Notes under the pieces: model-generated
Told to the model about the DNA's origin: nothing
Seen by the model: the letters and a program-made list of their open reading frames with translations, nothing else
The model's database searches: none
Origin: Roseobacter sp. MED193
Lineage (GTDB): Bacteria; Pseudomonadota; Alphaproteobacteria; Rhodobacterales; Rhodobacteraceae
Assembly: GCF_000152965.1 (NCBI RefSeq)
Contig: NZ_CH902583.1
Coordinates: 2,611,892-2,675,891, forward strand
Length of the DNA stretch: 64,000 nucleotides
Reading direction: 5' to 3'
Translations under genes and position numbers: made by a program
In this document: piece after piece, positions 1 through 64,000 of the stretch
How positions within the stretch are numbered: position 1 is the stretch's first letter
How the letters are laid out: each line of letters begins with the position of its first letter

Positions 1-55
1 TTGTCGCTGACCCTTTGGGACGATATGTCGGCTCTAACAGTCCGAGAGAGTAGAT

Positions 56-1360
56 ATGCCCGTTTTCCTAGACACGTCTGACGCAGATTTTGAAACCGCC
101 TTTGTTGAGCTGCTCAATGCAAAGCGTGAGGACAGCCCGGATGTCGACGCTGCAGTCGCCGCAATTATTGCTGACGTGCGGACCCGCGGTGACGCTGCGG
201 TACTTGAGCTCACTGCCAAGTTTGATCGGCTGGATCTTACAGCGGATAAGATGGCAATATCTGAAGCCGAAGTGGATGCCGCAATTGCGACGGTTTCGTC
301 GCAAGAACGCGCAGCGCTAGAACTGGCTGCTGAGCGAATCCGCTCCTATCATGCGCGACAATTGCCGGTGGATGCGCAGTGGGAGGATGCCACTGGTGCG
401 ATACTTGGCTGGCGTTGGTCACCGGTGTCTGCGGCAGGGCTCTATGTGCCCGGCGGGCTTGCGTCCTACCCTTCATCTGTTTTGATGAATGCGATTCCGG
501 CTCAGGTGGCCGGGGTTAAACGCCTTGCAATCACTGTCCCGGCGCCAGACGGCGTTCTGAACCCACTGGTTCTGCTTGCAGCCCGGCTGTCGGGCGTTAC
601 AGAAATCTACCGCATCGGCGGCGCCCAGGCGATTGCCGCGCTGGCGTATGGAACCCAGACCATCGCCCCCGTAGATAAGATCACGGGCCCTGGAAATGCA
701 TTTGTCGCCGCCGCCAAGCGACGTGTATTTGGTAAGGTTGGTATCGATATGATCGCGGGTCCCTCCGAAATTCTGGTCATTGCGGATAAGAACAATACAC
801 CAGACTGGATCGCGCTGGACCTGATGAGCCAGGCAGAACACGATGAGAGTGCTCAATCGTTGCTGATTACAGATGATGCAGAATTTGGTCGCGCGGTTGC
901 CGAAGCCGTAGAGGCACGCCTGCAAACCCTAGAACGCAGGGAGATTGCAGGGGCAAGCTGGCGTGATTTTGGAGCCATAATCACAGTGTCCGATCTGGAT
1001 GAAGCGGCTCAGCTTTCAAACCGAATTGCACCGGAGCATCTGGAGCTTTGTGTTACTGATCCGGAAGCGCTAAGCCTCAAAACTGTCCATGCAGGCGCCA
1101 TTTTCCTAGGTCAGTACACTCCGGAGGCGATTGGCGACTATGTTGGGGGGCCTAACCATGTCTTGCCCACCGCTCGATCTGCTCGCTTCTCGTCAGGGCT
1201 GTCGGTAATGGATTTTGTTAAGCGAACCACATTGAGCCAAATGTCCCCTGCTGCTTTGCGCAAAATAGGTCCTGCCGCAGAGGTTCTTGCAAAAAGTGAA
1301 AGACTGGAGGCGCATGGCCTTTCGGTGACTGCGCGGCTCCAGGCGCTGAATGAAGATTAG
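56..1360 (+). CDS. hisD: Histidinol dehydrogenase
   Basis: Catalyses the last two steps of histidine synthesis, oxidising L-histidinol to L-histidine with NAD+ in the cytoplasm. The 434-residue product matches the usual length of about 430. It shows the family blocks around [12 protein letters not shown] and [11 protein letters not shown], and the [10 protein letters not shown] segment that supplies zinc and catalytic residues, followed by a C-terminal GPNHVLPT block. The ATG at 56 follows a purine-rich gagagagt stretch and keeps the expected N-terminus. It is the first gene of a block of housekeeping genes on the same strand. Nothing looks damaged, so the identification is firm. Confidence 0.97.
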
Positions 1361-1410
1361 GGGCGCTGCCCCTCTTGGCCTTTGGCCAATTCACCCTGGG
1401 ATATTTGGGG

Positions 1411-1471
1411 CCAAATGAATGGATGTTACCTCTCGGTGCTGCGCGGGCGCAGTCCGAGAGGCTTCATTTGG
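1411..1471. repeat. Long imperfect inverted repeat (REP-like intergenic element)
   Basis: Nested arms are visible: ccaaatgaa (1411-1419) with ttcatttgg (1463-1471), and cctctcgg (1429-1436) with ccgagagg (1454-1461), the inner loop being closed further by ctgcg/cgcag. It lies 50 bp after the hisD stop, just after a GC-rich palindromic stretch and a gggatatttggg motif. A related pattern follows infA at 4929. Both resemble intergenic repeats I recall from Rhodobacteraceae genomes. It could also act as the hisD transcription terminator. Confidence 0.55.
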
Positions 1472-1643
1472 TCGAAAAATATCCTCGCCGAAGGCATGGA
1501 CTCTCTTTTTGCGTTCAGCTTTCGTAAGGTTCACCGCAGCTTTTTGCTGTACGGGTGTTAATCCCTTGACTGTCTATTTGCCCCTGCCTCCGCGATACAT
1601 TAGAGAGATGAGAGAACCGCTTTTTCGACAGAGGTCAAAGCCT

Positions 1644-2123
1644 ATGAGCCGCATTAGCCAAATTGAGTTGGACGACCGCAATCTGCCACCGCCCACTGCG
1701 GAAATCGAGCAGGAGCGTAAGGTGGCGATTTTTGATCTGATCGAAGAAAACAGCTTTTCGTTACCAGAGCGGGATGACCGTCCCGTTGTTGATGGTCCCT
1801 ATCATTTGGGCCTAGCCATTCGTGAAAAACGTTTGGTGTTTGATCTGGAGACAGAGACCGGACAGAAAGCAGCGGAGTTTCATCTGTCGTTGTCACCCTT
1901 CCGACAAGTCGTGAAAGACTATTATCAGATCTGCGAGAGCTATTTCTCGGCCGTTAAAACCCTGCCACCTAGCCAAATTGAGACCATCGATATGGCGCGG
2001 CGCGGTATTCACAATGAAGGCAGTCGCGTGTTGCAAGAGCGTCTGGAGGGAAAGGCGGAGGTGGATACTGACACGGCGCGCCGTCTGTTTACGCTCATTT
2101 GTGTGCTGCATTTTGGGGGCTGA
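1644..2123 (+). CDS. UPF0262 family protein
   Basis: A 159-residue protein of the alphaproteobacterial UPF0262 family; its function is unknown. It begins MSRISQIELDD, contains a highly charged middle and ends in LFTLICVLHFGG. The open frame extends upstream to 1419, but the segment before 1644 covers the intergenic repeat and has no family-like sequence. The ATG at 1644 gives the family's normal length and is preceded by gaggtcaaag as a ribosome-binding site. Only 3 bp separate it from the phosphatase gene, so the two are probably co-transcribed. This neighbourhood with hisD is typical of Rhodobacterales. Confidence 0.88.
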   Translation: MSRISQIELDDRNLPPPTAEIEQERKVAIFDLIEENSFSLPERDDRPVVDGPYHLGLAIREKRLVFDLETETGQKAAEFHLSLSPFRQVVKDYYQICESYFSAVKTLPPSQIETIDMARRGIHNEGSRVLQERLEGKAEVDTDTARRLFTLICVLHFGG

Positions 2124-2126
2124 TGC

Positions 2127-2585
2127 GTGAGCGAGTTGCCGCAGTCTGTTTTGTTCTGCTGTGACCACAATGCGGTCCGCTCGCCCATGGCTGAGGGGAT
2201 CATGAAGAAATTCTATGGTACCGGCACTTATGTTCAATCTGTGGGTGTCAAGAATGACTTGGAAATCGACGGGTTTTGCATTGCGGTCTGCCAAGAAGTC
2301 GATGTCGAACTGTCACGCCATCGGTCGCGGTCCTTCGACGAAATGGAACAATGGGGGGATGATCTTTCTTCCTTTGACCTCGTCATTGCCTTGTCCCCTG
2401 CCAGCCAGAGGCGGGCGCTGGAACTAACGCGGGTCTTTCATCTGGACGTTGAATATTGGCCGATCATGGATCCAACCGGACTTGGCGAGACGCGCGAAGC
2501 TAAACTGGACAGCTATCGGCAGACCCGCGATCAGATTATCCAGCAGCTTACTGCCCGCTGGGGAGAAGCCACGGAGATTACATGA
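2127..2585 (+). CDS. Low-molecular-weight protein tyrosine phosphatase family
   Basis: A 152-residue cytosolic phosphatase or arsenate-reductase-like protein. The phosphate-binding loop CX5R is present as C12-D-H-N-A-V-R18, followed by SPMAEG. The late MDPTG segment supplies the aspartate expected as general acid. The start is GTG at 2127, 3 bp after the UPF0262 stop; a small N-terminal extension before the catalytic loop is normal. The stop overlaps the next ATG as ATGA, which suggests translational coupling. The physiological substrate cannot be told from sequence, and an ArsC-type role is possible but not supported by any ars neighbours. Confidence 0.85.
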   Translation: MSELPQSVLFCCDHNAVRSPMAEGIMKKFYGTGTYVQSVGVKNDLEIDGFCIAVCQEVDVELSRHRSRSFDEMEQWGDDLSSFDLVIALSPASQRRALELTRVFHLDVEYWPIMDPTGLGETREAKLDSYRQTRDQIIQQLTARWGEATEIT

Positions 2586-2986
2586 CCAAGACCCTTGCCC
2601 GCTATTTTGAAGCTTTCAATGCTGGCGATACCGCAGCCATGCTGGACTGTCTGTGTGAGGATGTCGCGCATCACGTCAATGAGGGTGAGATTCGCCTTGG
2701 TAAGGATCGGTTCGCGGAGTTCTGCGCTCATATGAGTCGCTGCTACAAAGAGGAACTTACGGATATTGTTCTGTTTGGCAGTGAAGATGGGTCGCGTGCG
2801 GCGGCGGAGTTCATCGTCAACGGAACCTACCTGGAAACCGATGACGGGCTACCAGAGGCCAAAGGGCAGAGATATCGTCTGCCTGGTGGATCATTTTGTG
2901 AGCTGCGGGACGGCAAGATCAAGCGGGTGACCACCTATTACAATCTGGCCGACTGGATGGCGCAGGTTTCTGAAAAATCGAGCTGA
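2582..2986 (+). CDS. NTF2/SnoaL-like protein
   Basis: A 134-residue protein with the look of the NTF2-like or SnoaL fold. It opens with YFEAFNAGDTAAMLDCL, has a central histidine pair in VAHHVNEGE, and ends in IKRVTTYYNLADW, a typical final strand and helix. Members of this fold are small cone-shaped enzymes or ligand-binding proteins, so no reaction can be assigned. It overlaps the preceding phosphatase gene by 4 bp and is followed 13 bp later by an acetyltransferase gene. Some relatives in public genomes are misnamed as isopropylmalate or homocitrate synthase; nothing here supports that. Confidence 0.75.
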   Translation: MTKTLARYFEAFNAGDTAAMLDCLCEDVAHHVNEGEIRLGKDRFAEFCAHMSRCYKEELTDIVLFGSEDGSRAAAEFIVNGTYLETDDGLPEAKGQRYRLPGGSFCELRDGKIKRVTTYYNLADWMAQVSEKSS

Positions 2987-2999
2987 GCCTGAGGGCGCT

Positions 3000-3602
3000 G
3001 TGCATACTGTTCGTCTTGAAATTTTGACAGGGCCCTCACTGGAGGCTGCATTACCAGCCCTCGCGGGACTTCGAATTAAAGTGTTCCGCGAATGGCCTTA
3101 CCTCTATGATGGCGATCTAGCCTATGAGGAGGCCTATCTACAGAGGTACCGAAATAGCAAGGATGCAATTGTGGTCGGGGCCTTTGATGGTGACAGGCTG
3201 GTCGGGGCTTCCACAGGAACCCCACTGGTTGACCATGCCGAGGACTTTGCTGTGGCTTTTGCGGGCAGTGAAATCGATCTGAACACTGTCTTCTACTGCG
3301 CCGAATCAGTTCTGTTGCCGGCCTATCGAGGGTTGGGTCTGGGGCATAGCTTTTTTGATGCTCGTGAATCTCATGCCCGTGACCGCGGGTTTTTGCTTTC
3401 GGCTTTCTGTGGCGTGTTGCGCCCACAAGACCACCCCATGAAAGATAAAGATTATGCGCCTTTGGATCCATTTTGGCGCAAGCGGGGCTATGCGCCACTG
3501 CAGGGAGTTGTTGCACAGTTTTCCTGGAAAGATATCGGTTCTTCCTGTGCAACAGATAAGCCGTTGCAATTTTGGGCGCAGGATCTGTCTCCGTCCCCTT
3601 AA
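3000..3602 (+). CDS. GNAT family N-acetyltransferase
   Basis: A 200-residue protein of the GNAT type, expected to move an acetyl group from acetyl-CoA to an amine. The central VGASTGTPL strand and the YRGLGLGHSFFDARESHA segment correspond to motifs B and A, the latter being the pantetheine-binding loop (R/Q-x-x-G-x-G/A). The acceptor is unknown. The start is GTG at 3000, chosen because no ATG precedes the conserved part. It lies 13 bp after the NTF2-like gene and 88 bp before a nitrilase-type hydrolase. Acetyltransferase and nitrilase genes are often paired in this family, but the pathway they serve is not known to me. Confidence 0.82.
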   Translation: MHTVRLEILTGPSLEAALPALAGLRIKVFREWPYLYDGDLAYEEAYLQRYRNSKDAIVVGAFDGDRLVGASTGTPLVDHAEDFAVAFAGSEIDLNTVFYCAESVLLPAYRGLGLGHSFFDARESHARDRGFLLSAFCGVLRPQDHPMKDKDYAPLDPFWRKRGYAPLQGVVAQFSWKDIGSSCATDKPLQFWAQDLSPSP

Positions 3603-3690
3603 GGCGGGAAGATATCATTAGGAAGAGTTGCCATTCTTTCTGTGGTCTGGCCTGTTGTGGCAAAGCCAAGTTGACTGAGGATTTACCCAC

Positions 3691-4569
3691 ATGAAAATTG
3701 CAACTGCTGCCTACCCGCTTGATTGGCTCGATAGCTGGGCGCAGTATGAAGACAAACTGGCGGCCTGGGTGGCTGATGCAGCGGAGCAGGGGGCTGATCT
3801 GTTGGTATTCCCTGAATATGGCGCCATGGAGCTGTCCACTTTGGACGGGGCAGATGTGGCGGCGGATTTGCAGGCCTCTATCAATGCCGTATCGGGGCGC
3901 ATGGAAGAGGCCGCAGCGCTGCATCAAAAACTCGCAGCTGAATTTAACGTATATATTCTAGGGTCTTCCGCGCCGGTGCAGGCTGAATTTGACCTGCCTG
4001 TAAACCGGGCGGAGTTTTACAGTCCATGTGGTGCGCGAGATCATCAGGACAAGCAGATTATGACTCTGTTTGAGCGGGCCCCCTGGGCGATCGGCTCTGG
4101 TGGGCCGTTAAAGCTATTTGATACGGCGCTGGGCAAGATTGGCGTGCTCATTTGTTATGACAGCGAGTTCCCTTTGTTGGGCCGGGCGTTGAACGAGGCG
4201 GATATCCTCTTGGTTCCCTCCTGTACTGAGGCGCTTGCGGGCTATTGGCGGGTCCGCATAGGGGCAATGTCGCGGGCGCTTGAGGGGCAATGCGTGACGG
4301 CGCAGTCCTCAATAGTGGGGACTGCGCCCTGGTCCACTTCGGTGGAAGTCAATGTCGGCACGGGAGGTGTTTTTGGTCCACCAGATAAGGGCTTCCCTGC
4401 AACTGGGGTTTTGGCTGAGGGGCAGATCGGTCAGCCTGGCTGGACATTGGCAGAGGTCGATCTGAAAACCATAGCAGAGGTGCGGACAACTGGTGTGGTG
4501 CGCAATCGCAGCCATTGGCCAGAACAGGATCAGAGGATAAAAACCTCTAGAATCCTCATGAAGCAGTGA
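3691..4569 (+). CDS. Carbon-nitrogen hydrolase (nitrilase superfamily)
   Basis: A 292-residue cytosolic amidase-type enzyme. The full catalytic triad of the superfamily is visible: Glu42 in FPEYGAME, Lys121 in DKQIM and Cys155 in LICYDSEFP. These hydrolyse amide or nitrile bonds through a cysteine thioester. The amide substrate cannot be deduced; omega-amidase-like or N-carbamoyl activity are both possible. ATG at 3691 is 31 nt upstream of the first conserved strand. The gene stands alone after the GNAT gene and is followed by infA on the same strand. Confidence 0.88.
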   Translation: MKIATAAYPLDWLDSWAQYEDKLAAWVADAAEQGADLLVFPEYGAMELSTLDGADVAADLQASINAVSGRMEEAAALHQKLAAEFNVYILGSSAPVQAEFDLPVNRAEFYSPCGARDHQDKQIMTLFERAPWAIGSGGPLKLFDTALGKIGVLICYDSEFPLLGRALNEADILLVPSCTEALAGYWRVRIGAMSRALEGQCVTAQSSIVGTAPWSTSVEVNVGTGGVFGPPDKGFPATGVLAEGQIGQPGWTLAEVDLKTIAEVRTTGVVRNRSHWPEQDQRIKTSRILMKQ

Positions 4570-4653
4570 TTGCGCCCTTGAAATATTGGGCAAATAGGCT
4601 CATTTAGTGCCAGTTCCCGCAGCTAGGCGGGGTAATGTGAAGATGGAGACAAC

Positions 4654-4872
4654 ATGGCCAAGGAAGATACGCTCGAATTTCCCGGTGTCGTGAAGGAACT
4701 CCTGCCTAATGCGACGTTTCGGGTCGAGCTGGAAAACGGCCATGAGATCATCGCACATACGGCAGGAAAGATGCGCAAGAACCGCATCCGTGTTCTGGCT
4801 GGCGACCGGGTACAGGTGGAAATGACCCCCTATGACCTGACGAAAGGTCGGATCAACTACCGCTTTAAGTAA
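4654..4872 (+). CDS. infA: Translation initiation factor IF-1
   Basis: IF-1 binds the ribosomal A site on the 30S subunit and helps IF-2 and IF-3 select the initiator tRNA. The 72-residue product is exactly the standard length. It has the OB-fold S1-like sequence [15 protein letters not shown] and the ending GRINYRFK typical of the family. ATG at 4654 is preceded by gatggaga. A strong terminator follows 20 bp after the stop, so the transcription unit ends here, and maf begins a new one. Confidence 0.97.
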
Positions 4873-4892
4873 GCTGTTGATTCGCTCGTTGC

Positions 4893-4924
4893 ACAAAAGC
4901 CCGGCCTCTGTGCCGGGCTTTTGT
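4893..4924 (+). terminator. Rho-independent terminator after infA
   Basis: A perfect 13-bp stem, acaaaagcccggc (4893-4905) pairing with gccgggcttttgt (4912-4924), encloses a 6-nt loop. The descending arm runs into a t-rich tail. It sits 20 bp downstream of the infA stop codon. Confidence 0.92.
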
Positions 4925-4928
4925 GTGT

Positions 4929-4977
4929 GGCCCTGCGGGCCACTGCCTCCGGCGGGAATATTTATGGAAAGATGATG
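4929..4977. repeat. REP-like intergenic element after infA
   Basis: Begins with the palindrome ggccctgcgggcc (4929-4941), then a ctccggcgggaatattt core and a ggaaagatga tail. The order of parts (GC palindrome, gggatattt-like box, gatga/aatga ending) parallels the element after hisD at about 1364-1419. I take both as copies of a dispersed Roseobacter-type extragenic repeat; this is from memory of the group, not from a search. Confidence 0.5.
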
Positions 4978-5047
4978 CGGTCGGCTGCTCTTTCCTGCAG
5001 GAACTTTCCGCTTTATGACGGGGTGAATTGGAAAAGGGGCCAGGCTG

Positions 5048-5629
5048 ATGGCATTTATTCTTGGATCAGGCAGCCCGCGACGGCTGGAGCTTTTGGCGCA
5101 GTTGGGCATCAAGCCTGACCATGTGCGCCCGCCTGACATTGATGAGACGCCCTTGGCTGGGGAGCTGCCGCGAAACTATTGTACCCGGGTCACCCGTGAA
5201 AAAGTAGCGGCGGTGACTTCTGACGCTCGTGATGTGGTTCTCTGTGCGGATACTACCGTGGCGCTGGGGCGGCGCATTTTGGGAAAACCTGAGAATGCCG
5301 GCCAGGCCGCTGAATTTTTACTGGCCCTCGCCGGGCGTCGCCATCAAGTCATTACAGCTGTTGCCGTTCGTTGTGGCGAGCGGCTCTGGCAGAGATCCGT
5401 AGTGAGCCAGGTTAAAATGAAGCGGCTGTCTGACAGCGAGCTGAACGCCTATCTTGCCAGCAATGATTGGCAAGGCAAGGCCGGTGGATATGGTATTCAG
5501 GGTGCGGCAGGTGCCTTTATTCCCTGGATAAGTGGATCTTTTACTGGAATCGTTGGCCTGCCCTTGGCTGAGACTGCAAATATGCTGCAAGCCGCTGGCT
5601 GTCAGCTCTATAAGGAGGCTGCCGCATGA
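5048..5629 (+). CDS. maf: Maf family nucleoside triphosphate pyrophosphatase
   Basis: A 193-residue cytosolic house-cleaning pyrophosphatase that removes non-canonical or excess nucleotides. The N-terminal signature [12 protein letters not shown], the CADTTVALG block and the [16 protein letters not shown] block are all intact. Length matches the family's usual 190-200 residues. ATG at 5048 lies close behind the infA terminator and starts the maf, RNase, yacG operon. The stop overlaps the next ATG by 4 bp, the arrangement often seen for these three genes in alphaproteobacteria. Confidence 0.93.
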
Positions 5630-6648
5630 AGGGGCGCTCAATTATTCTGGACCACATCCAAGGCCGTGAAGCCGCAGCTCTCATGGTAGACGGTAGGCTT
5701 GATGATTTCCTTATCGACGGTGATGCACCACTACCTGGAACCATTTATCGCGCCCGCGCAGATCGCCCCGTTAAGGGGCAGGGCGGGATGTTTCTTTCGA
5801 CTCCTGATGGACCGGCATTTTTGCGTCAGGTTAAAGGCTTGGCGCCCGGGCAGATGTTACTGGTGCAGGTCACCGGCTATGCCGAGCCAGGCAAGGCAAT
5901 ACCTGTGACGCAGAAATTGCTGTTCAAAAGCCGGTATGCCATTGCGACTCCTGGGGCGCCAGGCGTCAATATTTCCCGCTCAATTCGTGACGATGATGAG
6001 CGCGACAGGCTGTTGGAGATTGCGCATGGTGCGCTGGAGGGCGCGAGTTATGGTATGATTCTGCGCTCAGCCTGTGCCGGGGCCGATGGGGATGAGGTCG
6101 CAGAAGATATCGAGGCCATGGCAGATCTGGCTGCGCAAGTGCTTGCGGATGCTGAGGGGGACATGGACGTGTTGACCGAAGGGGATGGCCCTCATCTGCG
6201 GGCTTGGCGAGAGTGGTCGGATCCTGCAGAGGTCTTTCGGGATGCTGGCGATTTTGAACATCACGGTGTGCTTGATGCGCTGGATAGCGCACTCACTATT
6301 CGCGAACCTCTTACTGGTGGGGCGCATCTGTTTATAGAAGCTACGCGCGCCCTGGTGGCTGTGGATGTAAACACCGGCAGCGACACCTCTTTTGCGGCCG
6401 GAACCAAGGCGAATATCGCCTGTGCGAAACTTCTGCCGCGCGCTCTACGCCTGCGCGGCCTTGCTGGGCAGATCGTGATCGATGTCGCCCCAATGCCTAA
6501 GAAAGATCGCAGTACCTTTGAAAGCACCCTGCGCGCTGCGCTCCGCGCCGATAGCGAAGAGACAACTATGCTGGGGTGGACCAATCTGGGGAATTTTGAG
6601 TTGCAGCGCAAACGGTCTCGTGTGGTGTTGGCGGAGCTTCTGAAATGA
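5626..6648 (+). CDS. Ribonuclease E/G family protein, short form
   Basis: A 340-residue relative of RNase E/G. The catalytic DNase I-like part is present, with the metal-binding aspartates in VAVDVNTGS and [10 protein letters not shown]. An S1-like part precedes it. E. coli RNase G has 489 residues; here the zinc-link CPxCxG and the small C-terminal domain are missing, which is normal for the short alphaproteobacterial proteins encoded next to maf. It probably processes RNA, but whether it forms the usual tetramer is doubtful. It overlaps maf and yacG by 4 bp at each end, so the three should be co-translated. Confidence 0.88.
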
Positions 6649-6848
6649 TTTGCCCGATCTGTGGAACGGAAACCGAAAAATCGCATCGTCCCTTTTGCTC
6701 AAAACGTTGCGCAGATTTAGATCTGGCCAAATGGTTGAATGGCAGCTACGCGCTTCCCAGTGACAACCCGGAAGATGTTGAAAACGCATTGAAAGAGCTA
6801 GGCGAAGTCGGGGTGTCACCTGCCAGTAGCTCTCCAACTCAGCATTAA
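6645..6848 (+). CDS. yacG: DNA gyrase inhibitor YacG, zinc-binding
   Basis: A 67-residue zinc protein. Two cysteine pairs, CPIC at 3-6 and CSKRC near 23-27, make the zinc site, and DLAKWLNG follows as in the family. In E. coli YacG binds the gyrase B subunit and blocks DNA binding. The gene overlaps the RNase gene by 4 bp (ATGA) and ends the operon. The downstream gap of 82 bp leads to tRNA-Phe. Confidence 0.92.
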   Translation: MICPICGTETEKSHRPFCSKRCADLDLAKWLNGSYALPSDNPEDVENALKELGEVGVSPASSSPTQH

Positions 6849-6930
6849 TAGTTTTCTTTAAAAAACCCTCTGGACACCACCGCATGGACGTCATAGAAGG
6901 CCCACACCCAAGGTGAACAGCCTTTCCCGT

Positions 6931-7005
6931 GCCCGGGTAGCTCAGGGGTAGAGCAGTGGATTGAAAATCCTCGTGTCGGTGGTTCGATTCCGCCCCCGGG
7001 CACCA
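6931..7005 (+). tRNA. tRNA-Phe (GAA)
   Basis: The acceptor arms gcccggg (6931-6937) and cccgggc (6995-7001) pair fully. The D-arm tagctcaggggtagagc, the anticodon stem-loop ggattgaaaatcc with anticodon GAA, and the T-arm ggttcgattcc are all present. CCA is encoded at 7003-7005. The gene's 3' part is duplicated at 18959-19005, which shows it is the integration site of the element that follows. The tRNA remains complete because the inserted element carries the same 47 bp. Confidence 0.97.
6959..7005 (+). repeat. attL: tRNA-Phe-proximal attachment repeat
   Basis: This 47-bp stretch, from the anticodon arm through the encoded CCA, is identical to 18959-19005. Identity stops on both sides: g against t before it, c against t after it. 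Such a repeat of a tRNA 3' end is the usual mark of tyrosine-integrase insertion. Confidence 0.95.
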
Positions 7006-7104
7006 CTAAATCACTGAAATAGTTGATTTATTTGGTCCGTTGAGATCGTCAGATTTCACCCGTAAAAGTTACACACAGTTATACACTCCTCTGACGGGCT
7101 CGAT

Positions 7105-8292
7105 TTGTCCCAAGATTCCAAAAACCGAATACTCAAGATCAAGCATCTCCGGAAAGGGCTGGCCATCGTGCTGACAGCCCGAAGCCCGTACTGGCTTATT
7201 CGCTTCAGAGACCCCCTTGCAGGGAAATACGTCCACCGGTCTTCCAAGGAGACATCGCGTCTCGAAGCGATTGAAGTGGCCTATGAGTTTGCCGACTCAT
7301 ACCGCAGCAAGGCCAACAGCGACCATGCTCAGAAGAAAGCCACCAGCTTCGAGCACTATGCCAAGAAGCTGATGGGCATTCAGAAGGGCAAGTCCAAGTG
7401 GTCGGACGGCGACAACAAGCTGCTGAACCGCTCCAAGGACGGGCTGATCTGCTATTTCGGTAAGTATGACGTCACGAAAATCACCACCGGCAAGGTTCGG
7501 GATTACCTGATTCATCTGGACGAGAACCGGCCAAAGCGGCTGGCAGAATCGACCAAGGCCAAACACACAATCATCATCCGCAAAGTTCTGACTCTGGCGG
7601 TGGAAGACGGCATTCTGAACGTGCTGCCGGTGATGCCCAAGCAGAAGACCGTGGACACGCCACGACACACCTTCACGGACGACGAATACAAACGGTTCAT
7701 GAAGGCTGCCGGTGAGTGTGCCAAGCGTGGGGATATGGTCCGTGGCGTCCAGATCACCGGCCACCATGCCAAGATGTTCCGGTTTGTCGTTCACACCTTC
7801 CTTCGGCCTACTGAGGGCGAGCTGTTCGGGCTGAAGCACAAGGACATTCAGATCAAAGGCGACCCGCCGCACTTGGAAATGAACGTCCGAGGCGGCAAGA
7901 CCGGTGGCCGCACTAGCGTGACAATGCCTTTGGCCGTTCCGCTCTATCAGGGAACCCTGAACCCGTTCGACGAGAACGGACCTGACCGGAACGGCTATGT
8001 GTGGATGCCGGAATATTCCAACCGCAGGACAGCCATCAATACGGCCCGGCGTCTGTTCAACCATATCCTTGAAAAGGCCGAGCTGCTGGATGAAGACAGG
8101 AAGCTGTCTCCGTACTCCCTCCGGCATTTTGCCATCCAGGCACGTCTCAGGGGGTCTCAGGGGAAGGTGAACCTTTACACCCTGGCCAAAAATGCTGGCA
8201 CGTCGGTGGATCAGCTGGAGCGCTTCTATCTGAAAAACATGGCCCCGACGAAAGAGCTGATCGAAAACCTACAGACACGTGGGGATGACTAG
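7105..8292 (+). CDS. int: Tyrosine recombinase / integrase of the element
   Basis: A 395-residue site-specific recombinase expected to insert and excise the element at tRNA-Phe. An N-terminal arm-binding-like part is followed by a core-binding helix bundle and the catalytic domain. Catalytic residues can be placed as Arg in FLRPTEGELFGLKH, Lys in RGGKTGGRTS, the SLRHF box, and the tyrosine in LERFYLKNM near the C-terminus. It lies 99 bp from attL, transcribed inward, as usual. The start is a TTG at 7105 with a weak ribosome-binding site; a later start is possible but would cut the N-terminal domain. Confidence 0.92.
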   Translation: MSQDSKNRILKIKHLRKGLAIVLTARSPYWLIRFRDPLAGKYVHRSSKETSRLEAIEVAYEFADSYRSKANSDHAQKKATSFEHYAKKLMGIQKGKSKWSDGDNKLLNRSKDGLICYFGKYDVTKITTGKVRDYLIHLDENRPKRLAESTKAKHTIIIRKVLTLAVEDGILNVLPVMPKQKTVDTPRHTFTDDEYKRFMKAAGECAKRGDMVRGVQITGHHAKMFRFVVHTFLRPTEGELFGLKHKDIQIKGDPPHLEMNVRGGKTGGRTSVTMPLAVPLYQGTLNPFDENGPDRNGYVWMPEYSNRRTAINTARRLFNHILEKAELLDEDRKLSPYSLRHFAIQARLRGSQGKVNLYTLAKNAGTSVDQLERFYLKNMAPTKELIENLQTRGDD

Positions 8293-8375
8293 CCCCGCAG
8301 GCCGTTGACTGGAACAGTGGCGTTGTCTGCGATTGGGATAAGGAGGACGCCGTTGGGGTAGCAAAGGAGACCCCA

Positions 8376-8741
8376 ATGGCACTTGAGAAACAGTTCAAAC
8401 TTGAAGCCGCCGAGAAGCCGAAGGCAAGCCAGCCGTCGAGCCAGCGCCGTCAGAAATTCATCGCCGCCATCGACAAGCAGCTGGCGGGTATGCCGGATGG
8501 TGATGCCAGCACGATCAAAAGCACTTGGGTGTGGAAATCGGATCAGGGCGATTGGTTCATCTCGCCCCGCTACGGGAAGGCTCCCCTTGAGCTGGCCCCT
8601 GGCCTGAACGCCATCAAATGCACCGATGCCAAGGAGGTGGCCGAGAACCTTCAGAAGCTGAAGGCACTGGCAAGCGAAGGCAAGCTGGATGATGTGCTGG
8701 AAGGGGCCGCGTCGGCCATCCGCAGCCGCTTCGGCAAATGA
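8376..8741 (+). CDS. DUF6641-like protein
   Basis: A 121-residue basic protein with no assigned function. The C-terminal half, with VWKSDQGDWFISPRYGK, then LELAPGLNAIKC, then EGKLDDVLEGAASAIRSRFG, closely follows the pattern I recall for DUF6641, a family found in prophages and integrative elements. The N-terminus is lysine/alanine-rich. It lies 83 bp after the integrase on the same strand and may share its transcript. A role in DNA binding is only a guess from the charge. Confidence 0.65.
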   Translation: MALEKQFKLEAAEKPKASQPSSQRRQKFIAAIDKQLAGMPDGDASTIKSTWVWKSDQGDWFISPRYGKAPLELAPGLNAIKCTDAKEVAENLQKLKALASEGKLDDVLEGAASAIRSRFGK

Positions 8742-9638
8742 GACGGCAGGCGGGCTGCAGAACCAGTTTGACCAAAGGCCGAACTCAAAACTCAGCCCGC
8801 CCAGCCCAAACAGCCAGCAAATCCTATGGCACATGCGAAGCACTTCACGAAGTGAAGCCATAGCCAATTTTTGGCCAATCGCTTGATCACTTTGTGATCA
8901 AGAACTGCGTTTGTATCTGTTTGGTATTATTGGACATTGGACATACTTCTCCTATCCGTTGAGGAGAAGCCTGTGAGACCCGAAGGTCTGACAAACCATC
9001 CACACACGATTGCTTTCCAAAGCGCGGCTGGCGGTTATCCGGTCTCAGCCTACGTGCTGCTCAAACAGCGGACCGATATGCTAGCTTTACGTGGACGGCA
9101 GTTCGGCTAGCTCGGCGACGGCACTTCCCCGTCTCGTGATGACAATTATTTTGCTCTGGCTCTCTGATGGGGGCTTTCATCCTTCCCCCGCTTTCGCTGT
9201 CTCCTAACCCTACTATTCGATGACGTCCTGTCTGCTGACCTACTGGATTCGGTTCGGCACCATCCGGCGGAGATTACCTTCTGATTGCATGACGCTTCGG
9301 GCTGTCTATGTGGTTGTCTGTATCGCGTTCCTGATACGAGAGAGCTGCGAGCTGTGTTCAATATGGCTGTGTGTGCGGTGGGTATCGGTGTGTGATGCTA
9401 TTTATACGCCGAGGACCACGGGTTTCCCGAGTTTCACGGCGATTTGGTCAAAAAGGGAGAAACTCCCCCAGACACCCGGAAACGGGGCAGATTCTCCCAC
9501 GGCCCCGGCGGTTTGCCCCGGCTGCCGTCACAGCTGGCAAAAATAGTATTTGTTCTGTATGGGTGTAGTGGAACAACTTTTACCATTTTTGCCAAGGCGG
9601 CTCGTTCACCTCATAGCCTCACCAAAATCCAGGGTCCC
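8742..9638. other. 900-bp gene-free region with hairpins upstream of the polymerase
   Basis: I see no convincing gene. Several inverted repeats stand out: ctatggc (8824-8830) with gccatag (8857-8863) enclosing cttcac/gtgaag (8843-8857); cttgatcac-ttt-gtgatcaag (8882-8902), a perfect 9-bp stem; cttctcc (8947-8953) with ggagaag (8964-8970); and tggcaaaaat (9535-9544) with atttttgcca (9585-9594) before the polymerase start. The region could hold promoters, an operator, a replication start or a small RNA. None of these roles is shown by sequence alone. Confidence 0.6.
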
Positions 9639-12413
9639 ATGCAAGCCAAAGTCAATTTTCGGCCTGATCAGTTTTTTCCCAAGAACAGGAAAAGCTCGAA
9701 GCACATTCGTTATCTTGTGATCGGCTTCGACACCGAGTACCAGCGGGAGGCAATTGTAAATGCAGATGGCCTGGCCGAAGTCCGCAATCAGGTGCTGTCC
9801 TATCAGTATAGCTGCCATGCCATCACACCCGACAACGCTGGTGCAGAGCAGCATTGGTCCGGCATTGTGCTGCCGGAGGGACCATCTGACGATGACCGGC
9901 TGACCCTGGCTGAGTTCTTGGAACATGCATTGCGGGACGGATTCACGACGCACCCCAATCTGAAGCTGCCGGTGGATGTTTACTTGGTGGCCCACTTTAC
10001 ACGGGCTGACGTGCCGGGATTTTCTGACTTCAAGGAGGAGAAGACCCGGAAAGCCATGAACTTAGACAATATCCGCAGCCTGTTCATGAATGTGAGCAAG
10101 GATATCAAGGTCAGCCTGAAGCGGGGCGACAAGCTCAAGCCAATCAAGCTGCATGTCAAAATCCGGGACACCATTGCTCTTGCGCCCACGGGTGCCAAAA
10201 GCCTTGCCAAGCTGGGGGAAATCCTTGGCTATGAGAAGCTGAAGCTGTCTGACGACCCAAAGCGGGAACAGCACTACAAAGAAAACATGGGGGAGTTGCT
10301 GGAAGCCGATTGGCCGCTGTTCCGGGACTATGCCATCCGGGATGCCGAGGTCTGTGCACAATACACTATCCGCATGATCCGGCTGTATTTTGACAAGACC
10401 GGGGTGTTCAAGCTGCCGGTGACACTGACGTCCATCGGCGTTGATCTGATCCAGGAACACTGGCGGTCCCAAGGGCTCAACCCGCTTGAAATCGTCGGCA
10501 AAGAGATGGTGGCGGAGAAGCGGTGGAACGCCAAGACAAATCGCTATGTGACCAGCACTGAGGCTAAGTCCCTGCCGAAGCTGTTCTGGAGCGAGGACTT
10601 TTTCACCGAGTGCTATCATGGCGGGCGCAATGAACAGTTTTGGTTCGGCCCTGCCCCCGAGGGTGTCTGGTACGACTATGATCTTGCCAGCGCATACCCA
10701 TCGGCCATGGCGCTCATCGGGGAGCCTGATTGGTCAACCATCACACCCATCGCCAGCACGGAAGAATTGCTGGGTCCCAGTTTGACGGTCGAAGACCTGG
10801 CTTTTGCCAATGTGAACTTTGAATTCCCGGAAGACGTCCGGTACCCGGTCCTGCCGGTGCGCACAGAGAACGGGTTGCTGTTCCCCCGCAGAGGCAACAG
10901 CACCACCCATATCAGTGAAATCCTGCTGGCCAAGCAACTGGGCGCAAAGATTGAACTGGTGGAGGGGCGGCGGCTCGATTCTGACCGCATTATTAGCCGC
11001 AGAGACGATGGCGTCAGAGAATATGGTGGTAACGCCAAGCAGCCGTTTCACAACTTCGCCCGTCACTGCATCGATGAGCGGGCCAAGCACCCAAAGAAGA
11101 CCCTGGACAATCTGTTCTGGAAAGAGCTGGTCAATTCCACATACGGCAAGACGGCACAGGGTCTGCGGGAGCGCCGGATTTACGATCTGAGGGATGCAGA
11201 CACCAAACGGCTGGGGCCGAGCAAAATCACCAATCCGGTCTATGCCGCCTTTATCACGGCTTTCTGCCGGGGCGTGCTAAGCGAGATCATGAACGCCCTA
11301 CCTCCGGACGTGCAGATATTCAGCGTCACCACAGACGGCTTTCTGACCACGGCCACAGATGCGCAAATGACGGAGGCTGCAAAGGGGCAGCTGGGCCGCA
11401 GGTATCTGGACTCCCGGATCAAGCTGGCCGCTCAATGGGGCATCTACGAAGTCAAACACATCATCCGCCAACCTGTTGGGTGGCGGACCAGAGGGCAAGC
11501 CACGCTGCGCCCATCTGTGGCCGCTGACTGGGACGGCACAGGTATGGTGCCCAAAGAGGATGAGCGGGTGGTGCTGGCTAAGGGCGGGATCAAGCTGGAC
11601 GCCATGCTGTCCAAGCCTGAGCAGAATGACAAAATCGTCGATCTGTTCTTTGACCGCAAGCCAACCGACACCCTGACGGTGACGATGGGCGCTGGCATCC
11701 GGGAGATGTATGAGCAGGGAATGGATTTTGTAGACAAGACCATGACCAAACGGCTGTCTATGGAGTTCGACTGGAAACGCAGGCCAAAGGCGGCGGGAGA
11801 GGTTACTGTCACAACCGGCGGCGGGCAAAGCCGCACCCATTTGGCATTCTCGACCCAGCCCTGGGACACAGTGGATCAGTTCAACACCACGCGGGACATC
11901 TGGGCGGACTACAACAAGCAGACCCCGTATTGCCTGAAGTCTCTCGCTGACTATCAAGCATGGGCCGGGTATTTTGAGGGCAAGCTAGCAGCACAGGGGC
12001 CTGCTGGGGCCTACATCGCCAAAGAGGACGGTGTCCTGAAACGCCTCCGCCGGGACCTCAGCATAGCGCATAAGCTGCGGAAGGCGGGCACCCACAAAAT
12101 CAATGTGGCGTCGTTCAGCGGCGGCGGTATCTCCCCGGACAGCAAGCTCAAGGTCAAAGACTTTGCGCGCATCCTGAATGATGGCTTTGGCATTCCTTGC
12201 ACGAAGATGGATGTGGACAATGCCCGGAAGAAGACAGCTTTCGTTCCGCATCAGGTGCCGCGGACAGCCAAAACCGTAGAGCTGCTGGGATACATCAAGG
12301 AGACGCTGTTCCCCGAATTGGAGGTGGAGCAGTTTCTGACCCCGGAGGCTGCGTTCAGCCTTGATGTGGAGGTTGCTGAGATGTCGCTGCCACCCCGTGA
12401 TCCGGTAGCTTGA
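9639..12413 (+). CDS. Family-B DNA polymerase, primer-independent (piPolB) type
   Basis: A 924-residue replicative-type polymerase. The 3'-5' exonuclease motifs are visible: D31-T-E33, an AHFTRAD segment near 118-124, and Y231-A-I-R-D235. The polymerase motifs follow: D348-L-A-S-A-Y353-P-S (motif A), K495...N499-S-T-Y-G503 (motif B), and T564-T-D566-G (motif C, usually DTD). This layout with a long C-terminal tail fits protein-primed/piPolB enzymes, which in pipolins can start DNA synthesis without a primer. No terminal protein gene is seen. ATG 9639 follows aggg; the frame is open back to 9444 but that part looks non-coding. Its last 59 bp overlap the convergent recombinase gene. Confidence 0.85.
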   Translation: MQAKVNFRPDQFFPKNRKSSKHIRYLVIGFDTEYQREAIVNADGLAEVRNQVLSYQYSCHAITPDNAGAEQHWSGIVLPEGPSDDDRLTLAEFLEHALRDGFTTHPNLKLPVDVYLVAHFTRADVPGFSDFKEEKTRKAMNLDNIRSLFMNVSKDIKVSLKRGDKLKPIKLHVKIRDTIALAPTGAKSLAKLGEILGYEKLKLSDDPKREQHYKENMGELLEADWPLFRDYAIRDAEVCAQYTIRMIRLYFDKTGVFKLPVTLTSIGVDLIQEHWRSQGLNPLEIVGKEMVAEKRWNAKTNRYVTSTEAKSLPKLFWSEDFFTECYHGGRNEQFWFGPAPEGVWYDYDLASAYPSAMALIGEPDWSTITPIASTEELLGPSLTVEDLAFANVNFEFPEDVRYPVLPVRTENGLLFPRRGNSTTHISEILLAKQLGAKIELVEGRRLDSDRIISRRDDGVREYGGNAKQPFHNFARHCIDERAKHPKKTLDNLFWKELVNSTYGKTAQGLRERRIYDLRDADTKRLGPSKITNPVYAAFITAFCRGVLSEIMNALPPDVQIFSVTTDGFLTTATDAQMTEAAKGQLGRRYLDSRIKLAAQWGIYEVKHIIRQPVGWRTRGQATLRPSVAADWDGTGMVPKEDERVVLAKGGIKLDAMLSKPEQNDKIVDLFFDRKPTDTLTVTMGAGIREMYEQGMDFVDKTMTKRLSMEFDWKRRPKAAGEVTVTTGGGQSRTHLAFSTQPWDTVDQFNTTRDIWADYNKQTPYCLKSLADYQAWAGYFEGKLAAQGPAGAYIAKEDGVLKRLRRDLSIAHKLRKAGTHKINVASFSGGGISPDSKLKVKDFARILNDGFGIPCTKMDVDNARKKTAFVPHQVPRTAKTVELLGYIKETLFPELEVEQFLTPEAAFSLDVEVAEMSLPPRDPVA

Positions 12414-13044
12414 GGTCACAGCAGGAGACATAGTTTCTAACGGTCTGTGGATACCACCTTCCGCCCTTGGCAGTCTTCACGCCACGGTCGTTCAACAGCC
12501 TTGCAGCGCCGGAAAATGATCCTGCGTCGGCAATCGCCCGCTCGAACTCGGTACGCACCGTCTCGAAGAAATCCTGCTTCTCTAGCCGCCGTTGCGCCGC
12601 CAAGGCTTGGGCATTCCGGCCAAGCACGGTTCCCCGCTTCTTGGCGGCTCTGAGCGCGGCTCTGGTGCGTTCTGAGATCTGACGGCGCTCCTCCTCGGCA
12701 AAGCAGGCCAGCAGGTGCAGGAAGAACGTCGATACGTTCGGGTGTTCGCAGACGGTCAGCTCAATGCCCTGGTCGATGATCCCCGATATGAACGACACCT
12801 TCCGGGAGAACCTGTCCAGCTTCGGGATCAGCAGCTTGGACCGGGTTTTCTTGACGAGGTTGATCGCGTTCCACAGCTCTGCCCGGTCGTCACGCTTGCC
12901 GGACTGGATTTCGGTGAACTCGGCAATCACGTTGTCGGCGGGCTGAAGGAACTGCTCGACCATCGCCCGCTGCGCTTCCAGCCCCAGTCCAGACCGTCCC
13001 TGCCGTTCCGTCGAAACCCGATAGTAGACAACATATTCTGCCAT
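12355..13044 (-). CDS. Small serine recombinase (resolvase/invertase type)
   Basis: A 229-residue recombinase with the YYRVSTERQG catalytic-serine motif at the N-terminus, LLIPKLDRFSRKV with the conserved Arg/Asp positions, and a basic helix then a C-terminal helix-turn-helix (GAARLLNDRGVKTAKGG). Such enzymes resolve, invert or insert DNA through a serine-DNA link. The frame is open to 13377, but the added N-terminus is unrelated to the family, so ATG 13044 is preferred. The gene converges on the polymerase gene and overlaps its 3' end by 59 bp. It may act within the element, for example to resolve dimers. Confidence 0.87.
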   Translation of the reverse strand: MAEYVVYYRVSTERQGRSGLGLEAQRAMVEQFLQPADNVIAEFTEIQSGKRDDRAELWNAINLVKKTRSKLLIPKLDRFSRKVSFISGIIDQGIELTVCEHPNVSTFFLHLLACFAEEERRQISERTRAALRAAKKRGTVLGRNAQALAAQRRLEKQDFFETVRTEFERAIADAGSFSGAARLLNDRGVKTAKGGRWYPQTVRNYVSCCDLKLPDHGVAATSQQPPHQG

Positions 13045-13286
13045 TCCGCTCCCTCCGTAGCCGACAAACGTTGGTTTGTCGTAGACGGCGTCCGGCAGGT
13101 TGGGCGAAATCTCAACAGGTTGACACCCGAACCGTATCCGCTTTCTGTAGCCCCTCCGCGAAAGGCGAGTTGCATTCTTGCCACTCATCTTTGAATAAAG
13201 ATTCCACCTTAAGTGTTTTGTTGTTCCCGTTTGCGATCTGGACCAGATTTCACCCCTAAACTGCAAACTACCTTGGAGACGTTTCT

Positions 13287-13664
13287 GTGAAGCGCAAATT
13301 CCTCTTGCCACTTTGTATTGCTGCTGGGCTTGCCGCCTGCGCACAGTCCACCATTCAGCCGATGTCGCTGGACACATTCAAAGTGTCCACTGTGGCGGCA
13401 CCAGCGTGCGGACCTAATGGCGCGCGCAATGTTGCATTCAAGACTGCGGCGATCGAAGTCATTCGTCGGGGTGGCGATAAATTTATGCTGACGGGCGACG
13501 CGTCGCAGTCCGACTTTTGGAGCGGGAGCCACAACCAATCCATGGTCGTGAAAGTAGTTCCCGAGGGTAGCCGGGAAGCCAAAAATGCACTTTCCGCCCG
13601 CCAACAGCTCGGGTCCAACTGGCAAGAAGTTTTAGCGGAAGGCTCCCCGACAACTTGTGAGTAA
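13287..13664 (+). CDS. Small lipoprotein, unknown function
   Basis: A 125-residue product with a clear lipoprotein signal: a basic MKRK start, a short hydrophobic core LPLCIAAGL and a lipobox LAAC with cysteine 18. The rest has two further cysteines (in PACGPNG and TTCE) that could form a disulfide. I recognise no family. The GTG at 13287 is placed well behind ttggaga. It is inside the integrative element, between the recombinase and the convergent secreted-protein gene, so it is cargo. Confidence 0.7.
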   Translation: MKRKFLLPLCIAAGLAACAQSTIQPMSLDTFKVSTVAAPACGPNGARNVAFKTAAIEVIRRGGDKFMLTGDASQSDFWSGSHNQSMVVKVVPEGSREAKNALSARQQLGSNWQEVLAEGSPTTCE

Positions 13665-13753
13665 TACTTCTGAGCGAGTGTGGAAACTGCCCGGGCCTTC
13701 TGTAGTTCGGGCAGAGTTTCTCCGCCCGCACACAGTCGCAAAGTCCCGACGAC

Positions 13754-15349
13754 TTATTCGAAGCTTGGAGTTCTTGCGCCCAAGGTGGCCTTTTTGAGGA
13801 CAAGCCTGACCTCACGGTTTTCCGGCTGCTCGACGCAAAGCACTTGACCCTGGGCTCCCTTGCCGCAACTGGATAGCTGCCAGTATGGCTCCCTGAATGC
13901 GAGTGCGGGGCCAAGCCCCATTGCTGACATTGCTAGCGCCTCGGCGGTGTCCTGGGTTATGAATTGTCGGCTCGCTTCCATTGCACCCACAACGCCTTGC
14001 TCCATGAGGAAGCCTGAAACTTGCTCGAAATTGTAGGCGCAGACGTCAAAGGTTTCGCAGCTGAAGGTGATCTCCTTTTCTGTGATATCAATGAGCGCAT
14101 CGCCGCGACTACAGGAAAGCCCTCCAAGCAGGTCGTCACTGCATTCATATCCATGGGCCAAGAGAACGGTTTGCATTTCCGCCAGCTTAAGCGACCAGCA
14201 GATACCCTTCAGGGTGACAAGTCCGTCGCATCTCGAAGTTAGCCCCGTTGCGGCATCTGTCGCCTGTGCAACCTCTTTAGCCTGCCTTTCTTGATCCAGC
14301 TCATCGGCAAGCTTGCGGATTTCAGCAATATCATCCGCCCATTCTTCGCGGTGTTCTTGGGATATGGCATCTAGCAGCTCGCGCGCCCTGTTAGTGTTTA
14401 CCCCCAGGACCTCGTTCACCCCTTGTGGGAGGTCTGGATCGCCAACCAAACCACTGGCCAACCAGATCAAGGCGGTATCATCTTTCCCGGCTGCTGCATA
14501 TTGCAGGCAATCCACGATCACACGCGCATCCGGCGGATTAGCAAAGCTCAAATGCTTGAACTCATCATATCCGCCCATGAGAGATATCGTAAGGAGTGTC
14601 GCGCTGGAAGGCTCACCATGAATAGCCGCCTTGGCCCAAAATTCATGCGCTCCTTTGTGATCACCGATATCATACAGAACATATCCATAATATTCAGCCG
14701 CGATGGGTATTTCGTGGTCGGCAATGATATTTTCAATTTGGCGTTGGTCTGAAGGCCTGAGAGCGCTGCCGTTCTTCGCTGAGTTTTCAAGTGACTCGAT
14801 GATTTTTTCCACCTGGTCTGGCACCTGCTGCCACGGGATGCTGCCAACTTCCATGTTGCCGGTCCAGTAATCTCTCGGCTGCGCGTTGCATTGAAAATTC
14901 TTTGGCAGGCGGACAGTGAGATCGGCGCTTGCCAACGTCTGTTGCTCCACCTGGTCGCAGCCGTCGCATTCGCCTCCTTCACCCCACATAAAGGCGCTGG
15001 CCGAACCGTCGGCAAATTGGCTTAAGAAGGCACGTGCGCGTTCGGCGTTATCCAGGTGCAACTCAGTTCCCATGTTCTGTTCCATCATGCCAGCTGCATG
15101 ACGGAGGGCGTTTGCCGTATTCCTTCCCCAAAGACCGTCCAGCGTACTGTCATACAAGCCGTATTCAGCAAGGTGGGATTGGATTCTGATGCGGTCACGC
15201 TCACCCAGATTTTTAAACTCGCTCTCCAACAGCCAGTGTGTGCTTTCAGTAGTCCGTGACTGTGCTGTCGTTTGGGCGATGCTTGGCACTGCCTCACAAA
15301 ACGTAAAAATGGGCAGTGCAAGGAAAGTTAAAAATGCATTTTTTTTCAT
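13754..15349 (-). CDS. Secreted protein with peptidoglycan-binding-like and Sel1/TPR-like parts
   Basis: A 531-residue exported protein. ATG 15349 gives a good signal peptide, MKKNAFLTFLALPIFTF with a cut after SIAQ; the frame is open to 15406 but that adds a non-signal leader. Residues about 50-90 (LAEYGLYDSTLDGLWGRNTANALRHA) look like a peptidoglycan-binding type 1 repeat. The middle (EYYGYVLYDIGDHKGAHEFWAKAA) resembles Sel1/TPR helices. The C-terminal half has many cysteines in short spaced groups. Envelope role is inferred; the exact function is unknown. It is cargo of the 12-kb element. Confidence 0.65.
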   Translation of the reverse strand: MKKNAFLTFLALPIFTFCEAVPSIAQTTAQSRTTESTHWLLESEFKNLGERDRIRIQSHLAEYGLYDSTLDGLWGRNTANALRHAAGMMEQNMGTELHLDNAERARAFLSQFADGSASAFMWGEGGECDGCDQVEQQTLASADLTVRLPKNFQCNAQPRDYWTGNMEVGSIPWQQVPDQVEKIIESLENSAKNGSALRPSDQRQIENIIADHEIPIAAEYYGYVLYDIGDHKGAHEFWAKAAIHGEPSSATLLTISLMGGYDEFKHLSFANPPDARVIVDCLQYAAAGKDDTALIWLASGLVGDPDLPQGVNEVLGVNTNRARELLDAISQEHREEWADDIAEIRKLADELDQERQAKEVAQATDAATGLTSRCDGLVTLKGICWSLKLAEMQTVLLAHGYECSDDLLGGLSCSRGDALIDITEKEITFSCETFDVCAYNFEQVSGFLMEQGVVGAMEASRQFITQDTAEALAMSAMGLGPALAFREPYWQLSSCGKGAQGQVLCVEQPENREVRLVLKKATLGARTPSFE

Positions 15350-15456
15350 GATCTCATTGGCCTTAGGTGTTTTCAGGAGGCTAGCGGCGTTACCATTTTC
15401 GATCAACTAACGCGCGACCACATGCCGGGAGAAAACCTTTTCACGGTCCTCAGTGG

Positions 15457-16074
15457 TCATTCGCTAACGGGAGAGAGGTCCTGCAGATCGAACAAATACG
15501 TTCTGCGGGCCAGCTTTGGAGTACCGCCTGTCAGAACTGACCAAGTCGTCCGCAGGCACTGGTTTTCGTCCATGTTGCCGCGCTTGAAGGAGCCTGAGAA
15601 CGTGACCGGCGCACCTTCTTCGAGGCCCAAGACTGTGCTGCGAAGCCAGCTTGGCACCTCGGCCCTGATCTTGTTGCCGAAGCCGATTTCGACCTCGACG
15701 TACATGTCTTCGCTGGAGTCGGTCAGGTTTGCCTCATCGAAGATACCAACCCAGCCCGTCTTACGATCAAACGGGGCACGGGCGCACAGCTTTTGGTTTC
15801 CGGTGATGTATGCGGCAGCCTTTGCTGCATCGTTGACAGCTTCGTCGGCCGCTGCAATGGCTTTGCCAACGATACCGAGGAACTGTCGTTGGTCGGAGGG
15901 GGCCTGAGTTGCAGCCAGATCCTGGAATTTGCTTTCTCGGGGATCAGTGAAGAAAATGGTGTAGATCACGTAGCAGATGCCGAGAAACAGGATCAGCTTG
16001 ATGACGTCGATGATGCTGCCATCGTCCTTCGCTTCAGCGGTTGTCTTGCCGCCGCCTTCCTGGGTGTCTGTCAT
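15457..16074 (-). CDS. Membrane-anchored protein, unknown function
   Basis: A 205-residue protein with a short charged cytoplasmic N-terminus (MTDTQEGGGKTTAEAKDDG), one strong membrane helix (IIDVIKLILFLGICYVIYTI) and a periplasmic domain of about 150 residues. That domain has a beta-rich look (VGIFDEANLTD, VEVEIGFGNKIRAEVPSW, VTFSGSFKRG), similar in feel to nucleic-acid- or ligand-binding barrels, but I cannot name a family. ATG 16074 is chosen since the longer frame to 16275 adds an unlikely basic leader. It points the same way as the secreted protein gene 107 bp away and may be co-expressed with it. Confidence 0.6.
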   Translation of the reverse strand: MTDTQEGGGKTTAEAKDDGSIIDVIKLILFLGICYVIYTIFFTDPRESKFQDLAATQAPSDQRQFLGIVGKAIAAADEAVNDAAKAAAYITGNQKLCARAPFDRKTGWVGIFDEANLTDSSEDMYVEVEIGFGNKIRAEVPSWLRSTVLGLEEGAPVTFSGSFKRGNMDENQCLRTTWSVLTGGTPKLARRTYLFDLQDLSPVSE

Positions 16075-16344
16075 GCTGGTATTCGCTTTCCTGTTAATGA
16101 TGCTTTGCGTGGGCATGCTCGGGACGCGTTTGGGATTTCCGAGCTGTAATAGCTTGGTCACTGCTGGCGGGGTGGAGGCCAACGGCTGTTTCCTGTCGGC
16201 AGGCGGAAATTTTTTGACCCGGTCGCGCACCCATATGACAATCCGCCTATGGCGATAGAAGGTGGTCGCCAGCACAAGAAATGTGATGATGTGTTTGGCT
16301 TCATGCGGCCCCGATCAGCGAGCGCCCTCGCGGTTGACTGGTGA

Positions 16345-16504
16345 TCGGGGTGTTGGAAATCCGCACGTACACGGACCCTGTGCCTTTAGCCGGAGCCTGT
16401 TGTATAACACAGGCACCCCGACCATAGGTCAAAGGTGTTCAGCCGAGTTTACGGCCTAGTACGTGAGGGGTTTCCACGCCCCAACATGGCCGCGTCTGCC
16501 ATGT
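16345..16504. other. Run of stem-loops upstream of the nuclease operon
   Basis: Three inverted repeats lie in 160 bp of gene-free sequence: tcggggtg (16345-16352) with caccccga (16414-16421), enclosing gcctgt (16395-16400) with acaggc (16409-16414), and then acatggc (16484-16490) with gccatgt (16498-16504). The surrounding gap, 16075-16670, has no supported gene. It could be a leader, a terminator for neighbouring units, or a structured RNA. Confidence 0.45.
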
Positions 16505-16670
16505 CGGGAGCAGTCGTAGCAGCTAACTCGCTGGAGCAAAAGAGAAGCTTTCAACGCTGAAAGGGCAGGTATTTTCAGACTTGGCCCCGTAGAGTGCAAA
16601 CTGCTGGTGTTTGCCCGCCGATTCACTTAGGGGTTGTGGGCGAAGGACACCAAAAGTTGAGTAGGGGTAT

Positions 16671-17717
16671 ATGCAGGAACTCTTGCGGTCTATGCGGCAC
16701 CGAATGACGTGGACAAATGCACGCATGCTTCTCCGGATGGGAGGGGTTTCCACCAGTCATGGTTGGGATCAAACTCTGAAGAAGGTCACCGAGAGCGGTG
16801 TGAAGGTCGACTACGGCAAACTCGAAGATTGCTTTGTCGAGCACCTGCTTTGCGGGGAAAAATACACCAAGCTGTATCCCGTTGATCCGGCGCTTCGAGA
16901 CGCCATCCAGACAAAGATTGCAAACGCGAGCGTTGGCACCTCGCCAGCTTCGGCATCGTACCCTTACCTAATGTCTGAGAAAGAGCTGGCTGAGGGGACG
17001 GGTGACCTGAACGTTGTCCAGGTCGAAAGCAACGAGGATGGTGTGGGTATCATCTACTCGTCGGTTCTTTGGGTGAAAACAAGAGAGGAAATCTCTTTCG
17101 AGGACTTCGATCACCCTCAGGATATGAAAAACCGCTATGAGGAGGTCATTGGCCTCGCTCGGAAGCCTGTCCAGATGTACCACGTCGTTTGGATGCCCCA
17201 CCATAGGGACTTTTTGGAGATCCGCGTAGACGCTCCCCGTGGCATCATCGAAGCGGATATACACGCGCTGCACTCACGTATGAAGGATGAGGTAAACGCG
17301 TGGGGTGTTGTTAAGCTGGAAGGCTCGGTGAACCTTTTCCCTGCGGTGCTCCCCTTCTACGAGGACGCTACCGAAGGCACTGTAACGCAGATGACGTTTC
17401 AGACGACTACTGGTGCAATCAAAGACGAGAAGATGCCCAGGCGGCGGCGTGACGCTGATCAGCGGACAGAAGCATACCATGTTGCTGGAAAAGAGGCTGT
17501 TGAAGCTATCGCAATTTATCGGATCACTGTTGAGTGGGGCTTTGCCGAGGACGACCTGAACTTCATCCCATCTGTGACGCTCGGGGCTTCTGGGCCAGCT
17601 GGCGCCCAAAGCAAGGATCCTCTGATCTCTGGCGCACTTGTTAAGAACTGTGTGCGAGCTTCGGACTATGAGTTTGTTATTGAAAGACTCGGGAAAAAGG
17701 CCAAGCTAGATAGTTGA
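16671..17717 (+). CDS. Unknown protein, first gene of three-gene element operon
   Basis: A 348-residue soluble protein that I do not recognise. It has no signal peptide or membrane helix. Runs such as VGIIYSSVLWVKTREEISFEDF and VQMYHVVWMPHHRDFLEIRVDAPRG suggest alternating strands and helices. No Walker, HNH or nuclease motif is evident. A basic MPRRRRDADQR patch lies near the C-terminal third. The ATG at 16671 follows aggggt. An 18-bp gap leads to the second gene, and the third starts about 1 bp after that, so the three look like one operon placed against attR, where integrative elements commonly keep defence or other accessory cargo. Confidence 0.7.
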   Translation: MQELLRSMRHRMTWTNARMLLRMGGVSTSHGWDQTLKKVTESGVKVDYGKLEDCFVEHLLCGEKYTKLYPVDPALRDAIQTKIANASVGTSPASASYPYLMSEKELAEGTGDLNVVQVESNEDGVGIIYSSVLWVKTREEISFEDFDHPQDMKNRYEEVIGLARKPVQMYHVVWMPHHRDFLEIRVDAPRGIIEADIHALHSRMKDEVNAWGVVKLEGSVNLFPAVLPFYEDATEGTVTQMTFQTTTGAIKDEKMPRRRRDADQRTEAYHVAGKEAVEAIAIYRITVEWGFAEDDLNFIPSVTLGASGPAGAQSKDPLISGALVKNCVRASDYEFVIERLGKKAKLDS

Positions 17718-17735
17718 ACGGAACCGCGTGAGGGC

Positions 17736-18128
17736 ATGGACCTAGGTGATTTCAGAGAGCGTCTAGCTAGTTCTAGGCTAGAACCGCGTACGCTAGGCGT
17801 TTGCCTAGCGTTGACGGACGTGCTGTCTGATGTGCGCCCCGGTGATGGTCAACACCTTGGCTTGGCTTTTTTTCGTGAGAGACTTGAAGGGAATACCTCC
17901 TACGATGAAATTTTGCCGGCTCTAAGCATCCTATGCAGTTTCGAGGGTGCGATTCTGGAGATGCACGGGTATCTGGATGATGCTGAGGAAGGGCAGCTGC
18001 ATCTGCAGGATGAAGATTTCAGCGAGCTGCTAGTATCGGGGCAATTGGTTCACCCAGTTTCGGGCGAACAGGTCCCGAACCCCATGGCGCATGTCCGAAT
18101 TTTCTACTCGCTGCGGGGTGATGCATAG
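17736..18128 (+). CDS. Small acidic protein, middle gene of the operon
   Basis: A 130-residue acidic protein without a recognised family. The central ILPALSILCSFEGAILEMHGYLDD and the ending VPNPMAHVRIFYSLRG suggest a helix pair and a beta hairpin, possibly a winged-helix-like fold, which is only a guess. The first 25 codons lie in DNA unusually rich in CTAG and contain a perfect hairpin, cgctaggc-gttt-gcctagcg at 17791-17810. ATG 17736 is used; a start after the hairpin is possible. It is tightly followed by the nuclease-like gene and may be its regulator, partner or antitoxin. Confidence 0.62.
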   Translation: MDLGDFRERLASSRLEPRTLGVCLALTDVLSDVRPGDGQHLGLAFFRERLEGNTSYDEILPALSILCSFEGAILEMHGYLDDAEEGQLHLQDEDFSELLVSGQLVHPVSGEQVPNPMAHVRIFYSLRGDA

Positions 18129-18129
18129 G

Positions 18130-18750
18130 ATGTCGCCTGAAGACCTGACGCTAGAGCAATATCTGGCTTTCTGCGGTGGAGGACCGGCAGCGCGCGTTCT
18201 TCGCTGGCAAATCGCTAAGACCCATTCGGCACGAGTGCAGATCATCGAAGAGGCCTTGGCTGACTACTACAGTCGTCTCGTTGACACACGGGGCCAAGAC
18301 AAGAAATTTGGCGAGGACGCTTTGACAATGCAGCTTGCGAACATGCTTGCCGCAGGCGGCATCCCTGCTGTTCATGATGAACACGTCAACGGGCATTGCG
18401 ACCTTGTGATCCGTGCTAATGGTAATTTCATGTGGCTCGGAGAAGCCAAGGTGCATGGCGGCTACAAGTGGCTTGATGACGGCTTTCAGCAACTGTCCAC
18501 GAGGTATGGTACCGCCATGGAGGGTAGAGATCACGGCGAACTGATTATCTACCACCGGCAGGGTGATAGCCGTGCAGTGCTTGAGGAATGGCGGGACCGT
18601 CTTACAGCTGCGAATGACAATGTGGCTGTTTCTGAAGATATCGAGAACCAGCGCTTGTATTTTCGAACAGAGCACACGTGTGCAAACTCCGGATGCACGT
18701 ACTACACCAGGCACCACATTGTTCCTTTGATGCATGATCCCAAAAAGTAG
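18130..18750 (+). CDS. Predicted PD-(D/E)XK-type nuclease
   Basis: A 206-residue protein. Residues from about 60 to 125 show the order expected for a PD-(D/E)XK core: a helix with Glu in FGEDALTMQLANML, Asp in HCDLVIR, then E-x-K in MWLGEAKVHGG, and a Gln-bearing helix DGFQQLSTRY. A C-terminal cysteine group (TCANSGCTYY) is also present. This is the fold of restriction and repair nucleases, so DNA or RNA cleavage is inferred, not shown. ATG 18130 begins 1 bp after the previous stop; in-frame ATGs at 18121 and 18091 are alternatives that would overlap it. Confidence 0.68.
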   Translation: MSPEDLTLEQYLAFCGGGPAARVLRWQIAKTHSARVQIIEEALADYYSRLVDTRGQDKKFGEDALTMQLANMLAAGGIPAVHDEHVNGHCDLVIRANGNFMWLGEAKVHGGYKWLDDGFQQLSTRYGTAMEGRDHGELIIYHRQGDSRAVLEEWRDRLTAANDNVAVSEDIENQRLYFRTEHTCANSGCTYYTRHHIVPLMHDPKK

Positions 18751-18958
18751 CCGTAGCGCTATGCAATCGAGGGTGGGGCGGTGCTCTGTGCCGGATGGTG
18801 ATGTCGCACACCTCCGGCTGAGTCGAACCACAGGCGCGGTCTGTCTATTTTTATCTTAATTTCAATACCTTAACGCAGTTTCACCTGCGGTCGGTAGAAA
18901 GGTTATACACATAACTTAGCACTCACAGGTAACCATTTGATTTTATTATTGGTAATGT

Positions 18959-19005
18959 GATTGAAAATCCTCGTGTCGGTGGTTCGATTCCGCCCCCGGG
19001 CACCA
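18959..19005 (+). repeat. attR: distal attachment repeat (tRNA-Phe 3' fragment)
   Basis: Identical for 47 bp to 6959-7005. The upstream tRNA part is absent, so this is a fragment and not a second gene. A short motif gttatacac occurs near both ends, at 7077-7085 beside attL and at 18902-18910 beside attR; these could be arm-type integrase sites. Confidence 0.93.
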
Positions 19006-19367
19006 TTATCCACACGGATAATACACGTAATATATTGATTACTATGAATACTTCTGTTGACAGGCGCTTCCTGAGGGAGGTGACTGTATCACATTTCGGG
19101 GCTTGCCCGTGTTGCGCTGGCGCTACTGTGCAAGTGTTTTTGAATAGGAGTTTTCTTCGTTCGATTTGGCTTGTGAGGCATAAATAGCCAGCACGAGTTC
19201 AATCTGTCTTGTTCTGTTGAACCACATTGTTCGTGACTGAGTTAGAGCGGCGCCAAGCATACGCCTCAAGAAGATGGCCGCCTCAGAAATCTGAAAGCGG
19301 CCTCAATGAATTGTTTAAGTGAAATAGTCAGTCAGGTGGAAATTCTCGCCCTAGCTGTGGGCATACT

Positions 19368-19523
19368 TTAGGCGTTTGCAAGTCTCCGGATACGCTCCAT
19401 TGTATCTGTTTCGGCTTTCAAAGCTGTCAGTTCTGACTCTATCCTCTCGAATAGTGGCACATACAAGCTACCGTCGGATCGGCTCGCAATCGCCTTAGCC
19501 AAGTAAACTTGATATTCTTCCAT
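19368..19523 (-). CDS. Possible 51-residue protein
   Basis: A short open frame starting MEEYQVYLAKAIASRSDGS and continuing VPLFERIESELTALKAETD to a final RIRRLANA. The sequence is highly helical, charged and free of low-complexity bias, as expected for a small real protein with a C-terminal amphipathic helix. The ribosome-binding site is poor, with an a-rich stretch before the ATG. It lies just outside attR in the second mobile region. I know of no family for it, so it remains a candidate. Confidence 0.45.
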   Translation of the reverse strand: MEEYQVYLAKAIASRSDGSLYVPLFERIESELTALKAETDTMERIRRLANA

Positions 19524-19898
19524 TTTTTTTATTGTTATTTTCAAAGATCTTCGCCTGGTAATTGTTATGTCGACATATTTCCCAGAGCTCAGTTAATCTG
19601 ATGTTAAAGAATTTGACGATCCGGCTCTGCGCCAGGCTTGGGTAAGTCGGCTGGTGCCCTCCTCAAGCAGTCCCGGTATTGGTATGAGCCGCCCCGTATG
19701 GCCGCATTGCAGCTCACTGGCCTCGATAGTCCGAACAACTGAGGGCCAGAAGTAGAAGCTCAGGTACGTTCTGCATGGAATATCGCATCTGAGGAGATTG
19801 GATGGCTTTCACGTTGGCGCAAAAGGCATCGCAAAAATGCGGAACAGGCAAGCATTGTCCATAATGTATCCCAATTATTACGTAATTTTCTTAAAGCG
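19524..19898. other. Gap without supported gene
   Basis: Between the small frame and the hairpin after the primase-helicase gene I see no gene or structure that I can support. Short open segments here are probably remnants. Confidence 0.4.
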
Positions 19899-19946
19899 GA
19901 GGGGACCCCCCTTTTTTGCCGTGCTCCGAGAAAAGGGGGTCCCCTC
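19899..19946 (-). terminator. Long stem-loop after the primase-helicase gene
   Basis: The arm gaggggacccccc plus tttt (19899-19915) pairs with aaaagggggtcccctc (19931-19946), with one bulged C. The stem starts only 3 nt beyond the stop codon at 19950-19952. Its position and strength suggest a terminator for the minus-strand gene, although a clean t-run after the stem is lacking. Confidence 0.7.
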
Positions 19947-19949
19947 TGA

Positions 19950-22900
19950 TCAACCTGAGCGGAAGTCAGTTAGCGGACCTGTCAGTGCCTCAATCAAGCA
20001 CTTCAATTGGTCAGCTCTTCCAAACGCCAGAGCTGACTTTTTCCTAGACCTTTGGCCTTTCCCAACTTTAGGCCAAAACTGGACTAGGCTGGGGCCCTTA
20101 CCGTCAGAAACCCCATATAGATTACTTCTATATGGCAGATCTGACACTAACTTCGCGCGGTTAAGGTCGGCGGAAGCGGTTTGGGGGTTGGTCCAGATAT
20201 CTGGCATGTAACGAGCGCAGTCTCGGGGTGACAGAAATAACACCCCATATTTTTCAATGGCCCGCTCGGTTCGAGTTCCGCCCTGCTTGAAATCCTGCCA
20301 GCCTACCACTTTGTCCACGGTGGCATTGACGACAACTGGACTTAGCAAGTAAACGGCCTTCGGTTCAGAGTTGTGGATGAGCCGGATTCTGTCGATGGCT
20401 TGCTCGATCTCAGCCTCGCGGATCTGCCGAAGTATCCGGTCTCCCCATAGGTCCGGGTGAGCGAAGACATCAATGGAAACCGTGTCCCCGGATGTTCTGA
20501 TGCCTCTAGGCACCTTCTTGTAGTCTCCGGACGTAAATCCAGCGCCACTTGCTGCAGCATAGGCCCGAGCGATGCCCTCGACGCTCTGCGGGCTTGGTTG
20601 TTCCCTTCCGATGACGATCACGGTGTCCTTATCTTCCCAGTAATTGCGGCCGCGCAGGGCTCCGAAGTGGCCTGCCTTGTGCGACCCCGCAGATGCCAGT
20701 TCTTTGATTATTGGTTTGTTGCTGAACAGGGCTGCCTCTGGATGCCGCTCCAGTACGTTCTGGAGATCGCGAAACAAGTTTTTACTCTCCGTAGCAATCT
20801 TGCCAAAAAGTGGCTCCCCGTTGTTCTGAATTCCAAGGACTCGGCGCTTTGAGAAATTACAACCCACAACCTGTGTGACATGTGCATTTCGTTCAACAGG
20901 ATGATGGTGGCAAGCCAGATTAGTCCCGAAGACAGCCCTCGACACATCTGCGTCGGCCGTTCCATCCAGATAGAGAAAAGGTTGATCTGCCCCATGTTTG
21001 AGTGGCCGGATCCGGACGGCTTGAAAGCCTGGCTGCTGGTTAGGGTCGCGCTTATCATTCCTCGCTTTGGTAACCGAAGTGGCAAACTCATTAGGACCAT
21101 CAATTTCCTCCATCATACACTCAAACAGGATCTGTAATTGCTGGATTGTCTTCGTCGGAAGTCTGAGTAACCGTGTTCCCAATAAATTCAGGTCATTCAG
21201 TGTCGCCTCTCTGCCATCAGTCTGCAGGACGCTGTGAACTTCTCGGACTGCACCAAGAGGGCCAAACTGCCTAAGATCATCGATAGCCTGCTGCAATAGT
21301 ACCTTGGTGATGCCCTGTTCCCTTAAAGCGTTGAGAGAGACACCAGCTGACTGCCCCGCCGATTTCAGCAGCGCGTGCTTGATTGGTTGGATTGCCGCCT
21401 GTTGTTCGAAGAGGGCCTCGCCGATTAGAACCGTCTTTGCGTCTTCAGACCGAACATGAGGGGAAATATCCGGGATGATGTCATCCACCAATTGGGACAG
21501 CGTCACATGAACGTTTTCCACGGCGAAATCTCGGGGGCGTTCATCAAATACAACGAGATCTGGCTTTGCTTCTCCAGGTAAATCGATGAATGCAAAGTCA
21601 TGTGGCGCAAACATAACCAGCCCGCGTCCGCCTTTTAAATGTGACTCAATTTCAGCTTCTTGCCGCAAGTACCCGCATTGTGTTCTAAGTGGGCATCTTG
21701 GACAGAGATTGGTGCGAACTGACACTCCGTGTTCGTTCAGTTTATGGGCAACTTTGTAAGCCAGGCACATTCGAGTATCTGAGGTAACGGCATATGGATC
21801 GGGTTGGTTACGCCCACGTACCACAACTGCCGGAGGGGCTCCCGCTGGGGCATTAGTTGTGTAGTCAGTAAACGCTTCTCCAGCTTTCTCGTGTTGAGGC
21901 AAGAACATAGCTGAAACCAATCCGTGAGCTTCATGCAGAAGCCCTGATTGCCCATTTCGCCCGACCAGAACAGAAGTTTTCCCGACTCCCATGGCACCAG
22001 ACAAAAAGGCCCGAGGAGGCAGTAAGTCAGGTCCAGTCTTGGGACACGACTTTTGAACATTTAAAAAATGCGTCGAATTTTTAAACCAAGTTCTGATTGT
22101 GTCTGAGTGTTTCTTGATCGCAACCTGGCGATTTTCGGTGGGCGCCGGATGAAACGGTTCCAGTGCTTTAGGTTTTTCCCCAAGAATAAGTGGGCGGTCG
22201 ATGCCGACGCGCAGCCCGTTATCAACGGCTTCTTCGTATCTGTTGTGGCCAGTGGCCGCGGCCGCAGCCAATAATTCTGACCGGGCTTCATCCAAATTGA
22301 TTTTGCTACCAGTTACGTAGCCACCGACACGCTGGGATTGGTTGAAAATTGCGGTATTGCCCATCTTGCCAGATCGAATCCGCTCGCATACATCCTGCAA
22401 GATCTGGCGCCCCTTATCAGTCGTCGTTGCACACGAGCTTGAAATCGGCGGCGACAGTTTCTGTTTGGTGCCAGAGGACGGCGGATGGGCTTTCTTTTTC
22501 TTGGCTGGCCTTGGCAAGGAAAGGCTTGGAAAGCCAATGCTTGCAGTGTCGATGAACTCTCGCGCTCCCAGGAAACACCCGGATCTCGACCGTCCAGCCA
22601 AAGGGTCTTCGACACCGTCAAATACCGGTGCTGCAGTGTAGTTGGGTTGTGCGATGCCGGCGGCGCTTTTGTCGCTTCCGACAGTTGCAAAAAGATACTT
22701 TCGTTCAGTAGTAGTGAGTGGCCTGTCTGCAAGGCACCAGAAGTGAAACTTTGCCAGGTACTCTTTGCCTTTGGTGGCGGCGCTGGAGGAAGCCTGCCAA
22801 AAAACTGAAGCACTTTTCAGAGCAGGCAGCTGGTTAGTCACATTATCCCAGGTCCATTTGGCCAGTGTTTGAGGGTCATCCCAGCATAGGTGGGCCGGTT

Positions 22901-23267
22901 TCTCAATATTATCTACGTCAAAGTGAACCAGGTGTGATCCCATATCTTCGAGAGTGGCGGGGGCGTTTTCTCGGGATCGAGATCGCCGTAAAATCTTATC
23001 AGACTCGCGAAACTCGGGCCGTACTGACCCCATGACAATGACCTTGCTGACATCGGCTTCCAACTCACCCAGGAGCTCGGCTAGATCTAAAAAACTGGAG
23101 ACTTTACAAGTATGAGGTCGAAACCATTTGGCTCGGCTGTACTGTTCGCACCCCTTTGGGTGGAAGCGCTTAGTCAGCCGTTTGCCGCCAAGGGCTTCCA
23201 GAATGGTGACCGGGATTTGTGAAATGGCGTCCTGTTTTGAAAAGGTTTGAGTGGCTTCGGTGGCCAT
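19950..23267 (-). CDS. Primase-helicase-like replication protein with Cys cluster
   Basis: A 1105-residue protein. Near residues 112-120 LVHFDVDNI has the hhDhD pattern of archaeo-eukaryotic-type primases, with KFHFWC (173-178) and a YTAAPVFDG block following. A PriCT-like helical part lies near 305-355. A Walker A box GAMGVGKT is at 424-431, four cysteines at 501, 522, 525 and 531, then a MFAPHDFAFID block and a DE box VVFDERP (575-576). Cysteines between these two boxes recall XPD/DinG Fe-S helicases. Later ALFSNK and LRGRNYWEDKD resemble helicase C-terminal motifs. It probably initiates replication of a plasmid or ICE. ATG 23267 follows aggagc. Confidence 0.7.
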   Translation of the reverse strand: MATEATQTFSKQDAISQIPVTILEALGGKRLTKRFHPKGCEQYSRAKWFRPHTCKVSSFLDLAELLGELEADVSKVIVMGSVRPEFRESDKILRRSRSRENAPATLEDMGSHLVHFDVDNIEKPAHLCWDDPQTLAKWTWDNVTNQLPALKSASVFWQASSSAATKGKEYLAKFHFWCLADRPLTTTERKYLFATVGSDKSAAGIAQPNYTAAPVFDGVEDPLAGRSRSGCFLGAREFIDTASIGFPSLSLPRPAKKKKAHPPSSGTKQKLSPPISSSCATTTDKGRQILQDVCERIRSGKMGNTAIFNQSQRVGGYVTGSKINLDEARSELLAAAAATGHNRYEEAVDNGLRVGIDRPLILGEKPKALEPFHPAPTENRQVAIKKHSDTIRTWFKNSTHFLNVQKSCPKTGPDLLPPRAFLSGAMGVGKTSVLVGRNGQSGLLHEAHGLVSAMFLPQHEKAGEAFTDYTTNAPAGAPPAVVVRGRNQPDPYAVTSDTRMCLAYKVAHKLNEHGVSVRTNLCPRCPLRTQCGYLRQEAEIESHLKGGRGLVMFAPHDFAFIDLPGEAKPDLVVFDERPRDFAVENVHVTLSQLVDDIIPDISPHVRSEDAKTVLIGEALFEQQAAIQPIKHALLKSAGQSAGVSLNALREQGITKVLLQQAIDDLRQFGPLGAVREVHSVLQTDGREATLNDLNLLGTRLLRLPTKTIQQLQILFECMMEEIDGPNEFATSVTKARNDKRDPNQQPGFQAVRIRPLKHGADQPFLYLDGTADADVSRAVFGTNLACHHHPVERNAHVTQVVGCNFSKRRVLGIQNNGEPLFGKIATESKNLFRDLQNVLERHPEAALFSNKPIIKELASAGSHKAGHFGALRGRNYWEDKDTVIVIGREQPSPQSVEGIARAYAAASGAGFTSGDYKKVPRGIRTSGDTVSIDVFAHPDLWGDRILRQIREAEIEQAIDRIRLIHNSEPKAVYLLSPVVVNATVDKVVGWQDFKQGGTRTERAIEKYGVLFLSPRDCARYMPDIWTNPQTASADLNRAKLVSDLPYRSNLYGVSDGKGPSLVQFWPKVGKGQRSRKKSALAFGRADQLKCLIEALTGPLTDFRSG

Positions 23268-23485
23268 ATTTTCTGCTCCTGGGACCAGCGCGGGCGCGGG
23301 AGGAGGGCAATCAAAATGTCAGATAAATACATCTTCTTGAAAATCATGTGCTCAAATCCGGCCTTTGCGGCTCTTGTTGCAGCCGGCGAAATTGCTCGGC
23401 TTGGAGCAACATGAGGGGGGAGGGTTTCGCTGAAATTTAAGGAAACGGCCCGTCTTTTACGTTTGCCAGCGCTGAATAACTGAGC

Positions 23486-23621
23486 CTTGCCAAGGCAAGT
23501 GAAGGCAATCCAGATCTTGGGAAACCTTGGAATTCCAACCCTTGGTTTGCCTTCTCAAGGGTTACCCTTCCCCCCTTCCAATGGAAGGCATTTGAAATAA
23601 ATTCTTGCGAAACCTTGGTTT
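23486..23621. repeat. Palindrome-rich locus between primase-helicase and parA
   Basis: The 400-bp divergent gap holds many short inverted repeats built on ccttgg: cttgcc-aa-ggcaag (23486-23499), aacccttg/caagggtt around 23537-23563, ccttcc-aat-ggaagg near 23576-23590, and aaacc-tt-ggttt (23610-23621). Repeated aaccttggtttgcc words appear twice. Such clusters are typical of replication origins, parA operators or centromere sites. It sits just upstream of parA. Confidence 0.6.
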
Positions 23622-23668
23622 GCCATAGTGGGTTCAAAGATAACACATTTGAAACAAGGCATAATTCA

Positions 23669-24103
23669 ATGCCCACACTCTCATTTTGCAACCCAAAAGG
23701 AGGCTCAGGGAAGTCGACAACCTGTATCCTGATGGCTCTTGAAATAGCACGATCAGGCCTGTCAGTTGTCATCCTGGACAGCGATCCAAAGGGTTGGCTT
23801 TCAAGTTGGGCAGGGCTGAAACCGATGCCACCGGGCATAGAGGTTAGGCAGGTGCAACAAAGTGATCTGACAGGCGCAGCTCTCGAGGCCGCCGAGCAAG
23901 CGGACTATGTTCTCGTTGATGTTGAGGGATCTGCAGACGCCTCCCTCATAGATGCAGTTCTTGTCGCTGATTTAGTGATTGTGCCCTCGCAGCCCTCCAG
24001 GATGGATGACCGAATTGCCCAGTCAGCTGAAACAAAGTCTCACTTGGGACCGGGGTACGGAATTGTCCTCCCATCAGAAGTTCACTGTCGCGACAGATAT
24101 TGA
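23669..24103 (+). pseudogene. parA: ParA-type partition ATPase, 3' truncated
   Basis: The N-terminus MPTLSFCNPKGGSGKSTTC has the deviant Walker A box of ParA/MinD ATPases; VVILDSDPKG and ADYVLVDVEG are the A' and Walker B parts, and VIVPSQPSRMDD follows. About 120 residues are intact. Homology then stops near 24030, where the same DNA reads as IS30 transposase in another frame, and the frame ends by chance at 24103. A full ParA of this class has 200-260 residues, so the C-terminal half has been lost. ATG 23669 is clear. No parB is seen. Confidence 0.85.
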
Positions 24104-24314
24104 CGTCTACTTCTGCGATCCAAGCAGTCCCTGGCAGCGAGGGACAAATGAAAACACGAACGGCTTGCTGCGCCAATACTTCCCGAAAGGATCCTGCCTT
24201 TCCAACTACTCGCAGAAACAGTTGGATGAGGTCGCAAACCACCTGAACAACCGGCCACGGAAAACCTTGGGGTTTCTAACACCAGCGCGTAGGCTAGAGC
24301 AGATGTTGCAATGA
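24030..24314 (+). pseudogene. IS30-family transposase, C-terminal remnant
   Basis: The frame from 24030 reads KQSLTWDRGTELSSHQKF, then VYFCDPSSPWQRGTNENTNG and LLRQYFPKGS, ending in NNRPRKTLGF and a natural stop at 24312-24314. These are the final DDE-domain motifs of IS30 transposases, including the catalytic Glu in GTNENTNG. The first two thirds are missing and the left end fuses directly to parA. A deletion after IS insertion is the simplest cause. Confidence 0.85.
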
Positions 24315-25182
24315 CCGGCTGAATCCATCACCACTAATTTTAGGGGGGATTACCCTTCCAACAACTATGGGAAGAGGACGCGCTATTTGAGCCTTTAGGT
24401 ATTGCAGTGCCTCAATACGTCGTTAATGGATTCTTCGAGAAAGGTGCATCGAAGCATGTTTCATAAAATTCTATGTCTGGTACACACCGTTTGCTCAACT
24501 TTGCAAAGGTTGCATCTGTGTACAGCAGCCTCACATCGCATCGAAAGACGGTTGCCCGGAGTACCGTGCTGCCATTTTAATTTTGGAAAAAGGTCACCAA
24601 TTCTATTTTCCCGTATTGGCGCGTAGCGCCAATATAGAAAGATCATGAGGCTCCTGAAAGCACCAAAATATGGGGCCAGATGAATCGCTTACAACCTTAT
24701 CTGGCCGAGAAGCGTATCAATTTCGTAAGCCGAGCCAAACTCCTGAGACGGTGTTCCTGTTCATGTAGGCGAGTTTCTTATGTCACTCAAAAATCAGACA
24801 GGGAACACCTCACACTTATGCTCAAAACAAAGCTGCTAGCCGTCAAATACCTATCGACTTTGAATTCAAATCAATCTGTTCCCATCCGAATCAAACTGTG
24901 AAAACTACTTGGGTGTTTATCGTTTGTTGCACCCGATTCTTCCGCAATCAGAAATTCGGGCCAAGGATAGGTTCAAATTTCTTTTACTGGCTCGAAGCTG
25001 GATGTTGCATTTATACCATGAATAGGGCGTGGCTATCCTTGCTTAGCTACAATCTATTTTTGGAATCCCGTGTGTCTATTCTTTTCAAATAAAAACAATT
25101 GGTTAGCAAGGATATCGGGCTTTTATTAGTTTCCGAGAGTGGTAACTTTGGTGCCTCAACTAATAACGAGGACCTAGTCGAA
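24315..25182. other. Gene-poor gap with one perfect hairpin
   Basis: No gene is supported. A short frame ending at about 24459 (reading WEEDALFEPLGIAVPQYVV) looks like the tail of a lost gene next to the IS30 remnant. A perfect 9-bp stem, tattggcgc-gta-gcgccaata, lies at 24614-24634 and is terminator-like. The rest, rich in A/T, shows nothing I can name. Confidence 0.4.
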
Positions 25183-25854
25183 ATGACCAACCTTAACGCT
25201 TCAGCACCTGCTTCGAACACCGAATATCTTGGGACACCTGGATCGGACAGATACCTCACGGGGATGTTCGAACTTGGGGAGATGATGCGAAACCATTATC
25301 CACTAATAGCGCGTCAAACTTGGGTTCACGTTCTCGATGCCATCAACGGTTGCGCCGCGGTTCCGGCAAAGGAACTTCGGAACGCCGTCTGTGAAACTCA
25401 TTTGGGTGATCTTGAGAAGCGGGGCCAAAGCACAGCTGAACTTGAACGGCTCACCGACATTGAGATGTTCGTTGTCTCAAACTTCGCACAGCGCGCTTGG
25501 GAGGAGTTTTCGAAATACGGGTCAGTAGAAGCCGCCTTGTCATCTATTTCCGGTCGTCCTGAGGATGGTTTGTACTCCACATGTCCCAGTGGGCATTCGT
25601 TGCACTGGGAGTTTGAAATCTTGACAGAGCACAACTTAGGGCCCGCTAATTTGTATGTGGTCTCTGCCAAGCATCCCTCAGGCCTCGAAGATGTAGGAAA
25701 GATCAGCAACATCACAACAGGAGACCGCTGTATGGTATCTGGTTTCGAAGAAATCCTTGTCTACCCAGATCCCTCAAGAACAGCATCGCAAATGGAAGCT
25801 GCGACTCAGCTAAACGACGAAATAGAACAATGGTTCCTCGAGCAACAGAACTAG
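25183..25854 (+). CDS. Hypothetical protein
   Basis: A 223-residue soluble acidic protein from ATG 25183. The frame extends to a TTG at 25099, but the ATG is preceded by gagga and gives a better start. It has no signal peptide and no motif that I know. Segments such as FELGEMMRNHYPLIARQTW and NDEIEQWFLEQQN are helical; two cysteines occur in YSTCPSGHS and RCMVSG. It lies alone between the IS30 remnant and the truncated GmrSD-like gene, and converges on the latter across two strong hairpins. Confidence 0.5.
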   Translation: MTNLNASAPASNTEYLGTPGSDRYLTGMFELGEMMRNHYPLIARQTWVHVLDAINGCAAVPAKELRNAVCETHLGDLEKRGQSTAELERLTDIEMFVVSNFAQRAWEEFSKYGSVEAALSSISGRPEDGLYSTCPSGHSLHWEFEILTEHNLGPANLYVVSAKHPSGLEDVGKISNITTGDRCMVSGFEEILVYPDPSRTASQMEAATQLNDEIEQWFLEQQN

Positions 25855-25960
25855 TCGAGTTGAGCCACAGTGATCTGCGGTTCAAGCTCAAAGTTCAAGG
25901 TTTCGGAAGGATGTCACACAATCTGACGGGACCAGAGAAGACAGCAGCATAGACTAATGC

Positions 25961-25987
25961 GGCGAACACACCATGTGTGTGTTCGCC
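25961..25987. terminator. Perfect stem-loop between convergent genes
   Basis: ggcgaacacac (25961-25971) and gtgtgttcgcc (25977-25987) form an 11-bp perfect stem with a 5-nt loop. It lies about 107 bp after the plus-strand hypothetical gene. No long t-run follows, so termination is only probable. Confidence 0.6.
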
Positions 25988-26024
25988 AAGTACGTTGGTT
26001 TTGTTTGCGAAGTGAACTGTTGTA

Positions 26025-26047
26025 TACGGTGAACTTCGTTCACCGTA
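26025..26047. terminator. Second perfect stem-loop between convergent genes
   Basis: tacggtgaac (26025-26034) and gttcaccgta (26038-26047) make a 10-bp perfect stem with a ttc loop. It lies about 90 bp beyond the stop of the minus-strand GmrSD-like fragment. With the previous stem it separates the two convergent genes. Confidence 0.55.
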
Positions 26048-26071
26048 CCAAGGCTCGTTCTGAGACACCGT

Positions 26072-26101
26072 AGAACGCCAAACATCAGAACGCCAAACAT
26101 C
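26072..26101. repeat. Perfect tandem repeat of 15 bp, two copies
   Basis: agaacgccaaacatc occurs twice without a spacer (26072-26086 and 26087-26101). It lies 34 bp beyond the end of the minus-strand gene. No function is known. Confidence 0.8.
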
Positions 26102-26135
26102 TGCGTCGCACTGATCACTGTTTGAGAGACTATTG

Positions 26136-27336
26136 CTACAGCGAAGCGTAATAGGCTTTCAGAGTCGATGCGATCTGCTGACGGCGATACGTCAAAAACT
26201 CCTGATAATCGGAGACTTCACCCGTTAAGAGCTCGAGCGGAACCGCGTTCACTGAAAAATTTTGTTCGAGATCTGTGTAGTTAACAATCCCGCCGTACTT
26301 TGCGAAGCCTGTGCTGCATTGGTTCCGAAGATCCGAGAGGTATTCAGTTGGCGGGGCATTACCCACTGCTATATTGATTTCTTGCTGGGTGTAGACCAGA
26401 TTCCCGACCTGATTGTACTGGGACTGTGTCAGTCCGAAAGTCTTTTTGAGATAGTCTTTCGGGTAGATATGGTGAACATCGCCCCGGTGTTCCAACATGC
26501 TACGCACAGTGATTTCTTTGGACAGGAAGCCTCTTGCGTTTGACTTGACTTGGGATGCCAGGAAGGTCCTAAACGCAGGGTGTTTGCTATTGGACGTAGT
26601 GAGCGCCTGCACCAGGCCAACATCCCAAAATGCGTCAGAAAGAACCGCTTTTTCGTTGCTCTCTAAGTACGGCCCCATTCCCACTTCGGAAATCTGACGA
26701 ATATCTTGATCGAAACGTGTCTCCATTGAACCGGAGTATCTTGCAGTTAGGAGCGATAGTGCGAACCATTTGCGTACATACTTTTCGATCAGTTCAGGAG
26801 CCACGCCGTCTTTTCGCAACCTCAAAAACAGAATATAGGCAAAGTTTAAAGGTGCCTGCCCGCTGATGAGACTTCTATCCACGAAGCCCGCGGATTTTAG
26901 GATCATCAAGAAGCGTTTGAAGTTGGTCTGATTCATAAAGCCGAGAAGTCCATCGCGGAGGTCAGCGAACGACTTCTCCGCAATTTCATTCTCGAACTTG
27001 CGAGTTTCAAAATTCCGCCCGGACAACAGGCCCACCAGGTCAGCCAGTTTGCCTCTGGAGAACTGGGATGTGTATGCCACGCGAAGCATGTCATTATATG
27101 AAGGGTCGTAGAGATCATCGTTCTCATTTCGCAACCATCGCATTGCCGAGAAGTATTCAGTTTTTGAGAATTCTGAATCGTTTCCGTCTATGTGACCATA
27201 AAATTCCGGAGCAACTGCCAAATGGCAAAAATAGTCGATGGCCTTGCGCATCTGGTTCCCACCAAATTCTTCATTGGCTGCAATCTTGGACATTACAAAA
27301 TCAGCTTGGCTGAGGGTCACGCCTTCCCGGTTAATC
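26136..27336 (-). pseudogene. GmrSD-like DUF262/DUF1524 protein, 5' truncated by IS21
   Basis: About 400 codons of the C-terminal part of a DUF262-DUF1524 protein. At the cut edge it reads INREGVTLSQADFVMSKIA, the end of the DUF262 region. The middle is helical, and DVHHIYPKDYLKK gives the HxxP-type motif of the DUF1524 nuclease part, followed by NQVGNLVYTQQEIN as in GmrSD proteins, which cut modified DNA. The N-terminal catalytic half is absent, and the frame runs straight into the IS21 end at 27337. No matching 5' part exists on the far side of the IS, so the gene is dead or lost. Confidence 0.82.
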
Positions 27337-27408
27337 TGTTGATTTGCGTTGAGAACTGACCCGGTATTTTCACCGAGATTTGACCCACCTTTGTTTATGT
27401 ATCAGCGG

Positions 27409-28200
27409 TTATGTTTTGGTCAATGTCGGCGTTTCCTTTCGTGTTTTCTTTGCGGCTTCTGAGCTGGCTTTGAAGCGGTAGCTGTCGTTTCCGGTTTCCA
27501 GGATGTGACAGCGGTGTGTGAGGCGATCTAACAGCGCCGTGGTCATCTTTGCATCTCCGAAGACCTGGGCCCATTCTGAGAAGCTGAGGTTGGTGGTTAT
27601 GATGACGCTGGTGCGTTCATAGAGTTTGCTCAGCAGGTGGAACAGCAGTGCGCCGCCGGATGGACTGAACGGCAAGTAGCCAAGTTCATCCAAAATCACG
27701 AGGTCAATTTTGGTCATCATCTCTGCCATCTTTCCGGTCTTGCCGAGCGCCTTTTCCTGTTCTAGCGCGTTGACCAGTTCGACGGTTGAGTAGAAGCGAA
27801 CCTTGCACCTGTGATGTTCAATGGCCTGAACACCGATTGCGGTCGCGACATGGCTCTTGCCCGTTCCAGGTCCGCCGATGAGCACGACATTCTCAGCGTT
27901 CTCCATGAACTCGCACCGATGCAGTTGCTTGACGGTCGCTTCATTGATGTCACTGGATCTAAACTCAAAGCCAGCGAGGTCTTTGTACGACGGAAAGCGG
28001 GCCACCTTTGTTTGATATGTGATTGAACGCACTTCCCGTTCGGCAATCTCCGCTTTGAGCAATTGGGACAACATGGGTGTTGCGGCCTCAAAAGCTGGGC
28101 CACCTTGGGCAACCAGATCTTCTACCGCATTTGCCATGCCATAGAGCTTGAGACTGCGCAGCATGATCACGATTGAGGCTCCTGCTGGGTCATGACGCAT
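27409..28200 (-). CDS. istB: IS21 helper ATPase IstB
   Basis: A 263-residue AAA+ ATPase that assists IstA in target selection and strand transfer. The Walker A box GGPGTGKSH and Walker [11 protein letters not shown] are intact, and [13 protein letters not shown] supplies the sensor-1 region. It overlaps the 3' end of istA by 11 bp, as is standard in IS21 elements, and would be translated by coupling. Length and motifs are complete, so it is probably functional. Confidence 0.95.
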
Positions 28201-29728
28201 GGTACTTCTCCCCAGCCTGTCTCAAATCATCATAGCGGTCCACGTTTGCCTTTGGCGCTGTTTCCAATGCGAGTGCATCAGGTGGATCGACCTCTGGGAT
28301 ATCTTTGTGCGTTCCATCTATCAGCCTGTGCAACAAGTTCAGAATGTGGGTCTTGGTTGGCACGCCAGCCTCCAACGCCAATTCTACGGCACATAGAACG
28401 GCATTCTCATCATGGTGCAAAACCAATGACAAGATATCGACCATCTCGCGGTCACCGCCTTCTCTGCGGTGCATATGACCCTGCAGGTTGCGGAAGGCCT
28501 CTGGCATCTCAATGAACGGTGCTCCGTTGCGCAGAGCGCCGGGTTTGCGTTGGATTACAGCAAGGTAGTGACGCCAGTCGTAGACAACACGACCGGATTT
28601 ACGGTGTGATCGATCTATGAGGCGTTCATGTGTGCAAACGGTTTGCCCCTCGGCCACAATAACCAGCCGTTCTGGATAAACATGCAAGCTGACGCGCCGG
28701 TTGGCAAAGCTGGCAGGCACACTGTAGCGATTGCGCTCAAAAGTGATCAAACATGTCGGCGACACTCGCTTACTGTGTTCTACAAAGCCGTCGAAGGCGG
28801 GCGGCAATGCCATCAACAACGGCTTCTCCGCTTCCCAAGCGTCGGCAATGGTGCCTGGCAGATCCCGGTGCGAAGTCTCAACCCAAAGGGCGATACAGCG
28901 GTCTTCCAGCCATTGGTTCAGCTCGTCCAGATCTTTGAAGACAGGCATGATCTGCCACATGCGATTGCGCGCATCCTGGACGTTCTTCTCGACCTGACCC
29001 TTTTCCCAACCTGCCGCTGGGTTGCAGAACTCAGGTTCAAAAACATAGTGACTGGCCATCGCTTTGAAGCGGGCGTTGATGTCGCGCTGTTTACCACGGC
29101 CAACGCGATCAACAGCGGTCTTCATGTTGTCATATATACCGCGCCCAGGCACACCGCCAAACACGCGGAATGCATGCCAATGAGCATCGAACAGCATCTC
29201 GTGTGTTTGCAATGGATAGGCGCGCACCAGGAATGCCCGGCTGTGCGAGAGCTTCGTATGGGCGGCCTGCAACTTGACCCGCTCACCGCCAATTGTGGCC
29301 CAGTCTTCGCTCCAATCGAACTGGAACGCTTCACCCGGTTGGAATACCAAAGGCACAAACGTGCCGCGTCCAGTTGTTTGCTCCACACGATGCCGGTCTT
29401 CACGCCATGCACGGGCAAAAGCGGCCACGCGCGCATAGGATCCCGCATAACCCAACTTCACCAAATCGGCGTGCATCTGCTTCACAGTACGCCGCTCTTT
29501 GCGCGATTTGCGTGTCTGAGCCAACAACCATGCTGATAAACGATCCGCAAACGGGTCCAACTTGCTTGGCCGTTTGGGCGTCTTGAACCTCGGCTCAACA
29601 GCGCCCTCACGCAGGTACTTCTTGATGGTGTTGCGAGACAATCCCGTCCGCCGCGCTATCTCTCGAATTGGCATATCTTCACGCAAAGCCCAACGTCGTA
29701 TTACACTTAAAAATCCCATGTCGATCAC
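28190..29728 (-). CDS. istA: IS21 transposase IstA
   Basis: A 512-residue DDE transposase. The N-terminus has a helix-turn-helix ([18 protein letters not shown]). The catalytic core shows Asp in FQFDWSEDW, Asp in [11 protein letters not shown], and Glu in [13 protein letters not shown] beta-barrel C-terminal part ([19 protein letters not shown]) follows. It starts 104 bp inside the right end of the element and is transcribed leftwards together with istB. No frameshift or stop interrupts it. An alternative start at [10 protein letters not shown] is three codons later. Confidence 0.95.
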
Positions 29729-29902
29729 TCCATATCTCCCCGAACAAAAGCGTCAGGGTAGCGGGTTCACATGGGTCAATTCTCAGTGAAAATTTATAGG
29801 CCTACCGGGTCAGTTCTCAGCGCAAATCAACAGCTCACACTGACAAACCGACATAAGGTAAGATGTTTTCGTGTTTCTTCTTCGGGTTTGATAAAGATGG
29901 CC

Positions 29903-29939
29903 AACCTTGAACTCGTGGCCCCGCCACGAGTTCAAGGTT
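29903..29939. promoter_or_regulatory. Perfect 16-bp inverted repeat before the AlpA-type gene
   Basis: aaccttgaactcgtgg (29903-29918) is matched exactly by ccacgagttcaaggtt (29924-29939) with a 5-nt spacer. It ends 12 bp before the ATG of the regulator, so it also covers the ribosome-binding region. It could be an operator or a translation-blocking hairpin. Confidence 0.65.
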
Positions 29940-29951
29940 AGGAAATTAGAT

Positions 29952-30140
29952 ATGCACGACAAGCAACCAAAACAACCCGGAGACCGCCTGGTTGATATGA
30001 AAACCGTTTGCGAAATACTCTGTCGGTCCCGGGCCAGTATTTACCGCGACATTGAGCGCGGTGACTTCCCGGTCCCCATCAAACTGGGCCATTCATCGCG
30101 CTGGCGTCAATCTGACCTCGAAAGAATCATAGCCCATTAA
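29952..30140 (+). CDS. AlpA-type helix-turn-helix regulator
   Basis: A 62-residue DNA-binding protein. VDMKTVCEILCRSRASIYRD and IERGDFPVPIKLG followed by SSRWRQSDLERIIA is the MerR-like winged helix of AlpA proteins, which act as excisionase regulators or excisionases for integrated elements. ATG 29952 is chosen over a TTG at 29907, which lies inside a perfect palindrome. It belongs to the decayed second mobile region, near an integrase remnant, with which it may once have worked. Confidence 0.85.
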   Translation: MHDKQPKQPGDRLVDMKTVCEILCRSRASIYRDIERGDFPVPIKLGHSSRWRQSDLERIIAH

Positions 30141-30195
30141 GGGCTATCTCTTGGCAGATTAGTCAGTTCTGCTTGGTCTCTACACTTAACGCTCT

Positions 30196-30217
30196 GCCCC
30201 GCCTATGCGGGGCTTTG
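30196..30217 (+). terminator. Terminator after the AlpA-type gene
   Basis: gccccgc (30196-30202) pairs with gcggggc (30207-30213) over a ctat loop and is followed by tttgt. It stands 55 bp after the stop codon. Confidence 0.75.
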
Positions 30218-30328
30218 TCGGTTTGGACTGTGCCCGTATCTGACTTTCGCGCACCATTGCCGACAGGGAAAACTGTTTTTGCGCCAAGATAGCTAATAGC
30301 TGCGCCCGAAGAGTGTCACGTAGCATAA

Positions 30329-30646
30329 TCAGTTCACAATAGACCCGCCGAACACCACGCCTACGGCGAAGACGGCGAGTAAGCCCAAGGCGGGCAGCCG
30401 CCATGAATGGCGGTTTTCGCCCTGGGTGCGTTCGAGGGTCGATTTGGAATGGTTGACTTGGTGTTTCTGTGTAGCTTCCAATTGGTTTATGGCCTTGGTC
30501 AGGTTGGCAAGCTTGTTTGAATGGTGGTCGATTACTCGTAGCAGTTTGGACAGTCCCGCCACCGCATTCTCGCTGTTTTGCGACGCTGCCGCTGCGCTGC
30601 GCCGTGTTGTTTCCATGGCCTGTTCCCAATCGAACGGTTCCTGCAT
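30329..30646 (-). CDS. Small protein with coiled-coil and C-terminal membrane helix
   Basis: A 105-residue product. The first 75 residues (SKLLRVIDHHSNKLANLTKA and onward) are helical and suited to a coiled coil; the end, LPALGLLAVFAVGVVFGGSI, is a membrane anchor. Small proteins of this shape occur beside mobilisation genes of plasmids and ICEs, but I cannot name the family. An overlapping frame on the same strand (30186-30719) has a less protein-like composition in the shared part and is not listed. It lies in the decayed mobile region and may no longer be used. Confidence 0.5.
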   Translation of the reverse strand: MQEPFDWEQAMETTRRSAAAASQNSENAVAGLSKLLRVIDHHSNKLANLTKAINQLEATQKHQVNHSKSTLERTQGENRHSWRLPALGLLAVFAVGVVFGGSIVN

Positions 30647-30705
30647 CTTCCTTCTCCTCTTTCAGTTTGTTGATTTCACGGATGACTGCGTTAGCCTCAG
30701 CCCGA

Positions 30706-30987
30706 GTGTGGCCTTGCACGATGCATGGTTTCCCTCACTCGATGCGAGACCGCCTCAGAGCCGTCGAGTGTCCAGCTGACATCGTTGACCAGATTGGGGG
30801 CTGGCAGACGGGCGGAGTGGGCCATGGATACGGCTCAGGCTATCCGCTGGAAGTCCTCAGGAAGGGGCTTTTCTCTTATCTCTGGTGGCTGGGCTTACAG
30901 CCTCGCTCTGATCCCGCCGCCCAAACGGATACATCGGGCCGGTGCCATATGATTTTCAAAAGGGGGGGGGATCCTTCAGGGGATTAG
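30706..30987 (+). pseudogene. Tyrosine integrase, C-terminal remnant
   Basis: The frame reads CTMHGFPHSMRDRLRAVECP, then DIVDQIGGWQTGGVGHGYGS and GYPLEVL. This is the end of phage-type integrases, with the H-x-x-R-like HSMRDR box and a tyrosine in HGYGSGY. In intact relatives the first box reads FRHSMRDRL. The upstream catalytic arginine part is missing. It lies against eda at the right edge of the mobile region, as expected for the integrase of a lost or decayed element. Confidence 0.75.
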
Positions 30988-31631
30988 GAAAGACGTTGCC
31001 TTGCTTCGCGGGCCAAAGCTTCGATATCATCCCAGGCCTGAGCAGAGACCAGTGCATCTGGGGCCACCCAGCTGCCGCCAGCGCACAAGACATTAGAGAG
31101 AGAGAGGTAGTCCTGCGCGTTTTCCAGGCTTACTCCACCGGTTGGACAAAAGCTGATTTGCGGTAGCGGTGCGCCAATTGCCTTGAGCGCAGGGGCCCCG
31201 CCTGAGGCCTCGGCGGGAAAGAACTTTTGTGTTGTATAGCCCCGCTCAAGCAGGCGCATGGCTTCGCTTGCGGTAGCTGCTCCGGGCAACAGGGGCAGAT
31301 CCTCGGCCAGGCATGCCTCAATGAGATCGTCTGTGGCACCAGGAGAAACACCAAAGGCGGCGCCAGCGGCCTTAGCGTTGCGTACATCTTGCGGGGTAAC
31401 CAGGGTGCCTGCACCGACAACCCCTCCCGTGACATGCGCCATAGCTGAAATGACGTCCAACGCAGCTGGAGTACGCAAAGTGACTTCCAGTGCTGGTAAC
31501 CCACCGGCGATCAGGGCCCGGGCAAGGGGGACAGCATGGGCCGCATCCCGTACCACCAATACTGGCATGATCGGGGCCAGTTCACAGACTTCACGAGTCT
31601 TGTCTTGGGCGGCTTTTGAATTCTGGCTCAT
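30984..31631 (-). CDS. eda: 2-dehydro-3-deoxyphosphogluconate (KDPG) aldolase
   Basis: Splits 2-keto-3-deoxy-6-phosphogluconate into pyruvate and glyceraldehyde 3-phosphate in the Entner-Doudoroff path; related enzymes act on other 2-keto-3-deoxy acids. Class I aldolase features are visible: Glu in GLPALEVTLRT, the GAGTLVT strand, and the Schiff-base lysine in TTQKFFPAE, followed by FCPTGGV. The product has 215 residues, close to the usual 210-220. ATG 31631 follows aggtgag. It is the last gene of a minus-strand cluster; no edd gene is nearby, so the substrate may be another keto acid. Confidence 0.93.
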   Translation of the reverse strand: MSQNSKAAQDKTREVCELAPIMPVLVVRDAAHAVPLARALIAGGLPALEVTLRTPAALDVISAMAHVTGGVVGAGTLVTPQDVRNAKAAGAAFGVSPGATDDLIEACLAEDLPLLPGAATASEAMRLLERGYTTQKFFPAEASGGAPALKAIGAPLPQISFCPTGGVSLENAQDYLSLSNVLCAGGSWVAPDALVSAQAWDDIEALAREARQRLS

Positions 31632-31768
31632 CACGTCTCACCTTTTGTCTCTGGAGGGGCTCTTTTGAACATCGGGTTCATAAGGCCGCTTCCTCGCCTG
31701 TTGTCTGCGCAACAATACTGTCCAGAACCGAGCAGGCAATAGCGCCGCAGGTGCGTTCTCTTAGATTA

Positions 31769-32146
31769 TCAGGTTTCTTCAAGAACTTTGCGTGCAACGC
31801 GAAAACACTCCAAAGCTTGCGGGACGCCGCAATAGATTCCGACAACATGTATGATGGCGCGAATTTCATCTTGGGAGACACCATTGTTGATTGCTCCACG
31901 GCAATGGATTTCCCACTCTGCCATCTTTCCAAGAGCGCCAATCATCGACAGGTTCATCATCGACCTGGTTTTGGCGTCAATCACGTCATCTCCCCAGCCA
32001 AACCCCCAACACCAGGCGGTCATGGCTTCCTGAAACGGGCGGGTGAAATCATCGGCTGCAGCTAGGTTTTTTTCAACATAGTCCGCCCCAAGGGTCGCTT
32101 TACGCTGTTCAAGCCCTTTCAGGAATAGATCTTCATCAAAGCTCAT
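31769..32146 (-). CDS. Carboxymuconolactone decarboxylase family protein
   Basis: A 125-residue member of the CMD/AhpD superfamily. The motif TRSMMNLSMIGALGKMAEWEIH and the following GVSQDEIRAIIHVVGIYCGVP match 4-carboxymuconolactone decarboxylase-like proteins, which act in protocatechuate breakdown or related lactone reactions. No other pca genes are near, so gamma-carboxymuconolactone is not certain as substrate. It overlaps a 52-codon frame upstream by 4 bp and lies 137 bp before eda. Confidence 0.85.
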   Translation of the reverse strand: MSFDEDLFLKGLEQRKATLGADYVEKNLAAADDFTRPFQEAMTAWCWGFGWGDDVIDAKTRSMMNLSMIGALGKMAEWEIHCRGAINNGVSQDEIRAIIHVVGIYCGVPQALECFRVARKVLEET

Positions 32147-32301
32147 ATTTTGTACTCATCCTCGGTGACGTTTGTTTGGGGGTACACATTGGCCCCCGGC
32201 TCTGCACGGCCCATTTCTCGACCGTAATGGAGATTAATACCACAGCCGAACGGGGTTTTCTGCTCTTCAAGCCGTTTTCTGTTTTTGATCAGGGACGTCA
32301 T
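32143..32301 (-). CDS. Possible 52-residue protein coupled to the CMD-like gene
   Basis: A short frame beginning MTSLIKNRKRLEEQKTPFGC, with HYGREMGRAEPGANVYPQT near the end. The sequence composition is protein-like, and its TGA overlaps the ATG of the CMD-like gene, a typical coupled arrangement. It may be a true small gene or the tail of a larger gene whose 5' part has been lost, as other fragments lie just upstream. No family is recognised. Confidence 0.4.
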   Translation of the reverse strand: MTSLIKNRKRLEEQKTPFGCGINLHYGREMGRAEPGANVYPQTNVTEDEYKI

Positions 32302-32601
32302 TCTGGAGCGGCAGATTCACAACATCACCCACAAGATCAATAGCTTCGCTTTCCTAGGGGATAAGAATTACAGGGCGGCAGTGTCTTTTCCCAAGAACCT
32401 GTCAATCGCGCCTTGATAGCCCCGTTCGATGTGTTCGTCGGAGGCTGAGTTTATGGCAGGTTTTGTTCTTGGATTGGCGAAGCGTTGCGAAACTGCACTG
32501 GCCTAGGGCGAAGGAAGAACAACGACTGCGCGTTGGTCTGGAGCCGGTTCTCCATGCCTTGTGAAGGCCCGCGAGGCCTTCACATTTGGGTCTGGGGTGG
32601 T
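32302..32601. other. Gap with gene remnants
   Basis: No intact gene is seen. On the minus strand around 32373-32463 a frame reads ASDEHIERGYQGAIDRFLGK and then stops, which looks like the C-terminus of a lost catabolic gene. The expected TRAP permease genes (dctQ, dctM) are absent. Confidence 0.4.
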
Positions 32602-33007
32602 TTAGCCGCCGTAGTCCTTGATCAGGGCTTTTGCCGTTTCGATAAGTGCCCGGCCATCGATGCCTTGACCTTCCATTTCGCTGACCCAGCGGGCGATAAC
32701 CGGCTGAGATTTTTCCTTGAACCTGGCGACTTCTGCCTCTGACAACTGGACGATGGAATTGCCTGCATCTTCGGCAATTTCCCGACCTCGGGCATCCTTT
32801 GCCCACATCACCTCGGCTGCCATCTCGGACAGTTTCTGCCCGGATTCGGCGTCGATAGCAGCGCGGAGATCCTCGGGGAGGCTGTCATACTTTAGCCTAT
32901 TCATCACCAAGACAATCGTCGCGGTATATAGCGCCTCATCGCCAACAAACTCTGTGTGATTTCTCACCAGCTCAGAAAGCTTGATCGCTGGTGTGACCTC
33001 CCAGGGG
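32602..33007 (-). pseudogene. dctP: TRAP transporter solute-binding protein (DctP), 3' fragment
   Basis: The last 134 codons of a DctP-type periplasmic binding protein. It reads PWEVTPAIKLSELVRNHTEF at the break and continues YTATIVLVMNRLKYDSLPED and LSEAEVARFKEKSQPVIARW, all typical of the C-terminal lobe. It is cut at 33007 by an IS3-family copy. The 5' end lies on the other side at 34265-34408. The two pieces sum to about 182 codons against an expected 320-340, so an internal segment has been deleted. The ligand cannot be deduced; the P450/CMD neighbours suggest an organic acid. Confidence 0.88.
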
Positions 33008-33061
33008 TGAAGTGGTCCGGCAAATTCGGACAGCGTGCTAAGATGTATCCAACCCGATTGA

Positions 33062-33352
33062 ATGGATACAAGAATGACAAAGCGACGGAATTTTTCAGAC
33101 AAGTTTAAAGCGACTGTGGCCCTTGAAGCATTGCGCGGTGACAAGACGGTGCAGGAGATTGCATCGAAGCGCCAGCTGCACCCTACGCAGGTGAGCACGT
33201 GGAAACGGCAGGCGATTGATGGCATGGTCAACGTTTTCTCGGACAAGGTCAAAAAGGCTGAGAACAAAGACGGCGAAATCAAAGAGCTTCATGCCAAGAT
33301 TGGTCAGCTGGCGGTGGAAAATGATTTTTTGTCACAAGGGCTGAAGCGATGA
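33062..33352 (+). CDS. IS3-family transposase OrfA
   Basis: A 96-residue protein with an N-terminal helix-turn-helix (DKTVQEIASKRQLHPTQVST) and a leucine-zipper-like end (KELHAKIGQLAVENDFLSQG), which binds the IS ends. Near its 3' end the string t-ttt-ttg at 33325-33331 lies in the right phase for a -1 slip that would fuse it to OrfB. It also overlaps orfB by 4 bp. Identical to the copy at 41357. Confidence 0.95.
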   Translation: MDTRMTKRRNFSDKFKATVALEALRGDKTVQEIASKRQLHPTQVSTWKRQAIDGMVNVFSDKVKKAENKDGEIKELHAKIGQLAVENDFLSQGLKR

Positions 33353-34203
33353 GCCTGTCTGAACGCCGCGAGATGATCCGCAAGGACAACACCGACCTTA
33401 GCCTGACGCGCCAGTGTAAGCTGCTCAAGATCAGCCGTTCCTCAATCTATTACACGCCTGTTGGCTTTGATCAGGCGACGATTGATCTGATGCATGAGAT
33501 TGACCGGATATTTACGAAGTATCCGTTCTTCGGCAGCCGCCAGATCGCGGCGTATCTGCCCCAATCAGGGTTCTCGGCAGGACGGCATCGCGTGCGTCGC
33601 CTGATGGGCATCATGGGGCTGCAGGCCATCTACAAAGGGCCGAACACCAGCAAGAAGCACCCGCAGCATAAGATCTGGCCATACTTATTGAGAAAGCTGT
33701 CGATTACGCGGCCCAACCATGTTTGGTGCAGCGACATTACCTACATTCCAGTGAAGAACGGGTTCCTGTATCTGGTGGCAATCATGGATTGGGCAACACG
33801 CAAAGTGCTGTCCTGGCGGCTGTCAAATACGTTGGATGCCAGCTTTTGCGTTGAAGCACTGGACGAAGCCATCGCCAAATATGGCAAGCCCGAGATCATG
33901 AATACGGATCAGGGTAGCCAATACACGGGCGCGGATTGGATCAAGACGCTGACGAAGGCCGATATCAAAATCTCTATGGATGGGCGGGGCCGCTATCTGG
34001 ACAACATCTTCATCGAGCGGCTCTGGCGATCCCTGAAGCAGGAGGCAGTGTATCTGCACGAGATCACCAACGGCTTTCAAGCCAAAAGGATCATCGACGA
34101 CTGGATCGGCTTTTACAACGCAGAGCGGCCTCACACCGCCCTCGACAAGCGCACGCCAGACGCGGCATACTTCGAACAAAGTGAAACACGAAAAGCGGCA
34201 TGA
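33349..34203 (+). CDS. IS3-family transposase OrfB (DDE)
   Basis: A 284-residue integrase-type DDE transposase. The HTH_21-like part YPFFGSRQIAAYLPQSGFSA comes first, then the catalytic Asp in VWCSDITYIPV, Asp in MNTDQGSQYTG and Glu in NIFIERLWRSLKQE. A final HTALDKRTPDAAYF block is typical of the family. No stop or frameshift interrupts it, so the element should be active if OrfAB is made. Identical to the copy at 41644. Confidence 0.95.
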   Translation: MSLSERREMIRKDNTDLSLTRQCKLLKISRSSIYYTPVGFDQATIDLMHEIDRIFTKYPFFGSRQIAAYLPQSGFSAGRHRVRRLMGIMGLQAIYKGPNTSKKHPQHKIWPYLLRKLSITRPNHVWCSDITYIPVKNGFLYLVAIMDWATRKVLSWRLSNTLDASFCVEALDEAIAKYGKPEIMNTDQGSQYTGADWIKTLTKADIKISMDGRGRYLDNIFIERLWRSLKQEAVYLHEITNGFQAKRIIDDWIGFYNAERPHTALDKRTPDAAYFEQSETRKAA

Positions 34204-34264
34204 ACATAAACCAGATGCATCTTAGCCAAGCCGCAAACCTGTCCTAAAAAGCAGGACCACTTCA

Positions 34265-34408
34265 GAGAATGTGTTTTGGCACGGTTGCCGGAGCTGGCAA
34301 AAATTGGTGCAGGCGCAATGTAACCTCTTGCGCCAGCGTGGAGCTGGGCAAGAGGCCAATTGTCAGCGCAACGGCTGCGACAGATTTGAACATAGTGCGA
34401 CGTTTCAT
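34265..34408 (-). pseudogene. dctP: TRAP solute-binding protein (DctP), 5' fragment
   Basis: Forty-eight codons up to the IS3 copy. The start MKRRTMFKSVAAVALTIGLL is a Sec signal peptide with a cut after TLAQ, followed by EVTLRLHQFLPAPATVPKHI, the first strand and ligand loop of DctP proteins. The ATG follows an excellent ggaggt ribosome-binding site, 35 bp after the P450 stop. The signal peptide may still be expressed but the protein cannot be. Confidence 0.88.
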
Positions 34409-34443
34409 GAAGTACCTCCCTCGTTTTTCATGTCGTGTTTATG

Positions 34444-35634
34444 CTAGTTTAATGTGACCGGTAGGCTGAGTGGTCCACGAAAGCCGAAGCCCCAAAATTT
34501 GACCGCCTTTGGATCTGGCAGTTGCATCTTGGGGAAACGATCGAACAGCATTGGCAGAATAATCTGTGCCAACATCCGCCGGGCGATGTGTGTGCCCTGG
34601 CAGAAGTGAGGGCCGTTCCCAAAAGCCTGATGGGGAGCTTTTGTTCGGAAAATGTTGAACGCCTCAGGCCTGTCATACAGCTCTTCGTCGTGACAGGCCG
34701 AGGCCTGTGCAGTCATAACCACTTCACCTTTGGCGATAGCGTGACCACGAATTTCTGTGTCTTCCATCACCAGCCGGGAACTGGCCTGAATCGGAGCGAC
34801 CCGGCGGACACCTTCCTCAAACGCCGCATTCCAAAGAGCATCTGCCTTGCAGGCCTCCAACTGATCGGGATTTGTCAGCAACCCATAAAGGATGGTGAGC
34901 AGCGCATCCCTGGGTTCGTTGATGCCGCCGCCAATCGCGATCTTGATGTTGGAATAGATCTGACTTTTCTCTATCGGATCTTCAGCGTTGACCATGGCGG
35001 AGAGGGCAGAGGCATCTGGCGCTGCCTTGGCGCGTTGTACGCATCTGTCAAAGAGTGCGTTCATCTCTGCGTTGGCTGTGTCAGAGCGTTCATAGAGTTC
35101 TGGCGCATTGCCGAAATTTCCTGCCCCATCAATCAAGGCTTGCGACCAGCGGATCATCTCCGAGTCTGTTGCCTCGGGAATACCTAGAAGGTGTGTTAAG
35201 CAGCGCGCGGCAAATGGTGCGGCGAGTTCGGCAAACAAATCAACGGTTTCGCCGCGTTGCAGCCGCCCAACATAGTCTTCTGCGACTTTGGTATAGGCTG
35301 CCTGCCAACATCCGGTGATATTACGGGGCGCAAAGGCCGGCGCCATAGCATTGCGTTCACGTTTATGGGCATCACCGTCTTTGCGCATCAGTGTCTGGGC
35401 CTGAAATGCCCGTGTCATGGGTGTGCGCGGGTCATCCGAGCTAAAAAGCTCCCAGTTTTCTTTCACATGCTTTGTGTCGGCGGCTTTGGTCAGCAAGATT
35501 CTGCGAATGCTGGGAATGCGTACGACTGGCGCTTCAGCGCGCAACCGTTTGTAGATCGCATAGGGGTTTTCCGTCAGCTGCGCGATCGTGATCTGATCAT
35601 CCACAGGGAGTGCCGCTATTGCAGTTGGGGTCAT
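34444..35634 (-). CDS. Cytochrome P450
   Basis: A 396-residue soluble bacterial P450. The heme loop FGNGPHFCQGTHIAR puts the thiolate ligand at Cys345; the K-helix ExxR is E274-G-V-R277. The I-helix reads GGGINEPRD at 235-243, so the usual acid-threonine pair for oxygen activation (AGxDT) is replaced by Asn-Glu. Such variants exist in natural P450 families, but they often have altered proton delivery. Ferredoxin and reductase genes are not adjacent. It is first in a minus-strand cluster with dctP, CMD-like and eda, divergent from a LysR gene, suggesting oxidation of a taken-up organic substrate. Confidence 0.93.
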   Translation of the reverse strand: MTPTAIAALPVDDQITIAQLTENPYAIYKRLRAEAPVVRIPSIRRILLTKAADTKHVKENWELFSSDDPRTPMTRAFQAQTLMRKDGDAHKRERNAMAPAFAPRNITGCWQAAYTKVAEDYVGRLQRGETVDLFAELAAPFAARCLTHLLGIPEATDSEMIRWSQALIDGAGNFGNAPELYERSDTANAEMNALFDRCVQRAKAAPDASALSAMVNAEDPIEKSQIYSNIKIAIGGGINEPRDALLTILYGLLTNPDQLEACKADALWNAAFEEGVRRVAPIQASSRLVMEDTEIRGHAIAKGEVVMTAQASACHDEELYDRPEAFNIFRTKAPHQAFGNGPHFCQGTHIARRMLAQIILPMLFDRFPKMQLPDPKAVKFWGFGFRGPLSLPVTLN

Positions 35635-35716
35635 GGTTGGTCCTAAGAAATCGACAGTTCTAAGACGGTAGCCATCGATTTAGTATTGGGCAATCCGATG
35701 CATTTGATACTCTAGT

Positions 35717-35729
35717 TCGAAAATTTCGA
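35717..35729. promoter_or_regulatory. Candidate LysR box
   Basis: tcgaaaatttcga is a perfect T-N11-A palindrome in the 107-bp gap between the divergent P450 and LysR genes, 12 bp before the LysR start. The location suits auto-regulation and possibly control of the P450 cluster. Confidence 0.6.
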
Positions 35730-35741
35730 TAGGATTGACCG

Positions 35742-36653
35742 ATGAACCCAGATCCCTTTGCCTTGGATTTTGCATCTTTGCGCACGCTGCGCCTGGTCTA
35801 TGCTCACGGAAGCTTTTCACGTGCGGCAGAAACGTTGGGCGTGACGCAATCGACGATCAGCTACACGATGACACGCCTGCGCGAGGTATTTAGCGATCCT
35901 CTTTTTGTCCGTCAGGGCACAGGTATGGTGCCAACTGAGCGATGCGGCGAGATTGTCTCTCAGGTCGGGGAGTTGATTGACCGGTTTGAAACCCTGACAG
36001 CGCAACGAGAGTTCGACCCTGCTGAGGCCTCAGTGGAAATTGGGCTGAGCTGCAACTTTTACGAGCGAGTGACGATACTGCCGCATGTGACCCGCATTCT
36101 GCGGCGCGAGGCACCTGGTATTAAGCTCAAGGTGATTTCGTCATCGGCACAGGGAAAGCAGCAGTTGTTGCGCTCGGAAAGCGATATCTTGATTGGGCCG
36201 ATCAGGATTGACGACAGCGGGTACTACCGGAGATCTCTGCTAAGAGAGGAATACACTTGCGTCATGGATCGCTCCAACCCCCTGGCGGAAGGATCTTTGA
36301 GCGTCGAAGACTTCGTAAAAGCGCCACAAGTGGTGATCAACTACGGAGGGGGATTCAGATCGCGGTTTCTGGTGGTTATGGAGGCCGCTGGCCATGTGCC
36401 CAATACCGTGATGGAAGTCCCAAGCCCTGCAAATCTGCCGGACCTTCTGGCGCAAACCGATATGATCGCAACGGTTCCCTTTCGCATCAGTCAGATGTTC
36501 GACGACAGGGTGGTTTCGGTGCCCTGTCCCTTTCCGGCAGAGCTCTCGATTGATCTCTATTGGACAGCGCGCACCCATGTTTCAGCACCGCATAAGTGGG
36601 TGAGGTCGAAAATTGCGGAAGCGGCATCCCGACTGTCAGCATCGGAAATGTGA
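35742..36653 (+). CDS. LysR-family transcriptional regulator
   Basis: A 303-residue regulator. The N-terminal winged helix (HGSFSRAAETLGVTQSTISY, then LREVFSDPLFVRQG) resembles the NodD/PcaQ-like branch. The C-terminal two-lobe sensor domain contains LKVISSSAQGKQQLLRSESD. It is divergent from the P450 cluster and most likely controls it in response to the substrate or a product. A T-N11-A palindrome lies immediately upstream. ATG 35742 gives the standard length. Confidence 0.93.
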   Translation: MNPDPFALDFASLRTLRLVYAHGSFSRAAETLGVTQSTISYTMTRLREVFSDPLFVRQGTGMVPTERCGEIVSQVGELIDRFETLTAQREFDPAEASVEIGLSCNFYERVTILPHVTRILRREAPGIKLKVISSSAQGKQQLLRSESDILIGPIRIDDSGYYRRSLLREEYTCVMDRSNPLAEGSLSVEDFVKAPQVVINYGGGFRSRFLVVMEAAGHVPNTVMEVPSPANLPDLLAQTDMIATVPFRISQMFDDRVVSVPCPFPAELSIDLYWTARTHVSAPHKWVRSKIAEAASRLSASEM

Positions 36654-36693
36654 GGCCTGTGCTTTCTAAATGTCATGCCTTTTGAACAGGAAC

Positions 36694-37533
36694 CTAAGAT
36701 CGGGTCCAGGGCAGGCCGACGATATAGTCCCAGTCACTGGCACTGTTATCCAAAGTGCCAAATTTCAACAGGTCGGTACGGTCATAGGTTTCGGCGATTT
36801 CGGTTGCAAACTCGCGCACTGATTTTGGGATGCCTGTGCAGATGTTGATTGCACCGACATCCTTACCCAGAGCGGCATCAAAGATGTTTGCTCCGGCAGT
36901 TTTGACATCAATAAAATCACGCACCTCTCGGCCGGATCCCAAGGTGACAGTTTTGCCCTCTGACAAGCAGCGGTGCAGATACGGGTAGAGACGTTGCGGA
37001 TGTTCACCTTCGCCATAGGGCTGGAACAGTCGGCACCACAGGAACTCGGTCTTGGTTTCGCCAAACAGACCGCTGAGCGCTTGAAAAGCGGCTGCCTTGG
37101 CCAGACCGTAGGGGGTGCTGGGCGCCAACACAGTATCAGGCGTGAGAATTTTGGGCCCCAACTGGTATTCGATACAGGTGCCAACCCCCACAAACCGGCG
37201 TAGCTCAGCCTGCACGGCACCGCGTGCCATTTGGAGGGTTCCGATTAGGCAATCGGTGTTCCTTGGTGAGGTTAGATACTTCCCTGGTTCGGTATACCAT
37301 GCGGAATGAATGAGGGTGTCGATACCTGTTAGGCGTTCTGCCCACCATTCGGCACTCTGTGCAAACAAATCCTCGACTTCGACGATTTCGCAGGTCTCTG
37401 GCAGGGTGCCCAGTTTTTCCTGCCACCCCGCCCTGACCACCAAGCGCATGCTCACATTGCGCGCAATACAGGCGGCCAGGATCTGGCGACCAACAAAGCC
37501 AGTCGCCCCGGTTATGAGAACGCGCGGTGTCAT
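36694..37533 (-). CDS. NAD(P)-dependent epimerase/dehydratase (SDR) of the sugar locus
   Basis: A 279-residue extended SDR. The Rossmann start VLITGATGFVGRQIL and the active-site YGLAKAAAF (YxxxK) are present, with the CRLFQPYGEGE and VRDFIDVKTAGANIFDAAL blocks typical of nucleotide-sugar enzymes. In this operon it is the best candidate for the 4-keto reductase that finishes the CDP-deoxysugar. It overlaps the upstream methyltransferase gene by 4 bp. It is the last gene in the minus-strand operon that begins at rfbF. Confidence 0.85.
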   Translation of the reverse strand: MTPRVLITGATGFVGRQILAACIARNVSMRLVVRAGWQEKLGTLPETCEIVEVEDLFAQSAEWWAERLTGIDTLIHSAWYTEPGKYLTSPRNTDCLIGTLQMARGAVQAELRRFVGVGTCIEYQLGPKILTPDTVLAPSTPYGLAKAAAFQALSGLFGETKTEFLWCRLFQPYGEGEHPQRLYPYLHRCLSEGKTVTLGSGREVRDFIDVKTAGANIFDAALGKDVGAINICTGIPKSVREFATEIAETYDRTDLLKFGTLDNSASDWDYIVGLPWTRS

Positions 37534-38753
37534 ATGAACTTGAGTTCAGGCACCGCAATTACAAAGGTGCTGCCGTTTTGGGCCAGGTCTTTGTTTTGCG
37601 ACATTACTTCATCCGCGATATTCCAGGGCAGGATCAAAACATAGTCAGGCTGCGCTGCCGTTAATGCGGCTGGAGCCTTGATCGGAATATGGCTTCCGGG
37701 CATGAACTTGCCGATTTTGGAGGGGGCCGCATCACTGATAAAGGGGAGCAAATCCGGCCCCACACCACAGAAATTCAGCAGCGTATTGCCCTTCGCCGCA
37801 GCGCCGTAGCCGACGACAGTTTTTCCTTCTGCTTTGGCATCCAGCAAAAACCGCAGCAGGCCGTTCTTGACCTGCTCGGCCCTATCTTGAAAACCGCGAT
37901 AGGTGTCTTCCTTCAAAAGGCCGGCTTCGATCTCTTGGGACATAACTCTCGCGACATTTTCAGTTGCCAAATGTGATGCGCTGGACAGGCAACCAAAGAC
38001 GCGCAGGCTTCCGCCGTGGGTTGGCAGTTCTTCGACATCAAAGACCCTTAGACCTGCAGCTTTGAAAATACTGATCACAGGATGCAAAGCGAGATAGGAG
38101 AAATGTTCGTGATAGACGGTATCGAACTGGCTGTGCTTTACCAGCTGCCCGAGATGCGGAAACTCAAACGTAACCACGCCTTCATCGGCCAATAGCTCAG
38201 CAACGCCCTGCGTGAAATCGTTGATATCTGGCACATGCGCATAGACATTGTTTCCCAGGATCAGATCCGCCTTGGGCCCTTCCTGGGCGAGCTTACGCCC
38301 CAGTTTGGCACCAAAAAAATCTTCAACTACAGGAATCCCCCGCGCTTTCGCCGCCTCTGCGGTCGAACGGGTCGGCTCGACGCCGAGACAGGGAACACGA
38401 TTGGCCACAAAGTTTTTCAGGAGGTAGCCATCGTTTGATGCCAGCTCGACCACAAAGCTCTTCTCATTTAGCCCCAATCGTTGGGTCATCTGCAGGCAGT
38501 AGCGTTCTGCGTGCGCAAGCCAGCCCTTTGAGGTCGAAGAAAAATATGCATAGTCCTCGCGAAACAGGTCGTCGTGTGCTGCATAGTCTTCGGTCTGGAC
38601 CAGCCAACAATTGGTGCAGGTCAAGACACGCAGAGGATAGGTGACCTCTGGCTTGTTCAAATCATCGGCCGAAAGATAATCATTGGATGGGGGAGCATAG
38701 CCCAGGTCCAAGAATTTCAACGACAAGTCAGTTTGGCAATGGCGACATTTCAT
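37530..38753 (-). CDS. Sugar C-methyltransferase (zinc-binding, SAM-dependent)
   Basis: A 407-residue enzyme of the TylC3/NovU type. The N-terminal zinc part (MKCRHCQTDLSLKFLDLG, then LTCTNCWLVQT) supplies CxxC pairs. The SAM-binding core is VVELASNDGYLLKNF. The YHEHFSYLAL segment carries the active-site Tyr/His/Glu/His of C-3-methyltransferases. The C-terminal Rossmann-like domain (VVGYGAAAKGNTLLNFCG) completes the family. It would add a methyl group to a 4-keto sugar nucleotide. It overlaps its neighbours on both sides by 4 bp, and a second member of the family lies at 41281. Confidence 0.9.
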   Translation of the reverse strand: MKCRHCQTDLSLKFLDLGYAPPSNDYLSADDLNKPEVTYPLRVLTCTNCWLVQTEDYAAHDDLFREDYAYFSSTSKGWLAHAERYCLQMTQRLGLNEKSFVVELASNDGYLLKNFVANRVPCLGVEPTRSTAEAAKARGIPVVEDFFGAKLGRKLAQEGPKADLILGNNVYAHVPDINDFTQGVAELLADEGVVTFEFPHLGQLVKHSQFDTVYHEHFSYLALHPVISIFKAAGLRVFDVEELPTHGGSLRVFGCLSSASHLATENVARVMSQEIEAGLLKEDTYRGFQDRAEQVKNGLLRFLLDAKAEGKTVVGYGAAAKGNTLLNFCGVGPDLLPFISDAAPSKIGKFMPGSHIPIKAPAALTAAQPDYVLILPWNIADEVMSQNKDLAQNGSTFVIAVPELKFI

Positions 38754-39298
38754 AGGGTTATCGGCTTGATATCTGAGAAAAGAGGAAGCGCGCGGTCGCG
38801 CGGCGATGTTTCGGTGACACCAAGCGGCCAGCGAATAGAGAGGGTCGGGTCATCAAAACGAATACCGCCTTCATGGTCAGGAGCATAGGGGGCCGAATGC
38901 ATGTAATGCAATTCTACATCATCAGTCAGAGTTTGAAATCCATGGGCGCACCCCTGCGGGATATAGAGCGCTTCCAACTGATCACTGTCCAAAATCACTC
39001 CACAGTGGGCCCCATAGGTCTTTGATCCCTCGCGCAGGTCAACCAGCACATCGAAGACTTTGCCGGTAACCGCGCGTACCAGCTTTACTTCACTAAAAGG
39101 AGGGCGCTGAAAGTGCAGGCCGCGCAGGGTGCCTTTCTGGGCGCTGCGAGATAGGTTCATCTGCGCCCATTCGATATTCAGCCCTTGTTCTGCAAAGCGT
39201 TCATTGCAAAACAGTCGGGCAAAGGCTCCGCGGTTGTCCCCCAGTTTTTCGGGCACAATGTGGTAGGCGCCTGCGATCGGTAGGGGACTGATTTTCAT
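38750..39298 (-). CDS. dTDP-4-dehydrorhamnose 3,5-epimerase-like protein
   Basis: A 182-residue cupin of the RmlC family. The catalytic histidine lies in KGTLRGLHFQRPPFSEVKLV, and QGCAHGFQTL is the standard second block. It epimerises a 4-keto-6-deoxy sugar nucleotide. Because the neighbours are CDP-sugar enzymes, the substrate is probably CDP-4-keto-6-deoxyglucose or its methylated form, epimerised at C3, C5 or both. It overlaps both neighbouring genes by 4 bp. Confidence 0.9.
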   Translation of the reverse strand: MKISPLPIAGAYHIVPEKLGDNRGAFARLFCNERFAEQGLNIEWAQMNLSRSAQKGTLRGLHFQRPPFSEVKLVRAVTGKVFDVLVDLREGSKTYGAHCGVILDSDQLEALYIPQGCAHGFQTLTDDVELHYMHSAPYAPDHEGGIRFDDPTLSIRWPLGVTETSPRDRALPLFSDIKPITL

Positions 39299-40341
39299 GA
39301 GCGGGTGAACTCTGCAATCTGGGCCAAAGACAGCTCTACAGGATCGGCACCTTCATGAGTTTGGCGATACCACTGCATGGTCTTGGCGACAGCTGTTTCA
39401 AAGTTCCAACGCGGCGCCCAGCCCAATTTGGCCTTGGCCTTTTCAATGTTCAGCATCAGCAGGTTGGCTTCATGGGGCATATCGCTGTTATCCGTGGGGG
39501 CATAGGTGCCGGGCCAGGATTTAAGCGATTCAACAATGACATCCTGCACGGTGCGGTTGTCGGTGATGTCTGGGCCAAAGTTATAGGCATCCGCAAACTG
39601 CGGATCGCCATGCAATAATTCCGCCAGTTGCATGTAGCCTGCCAAGGGCTCTAGGACATGTTGCCAAGGACGTACTGCTTGGGGGTTGCGCGTCAACAAC
39701 GGCTCATTTGCAATCAAGGCACGGGCAATGTCAGGGACCAGGCGGTTTTCACACCAATCCCCGCCTCCGATAACGTTGCCAGCCCGTGCAGACGCCACTC
39801 GAATAGGGAGTTTTTCTTGCAACAATACAGATCTGTAGCTGTTAACCACCAGCTCCGTGCCAGCCTTGGAGGCGCTGTAGGGGTCAATTCCGCCTAGAGG
39901 GTCATCTTCAACGAAGGCATGGTGGGCCTCAGTGTTGCGATACACTTTGTCGGTCGTCACGGCGACTACAGTTGCTGGCCGTTTTAGAACGCGCAGAGCT
40001 TCGAACAGGTTGGCTGTCCCCATGACATTTGTCTGCCATGTGGTCAGAGTGTCGCTATAGCCGCGCAGAACCAGCGACTGGGCTGCCAAGTGAAAGACGA
40101 AATCGGGCTTTGCCTCGTCCAGCGCAGAGAGTAAGGCTTCGTAGGAATTGATATCGCCGAACTGGCTGCTTATGCGGTTGGCAATATCAAGTTGATCAAA
40201 CAAAGCCAGTTCAGTGTCAGGCGGCAGTGCGTAGCCTGTGACTTGTGCCCCCATCTGGGATAGCCATAGTGCCATCCAACTGCCTTTGAAACCTGTATGA
40301 CCGGTTAGAAAAACGCGTTTGCCCTGCCAGAAGTCAGACAT
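39295..40341 (-). CDS. rfbG: CDP-glucose 4,6-dehydratase
   Basis: A 348-residue SDR. The NAD-binding GHTGFKGSWMALWLSQMG, the VFHLAAQSLVLRGY block, the TTDKVY block and YSASKAG (catalytic YxxxK) are those of CDP-glucose 4,6-dehydratases. The enzyme makes CDP-4-keto-6-deoxyglucose. ATG 40341 is 2 bp past the rfbF stop; the frame is open to 40434 but would overlap rfbF with unrelated sequence. It is followed by the epimerase, with a 4-bp overlap. Confidence 0.95.
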   Translation of the reverse strand: MSDFWQGKRVFLTGHTGFKGSWMALWLSQMGAQVTGYALPPDTELALFDQLDIANRISSQFGDINSYEALLSALDEAKPDFVFHLAAQSLVLRGYSDTLTTWQTNVMGTANLFEALRVLKRPATVVAVTTDKVYRNTEAHHAFVEDDPLGGIDPYSASKAGTELVVNSYRSVLLQEKLPIRVASARAGNVIGGGDWCENRLVPDIARALIANEPLLTRNPQAVRPWQHVLEPLAGYMQLAELLHGDPQFADAYNFGPDITDNRTVQDVIVESLKSWPGTYAPTDNSDMPHEANLLMLNIEKAKAKLGWAPRWNFETAVAKTMQWYRQTHEGADPVELSLAQIAEFTRS

Positions 40342-40343
40342 TT

Positions 40344-41117
40344 TTACGCCCAGACCCGCCAGGGCGCGGTCTTCTCGTCGGCCCACATTGCTTCGAGGGC
40401 ATTTCGGTCGCGTAGCGTGTCCATCGCGGCCCAAAATCCTTCGTGTTTGCGCACGGAGAGCTTGCCTTCGTCAGCCAGGCCCATCAGGGGTTCCTGCTCC
40501 AGAATGGTTGCATCCCCGTCGATATGATCCAACAGCTCTGGTTCGCAGACCATAAAGCCACCGCTGACCCATCGGCCATCGCCTTTGGGTTTTTCCAGGA
40601 AGCGGCTGATTTTTGTGCCTTCGATCTCCAGGGACCCAAAGCGGCCTTCGGGTTGCACAGCAGAGATCGTGGCAACACGCCCTTCACGTTTGTGAAAGGC
40701 CAGCAGATCGGCGATATTGATATTGCTCAGCCCATCGCCGTAGGTCAGGCAGAAGGTCTCATCCAAATGGTCGCGGATCCGCTTCACGCGTCCCCCGGTT
40801 TGCGTCATCTCGCCGGTGTCAACCAATGTGACTTTCCAGGGTTCTGAGCGTTGGTTATGCACGTGCATTTCATTGTTGGACATATCAAAGGTAATATCTG
40901 ACATGTGCAAGAAGTAGTTGGCGAAATACTCTTTTATCATATAGCCGCGATACCCGCAGCAAATGACAAACTCATTAACCCCAAAATGCGAGTAGATCTT
41001 CATGATGTGCCACAGAATGGGGCGCCCACCGATTTCGATCATAGGCTTGGGGCGCATGTGGGATTCTTCGCTGATCCGTGTGCCCAAACCGCCGGCCAAA
41101 ATTACTGCTTTCGTCAT
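40344..41117 (-). CDS. rfbF: Glucose-1-phosphate cytidylyltransferase
   Basis: A 257-residue nucleotidyltransferase that joins glucose 1-phosphate and CTP to give CDP-glucose. The signature AGGLGTRISEESHMRPKPMI and the NEFVICCGYRGYMIKEYF block are diagnostic, and TYGDGLSNI holds the metal-binding Asp. It is the first gene of the rfbF-rfbG-epimerase-methyltransferase-SDR operon on the minus strand. It is divergent from the interrupted methyltransferase gene at 41281, with a 163-bp shared upstream region. Confidence 0.96.
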   Translation of the reverse strand: MTKAVILAGGLGTRISEESHMRPKPMIEIGGRPILWHIMKIYSHFGVNEFVICCGYRGYMIKEYFANYFLHMSDITFDMSNNEMHVHNQRSEPWKVTLVDTGEMTQTGGRVKRIRDHLDETFCLTYGDGLSNINIADLLAFHKREGRVATISAVQPEGRFGSLEIEGTKISRFLEKPKGDGRWVSGGFMVCEPELLDHIDGDATILEQEPLMGLADEGKLSVRKHEGFWAAMDTLRDRNALEAMWADEKTAPWRVWA

Positions 41118-41356
41118 ATTTTACATTTCTCATTTTTCGCATAAGTAGGGGCAACTGGAACGCGCGAACGTGATACAAAAATTGCTCAGGTCAACGGTTT
41201 CAAGCCCAGAAAATACTCGTAGTAAGTTCACCGACTGTGCATCAATAACAGCGCTGTGATCAGGAAAACAAGAGGACAAAATGACATCAGCTAGTGCCTG
41301 TCTGAAGTGGTCCGGCAAATTCGGACAGCGTGCTAAGATGTATCCAACCCGATTGA

Positions 41357-41647
41357 ATGGATACAAGAATGACAAAGCGACGGAATTTTTCAGACAAGTT
41401 TAAAGCGACTGTGGCCCTTGAAGCATTGCGCGGTGACAAGACGGTGCAGGAGATTGCATCGAAGCGCCAGCTGCACCCTACGCAGGTGAGCACGTGGAAA
41501 CGGCAGGCGATTGATGGCATGGTCAACGTTTTCTCGGACAAGGTCAAAAAGGCTGAGAACAAAGACGGCGAAATCAAAGAGCTTCATGCCAAGATTGGTC
41601 AGCTGGCGGTGGAAAATGATTTTTTGTCACAAGGGCTGAAGCGATGA
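41357..41647 (+). CDS. IS3-family transposase OrfA, copy 2
   Basis: Identical to the 96-residue protein at 33062-33352, with helix-turn-helix and leucine-zipper-like parts. The slippery t-ttt-ttg string is at 41620-41626. It overlaps orfB by 4 bp. Confidence 0.95.
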   Translation: MDTRMTKRRNFSDKFKATVALEALRGDKTVQEIASKRQLHPTQVSTWKRQAIDGMVNVFSDKVKKAENKDGEIKELHAKIGQLAVENDFLSQGLKR

Positions 41648-42498
41648 GCCTGTCTGAACGCCGCGAGATGATCCGCAAGGACAACACCGACCTTAGCCTG
41701 ACGCGCCAGTGTAAGCTGCTCAAGATCAGCCGTTCCTCAATCTATTACACGCCTGTTGGCTTTGATCAGGCGACGATTGATCTGATGCATGAGATTGACC
41801 GGATATTTACGAAGTATCCGTTCTTCGGCAGCCGCCAGATCGCGGCGTATCTGCCCCAATCAGGGTTCTCGGCAGGACGGCATCGCGTGCGTCGCCTGAT
41901 GGGCATCATGGGGCTGCAGGCCATCTACAAAGGGCCGAACACCAGCAAGAAGCACCCGCAGCATAAGATCTGGCCATACTTATTGAGAAAGCTGTCGATT
42001 ACGCGGCCCAACCATGTTTGGTGCAGCGACATTACCTACATTCCAGTGAAGAACGGGTTCCTGTATCTGGTGGCAATCATGGATTGGGCAACACGCAAAG
42101 TGCTGTCCTGGCGGCTGTCAAATACGTTGGATGCCAGCTTTTGCGTTGAAGCACTGGACGAAGCCATCGCCAAATATGGCAAGCCCGAGATCATGAATAC
42201 GGATCAGGGTAGCCAATACACGGGCGCGGATTGGATCAAGACGCTGACGAAGGCCGATATCAAAATCTCTATGGATGGGCGGGGCCGCTATCTGGACAAC
42301 ATCTTCATCGAGCGGCTCTGGCGATCCCTGAAGCAGGAGGCAGTGTATCTGCACGAGATCACCAACGGCTTTCAAGCCAAAAGGATCATCGACGACTGGA
42401 TCGGCTTTTACAACGCAGAGCGGCCTCACACCGCCCTCGACAAGCGCACGCCAGACGCGGCATACTTCGAACAAAGTGAAACACGAAAAGCGGCATGA
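41644..42498 (+). CDS. IS3-family transposase OrfB (DDE), copy 2
   Basis: Identical to the 284-residue protein at 33349-34203, with the full set of DDE residues. Because copy 2 still has its target duplication and shows no sequence change against copy 1, the element has moved recently. Confidence 0.95.
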   Translation: MSLSERREMIRKDNTDLSLTRQCKLLKISRSSIYYTPVGFDQATIDLMHEIDRIFTKYPFFGSRQIAAYLPQSGFSAGRHRVRRLMGIMGLQAIYKGPNTSKKHPQHKIWPYLLRKLSITRPNHVWCSDITYIPVKNGFLYLVAIMDWATRKVLSWRLSNTLDASFCVEALDEAIAKYGKPEIMNTDQGSQYTGADWIKTLTKADIKISMDGRGRYLDNIFIERLWRSLKQEAVYLHEITNGFQAKRIIDDWIGFYNAERPHTALDKRTPDAAYFEQSETRKAA

Positions 42499-43730
42499 AC
42501 ATAAACCAGATGCATCTTAGCCAAGCCGCAAACCTGTCCTAAAAAGCAGGACCACTTCAGTCCATGCCCCATTTGCAATAATACTGTTGGCAATTTGTTA
42601 CTGGATGAACGCCCCAAGGTACCATCTTTGCAAAATGTGGCACTCCTGACCCAGGCCGAAGCGCTGGCATTTCCGCAGGGGACGATCACAATGGTGCGTT
42701 GTGCCAATTGCAGCTTTGTGTGGAACGCCTCTTTTGACCTTGCCAAGATCTCCTACGATGAAACCTATAACAATGACGTCACTTCCTCAGCCTATTACTT
42801 GGCACACCTGGATGCGATGGCCGATCGTGTTATTGCCTCCGTGCCTGAGGATACAGATATCCACTACGTAGAGATAGGATGCGGCGAAGGCGACTTTCTC
42901 AGCCTTGTTCATCAGCGGGCCGCAGGACGGATGAAATCTGCCACGGGGTTTGATCCTTCCTTTACCGGGGAAGACAAGTTGCCGGAGGGAGCCAAGGTCT
43001 ATCGCAACTTTTTCTCGCCTGACAACACGGATCAGATCCCGGCTGAGGCAAATGTGGTCTGCTCTCGGCACACGATAGAACATGTGGCAGATGTCCAGAA
43101 CTTTGCAACGGCCTTGGCTGCGGCTATGGCGCCAGGGCGGACGATGTTTATCGAAACACCAGACGCTAACTGGATCTTGGAGCACACCGCATTTCAGGAC
43201 TTCTTCTACGAGCATTGCTCGATCTATACGCCGGATTCCATCCGTTTGCTTTTGGCCCAGCAGGGATTGGAGTGCGATGTAGAGTCGGTCTATGACGGTC
43301 AATACATGTGGATTGTGGCGCGGCTCTCTGAGGCTCCAGGTCATGCAAATCCCGTGGCATCCTCGGAGAAATTGGGCTTGCACTACGTAGAAAACAAACG
43401 TCAAATGATGGCGGAATGGACCACGTACTTTGAAGACCGTAGAGCGATTGCGCCAGTTGCACTTTGGGGCGGTGCCTCAAAAGGGGTGACATTTTCGCTC
43501 TTGTTCAACAGCGCCGAGGACACGCCCATTGACTGTGTGATTGACCTCAATGCCGCCAAACAGGGATGCTTCATGCCGGTCAGTGGCACAATGATCGTTT
43601 CGCCAGAGACGGCAAAGTCTCGTGGGGTTGGCACGGTGATCATTATGAACCCGAACTACGAAGACGAGATCCGGCAGAACATTCGAGAAATGGGTTGGGA
43701 TGCCGAAATCAGAGTGCTAAACGGCTAGCC

Positions 43731-44972
43731 TCATTTCTGTTGGCCCGCCCTCTGCTTGACCGCGCGCCAGGCTTGAGTTTCTGACAGATCGCCGCTTTGT
43801 ATCTGACCATAGCTTTGGCCAAGAACAGCGTCGCAAGTATTCACGGCAGTCATAATGGTGTTTTCTGTTCCATCCCCAACATCGTCTAAGCGCAGGCTTC
43901 TCACTATTTCGGTGGCGCGACCCCAAATCTCTTTTGGGGTGCGCTTCAATTTCGGTAAATCTTGCAGTAGGGCGTCAAGCTCTTGCGTTGTGTTGGTGCG
44001 CTTGGCGTAGTCTTGCAGGATGGTTTTCACGCTCTCAAAGGGGTGTTTGCGTTTTGCCGCCACTTGGAGGTTGAATTTATACCAGGCGTGATAGTCCACC
44101 TTGGCATCAGCATAGCCACCACGCTCTCTAACTGTTTCCAAAGTTGCCAAAAAGGCCAGCGGGACAAACCTCGCATGGTTGAAGAGGTCATTGTAGGGGT
44201 CGGCTTCATTCTCGAGCTCAAAGCGCTTTGCCGGGTCGACCTGGGTTTTATCCGTCGCATTCCCCGAATGTGCACCACCTGTGCTTTTCTTGGCGTATCC
44301 GTTGACGGTGAACATATGATCGACATGCACGAAATCCCCGCCTTCGATAGTCGCACGGTATTCAAAATTAACATCGGGGATCAGGCTATTTAGAAATACG
44401 CCCTCTGTCGGTGCAATTCTATCGATGTAGGCGCGTGACACGCATCCATGGTACAGGTTCGGTGTCACAGGATAGATGTCGTTCAAGCGACACTGCAACA
44501 GGGCTTGCAGGTTTCTTTCTTTGGGGTCGTAACGATAGGCATCACCAAACAGGTTGTCTCTGCGAAAGCGCATCCCGCCAAGCTTCTTGTTGCTCGCATC
44601 TTCGGGCCAGCCATAGGTTCCACGGATCCAGCTGACGCCATCTGGCTGATAGTCTTCTAGGATTTTGCGCAAGAAGGGGAACTGCCCCGGTATGATGCCA
44701 TCATCATCGCCAAAAGAGATCAGATAGTCCCCGGTCGCGTTTGCGATGGCGTCATTGTAGTTTTCACGCATTGACACCCTGCGTCCTGTGTTTTTGTAAA
44801 CAAGACGTGGGTCATCAAAGGCTTCAACCACTTCTCGCGTGTGATCTTGGCTGAAATTGTCATTGATCAAGATTTCGATGTCTGCGTCGTCAATCGCGAG
44901 CGCGGTTTGTATTGAATAATGCAAGTACTCAGCGCGTTCCCGAGTTGGGATTACAATAGAAACCTTTGGCAT
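43731..44972 (-). CDS. Glycosyltransferase family 2 protein
   Basis: A 413-residue GT-A glycosyltransferase. PKVSIVIPTRERAEYLHYSI opens the nucleotide-binding domain, ILINDNFSQDHT precedes the acceptor loop, and ISFGDDDGIIPG contains the DDD metal site (DxD). The C-terminal 150 residues are helical and unassigned. ATG 44972 has a good aggag ribosome-binding site; the longer frame to 45032 adds an unlikely basic leader. It converges on the interrupted methyltransferase gene with only 2 bp between stops. It probably adds a sugar to a surface polysaccharide, perhaps the C-methyl sugar made nearby. Confidence 0.9.
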   Translation of the reverse strand: MPKVSIVIPTRERAEYLHYSIQTALAIDDADIEILINDNFSQDHTREVVEAFDDPRLVYKNTGRRVSMRENYNDAIANATGDYLISFGDDDGIIPGQFPFLRKILEDYQPDGVSWIRGTYGWPEDASNKKLGGMRFRRDNLFGDAYRYDPKERNLQALLQCRLNDIYPVTPNLYHGCVSRAYIDRIAPTEGVFLNSLIPDVNFEYRATIEGGDFVHVDHMFTVNGYAKKSTGGAHSGNATDKTQVDPAKRFELENEADPYNDLFNHARFVPLAFLATLETVRERGGYADAKVDYHAWYKFNLQVAAKRKHPFESVKTILQDYAKRTNTTQELDALLQDLPKLKRTPKEIWGRATEIVRSLRLDDVGDGTENTIMTAVNTCDAVLGQSYGQIQSGDLSETQAWRAVKQRAGQQK

Positions 44973-45274
44973 GGGTGCTCCTGATCTTCTGCTGGCTTGC
45001 TTTCCCCTTTCAAACTCAGAGGCTTTATTCAAGACTTACCCTCATAGTTTGAGCGACTTCTCCATTAAAGAAGACTTTTGCAGCATTTCGGACAACTCCG
45101 TAGCCCACTGGACCGCGATGTCCAGACCAGCTACGGGGCAGAAGTCGTAAGCACTTACGGAAGGCAGTCGCCACCTATAAAAACTCTAGAAAGCTACGCC
45201 AAGTCTACATTCTCTACATTCAAAGCTTATGCCATGAGATAGTGTTGCAACGCTGAGGAACTGAGGAAAAGGAA
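44973..45274. other. Gap without supported gene
   Basis: Divergent region between the glycosyltransferase and a hypothetical gene. It should hold both promoters, but I cannot place them with confidence. The small palindrome cgtaagcacttacg lies near 45147. Confidence 0.35.
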
Positions 45275-45790
45275 GTGTCCCAAACGTTATCTGAATTGGC
45301 AAACGAAATTCGCTGTAGATTCGAATCCACTCCTCCGCCCAGCGCGCCGAATTGGCTAGAAGAGGGTAGCGAGGCATGGGAGGATACACGAGAACTGTGG
45401 GGGAGGTCGTGGAGTCAAATAGAACTTCGATCCTTCGAAGAACACATGGAGTGCTTTGCCTTTCTAGGGGTGGAAAATTTCAATCATTTCTTTGGCGCCC
45501 TGATGTTTCATAGCCTGTTGTCGGAGAATTTTGACGTCAGTGCTCTGGACCTTCTGACAACCGGGCTAAGTGACATCAAAAACCCTTGGTCAGATAAGTC
45601 GTTGTCTTCAATAGGTGAAAGATTGATATGCGATCTGAGAAACGGGATGTCTGATGAACAGGTCTTGTTGATTGAGGAATACTTTGATTGTCGGGCGGAA
45701 TACATTTGCGAAGCTGACAATGCCCATGGATTGGGTTTTGTTCGATCCCTGAAACACCGAAATGGAGCGCCTGATCAGAGCCCGTCATAG
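45275..45790 (+). CDS. Hypothetical protein
   Basis: A 171-residue acidic soluble protein. It begins with GTG at 45275 after an aaaagga ribosome-binding site. It has no signal peptide or recognised motif. LEEGSEAWEDTRELWGRSWS and FEEHMECFAFLGVENFNHFF are helical; the C-terminal half repeats acidic helices (LLIEEYFDCRAEYICEADN). It stands alone between the sugar locus and the hydroxycinnamate operon. Confidence 0.55.
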   Translation: MSQTLSELANEIRCRFESTPPPSAPNWLEEGSEAWEDTRELWGRSWSQIELRSFEEHMECFAFLGVENFNHFFGALMFHSLLSENFDVSALDLLTTGLSDIKNPWSDKSLSSIGERLICDLRNGMSDEQVLLIEEYFDCRAEYICEADNAHGLGFVRSLKHRNGAPDQSPS

Positions 45791-45897
45791 TGGACCGCGC
45801 GTGTTGAGACACGCAGGGTTCTGGAGCTTTGTTGACGATACACTCTTTCTTTGGGTTCGTCGCCTTGAACGGTCAATTTCAGCGACCAAGAGTGCGG

Positions 45898-47427
45898 CTA
45901 GGAACACCTTAGTATTCTGGTGGGGTCGGGATGATGGCTCGCAACCAGTGCGATCCGCGCTCGAATGCAGGCGAGCAGTGTCTCGCGGGACGCGCCCATG
46001 AATTCATGGGCCAAAGGGGAGGGATCTTTGAGCGTTGCCAGACGGGTGCGCAGGGCGCGCCAAGCCGCTAGTTGCGAAAGGATCTTTGCCTCTTGGGTCT
46101 GTGCGGCCTGCGAGGCCACATAGGTCTCAAAGGCATCGGCTGCAGCCCCTGAGGCAAGGCGCGTCGCCAACATCCGTTCGTGGATTCCATTTGCCCCCTC
46201 ATAGATCGCAGTGATCCGGGCATCGCGGTAGGTCTGTTCCAGCCGGTATTCGCGCAGGTAGCCATAGCCGCCAAGAACCTGCATGCCCAGTTCAGCCGCG
46301 CGTATCCCGGCTTCGGTGCAATGGACCTTGATAAGGGGGGTAAGGAACTCTACCAATGCGGGATTGTCGCCCCGTTCCATCGTGACACATGCCAGATGCG
46401 CCATGGCGCGTCCTGTCATGGCAAGCCCGTCAATTTCATCAAGCATGCGGCGCACGTCGGCATGTTGATCGAGTGTCGCGGGCGCGCCATCAAGGGTGCG
46501 CCCTTGCACTCTTTCGGCGGCATAGGAACTGGCAATGTCGTAGGACCGTGCAGCATGGGCCACTCCCTGAAGCGCAACATCGACGCGGGCGTGGTTCATC
46601 ATGGTGAACATCGCCATCAATCCCTTGCCCTCTTCGCCAATCAATTCAGCCTCAGCCCCTTCAAACGCCAACTGACAGGTGGGAGATGCATGTAGGCCCA
46701 TCTTTTCTTCGATCCGAGTGACAGTCACCAGGTTGCGGCTGCCATCGGAACGGGTGCAGGGACACAGGAACAGCGATAGCCCCTTGATCCCGCTGTCAGA
46801 GGTACGGGCCAGGACCAGATGCAGGATCCTGTCGCTCATGTCCTGATCGCCACCTGAGATGAAGATTTTCTCACCTGTGATCTGCCAGCTCTCCCCCACA
46901 GGCTCGGCGCGGCAGCGAACCTGCGCCAGGTCAGATCCCGCGCCAGGCTCGGTCAGACACATGGTGGCGATGGTTTCTCCCGAGGCCAGCGGTGGAATGT
47001 GGCGGGATTTCTGGTCGGCAGTCCCAAAACTCATCAAGACCCGCACCGCGCCCGGGACCAGTCCGGTGACCATCTGCAGGCTGTGGTTCGCGCCCGAGAA
47101 GATCTCAGAGGTGACTGCCAGCATCAGCGCGCCCATACCCTGTCCACCATAGGCTTCTGGGGCGGTCAGTGAAGGCCAGCCCTGTTCTGCATAAGCGCGG
47201 TAGACTGCGGCAAAGCCGTCTGGCATCGAGACGCGGCCATCCGTCAGCCTGCAGCCCTGAACATCGCCCGGTTCATCCAGAGGTGCAATCTCGCCTTCGG
47301 CAAAGGACGCAAAATGCCCACCGATTTCTGAGGCGATTTCCGCGTCCCAATCTGGCAAGGTATTTGCACCAGCGACATGGTTGAGCGAGAACAGGATGTC
47401 CTCGAGTGGGGCCTGAAAGGGTTTCAT
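45898..47427 (-). CDS. Acyl-CoA dehydrogenase with C-terminal extension
   Basis: A 509-residue FAD enzyme. CLTEPGAGSDLAQV and GEKIFISGGDQDMSD are family blocks, and the catalytic base is the Glu in AIYEGANGIHERML. The length exceeds that of common acyl-CoA dehydrogenases (about 390) because of a C-terminal part like those of DmdC/FadE5-type enzymes. It is the last gene of the hydroxycinnamate operon, 3 bp after the DUF3237 gene. A sensible role is oxidation of dihydro-hydroxycinnamoyl-CoA (from phloretic or dihydroferulic acid) to the unsaturated thioester; this is inferred from context. Confidence 0.9.
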   Translation of the reverse strand: MKPFQAPLEDILFSLNHVAGANTLPDWDAEIASEIGGHFASFAEGEIAPLDEPGDVQGCRLTDGRVSMPDGFAAVYRAYAEQGWPSLTAPEAYGGQGMGALMLAVTSEIFSGANHSLQMVTGLVPGAVRVLMSFGTADQKSRHIPPLASGETIATMCLTEPGAGSDLAQVRCRAEPVGESWQITGEKIFISGGDQDMSDRILHLVLARTSDSGIKGLSLFLCPCTRSDGSRNLVTVTRIEEKMGLHASPTCQLAFEGAEAELIGEEGKGLMAMFTMMNHARVDVALQGVAHAARSYDIASSYAAERVQGRTLDGAPATLDQHADVRRMLDEIDGLAMTGRAMAHLACVTMERGDNPALVEFLTPLIKVHCTEAGIRAAELGMQVLGGYGYLREYRLEQTYRDARITAIYEGANGIHERMLATRLASGAAADAFETYVASQAAQTQEAKILSQLAAWRALRTRLATLKDPSPLAHEFMGASRETLLACIRARIALVASHHPDPTRILRCS

Positions 47428-47430
47428 TGG

Positions 47431-47895
47431 TCAGTTCACTTTGTAGTAAGAGATTTCAACTGCTGATGCGCGGCGCAGGCCGGCGCAGATGAACAGGGTG
47501 TGGTTCACCCAGGCATAGCGTGCGTCGCCGGTTTCAAGGCGCGCTGCGGTGCGCATGTAGTAACTTGCCGGATCGACATCGTCGCCTGCAGTAAGCCGCT
47601 TCATCACCTCCGGTGGCCCGTGGCGGGTGCCCACATTGACCACTTCGATCACAGCACCATCCGCGGTTTGGACCGCATAGCGCGTATCCAGATGGGCGGC
47701 GCCATCGGCAAATATGGTTTGCCAGTCAGCTCCGAGGTTCAAGACCTCACCGGTGATATCCGGCCCTAGCGCCGCGCCTCCTACAATCGGGATGATGCGA
47801 CGCTGCCCGGTCCGGCCCTGACCCAGTTCAATCGGGGCGGACAGTTCCACCCGCAGGGTAAAAGAATGGGTTAGCGCCGGAACCGGGATTTGCAT
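47431..47895 (-). CDS. DUF3237 domain protein
   Basis: A 154-residue protein with the DUF3237 pattern: FTLRVELSAPIELGQGRTGQ at the start, the IPIVGG block, and GADWQTIFADGAAHLDTRYA. This single-domain barrel is often found beside aromatic-acid catabolic genes, with no proven reaction. It overlaps the end of the amidohydrolase gene by 1 bp and precedes the acyl-CoA dehydrogenase by 3 bp. A part in side-chain shortening or as an accessory binding protein is possible. Confidence 0.85.
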   Translation of the reverse strand: MQIPVPALTHSFTLRVELSAPIELGQGRTGQRRIIPIVGGAALGPDITGEVLNLGADWQTIFADGAAHLDTRYAVQTADGAVIEVVNVGTRHGPPEVMKRLTAGDDVDPASYYMRTAARLETGDARYAWVNHTLFICAGLRRASAVEISYYKVN

Positions 47896-48770
47896 CAGTC
47901 CATCAGCCCCAAAAGGCGAGCGGCATTGTTCTTGATGATATCTTCACGCAGGTGGTCCTTAATCGCGATCTTGTCAAAATCAGCGAGCCAGCGCTCTGGG
48001 GTGATCATTGGCCAGTCAGAGCCAAACAATACCTTCTTCTTGAGGATCGAGTTGCAGTAGCGCACCAGAATTTCCGGGAAGTATTTTGGCGACCAGCCGC
48101 TGAGGTCGATATAGACATTGGGCTTATGCTGAGCCACGGCCAGCGCCTCTTCCTGCCAGGGGAACGAGGGATGCGCCAGGATGATATTCATGTCAGGAAA
48201 ATCAACCGCCACATCATCCATATACATCGGGTTGGAGTATTTGAGTCGCATGCCGTTGCCGCCCCGCATGCCAGACCCCACACCAGTTTGCCCAGTATGG
48301 AACAGGGCAACGCATTTGTGTTCCGCCAGCACCTCGTAGAAGGGGTAGGCCATGCGATCATTGGCAAAGAAGCCCTGCATAGTGGGGTGGAATTTAAACC
48401 CTTTGACGCCGCATTCTTCGATCAAACGACGTGCTTCACGCACCGCCATCTTGCCCTTCCAGGGGTCGATGGAGGCGAAGGGGATCAGCACGTCGCTGTT
48501 ATCTTTGACTTGCTCGAGCACCTCATCGTTGGAGTAACGCCGATAGCCGGTTTCCCGTTCTGCATCGACTGGAAAGATCACTGCTGCGATGTTTTGTTCA
48601 CGGTAGTGCGCGGCGGTCTGTGGGATGGTCGGCGGATGCTGCCACGGCGCGCCAAAATAGTTGGCCATAGTAGATTGCAGATCATCATACCCATCATCAG
48701 AGTGGCAGCCGCAGGGCTCTTCGGCATGTGTATGGATATCGAGTGCGCGGACCTTGGAGATATCAACCAT
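47895..48770 (-). CDS. Amidohydrolase family protein (CouO-like)
   Basis: A 291-residue metal-dependent hydrolase of the amidohydrolase_2 type. The metal-binding HxH is in LDIHTHAEEPCGC, a His follows in ILAHPSFPW, and the final Asp is in LFGSDWPMITPE. ATG 48770 follows gcagga; the longer frame to 48821 would overlap fcs. In the hydroxycinnamate pathway of Rhodococcus (cou genes) a related amidohydrolase, CouO, cleaves the beta-keto thioester to release the aromatic acid and acetyl-CoA. The same role is inferred here from family and operon. Confidence 0.85.
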   Translation of the reverse strand: MVDISKVRALDIHTHAEEPCGCHSDDGYDDLQSTMANYFGAPWQHPPTIPQTAAHYREQNIAAVIFPVDAERETGYRRYSNDEVLEQVKDNSDVLIPFASIDPWKGKMAVREARRLIEECGVKGFKFHPTMQGFFANDRMAYPFYEVLAEHKCVALFHTGQTGVGSGMRGGNGMRLKYSNPMYMDDVAVDFPDMNIILAHPSFPWQEEALAVAQHKPNVYIDLSGWSPKYFPEILVRYCNSILKKKVLFGSDWPMITPERWLADFDKIAIKDHLREDIIKNNAARLLGLMD

Positions 48771-48786
48771 TTGTCCTGCTCCTTTT

Positions 48787-50604
48787 TTATAGAGTGATGG
48801 TGGCAGGATCGGCGTCATCATAAAGCCGGTCCAGCAAAGCCGCGCGGCGCGTCAGCACCTTGCGGAAATTCAGGTTGCCCTTTGCGGTCATTTCCCCCTC
48901 GGGCATGGAGGCGGCTTCGCTCAGCACGATGGCCCGAGAGATCAATGTCGAACTCCCCGAAACCTCGCGGGCACGTTCAGCCAGCCGACGGTGAATCTCG
49001 CCCTGCAACAGCTTGCAGCGATAGGCGCCGTTGTCGTCGGATAAATCGAACCCTTGGCGTTCCAACTCACTCAGGTCGGGAAAGATCATCAGACCGATCT
49101 GGTTTTTATCGGCCCCGGTGATCACCAGGTCAGCGGCAAGCGGTGCGAGGCAGGTCAGCATGTCGATGCGCAGTTGCGCCGCCCGAACCCAGGTGCCGGT
49201 GAGCAGTTTGAAATCCTCGGAAATACGTCCGTCGAATTTCATGCCCTTGTTCATGTCCGCCTTGTCGATGAACTGCATCGCATCGCCAGTGATAAAGAAC
49301 CCCTCATCATCAAAGGCGTCTTTCGTCTTTTGCGGGTCCTCGAAATAGCCGGGCATGACCTGTGGCCCTTTGATCCGCATCTCGCAACGCATGTCCGCAT
49401 CTGGGATCAGTTTGAGCGTCACACCGTTGAGAGGCGCACCGACCACTCCGGAACGGTCGATTGGCTCACTTTGCATCATTGTCGCAGGCGCGGTTTCAGT
49501 GAGGCCCCAGGAGGAGGTCATCAAAGGGATTTCGCCTTTTACCTCCATCGCCATCTGTTCAAACCCGGACCAGATCTCTTGTGGCAAGGAGGCTCCAGCA
49601 TAGAAGATCAGATCGAGGTCCGAAAAGAAGCGCTGCCTTAGAGCAGCGTCCTGCTGCAACGCGCCCAGAAGCAGGCCAAAGCCGACAGGAACGTTGAAGA
49701 CCAGCGAGCCGGTCACCATTGAGAGGTTTTCCACGGTGCGGTCAAACAGGCCTTTCACGGGCTTGCCGTCATCAATGTAAAAACTGCCGCCATTGGCTAA
49801 CATCATGTTGAAGTTGTGTGAGCCACCAAAGACGTGGTTCCATGGCAACCAGTCGACCACGCGTGGAGGGCGGGCACGCAGGAAGGGCAGGGCATCGGCA
49901 ATCTGAGTCTGGTTCACGCACATCATGCGTTGTGTGGTTTTCACCCCTTTGGGTGCCGAGGTGGACCCTGAGGTCATCAGTATCTTGGCGACCGTATCCG
50001 GAGTGACCTTGGCATAGGCCGCATCGATGTCAACGCTCCCATCCCCCTTCAGCAACTCGTCAAACGCCGTTACCTTGCTGTTCTTTCCCGGGCGGCTGGC
50101 GAGGATCTCGATCCCGTTCAAGGCCTCTAGCGCCAGTGCTTCACTATATTGATCGGCATCGACAACATAGGCCATCTTAGGGTGCACCAACTCGATAGCG
50201 TGCTGCAAGCGACCATGCGCACCATGGATCAGCGAGTATTGCTCGGCCACTGGTGCCGTCGGCACGCCGACATATTGCGCGGCCAGGGACAGCAACCCGT
50301 GGTCAACGCCATTGCCTGACATGATGATAATGGGTGTATCCGGTCCCATGCCGCGCGCCAAAAGCGAGGAGGCGATAGCGCGGACTTTTTGCAAGGTGGC
50401 GCTATAGCTTTCTTCCCGCCAGCCCGCGCCGCTGCGTTCGGCCAGAAACGTGCGATCAGGCGCCTTTTCGGCCCATTCATGGAGCCAGACACCGGTGTTG
50501 TCGACGACTGGGCCCAACGCATGGCTGGAGCGCAACAGGATTGTGCCGTCGTCGCGATCTTCACGCAGGACTGAGTGTTTCTGGAACTCTGAAGTCCGTT
50601 TCAT
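48787..50604 (-). CDS. fcs: Feruloyl-CoA synthase
   Basis: A 605-residue acyl-adenylate-forming enzyme. The AMP-binding motif ILMTSGSTSAPKGVKTTQRM, SWGLTETAPATMMQSEPIDR and the late GDAMQFIDKADMNKGMKFDG are typical of feruloyl/p-coumaroyl-CoA synthases, and the product is about their usual length. It activates hydroxycinnamic acids with ATP and CoA. It is 3 bp after the MarR gene and 16 bp before the amidohydrolase gene, so the operon is tight. Preference among ferulate, coumarate and caffeate cannot be told. Confidence 0.9.
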   Translation of the reverse strand: MKRTSEFQKHSVLREDRDDGTILLRSSHALGPVVDNTGVWLHEWAEKAPDRTFLAERSGAGWREESYSATLQKVRAIASSLLARGMGPDTPIIIMSGNGVDHGLLSLAAQYVGVPTAPVAEQYSLIHGAHGRLQHAIELVHPKMAYVVDADQYSEALALEALNGIEILASRPGKNSKVTAFDELLKGDGSVDIDAAYAKVTPDTVAKILMTSGSTSAPKGVKTTQRMMCVNQTQIADALPFLRARPPRVVDWLPWNHVFGGSHNFNMMLANGGSFYIDDGKPVKGLFDRTVENLSMVTGSLVFNVPVGFGLLLGALQQDAALRQRFFSDLDLIFYAGASLPQEIWSGFEQMAMEVKGEIPLMTSSWGLTETAPATMMQSEPIDRSGVVGAPLNGVTLKLIPDADMRCEMRIKGPQVMPGYFEDPQKTKDAFDDEGFFITGDAMQFIDKADMNKGMKFDGRISEDFKLLTGTWVRAAQLRIDMLTCLAPLAADLVITGADKNQIGLMIFPDLSELERQGFDLSDDNGAYRCKLLQGEIHRRLAERAREVSGSSTLISRAIVLSEAASMPEGEMTAKGNLNFRKVLTRRAALLDRLYDDADPATITL

Positions 50605-50607
50605 GGC

Positions 50608-51090
50608 TCACCCCTTTCTTGGGCTTTTTTCGATCTGTTTCAGGGCGGCGATCACCGTGGCTCGGGTGGCGTCGTCAATCCCGTCAAGCAGCAGCGCTTC
50701 GTGTTTGGTGACGGCGGCCACGGCTTTTTCATACAACTGCTGCCCCGCCAGCGTCGCCTTGAGCGCATAGGCCCGACGATCGGTGGGTACGCGTTCGCGT
50801 ATGATCAGTTCACGCCGTTCCAATTCGTCGATGATGACGACAAGGTTGGGGCGTTCGATATCCATTCCGTCGGCCAGCTGAGACTGTCGCATACCGGGAT
50901 TGTCCACGATAAGTACCAGCGCGGTATAGGTCAGCATCCGCAGATCAAATGGCTTGAGTGTCTGAACGAGATCGGTCTGGACAACATTAAACGCGCGTTT
51001 CATGTGATAGCCCATGAAGTTACGCAGAGTGACGTCGCTGACATGGGTCACGACAGTGGCTTCAGCGGGTTTTACAGCAGGCTTTTTCAT
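50608..51090 (-). CDS. MarR-family regulator of the hydroxycinnamate operon
   Basis: A 160-residue winged-helix regulator. LTYTALVLIVDNPGMRQSQL and ADGMDIERPNLVVIIDELER form the DNA-binding core, with the wing in LIIRERVPTDRRAY. MarR proteins of this type (CouR/FerR) are released from DNA by hydroxycinnamoyl-CoA. It lies inside the operon, 4 bp after the hydratase gene, so it is likely to repress its own transcript. A 7-5-7 inverted repeat at 52930-52948 upstream of the first gene is a candidate operator. Confidence 0.92.
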   Translation of the reverse strand: MKKPAVKPAEATVVTHVSDVTLRNFMGYHMKRAFNVVQTDLVQTLKPFDLRMLTYTALVLIVDNPGMRQSQLADGMDIERPNLVVIIDELERRELIIRERVPTDRRAYALKATLAGQQLYEKAVAAVTKHEALLLDGIDDATRATVIAALKQIEKSPRKG

Positions 51091-51094
51091 GGGG

Positions 51095-51862
51095 TCACCG
51101 GAATTTTGGGGCGCGTTTCTCTAGGAATGCGCGTAGGCCTTCCTCGGCGTCGGGCGTGGTTTGCGACAGCGCTGCGGCTAGGGATTCAGTGAACAGCCCA
51201 TCTGCCTGGCTCATGTCGTTGATCCGGGCGATTGCGTTGATCATCAGGTAGTTTGACATAGGGGCGTTGCGGGCAATCTTGCCGGCCAGCTTTTGTGCCA
51301 ACGCCAGCGCTTCCCCTTCACCAACTGCGTAGTGGGCCAGGCCCAGATCAACCCCTTCCTGGGCATTGTATTTACGACCGGTAAGCATCATTTCGGTCAT
51401 CCGGTCGGGGCCGAGCAGGCGACCAACCCGCGCCGTTGCGCCACCGCCAACAAAGATACCACGGCGCCCCTCTGGAAGTTGGAAGATGGTGGAGGTTTCG
51501 GCAATGCGTACATGGGTCGAAGCCGCAAGTTCCATCCCGCCACCAATCACCGCGCCAAACATTGCAGAGACCACGGCGAGCCCCCCAAACTGGATCTTCT
51601 CCATAACCCCATGCCAGTGGCGCGAATGATGCAGGTTGTCTTCTGCGGAACGGTGCACATGCTCGGAGAGGTCCAACCCGGAACAATAGTGGCCTTCGAT
51701 CCCGGTCAGGATCACCACGCGCACGTCTTTGGGCGGGGCTGAGAAAAACGCATCAAGCGCGTTGAGCAGCTCTTCGCACATGGCGTTGCGTTTTCCGGGC
51801 CGGTTCATGGTCAGAGTGGCGACGGGACCGTCAACCTCGATCTTCAGGGTTTCGGATGTCAT
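51095..51862 (-). CDS. Enoyl-CoA hydratase/isomerase (crotonase) family
   Basis: A 255-residue crotonase. The oxyanion-hole loops are YCSGLDLSEHV and MFGAVIGGGMELAAST, and EGRRGIFVGGGATARVGRLL follows. In the cou-type scheme it would hydrate hydroxycinnamoyl-CoA to the beta-hydroxy thioester; if it were an Ech-type enzyme it would go on to release the aldehyde and acetyl-CoA. The presence of the SDR and amidohydrolase favours the first. It lies 10 bp after the SDR gene and 4 bp before marR. Confidence 0.9.
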   Translation of the reverse strand: MTSETLKIEVDGPVATLTMNRPGKRNAMCEELLNALDAFFSAPPKDVRVVILTGIEGHYCSGLDLSEHVHRSAEDNLHHSRHWHGVMEKIQFGGLAVVSAMFGAVIGGGMELAASTHVRIAETSTIFQLPEGRRGIFVGGGATARVGRLLGPDRMTEMMLTGRKYNAQEGVDLGLAHYAVGEGEALALAQKLAGKIARNAPMSNYLMINAIARINDMSQADGLFTESLAAALSQTTPDAEEGLRAFLEKRAPKFR

Positions 51863-51872
51863 GCAGATGTCC

Positions 51873-52637
51873 TTAGCGTGGGGGCAGACGGACCGCGCCG
51901 TCGAGCCGAATGGTTGTCCCGTTCAAGAACGGGTTTACGACGATCTGTTCCGCCAGCAGAGCAAACTCATGGGCTTCTCCCAGACGGGCCGGGAATGGAA
52001 TGTTGGCGGTGATCTTGGCGGCGATCTCTTCGGGCAGCCCCTCCATCATTGGCGTTTGGAACAGGCCCGGGGCGATCGCCATGACCCGGATACCAGTCTG
52101 GGCAAATTCGCGGGCGGCTGGCAGGCACATTGAAGCAATTGCACCCTTGGAGGCCGCATAGGCCGCCTGACCTAATTGTCCGTCCTGCCATGCGACCGAG
52201 GCCGTGTTGATGATCACGCCGCGTTCGCCATCTTTTTGTGGCGCCAGTTCTGCGATGCGACGGGCGCCGTGGCTCATCACATTGTAGGTGCCGAAGAGGT
52301 TTACCTTCAGGGTTTTCTCGAACACATCAAAGGAGAGTTTCCCTTCCCGGCCAACGATCCGTGCCGCCATGCCCACACCCGCGCAGCTCACGATAATGCG
52401 CGGTGCGCTTTGCAGTTTTTGTTCAGCCTCGTCAAAGGCAGCACTTACTGCGGCCTCGTCAGACACATCCGCCTGCACCGCGATGCCACCGCACTCATGG
52501 GCCACTGCCTGTGCAGCTTCGATATTGAAGTCCAGCACGGCGACCTTGGCCCCCTGAGCAGCTAAGTGGCGCGCGGTTGCAGCGCCAAGCCCGCTGCCTC
52601 CACCTGTGACCAGTGCGATACTCCCATCTACTTGCAT
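51873..52637 (-). CDS. Short-chain dehydrogenase (3-hydroxyacyl-CoA type)
   Basis: A 254-residue SDR. The cofactor loop TGGGSGLGAATARHL, the NTASVAW serine and YAASKGAIA (YxxxK) are intact. Sequence blocks resemble 3-hydroxyacyl-CoA dehydrogenase type 2, in keeping with oxidation of the beta-hydroxy thioester before side-chain cleavage. ATG 52637 is chosen; the frame to 52688 adds an unrelated leader. It is the first gene of the seven-gene operon and has a long upstream region. Confidence 0.9.
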   Translation of the reverse strand: MQVDGSIALVTGGGSGLGAATARHLAAQGAKVAVLDFNIEAAQAVAHECGGIAVQADVSDEAAVSAAFDEAEQKLQSAPRIIVSCAGVGMAARIVGREGKLSFDVFEKTLKVNLFGTYNVMSHGARRIAELAPQKDGERGVIINTASVAWQDGQLGQAAYAASKGAIASMCLPAAREFAQTGIRVMAIAPGLFQTPMMEGLPEEIAAKITANIPFPARLGEAHEFALLAEQIVVNPFLNGTTIRLDGAVRLPPR

Positions 52638-52929
52638 GTAAAAATCTCCAATAAAGTATGCTCTACCATTGTTATCATTCATATTCACTTGCCCGAATTA
52701 CGCCCGCGCAAGCACCGGTGATGAATTTCCCTGGAATATGCAGGCCAGGTGTTCTGCCCGCAGTCAGCCTTCCCTTTGCGGTAGGGGCGCCGGTCGCGGT
52801 CGGTGTCTATGCTGAGAGGATGATCCCAAGGTCCATCGGTGGAATAGCTCTTCCAAACTTGATCAACTGTTCCCCCTCTCATATCCGTACCCACAACGCT
52901 ACAGCGCGCTGAATTTTTGGGTGATATAA

Positions 52930-52948
52930 TAGTTATATCCAATAACTA
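52930..52948. promoter_or_regulatory. Candidate MarR-type operator
   Basis: tagttat (52930-52936) and ataacta (52942-52948) are exact inverted copies with a 5-bp spacer in an A/T-rich zone about 290 bp before the SDR gene. Size and symmetry suit a MarR dimer. The distance to the first gene is long, so this is uncertain. Confidence 0.4.
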
Positions 52949-53368
52949 AATGGTTCAACATATTTATATTAATAATTTTCAGAGTGTTAGCTTGTTGACG
53001 TGTCGGTCCGAACGGCCAGTTAGCCAATTTCGAGAGTAGAGGTGCCTTCTTAGATATGATTCCGGGTACTGTTGGCCAAGCTATTTCCAGCATTGGGGCC
53101 CTGCACTGTCGACCCAAAGTCGCGGCAAGGTGCAGGATAACGAGGCGGCAAGAGTATTCTTTGGATGCTGACCAGTTGATCAGCGATTGTGGCGCGGGCT
53201 GAGGTCTGGGGGCTATCTGGCGGTTGGGGAGCCAAGATCGAACGCTAGGCCAGAATGGGACTTTGGTCTGTAGCTACAGATCGGCGTAAAACTATTCGAT
53301 CAAAATGGACTGCAGCGCTGAGGATAGATCGCGGTATCACGGGAAGCTGCCCCTTCCCGAAAGAGGGG

Positions 53369-53397
53369 GCTCCGACGCGACGTTTTCGCGTCGGAGC
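53369..53397 (-). terminator. Terminator after the symporter gene
   Basis: gctccgacgcga (53369-53380) and tcgcgtcggagc (53386-53397) form a 12-bp perfect stem with a 5-nt loop, 7 bp beyond the stop of the minus-strand symporter gene. On that strand a ccccctcttt tail follows. Confidence 0.8.
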
Positions 53398-53404
53398 GCG
53401 TTGT

Positions 53405-54958
53405 TTAGTGGGTGAATTTTTTGATTTCACCACTGTCCAGACGGGCAGCGTAGGACGACAGCTCTGTCTTGACCAACTTCATGAGGAAGTAGAGGCAGAA
53501 GATGTTGACCACAGCCATTGCGAAGATCGCGGCGTCTGAGAAGTCGATAACCGGCCCAAGCGAAGCGGCGGCTCCGATGACGATGAAGATGCAAAAGATA
53601 ACCTTGAACACAAGTTCAGAGGTTTTGCTTTCCCCAAAGAGGTAGGTCCAAGCCTTCAGCCCGTAGTAGCTCCAGGAGATCATCGTCGAGAAGGCAAACA
53701 AAACCACTGCGATCGCCAAGACATAGGGGAACCAGCTGATACCAGATGCAAAGGCAGCAGAGGTCAAAGCGACGCCCGAATTTCCGTCAACCGTAGCAAT
53801 TGCGGTGCCAGCCTCGTTCAGCATGTAGTTGCCAGTTTCCGGATTGATGATCATTTGCTGTGAAATGACAATGACCAAAGCGGTCATGGTGCAGATTACA
53901 ACAGTGTCGATCAGGGGCTCAAGCAGCGATACAAATCCCTCTGTGATGGGCTCCTTGGTTCTTACTGCAGAGTGGGCAATAGCCGCAGAGCCAACCCCGG
54001 CTTCGTTCGAGAAAGCGGCGCGTTTGAAGCCCTGTATCAAGGCCCCGACCATACCGCCAGCGACACCCAGACCGGTAAAGGCCCCGGCAAAGATCTGACC
54101 AAATGCCCAACCGATTTGATCATAGTTGACGATCAGAATGACCAGCGCAGCGCCGACATAAAGGATGCCCATAAATGGCACAACTTTTTCGGTTACATTG
54201 GCAATTGATTTGATGCCTCCAACGATCACGGCAAAGACAACTGCGGCAAAGATGATGCCTGTGATCCAGCCTGGGTAGTCTCCGACAATGCCCGAGATCT
54301 GGGCGTGCGCCTGGTTGGCCTGGAACATATTTCCACCGCCCAGGGCACCAAGGATACAAAAGACCGAAAAGACGACGGCCAGTATTTTACCTCCGGGGAG
54401 GCCCAGCTCGGAAAAGCCTTTGGAGATGTAATACATCGGACCACCAGAGACGGTGCCGTCATCGTATTCATTCCGATATTTTACGCCTAAGGTACATTCA
54501 GTGAATTTGGAGGCCATCCCCAATAGACCTGCGAGGATCATCCAGAAAGTTGCGCCAGGACCACCAATGCCAACAGCCACCGCTACACCGGCAATATTCC
54601 CAAGCCCAACCGTGCCTGACAGGGCTGTTGCGAGAGCCTGAAAGTGACTTACCTCGCCCGCGTCATTCGGGTCGGAATAATCACCTTTGACCAGCTGGAT
54701 AGCATGTTTGAAGAACCGAAATTGTACAAACCCAAAATAGAGGGTGAATACGGTGGCCGCGATCACCAGCCACATAACGATCCAAGGAAAACTGGTTCCT
54801 GGGAATGGGGCAAAGATCAGGCTGACAAAGGGTCCGGTAAGATCCGCAAAGACTTGATTGACCTTTTCGTCTATTCCGACGGCATCTTGTGCGGCCAGTG
54901 GGCTTGCTGCTGCAGCAGCCAAAGCCGTGGTCAGGCCGAATACTGATGTAGTTTTCAT
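53405..54958 (-). CDS. Sodium:alanine/glycine symporter (AGCS family)
   Basis: A 517-residue inner-membrane carrier that couples Na+ entry to uptake of alanine or glycine. ALSGTVGLGNIAGVAVAVGIGG is the AGCS signature, and KFTECTLGVKYRNEYDDGTV, GGPMYYISKG and FSNEAGVGSAAIAHSA are also typical. The sequence has about ten hydrophobic helices. A signal-like leader (TTALAAAAASPLAAQ) precedes the first helix, as in several marine members. It lies 8 bp after a uspA-like gene, likely the same transcript, and ends at a strong terminator. Confidence 0.93.
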   Translation of the reverse strand: MKTTSVFGLTTALAAAAASPLAAQDAVGIDEKVNQVFADLTGPFVSLIFAPFPGTSFPWIVMWLVIAATVFTLYFGFVQFRFFKHAIQLVKGDYSDPNDAGEVSHFQALATALSGTVGLGNIAGVAVAVGIGGPGATFWMILAGLLGMASKFTECTLGVKYRNEYDDGTVSGGPMYYISKGFSELGLPGGKILAVVFSVFCILGALGGGNMFQANQAHAQISGIVGDYPGWITGIIFAAVVFAVIVGGIKSIANVTEKVVPFMGILYVGAALVILIVNYDQIGWAFGQIFAGAFTGLGVAGGMVGALIQGFKRAAFSNEAGVGSAAIAHSAVRTKEPITEGFVSLLEPLIDTVVICTMTALVIVISQQMIINPETGNYMLNEAGTAIATVDGNSGVALTSAAFASGISWFPYVLAIAVVLFAFSTMISWSYYGLKAWTYLFGESKTSELVFKVIFCIFIVIGAAASLGPVIDFSDAAIFAMAVVNIFCLYFLMKLVKTELSSYAARLDSGEIKKFTH

Positions 54959-54966
54959 GCTCTATC

Positions 54967-55404
54967 CTAACCTACAACTGTTACTGGTACGCTAGCGTGC
55001 ATCACCAGGTTTTGTGTCGAGCTGCCGAACATGCGTTTGGTAAACCCATCCGCCGAGGCGCGGCCAACGATGATTTGCGATCCCCCGTTTTCAACTGTGA
55101 GCTTGTCCAGGGTTTCTGCCACATCACCGTGACGCACGATGCCTCTTGCGTTGAAACCCGCTGACCGCAGGGCTGCAACTGCCGGCTCAACAATGCGGGA
55201 GGTTGCGAGGTCGATCTCTTCTTCACGCCGCAAATGCCGCTTGGCATTCTCATCCGCCGTTTGAAAGGTGAATGGCGACCATTCGATTACATAGATGGCG
55301 ATAAGCTCACTGGCGTCGATTTTTGAAGCCAGATCTTTGGCAAAGGCGAGTGCGCGGTCACCCGTTTCCGTGCCGTCCAGTCCAACGACTAGTTTAACTG
55401 TCAT
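54967..55404 (-). CDS. Universal stress protein (UspA) domain protein
   Basis: A 145-residue single-domain Usp. It starts MTVKLVVGLDGTETGDRALA and ends with the ATP-binding-type pattern VGRASADGFTKRMFGSSTQN before HASVPVTVV. ATG 55404 follows gggagag; the frame to 55455 adds a leader not seen in the family. Usp genes are often found beside membrane carriers and may tune them. Here it is 8 bp upstream of the symporter gene and so should be co-transcribed. Confidence 0.9.
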   Translation of the reverse strand: MTVKLVVGLDGTETGDRALAFAKDLASKIDASELIAIYVIEWSPFTFQTADENAKRHLRREEEIDLATSRIVEPAVAALRSAGFNARGIVRHGDVAETLDKLTVENGGSQIIVGRASADGFTKRMFGSSTQNLVMHASVPVTVVG

Positions 55405-55588
55405 GGTTCTCTCCCGGTTAATGATTTCTACGATGGAGAGGGGGCTAGCCCTCATTGTTGGGTGCCAGAATGCCTTGTTGCTGCCGGTTCACCCAACGTC
55501 AGTAAAAGTGATTTTCACTAGTAAGTGTTGATAAATACAGGTATAGTTTAGGTGAAATTGGTAAATAATAGACGAAATTTGGGGATTA

Positions 55589-56041
55589 TTGCTAGTGATA
55601 GGAGATTTGGACCGAATTGACCAGCGAATCCTGAGTGAGCTTGCGGCAAACGGGCGGCTGTCTATCGTGGAACTCGCTACGCGGGTAAACCTGACCAATA
55701 CCCCCTGTTCAGAACGGGTGAAGCGCTTGGAGAGGTCCGGCTACATCAGCGGATATCGGGCTGTGTTGGATAAAGCTAAAATGGGGTTGGGCCATCTGAC
55801 CATTGTTCAGGTTTCATTGGCTGCGACAGCTGGGGACAACTCGCTTGATACATTCAATCGAGCTGTCAAAGATATTCCAGAGGTGGAGGGCTGTCTGATG
55901 GTTGCCGGATCATTTGACTACTTATTGACAGTGAGGACGCGCGACATGAGGCATTTTCGAGCGGTGCTTGGGGACCAGATCAATAAGCTGCCCGGCATAC
56001 ATCAAACCAATTCCTTCGCCGTCATGGAGGCGGTCGTTTAG
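55589..56041 (+). CDS. Lrp/AsnC-family regulator
   Basis: A 150-residue feast/famine regulator. The helix-turn-helix (LDRIDQRILSELAANGRLSI, then VELATRVNLTNTPCSERVKR) is followed by the ligand-binding RAM domain (EVEGCLMVAGSFDYLLTVRT). These respond to amino acids, so control of the divergent uspA-symporter unit 184 bp away is likely. The start used is TTG at 55589 after gggg; another TTG at 55607 behind aggag is equally possible and would fit the family's usual N-terminus. Confidence 0.92.
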   Translation: MLVIGDLDRIDQRILSELAANGRLSIVELATRVNLTNTPCSERVKRLERSGYISGYRAVLDKAKMGLGHLTIVQVSLAATAGDNSLDTFNRAVKDIPEVEGCLMVAGSFDYLLTVRTRDMRHFRAVLGDQINKLPGIHQTNSFAVMEAVV

Positions 56042-56356
56042 AGGCGCCGCTCTAACTGTACGTGAGGGAGAGAATACTCCGTCACGAGGCAAAGCGTCGC
56101 TCTTGCTGCCAAGTGGAGGGGGTCTGACACGCCGTGCATTTGTGGCCTGCTTCTTGGCTCGCTTCATCGGCCAGACCAGAGTTTTCTCATTGGAAAGACA
56201 CCGGCGCGCATGCATGCCAGACTTTGGGACCGTCGTTGGGCAGGGGCCTGATTTGGCTTTTGCCGTCCCTACAGTCACCGTGCTGCCTTTCTCAAGACAG
56301 GTCGGCATCTGGGCAATCATTGGAAGTGGCTTTGGGTTAGGGCAACCGGATGCAGA
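56042..56356. other. Gap without supported gene
   Basis: Between the convergent Lrp and sulfotransferase genes I see no supported gene or strong hairpin. An open plus-strand frame here (about 55968-56366) is arginine/serine-rich and looks non-coding. Confidence 0.4.
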
Positions 56357-57004
56357 TCAAAAATAGGCCCCAAAGGCATCGTAGTCCGCCTTGTAGAACT
56401 TACGGAGCTTTTGCTTTTGTTTTTTGGTCAGATCATCAACCTTGAATTTTGGTCCACCGGTTTGCGATCTACCAACGGTAACCGTTTGTCCCACACGTTC
56501 GGAAATATCGCGTGCGAACTGATCCATTTCAGGCAGGGTGTAGATGCGGGAATAGTAGCCTGGATCCATTCCCAGAAAAATCGTCGAAGGCCGTGTGTGG
56601 TGCAGGATCGAGGGGTGCGCCTGTCGGTAATAAGCAAAGCGGTCGATGAACTGGTCCAGATCCGGCGTTGGCTCCAACTTGTGTTCCTCGAGCCCGGCCG
56701 CGGCCTTTTTGAGAGAGAGTTCCTGATGGTAAATCACCCGATTTCCATAGGCGGATAGCAGGCGTGCTATCGGCTCACGTACAAAGGCGATCCGATGAAA
56801 ATCTTTAATCCGCTCATCAGGAAAGCCACTGCGTACCAGTGTCCTGTAGCCGACGTTGTGAATATGCTTTGAAACGCCATTGGTCCGGAAGTGCTGGAAC
56901 GGGAAACCATTTTCAAGCTCAAAGAAGGCGAATTTCAAAGAGGAGCAACCGGTTTTGGGGACTGACGCGTAGAAAATTTTATGCTTGTCGAGAATTACGG
57001 TCAT
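56357..57004 (-). CDS. Sulfotransferase family protein
   Basis: A 215-residue protein with the PAPS-binding elements of carbohydrate sulfotransferases: the 5'-phosphosulfate loop in FYASVPKTGCSSLKFAFFEL and the 3'-phosphate site in RIAFVREPIARLLSAYGNRV. It probably transfers sulfate to a sugar of a surface or exported polysaccharide. It is short but holds both sites. It is divergent from a second sulfotransferase-like gene, with 221 bp between starts. Confidence 0.85.
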   Translation of the reverse strand: MTVILDKHKIFYASVPKTGCSSLKFAFFELENGFPFQHFRTNGVSKHIHNVGYRTLVRSGFPDERIKDFHRIAFVREPIARLLSAYGNRVIYHQELSLKKAAAGLEEHKLEPTPDLDQFIDRFAYYRQAHPSILHHTRPSTIFLGMDPGYYSRIYTLPEMDQFARDISERVGQTVTVGRSQTGGPKFKVDDLTKKQKQKLRKFYKADYDAFGAYF

Positions 57005-57225
57005 TAGGATATGGCATCTCTTCTAGTGAACAATGGCGGATAGTTCGATTTGCCAAACACCTACCCGAACCCCAATGCCTTCGCAACGTCATAGGAGTTT
57101 TGACGCAGGGCCAAGGGTCAGCCTCTGGAGGCCGGAATCTGATTGCTTGACAGTCGCCAGGTAAGGGGAAAAAAGCCAGATGTGCGACTGGTTCTTTTGA
57201 AGGACTTACAGTATTTGGTGAGGCT

Positions 57226-58314
57226 ATGCGCAAGACTTTGTATCTCCATATCGGGCACTTCAAAACCGGTACCACCGCCATCCAGCAGTTCTTGCATTTG
57301 AATCCCAGGCTGTTGAAACGCAATGATCTGGCCTATGCCGAGACAAAGCGAGAGTATTTCAAGCACTCGGACCTGGCCTTTAGCCTGTATCAGGCGGCGG
57401 GCGTGCAAGAGCTGATGCATGGCTATGCCAAACAAGAAACGCCTGAGCAGGTTTGGGCAGCTGTTTTTGATGAACTGCGCCGGAGTCGGCAGTCTGGCAT
57501 GATCGTCAGCACAGAAGAATTGATACGTTTGGCCTGTTTCCCCCAAGCGGTGGAAACCCTGAAACAGATTGTCGCAGCGGCTCCGGATGTCGATATCAAG
57601 GTTATTGCTTATCTCCGTGCGCCAGAAAGCCATCTGCGGTCGTGGTATAACCAGTTGGTCAAGATGGGATGCAAAACGCCATCGTACAATGCCGCGATAT
57701 CGCAGAAGATAGAGCCTGTGCATTATGACTATGGTTTGGCTCTGCGCCCGTGGATTTCCATGTTTGGAGCCGAGGCCATCTCTCTTCGCCCTTACAATAA
57801 TGAGAGCCGCAAGGACTACGCGCTCTTTGATGATTTTCTGTCGATCTTTGGTATCAAAAGGCCAAATCGTGGTGTCTCACTCTTCTCCGAAGATCCAAAT
57901 CCGCGCATGGCTGAAGAAGGCGTGGAGGTGGCCCGCATTTTGCAAAATGTCAATGCTGCGCGTTGGGTCGTCAAGTCAACGCAGGATAGGTTCATTACCT
58001 TTTCTAAAGGGGAGCAGGTAGAAGACCTTTATGGGAAGGGGGACGGTTTTGATCAGGTCCGAGGCAGGACGCTTGCCGGGCTGGACCAGCTCGCGCTAGA
58101 ACTGCCGGAATTCTCTGAAACTCTGGCCCAGCTTCGCGCAGACCTGCCGGAGCCAAACGAGAAGGCCTCGGAGGATGGCTGGCTTTTGGCTGGTTTTCTA
58201 TTGGCTGAGCTGAATACTCTGCGCAAATCAATCAACAAGCAAAACTTCGCCTTTGAAAAACGGTTTGAGGTGCTCGAGGCGCAACTCGCTTCCAAAAAAT
58301 CTAAACCCTCATGA
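57226..58314 (+). CDS. Sulfotransferase-like protein
   Basis: A 362-residue protein. LYLHIGHFKTGTTAIQQFLH has the PAPS 5'-loop (K-T-G-T-T), and VIAYLRAPESHLRSWYNQLV is the 3'-phosphate-binding segment. The C-terminal 80 residues are helical and charged, suited to a coiled coil (TLRKSINKQNFAFEKRFEVL). The likely role is polysaccharide sulfation, together with the divergent gene. It overlaps the glycosyltransferase gene by 4 bp, which supports a shared product. Confidence 0.85.
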   Translation: MRKTLYLHIGHFKTGTTAIQQFLHLNPRLLKRNDLAYAETKREYFKHSDLAFSLYQAAGVQELMHGYAKQETPEQVWAAVFDELRRSRQSGMIVSTEELIRLACFPQAVETLKQIVAAAPDVDIKVIAYLRAPESHLRSWYNQLVKMGCKTPSYNAAISQKIEPVHYDYGLALRPWISMFGAEAISLRPYNNESRKDYALFDDFLSIFGIKRPNRGVSLFSEDPNPRMAEEGVEVARILQNVNAARWVVKSTQDRFITFSKGEQVEDLYGKGDGFDQVRGRTLAGLDQLALELPEFSETLAQLRADLPEPNEKASEDGWLLAGFLLAELNTLRKSINKQNFAFEKRFEVLEAQLASKKSKPS

Positions 58315-59849
58315 GGATCCTTTACTACAATTGGGTCGATTACCTCGATGAAGAAAACCGAGGTGGAGGCGTTTCCCAGTATCAGCGCAATATTTTGAGT
58401 GCGCTGGATGAGCAAGAGAACGTCGACGCAGTGTTTCTCTCTGCCGGGATTTCCTATGATTTGCGCAGGCGGGCGCCGCGTTGGGAAAAGAGCCGCCACG
58501 GACCCGCCCGCGACCGCGACCGCCGGTTTGAAATTGTCAACTCAGCCGTTTTGTCGCCCGCGCATTTCTCATTTGGCAGTTCCGCGCAGATCTCTGACCC
58601 GGAAACCGAGGCGTGTTTTTACGACTTTCTCGATGCCACGGGTCCTTATGATGTTGTGCATTTCAACAACCTTGAAGGCTTGCCAGCGCAGGTGCTGGAG
58701 CTAAAGTCGCGCTTTCCGCAAACCCGGGTCGTTTTGTCGCTGCACAATTACTACCCATTCTGCCCGCAGGTGAATCTGTGGTTTCAAGAGCGCGAGACCT
58801 GTACCGATTTCAAGGGTGGGGAGAGATGCGGGCAATGCCTGCCTCATGCCCATAATCAAAAGCAATTGCGCCTGGCGCATGGGCTGGCCTATCGGTTGAA
58901 ATCCGCAGGTATTTCTTCTCAAAGTCGATTGTTCCAACTGCTCTACCGGCCCACCATCCTGATCGGTCGGCGTCTCGCGATGATGGTGAAGGAGATCCGG
59001 CAGACCCTCCAAGGGTCAAAGCCGGGCTTGGCAGCACCAGAGCAAAGCTCACCAGCAAGCCCTATCCCCTTTGCCAGGCGACGTGCAGAAATGGTTGAAT
59101 TGATCAATACGCACTGCGATCGGGTGTTGGCGGTATCAGACTTCACCGGCAAGATTGCGCGCAGTTTTGGGGTGCGTTCGGATATTTTGCAGACTTCCTA
59201 TATTGGCACATCCCACGCGGGCAGTTTTGCCAAGACCGCGCCACGCGCCCTACCGGTAAAGAAAGCAGAAGTGCTCACACTGGGCTATTTGGGCTACATG
59301 CGCCGCGACAAAGGGTTTTTCTTTCTGATGGAGGCTTTGAAAGCCTTACCGCAACCTTTAGCAAAACGCGTCCGGCTTTTGGTTGCGGCTGGGCGTGGGG
59401 ATTCACAAACCATGTCAGATCTCTTTGAGCTTGGGCAGGGCCTGGCAGGGTTGGAGTATTTTGACGGGTTCACCCAGGCGGATTTACCAAACATCCTGTC
59501 TCAGATTGATCTGGGTGTGGTTCCCGTTCTTTGGAATGACAACCTGCCACAGGTAGCGATCGAGATGCATGCCAACCATATCCCGCTGCTCACCAGCGAT
59601 TTGGGCGGGGCGCAAGAGCTGTCAAATTGTCCGGAAATGACCTTCCGTGCAGGTGACATCGCCAGTTTTCAGACATGTTTACAGGCAATTTTGAATGATG
59701 AGGTAGATTTGGATGCCTATTGGGCGCGCGCGCGTCGGCCTGCCTCTATGGCTGAGCACCTTGTCAAACTGGCCGAGGTCTACCAGCCCTCTGTCGCCGT
59801 CGCGGCCGATGGGCCCGACACCAAAATTGCCAATCAGGGCAGAGGCTAA
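58311..59849 (+). CDS. Glycosyltransferase (GT4/GT1 type)
   Basis: A 512-residue GT-B enzyme. The start MRILYYNWVDYLDEENRGGG leads into an acceptor domain with VVLSLHNYYPFCPQVN and a Cys-rich insertion (TCTDFKGGERCGQCLPHA). The donor domain has LTLGYLGYMRRDKGFFFLME and the E-x7-E-like region DLGVVPVLWNDNLPQVAIEM. It retains a sugar from a nucleotide donor. Translational coupling to the sulfotransferase gene (ATGA) suggests the two modify the same polysaccharide. Confidence 0.87.
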   Translation: MRILYYNWVDYLDEENRGGGVSQYQRNILSALDEQENVDAVFLSAGISYDLRRRAPRWEKSRHGPARDRDRRFEIVNSAVLSPAHFSFGSSAQISDPETEACFYDFLDATGPYDVVHFNNLEGLPAQVLELKSRFPQTRVVLSLHNYYPFCPQVNLWFQERETCTDFKGGERCGQCLPHAHNQKQLRLAHGLAYRLKSAGISSQSRLFQLLYRPTILIGRRLAMMVKEIRQTLQGSKPGLAAPEQSSPASPIPFARRRAEMVELINTHCDRVLAVSDFTGKIARSFGVRSDILQTSYIGTSHAGSFAKTAPRALPVKKAEVLTLGYLGYMRRDKGFFFLMEALKALPQPLAKRVRLLVAAGRGDSQTMSDLFELGQGLAGLEYFDGFTQADLPNILSQIDLGVVPVLWNDNLPQVAIEMHANHIPLLTSDLGGAQELSNCPEMTFRAGDIASFQTCLQAILNDEVDLDAYWARARRPASMAEHLVKLAEVYQPSVAVAADGPDTKIANQGRG

Positions 59850-59996
59850 CGCCAGTTTTGCGACTGCGAGTTCACCCATAATCGGGCCTTGGAGCCAAGG
59901 TTGTGAAGAGTTGCGGTCAGAGGTCAAGGCGTTACACTCATCCACCTAGGGATGCGCATCGTCGGGAGGGTGCGTCGTGGACAAAGGGTATGGCCC

Positions 59997-60716
59997 ATGC
60001 AGAGCACTCAGAGCGCAAAGGCCTTTCGCACCAGCGGACTAACAAAGGTGTATGGCAGCGGCCATTCGGCAGTTCATGCGCTGCGTGGTGTTGATTTGGA
60101 AATTCCTGCAGGTGATATCGTAGTTTTGTTGGGGCCGTCAGGGTCCGGGAAATCGACGCTTTTGAACATCATTGGCGGCCTAGATCGCGGCACCCGGGGA
60201 GATGTCTTTTTCCACGATCTTTGTCTGAGCGACATGTCAGATGCCCAGCTCACACGCTACCGACGCGATCATGTTGGTTTTGTTTTTCAGTTCTACAATC
60301 TGATGCCCAGCCTGACGGCGCGCGAAAACGTTGAACTGGTGACGGAAATTGCCAAAGATCCGATGGATCCAGACGAGGCTCTCGCACTGGTGGGGCTTCG
60401 TGAACGGGTCGACCATTTCCCAGCGCAGCTTTCAGGCGGGGAACAACAGCGGGTGGCCATCGCCCGCGCGATTGCCAAACGGCCTGAGGTTTTGTTTTGC
60501 GACGAGCCTACCGGGGCGCTCGACAGTCAGACCGGGCGGGCGGTTCTCCAGGTGCTGCGCGATGTGAATGCTGAGCTTGGATCTACCATCTTGATGGTCA
60601 CACATAACGCCAATACAGCCGCGATGGCCGATCGGGTGATCTATTTTGCCGATGGTGGTATCCGCAAAGTGGTGGAGAATGCCGAAAAACTTAGCCCCTC
60701 AGAGATCCACTGGTGA
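59997..60716 (+). CDS. ABC transporter ATPase (MacB/LolD type)
   Basis: A 239-residue nucleotide-binding subunit. Walker A is GPSGSGKST, the signature LSGGEQQR, and Walker [14 protein letters not shown], all intact. The Q-loop reads [17 protein letters not shown], characteristic of the MacB/LolD/FtsE-like group that pairs with FtsX-type permeases. ATG 59997 is used; the frame to 59952 adds a basic leader. It overlaps the permease gene by 4 bp (GTGA), and an adaptor follows, so the three should form one efflux system. Confidence 0.92.
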
Positions 60717-63076
60717 GCCCGCTTGATCATAAGTTGCTGCGCGATCTTTGGCGCATCAAGGGCCAGGCTCTGGCGATTGGCACGGTGATTGCCGTTGGGG
60801 TGATGATGTTGGTGATGATGACAGGCCTTGTGTCCTCGCTGGGTGAGACGCGGGCCGCCTATTATGAACGTTATCGATTGGCAGATGCCTTTGTACCGGT
60901 GAAACGTGCCCCAGAGCGTCTGGCGGCTCAACTTGCACAGATATCTGGTGTTGCAACTGTTGAAACACGGGTCACCGGGCGCGCGCTGATTGATCTCCCA
61001 AGCCAAAGCCTGCCTGTACAGGCACAGGCTTTGTCGCTGCCCGAACGTCAACGCCCTGCGTTGAATGACATCTACCTCACCCATGGACGGTTGCCTGCGC
61101 TGGGTCGTACAGAGGAAATAGTTCTGCTGCAGAGCTTTGCTCAGACCCATGGCCTGCTGCCTGGTGACAGCTTGGCAGCAACAATGAACGGCAGCCGACG
61201 GCTATTCAAAATTACCGGATTGGCACAAAGCCCGGAGTTTCTCTATGTCACTGCGCCAGGGGAACTGGTGCCGGATGATGCCCGATTTGGGGTGATCTGG
61301 ATGAACCGTGCAGGGCTTTCTGCTGCTTATGATCTGGAAGGCGCTTTTAATGAAGCGCTGTTTGGTTTGACACGGGGCGCCAATGTGGAGGCGGTGTTGG
61401 ACCGCGCGGATCAGTTGATGGCCCCCTATGGCGGCAGTGGCGGTTATCCTTTGGCTGATCAGTTTTCGAACCGTTTTATTTCTGAAGAAATCTCAGGCAT
61501 GGCGGCAGCCTCCAAGGGGGTCCCCCCCATCTTTCTCGCGGTGGCGGCTTTCCTGCTCTACATCGTCATCAGCCGCATGGTGCAGTCCGAGCGTGAAGAG
61601 ATCGGTCTGATGAAGGCCTTTGGCTACACGGATCTGGAGGTGGGGGGACACTATTTCAAGCTGATCTTGGCCATCGCCTTGGGGGGCGCTTTTGTGGGCT
61701 GTATGGCTGGAATTGCCACGGGACGGGCAATGATTGGGCTATACGGGATATACTTCAAGTTCCCTTTTTTGGTCTTTCGTGTCGACCCGGCGTCCTTTGT
61801 TATCGGGGTCACGGTAAGCGTGCTCTCGGCCTCGGCCGGGGGGCTTTGGGTGTTGCGCCAGGTTTTTGCGCTTACTCCTGCCAGCGCGATGCGTCCGCCC
61901 ACGCCGCCGGATTACAGCTGCAGTGGGACGCTGGGAAAGTCCCTTTCAGCGGTTCTGGATCAGCCCAGCCGGATGGTGCTGCGCCGCCTGACCCGGCAGC
62001 CGGTTCGCATGATTGGCGCCATGGTTGGCATTGCCTGTGGTATGGGACTCTCGGTTGCGATGATCACAATATATGCAGGCTTTGATCGCACCATTGATTT
62101 GACCTTCTCGGTAGTGGACCGCAGCGATGTCAGTGTGACTTTCACGCAGCCAGTTGGCACCAAGGCCCTGTTTGAGCTGCGCCGTATCGATGGCGTTATG
62201 CGTGCAGAACCTGTGCGTCATGTTCCGGTGGTGCTGCGCAATGGGGTGCACAGTTATCGCAGCGCGATCACCGGATTGCCGCAAAACCCAATTCTGAACC
62301 GGGCACTTGATGAAAACATGGCCCCAATCGATATGCCCCAATCCGGCGTGGTACTCTCTAGTGTATTGGCCGATATCCTACGGATAGCACCGGGTGAACT
62401 GTTGACCGTAGAGGTGCGCGAGGGGCGACAACCGGTGCTGCAAATCCCCGTTGCCTCTGTTGCGCAGGCCTTGTTGGGGGCGCCAGCCTATATGGACCTG
62501 GCGGCGCTCAATCAAATCCTGCGGGAACCAGGACGGGTTTCAGGGGCCTATCTCACGATTGATGAGGCGAGGGGGGATGTAATTTACCAAACCCTGCAGG
62601 ATATGCCGACGGTGGCGGGGCTGAGCCTGAAGGACGAGGCCCTTGAGGCCTTTATGGTTCTGATGAACACTGGGGCAGGGGCAATGCGTTATGTGATGGG
62701 CGCGATCGCGTTTATCATCACCTTTGGCATTGTCTACAACGCTGCGCGTATTGCCTATGCAGAGCGCATCCGAGATTTGGCCAGCTTGCGCGTGATCGGC
62801 TTCAACAAGGGGGAAGCGGCCTTTGTCCTGCTCGGAGAGCTCGCCGTGGTGACATTGATCTCACTGCCCGTTGGGGCGATGCTAGGCTACTATCTGTCCT
62901 TTGGTATCGCAGCGGGGTTTTCCACCGATCTATATCAAATTCCAGCGGTGTTTGATCCGGTAAGCTACGGGCAGGCGATGCTGGTGGTGATCACTGCCGC
63001 GGTGGTTTCCGGCTGGCTGGTAAAACGTGATCTGGATCGGGCAGATCTGATCGAAGCGTTAAAGACACGGGAGTAA
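60713..63076 (+). CDS. ABC transporter permease, FtsX type
   Basis: A 787-residue inner-membrane protein with two FtsX-type halves. A first helix ([20 protein letters not shown]) precedes a large periplasmic region, then a three-helix block near 270-390 ([20 protein letters not shown]). A second copy of the pattern begins near 425 and ends with three helices after residue 650. The GTG start overlaps the ATPase gene. It is longer than MacB permease parts (about 400 residues of membrane domain) because of the duplication, as in LolC/E-like or antimicrobial-peptide exporters. Confidence 0.9.
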
Positions 63077-63079
63077 CGC

Positions 63080-64000
63080 ATGACACAGGCAAAGAAACAT
63101 TCGCGTTTACTGCTGATGTTCCTGGTAGGGGGGCTGATTGCAGCGGCGCTGGCAGCAGCCTTTTGGCCCCGCCCTGTTTTGGTGGACCTGCAAGAAGTGA
63201 ATCGAGGCCCGTTACAGATCACAATTGATGAGGAGGGCCGTACCAGAGTGAGCGAACCCTATGTGGTCTCAACTCCGGTGGCTGGACGGTTGCAGCGGGT
63301 TGAGGTCTATCCTGGTGATCCTGTGGTGCGGGGGGAGACGATTGTTGTTCAGATGTTGCCGACCAACCCGGTGGCATTGGATGTTCGGACCCGTGAACAG
63401 GCGCAGGCGGCGGTGAAATCGGCAGAAGCAGCCCTGCGCGGGGCGCATGCGGATCTGAGTGCTGCCGAAGCCAGCCGTGACCTTGCCCAAACTGAATTGC
63501 AACGAACCGAGCAATTGGCAGAGCGCAATATTGCCAGCCCTGCGGCCTATGATCGAGCCAAGCGCGAATTCCGGATTTCAGAAGCGCGCGTGCAGATGGC
63601 TGAGGCGGCAATAGGCACCCATGAGGCCGACCTCGCCACTGCCCAGGCGCAGCTTATCGGCTTTGAGGATTTTGGGATTGGTGCGGCGCTGAGGGACCAG
63701 GCCCAGGATGACATCCCGCTCTATGCCCCGGTCAGTGGCCGTATATTGCAGGTCATGCACCAAAGCGCGACAACCCTGCCCGCCGGTGAGCCAATCATGG
63801 AGATTGGCGATATCGATGGAGATCTTGAGATCGTGGTTGATCTGATTTCATCAGATGCGGTGCAGGTCACACAGGGCGATCCGGTACAGGTTGAGGATTG
63901 GGGGGGAGTGGCCACCCTCCATGGGGAGGTCTCTCGGATTGATCCCTTTGGGATCACCAAGGTTTCGGCGCTTGGCGTCGAAGAACAACGCGTTCCTGTG
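63080..64000 (+). CDS. HlyD-type periplasmic adaptor, partial at window end
   Basis: The first 307 codons of a membrane-fusion adaptor. An N-terminal anchor (LLLMFLVGGLIAAALAAAFW) is followed by the lipoyl-like half VAGRLQRVEVYPGDPVVRGE, a long coiled coil (AQAAVKSAEAALRGAHADLS and onward), the second lipoyl half YAPVSGRILQVMHQSATTLP and the beta-barrel start. It begins 3 bp after the permease stop. With the ATPase and permease it would bridge to an outer-membrane channel, as in MacAB-TolC. The gene continues past 64000. Confidence 0.92.
   Translation, partial: MTQAKKHSRLLLMFLVGGLIAAALAAAFWPRPVLVDLQEVNRGPLQITIDEEGRTRVSEPYVVSTPVAGRLQRVEVYPGDPVVRGETIVVQMLPTNPVALDVRTREQAQAAVKSAEAALRGAHADLSAAEASRDLAQTELQRTEQLAERNIASPAAYDRAKREFRISEARVQMAEAAIGTHEADLATAQAQLIGFEDFGIGAALRDQAQDDIPLYAPVSGRILQVMHQSATTLPAGEPIMEIGDIDGDLEIVVDLISSDAVQVTQGDPVQVEDWGGVATLHGEVSRIDPFGITKVSALGVEEQRVPV

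What the first reader, a model, noticed from the sequence alone, without database searches (positions are those of the whole stretch)
6959..19005. A 12,000-bp pipolin-like element in tRNA-Phe
Seen: 47-bp perfect repeats of the tRNA-Phe 3' end, an integrase beside attL, and a family-B polymerase with all main exonuclease and polymerase motifs. Known: pipolins are integrative elements defined by a piPolB gene, best studied in E. coli and a few other groups. Inferred: this is a Roseobacter-group pipolin with a tRNA-Phe target and a cargo set that I do not recognise from described examples. The repeat offset is exactly 12,000 bp.
Basis: partly seen in the sequence, partly recalled or inferred. Interest (0 to 1): 0.85.

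Follow-up and report, generated by a model that had tools for sequence, protein, structure and literature searches.

The report
Roseobacter pipolin inserted in tRNA-Phe
A 12-kb mobile DNA element that carries its own, probably self-priming, DNA polymerase sits in a transfer-RNA gene of a marine bacterium; it belongs to a small group of related elements, most of which carry beside the polymerase an almost unchanging stretch of non-coding DNA whose job is unknown.

Summary
A perfect 47-bp repeat of the tRNA-Phe 3' end lies at 6959-7005 and 18959-19005, exactly 12,000 bp apart. A tyrosine integrase starts 100 bp inside. GTTAYACAC, a likely arm-type integrase site, occurs three times in 64 kb, all at the element's two ends. 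The 924-aa polymerase is piPolB-type: its best plasmid match is a known pipolin plasmid, motif C is TTDG, and it sits in a clade of ten roseobacter polymerases (support 100) apart from archaeal PolBs. Related elements in several genera lie at tRNA-Phe. No terminal-protein gene was recognised. A collinear empty site was not shown: the locus is a hotspot. So: a pipolin, a new member of a known kind, apparently transferred between genera. Block B (16294-16537) holds an sRNA-Xcc1-like RNA (below Rfam's threshold), also found on alphaproteobacterial plasmids. The right-hand cargo slot holds known defence genes in two sister elements.

The parts
6931..7005 (+). tRNA-Phe (GAA), integration target; its 3' 47 nt (6959-7005) are the attL core
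   Evidence: ARAGORN; repeat
7068..7086 (+). two GTTAYACAC sites inside the left end, probable arm-type integrase sites
   Evidence: only 3 matches in 64 kb, expected 0.30, 0 of 100 shuffles reach 3; conserved in relatives
7105..8292 (+). tyrosine integrase, 395 aa, TTG start
   Evidence: phrog_1 1.8e-23; Phage_int_SAM_5
8376..8741 (+). 121-aa conserved core ORF, function unknown
   Evidence: phrog_31551 5.5e-10; 17-row alignment; AF2 pLDDT 81.9, no PDB match with E up to 0.001
8930..9400 (.). Block A: conserved non-coding block, candidate structured RNA or replication origin, strand undecided
   Evidence: 312 of 450 columns (8930-9379) invariant in nine elements
9538..9593 (.). inverted-repeat-like motif AAAAATAGTA..TTTACCATTTTT upstream of piPolB, conserved in relatives (limits approximate)
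   Evidence: alignment; matches at 796-858 of the query in relatives
9639..12413 (+). piPolB-type family-B DNA polymerase, 924 aa
12355..13044 (-). serine recombinase (resolvase type), start by alignment to relatives and inference
   Evidence: Resolvase 2.6e-24; 75-95% protein identity in sister elements of the clade
13287..13664 (+). 125-aa ORF, lipoprotein-like signal by eye, unknown
   Evidence: no Pfam match
13754..15406 (-). left cargo, 550-aa probably secreted protein (by eye), shared with some sister elements
15457..16275 (-). left cargo, up to 272-aa protein, shared with L065 and L069
16294..16537 (.). Block B: conserved non-coding block containing an sRNA-Xcc1-like RNA on the minus strand (16423-16335)
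   Evidence: 44.2 bits against gathering 53, E 1.2e-6 in a 501-base scan; homologues
16671..17717 (+). right cargo operon, 348-aa protein
   Evidence: phrog_12777 1.5e-45, unknown function; 1 of 198 family genomes, its own
17736..18128 (+). right cargo operon, 130-aa protein
   Evidence: phrog_11490 7e-8, unknown function
18091..18750 (+). right cargo operon, 219-aa protein, nuclease-like D...EAK motif by eye
   Evidence: phrog_9664 3.2e-39, unknown function; motif recalled, not tested
18902..18910 (+). GTTATACAC inside the right end, probable arm-type site
18959..19005 (+). attR core, copy of the tRNA-Phe 3' 47 nt

Best explanation
The stretch 6959-19005 is an integrated pipolin of a roseobacter lineage that targets tRNA-Phe. 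Proposed working: the tyrosine integrase binds the att core and the arm sites at both ends and recombines attL with attR, which gives a 12.0-kb circle and leaves an intact tRNA gene. The piPolB-type polymerase copies the circle, or fills and repairs single strands, without an external primer. The serine recombinase resolves multimers. No relaxase was recognised, so the element would reach new cells on other elements, by DNA uptake or in particles. Its right-hand slot holds exchangeable genes, probably defence. Shown here: the repeat, the arm-like sites, gene order, sequence kinship, shared target site and a polymerase history at odds with the host genus. Inferred: excision, priming, role in replication, resolution, route of transfer, defence.
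Against: No collinear empty site; the DNA to the right is another foreign-looking region. The experimentally tested E. coli piPolB could not be put in the tree (searches found nothing). Rows from Staphylococcus and Fusobacterium are on long branches, so deep order is unsure. In the wider family only 10 of 394 genomes have a related polymerase, several as fragments.
Confidence: 0.9

Rival explanations
1. A provirus or linear plasmid with a protein-primed PolB (phi29/PRD1 type), integrated by a tyrosine integrase; one of the small ORFs would be the terminal protein.
For: The fold is nearest to phi29 DNA polymerase among solved structures, and several small ORFs have no known function.
Against: Only 1 of 50,697 phage records matches by tblastn, over 21% of the query, while the plasmid hits include a known pipolin plasmid. 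Motif C is TTDG. No terminal inverted repeat beyond 7 nt between the outermost 200-nt stretches inside att. No capsid or terminal-protein family among ten ORFs.
Confidence: 0.05
2. A decayed genomic island: once a pipolin, no longer able to excise or replicate.
For: Remnants are seen in the genus: G395 has an integrase in pieces, G394 lacks piPolB but keeps integrase, serine recombinase and part of Block A, and G327's polymerase is in two pieces.
Against: In the window the integrase, 121-aa ORF, polymerase and serine recombinase frames are open, both att copies are perfect, and the catalytic polymerase motifs are kept.
Confidence: 0.15
3. For Block A: it is the replication origin (or single-strand start site) of the circular element, read as DNA.
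For: It lies between core genes, next to the polymerase, beside palindromes that recur in Ruegeria copies. In the genus it is whole only in the two genomes with piPolB. Its strand cannot be told from wobble pairs.
Against: L067 has an intact polymerase frame and no Block A. Parts persist in G394, G397 and G399, which lack piPolB.
Confidence: 0.45
4. For Block A: it is a structured non-coding RNA.
For: Hairpin 8972-8993 keeps pairing in 65 of 72 cells with five further pair types, reached by 0 of 2000 shuffles; hairpin 9080-9111 in 49 of 54, reached by 23 of 2000. Consensus folding beats column shuffles on both strands, z -3.6 and -7.2, 30 shuffles each.
Against: Two other helices vary too little to tell (2000 of 2000 shuffles reach them); the single sequence folds no better than shuffles (z -1.26 and -0.52); no Rfam family; L067 lacks it.
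Confidence: 0.35

Closest known systems
Integrative pipolins of E. coli (passages of PMC7385651 and PMC9710591)
   Same: piPolB gene inside att-like direct repeats that overlap a tRNA gene, tyrosine recombinase, variable cargo of mostly unknown genes
   Different: Target is tRNA-Phe, not the Leu-tRNA of E. coli; host is a roseobacter; core adds the 121-aa ORF, a serine recombinase and Block A. The E. coli sequences themselves were not compared here
Plasmid pipolin pSE-12228-03 of Staphylococcus epidermidis (S. epidermidis plasmid pipolins are named in a passage of PMC9710591)
   Same: Homologous polymerase (29.3% over 59% of the query, 5e-37), a recombinase-family gene
   Different: Circular plasmid with a relaxase gene; no integrase among the 8 annotated genes
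Pseudosulfitobacter pseudonitzschiae plasmid copies (30 records; L064)
   Same: Roseobacter host, related polymerase next to a site-specific integrase gene
   Different: Only 25.7% identity over 37% of the query; on 276-281-kb plasmids; IS66 genes lie between the annotated pieces in L064. A 2024 pipolin paper that mentions this genus is recalled, not seen
sRNA-Xcc1 (RF02221; passages of PMC2996969 and PMC12444791)
   Same: The core of Block B aligns over all 87 model positions
   Different: Score 44.2 is under the gathering score 53; embedded in a longer conserved block; found here on a pipolin and on alphaproteobacterial plasmids rather than in Xanthomonas integron cassettes

Membership tests
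pipolin | Encodes a piPolB-type family-B polymerase by sequence | tested here: met
   Best plasmid hit is a pipolin plasmid; motif C TTDG; clade and distance from archaeal PolBs. The E. coli reference enzyme was not in the tree
pipolin | Polymerase starts DNA synthesis without a primer | not testable with these tools
   Needs the purified enzyme
pipolin | Flanked by att-like direct repeats, often at a tRNA gene (integrative type) | tested here: met
   47-bp repeat at tRNA-Phe, arm-like sites
pipolin | Site-specific recombinase beside an att end (usual, not universal) | tested here: met
   Integrase 7105-8292
pipolin | Passes the published piPolB profile at E up to 1e-50 (ExplorePipolin criterion, passage) | not testable with these tools
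   The profile is not held here
protein-primed PolB element | Terminal protein gene and terminal inverted repeats | tested here: inconclusive
   None recognised in ten ORFs; no inverted repeat beyond 7 nt at the ends; terminal proteins are poorly covered by profiles
sRNA-Xcc1 (Block B) | Covariance score at or above Rfam's gathering score of 53 | tested here: not met
   44.2 bits; homologues L201 36.2 and L187 32.6 bits. So it is called sRNA-Xcc1-like, not filed as a member

The most novel reading that the evidence does not exclude
Block A is a new structured element of about 450 nt (RNA or single-stranded DNA) that works with the self-priming polymerase as its template, start site or regulator, so that these pipolins are a two-part polymerase-plus-nucleic-acid system, comparable in logic to retrons or defence reverse transcriptases with their RNAs.
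Probability: 0.2. Interest if true: 0.75.

Novelty: new member of a known kind. Interest (0 to 1): 0.42.

Why it matters
What piPolB does for its element in the cell is described as still unclear (passage of PMC9710591). This group gives closely related, integrated pipolins in marine bacteria that share att sites, arm-like sites and, in most copies, a strongly conserved non-coding block beside the polymerase. That turns a general question (where and how does a pipolin start its replication?) into an experiment on one stretch of about 470 bp. The right-hand slot, with known defence genes in two sister elements, also makes the three-gene operon here a candidate new defence system.

Tried and rejected
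Block A as a coding gene: rejected. Gap runs of 1 and 2 nt are common in the nine-row alignment, and the longest stop-free frame in any row is 105 codons and differs from row to row. Block A as a known RNA: the only Rfam rows over it are far under their gathering scores. Block A on plasmids or phages: no match. Block A beside other piPolB groups: only weak matches (E 0.3) in L073 and L071, not convincing when aligned; pairwise scans of two other pipolin groups showed no like block upstream of piPolB. Strand of Block A: wobble pairs point both ways.

Block B as an origin of transfer or a leading-region single-strand promoter: followed because homologues lie on conjugative plasmids, in 6 of the 13 contexts opened (of 40 records) beside ParB-like/antirestriction or DUF3991-toprim genes (passages of PMC11541004). 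Dropped as the main reading when Rfam gave sRNA-Xcc1 on the minus strand; not excluded.

Other searches: viral contigs gave no relative of the polymerase, of the 348-aa ORF or of the 219-aa ORF; these scans used single sequences and reach close relatives only. The 348-aa ORF is in no phage record. Fold search of the 121-aa ORF: best E 0.3, PURA chains among the weak hits, not used. Sequence search of the PDB for the polymerase: nothing of use. E. coli piPolB for the tree: two DNA searches from distant relatives found nothing. Print: the pipolin/piPolB search listed 14 papers; a mixed search listed 8 of 701, none holding 'pipolin'. Block A was not seen in these listings and passages, but the 2017 paper is not held and a 2024 paper is only recalled, so I do not claim that it is unpublished.

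Rows dropped before counts: the tree left out eight loci by hand (L084, L094, L115, L117, L119, L121, L126, L127) and rows under 560 aa. The AF2 alignment left out L088 for a stop codon. The Block B structure run left out L053, L066 and near-duplicates, leaving 25 rows.
Full report
What was checked. The 47-bp perfect repeat of the tRNA-Phe 3' end lies at 6959-7005 and 18959-19005, 12,000 bp apart; its 25-nt 3' part is found only at those two places in 64 kb with up to three mismatches, against 0.00 expected. tRNA-Phe is the only tRNA in the window. Ten ORFs inside were scanned with Pfam, PHROGs, NCBIfam and PADLOC: a tyrosine integrase, a PolB, a serine recombinase, and otherwise families of unknown function, weak matches or nothing.

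Ends. Alignment of relatives shows a conserved sequence inside each end. Its core, GTTAYACAC, occurs exactly three times in the window: twice just inside attL (7068, 7078) and once inside attR (18902); 0.30 expected, and none of 100 shuffles reached three. This is the arrangement expected of arm-type sites of a tyrosine integrase and supports the limits independently of the repeat. It also resembles a DnaA box (recalled). Three relatives (L065 and L076 Ruegeria, L077 Phaeovulum) show both flanking repeats on one stretch. Of the ten other elements of the clade, eight have a complete tRNA-Phe beside the integrase; L066 starts at a contig end and L068 begins at the second att of a tandem array. 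L077, outside the ten-row clade, is also at tRNA-Phe.

Distribution and transfer. 10 of 394 family genomes, the window's own included, carry a related polymerase; some are incomplete: G045 is a 42% fragment with two stops, G238 and G178 are cut by contig ends, G327 is in two pieces. In the genus 2 of 12 genomes hold it, G000 and G400, while 12 of 12 match the tRNA-Phe query. An integrase homologue beside tRNA-Phe or an att copy was seen in five of the 12 (G000, G394, G395 in pieces, G400, G403) and not in the stretches fetched for the other seven (some contigs were short). EL27 (G400) holds three att copies with integrases at two. The window's polymerase is nearer to Ruegeria (path 0.2) than to its genus-mate EL27 (0.55), which argues for transfer between genera. 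A collinear empty site could not be shown: the DNA right of 19005 looks foreign itself, with a 1105-aa protein without Pfam match, a ParA-like fragment, a GmrSD-like gene (under its cut-off) and an IS21-type element.

Block A. Between the 121-aa core ORF and piPolB lies a block more conserved than the genes. Against G200 the DNA is 86% identical over 8752-9394 and 70% over piPolB. In nine elements 312 of 450 columns (8930-9379) are invariant, and the block is not coding. Hairpin 8972-8993 keeps pairing in 65 of 72 cells with five further pair types, reached by 0 of 2000 shuffles; hairpin 9080-9111 in 49 of 54, reached by 23 of 2000; two other helices vary too little and all 2000 shuffles reach them. 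These shuffles do not keep relatedness. Consensus folding beats column shuffles on both strands (z -3.6 and -7.2, 30 shuffles each), but the single sequence does not fold better than shuffles. A profile search of the loci held finds it whole in nine of the eleven elements of the clade (window, L015, L065, L066, L068, L069, L070, L072, L080), as a 100-nt part in L076, and not in L067, whose polymerase frame is intact. Parts lie in four further places: G394, G397, G399 and the contig end of G238. It was found in 4 of 394 family genomes, all four among those with a related polymerase, in 5 of 12 genus genomes, whole only in the two that hold piPolB, and in no plasmid or phage record. The L067 case counts against an essential role; an origin proper to this lineage, or an RNA, remain open.

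Block B. A second conserved block, 16294-16537, precedes the right-hand operon. It recurs in L082, L080, L068 and L066 and, cut by the end of the stretch, in L070, while the window's right-hand operon was not found in these loci. It is in 14 of 394 family genomes, two of them at E near 0.001, and in 40 plasmid records, 34 typed conjugative. Its core aligns on the minus strand to all 87 positions of sRNA-Xcc1 (44.2 bits, E 1.2e-6 in a 501-base scan, gathering score 53), and two homologues give the same family. In a 13-kb scan of the window it did not reach E 1. sRNA-Xcc1 is described in Xanthomonas integron cassettes with symE (passages of PMC12444791). I read Block B as an sRNA-Xcc1-like mobile RNA; helices of the longer block covary in 25 sequences.

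Cargo. The two left cargo genes have homologues in some sister elements. The right operon (16671-18750) matches three PHROGs of unknown function. In the right-hand slot L065 carries a HEPN protein, a GmrSD-type protein matching NsnA and PD-T4-2_A, and a methyltransferase; L080 carries a strong RmrA and a weak RmrT match; L076 carries glycosyltransferase-, sulfotransferase- and transposase-like genes instead. A defence role here is likely but unproved; PADLOC gave only one weak match (PDC-S54, E 0.0057).

Verdict. The element is real and was read correctly; it is a new member of a known kind.

Noticed in passing
window 19006-29833: Right of attR lies another foreign-looking region: a 1105-aa protein without Pfam match, a ParA-like fragment, a GmrSD_C-like gene and an IS21-type element with 31-bp ends (27336-27366 / 29803-29833).
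   Followed up: partly
L006 and L014 (G327 C4 171000-173198 and 184359-184940): The piPolB gene of G327 lies in two pieces about 11 kb apart that overlap by some nine codons, as after insertion of another element.
   Followed up: no
L181-L193 (plasmids), L194-L203 (family genomes): Block B homologues form a widespread alphaproteobacterial plasmid and island element longer than the Rfam sRNA-Xcc1 model, with long-range covarying helices; on some plasmids a small leftward ORF starts close to it.
   Followed up: partly
window 33008-33307 and 41303-41602: A 300-nt repeat, 100% identical, 8,295 bp apart, beside two integrase-core (IS3-like by eye) genes of equal length.
   Followed up: no
L082 (JAHVJD010000011.1): A contig filed as Nocardioides marinus has the same length as G238 C11 of the window's own family and carries a tRNA-Phe-type pipolin, so it is probably misassigned.
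   Followed up: no
window 8841 and 8882; L065, L066, L067 upstream of piPolB: A palindrome (CACTTCACGAAGTGAA) left of Block A occurs once here but in several exact or near copies in Ruegeria elements, like iterons.
   Followed up: no
window 7068-7086 and 18902-18910: The arm-like sites GTTATACAC(A) also fit the DnaA-box consensus (recalled), so a DnaA role at the ends is not excluded.
   Followed up: no
L071 (CAKZOO010000012.1): A bin named Flavobacteriaceae carries a polymerase 59% identical to the window's, grouped with Thalassobacter; probably a misbinned contig.
   Followed up: no
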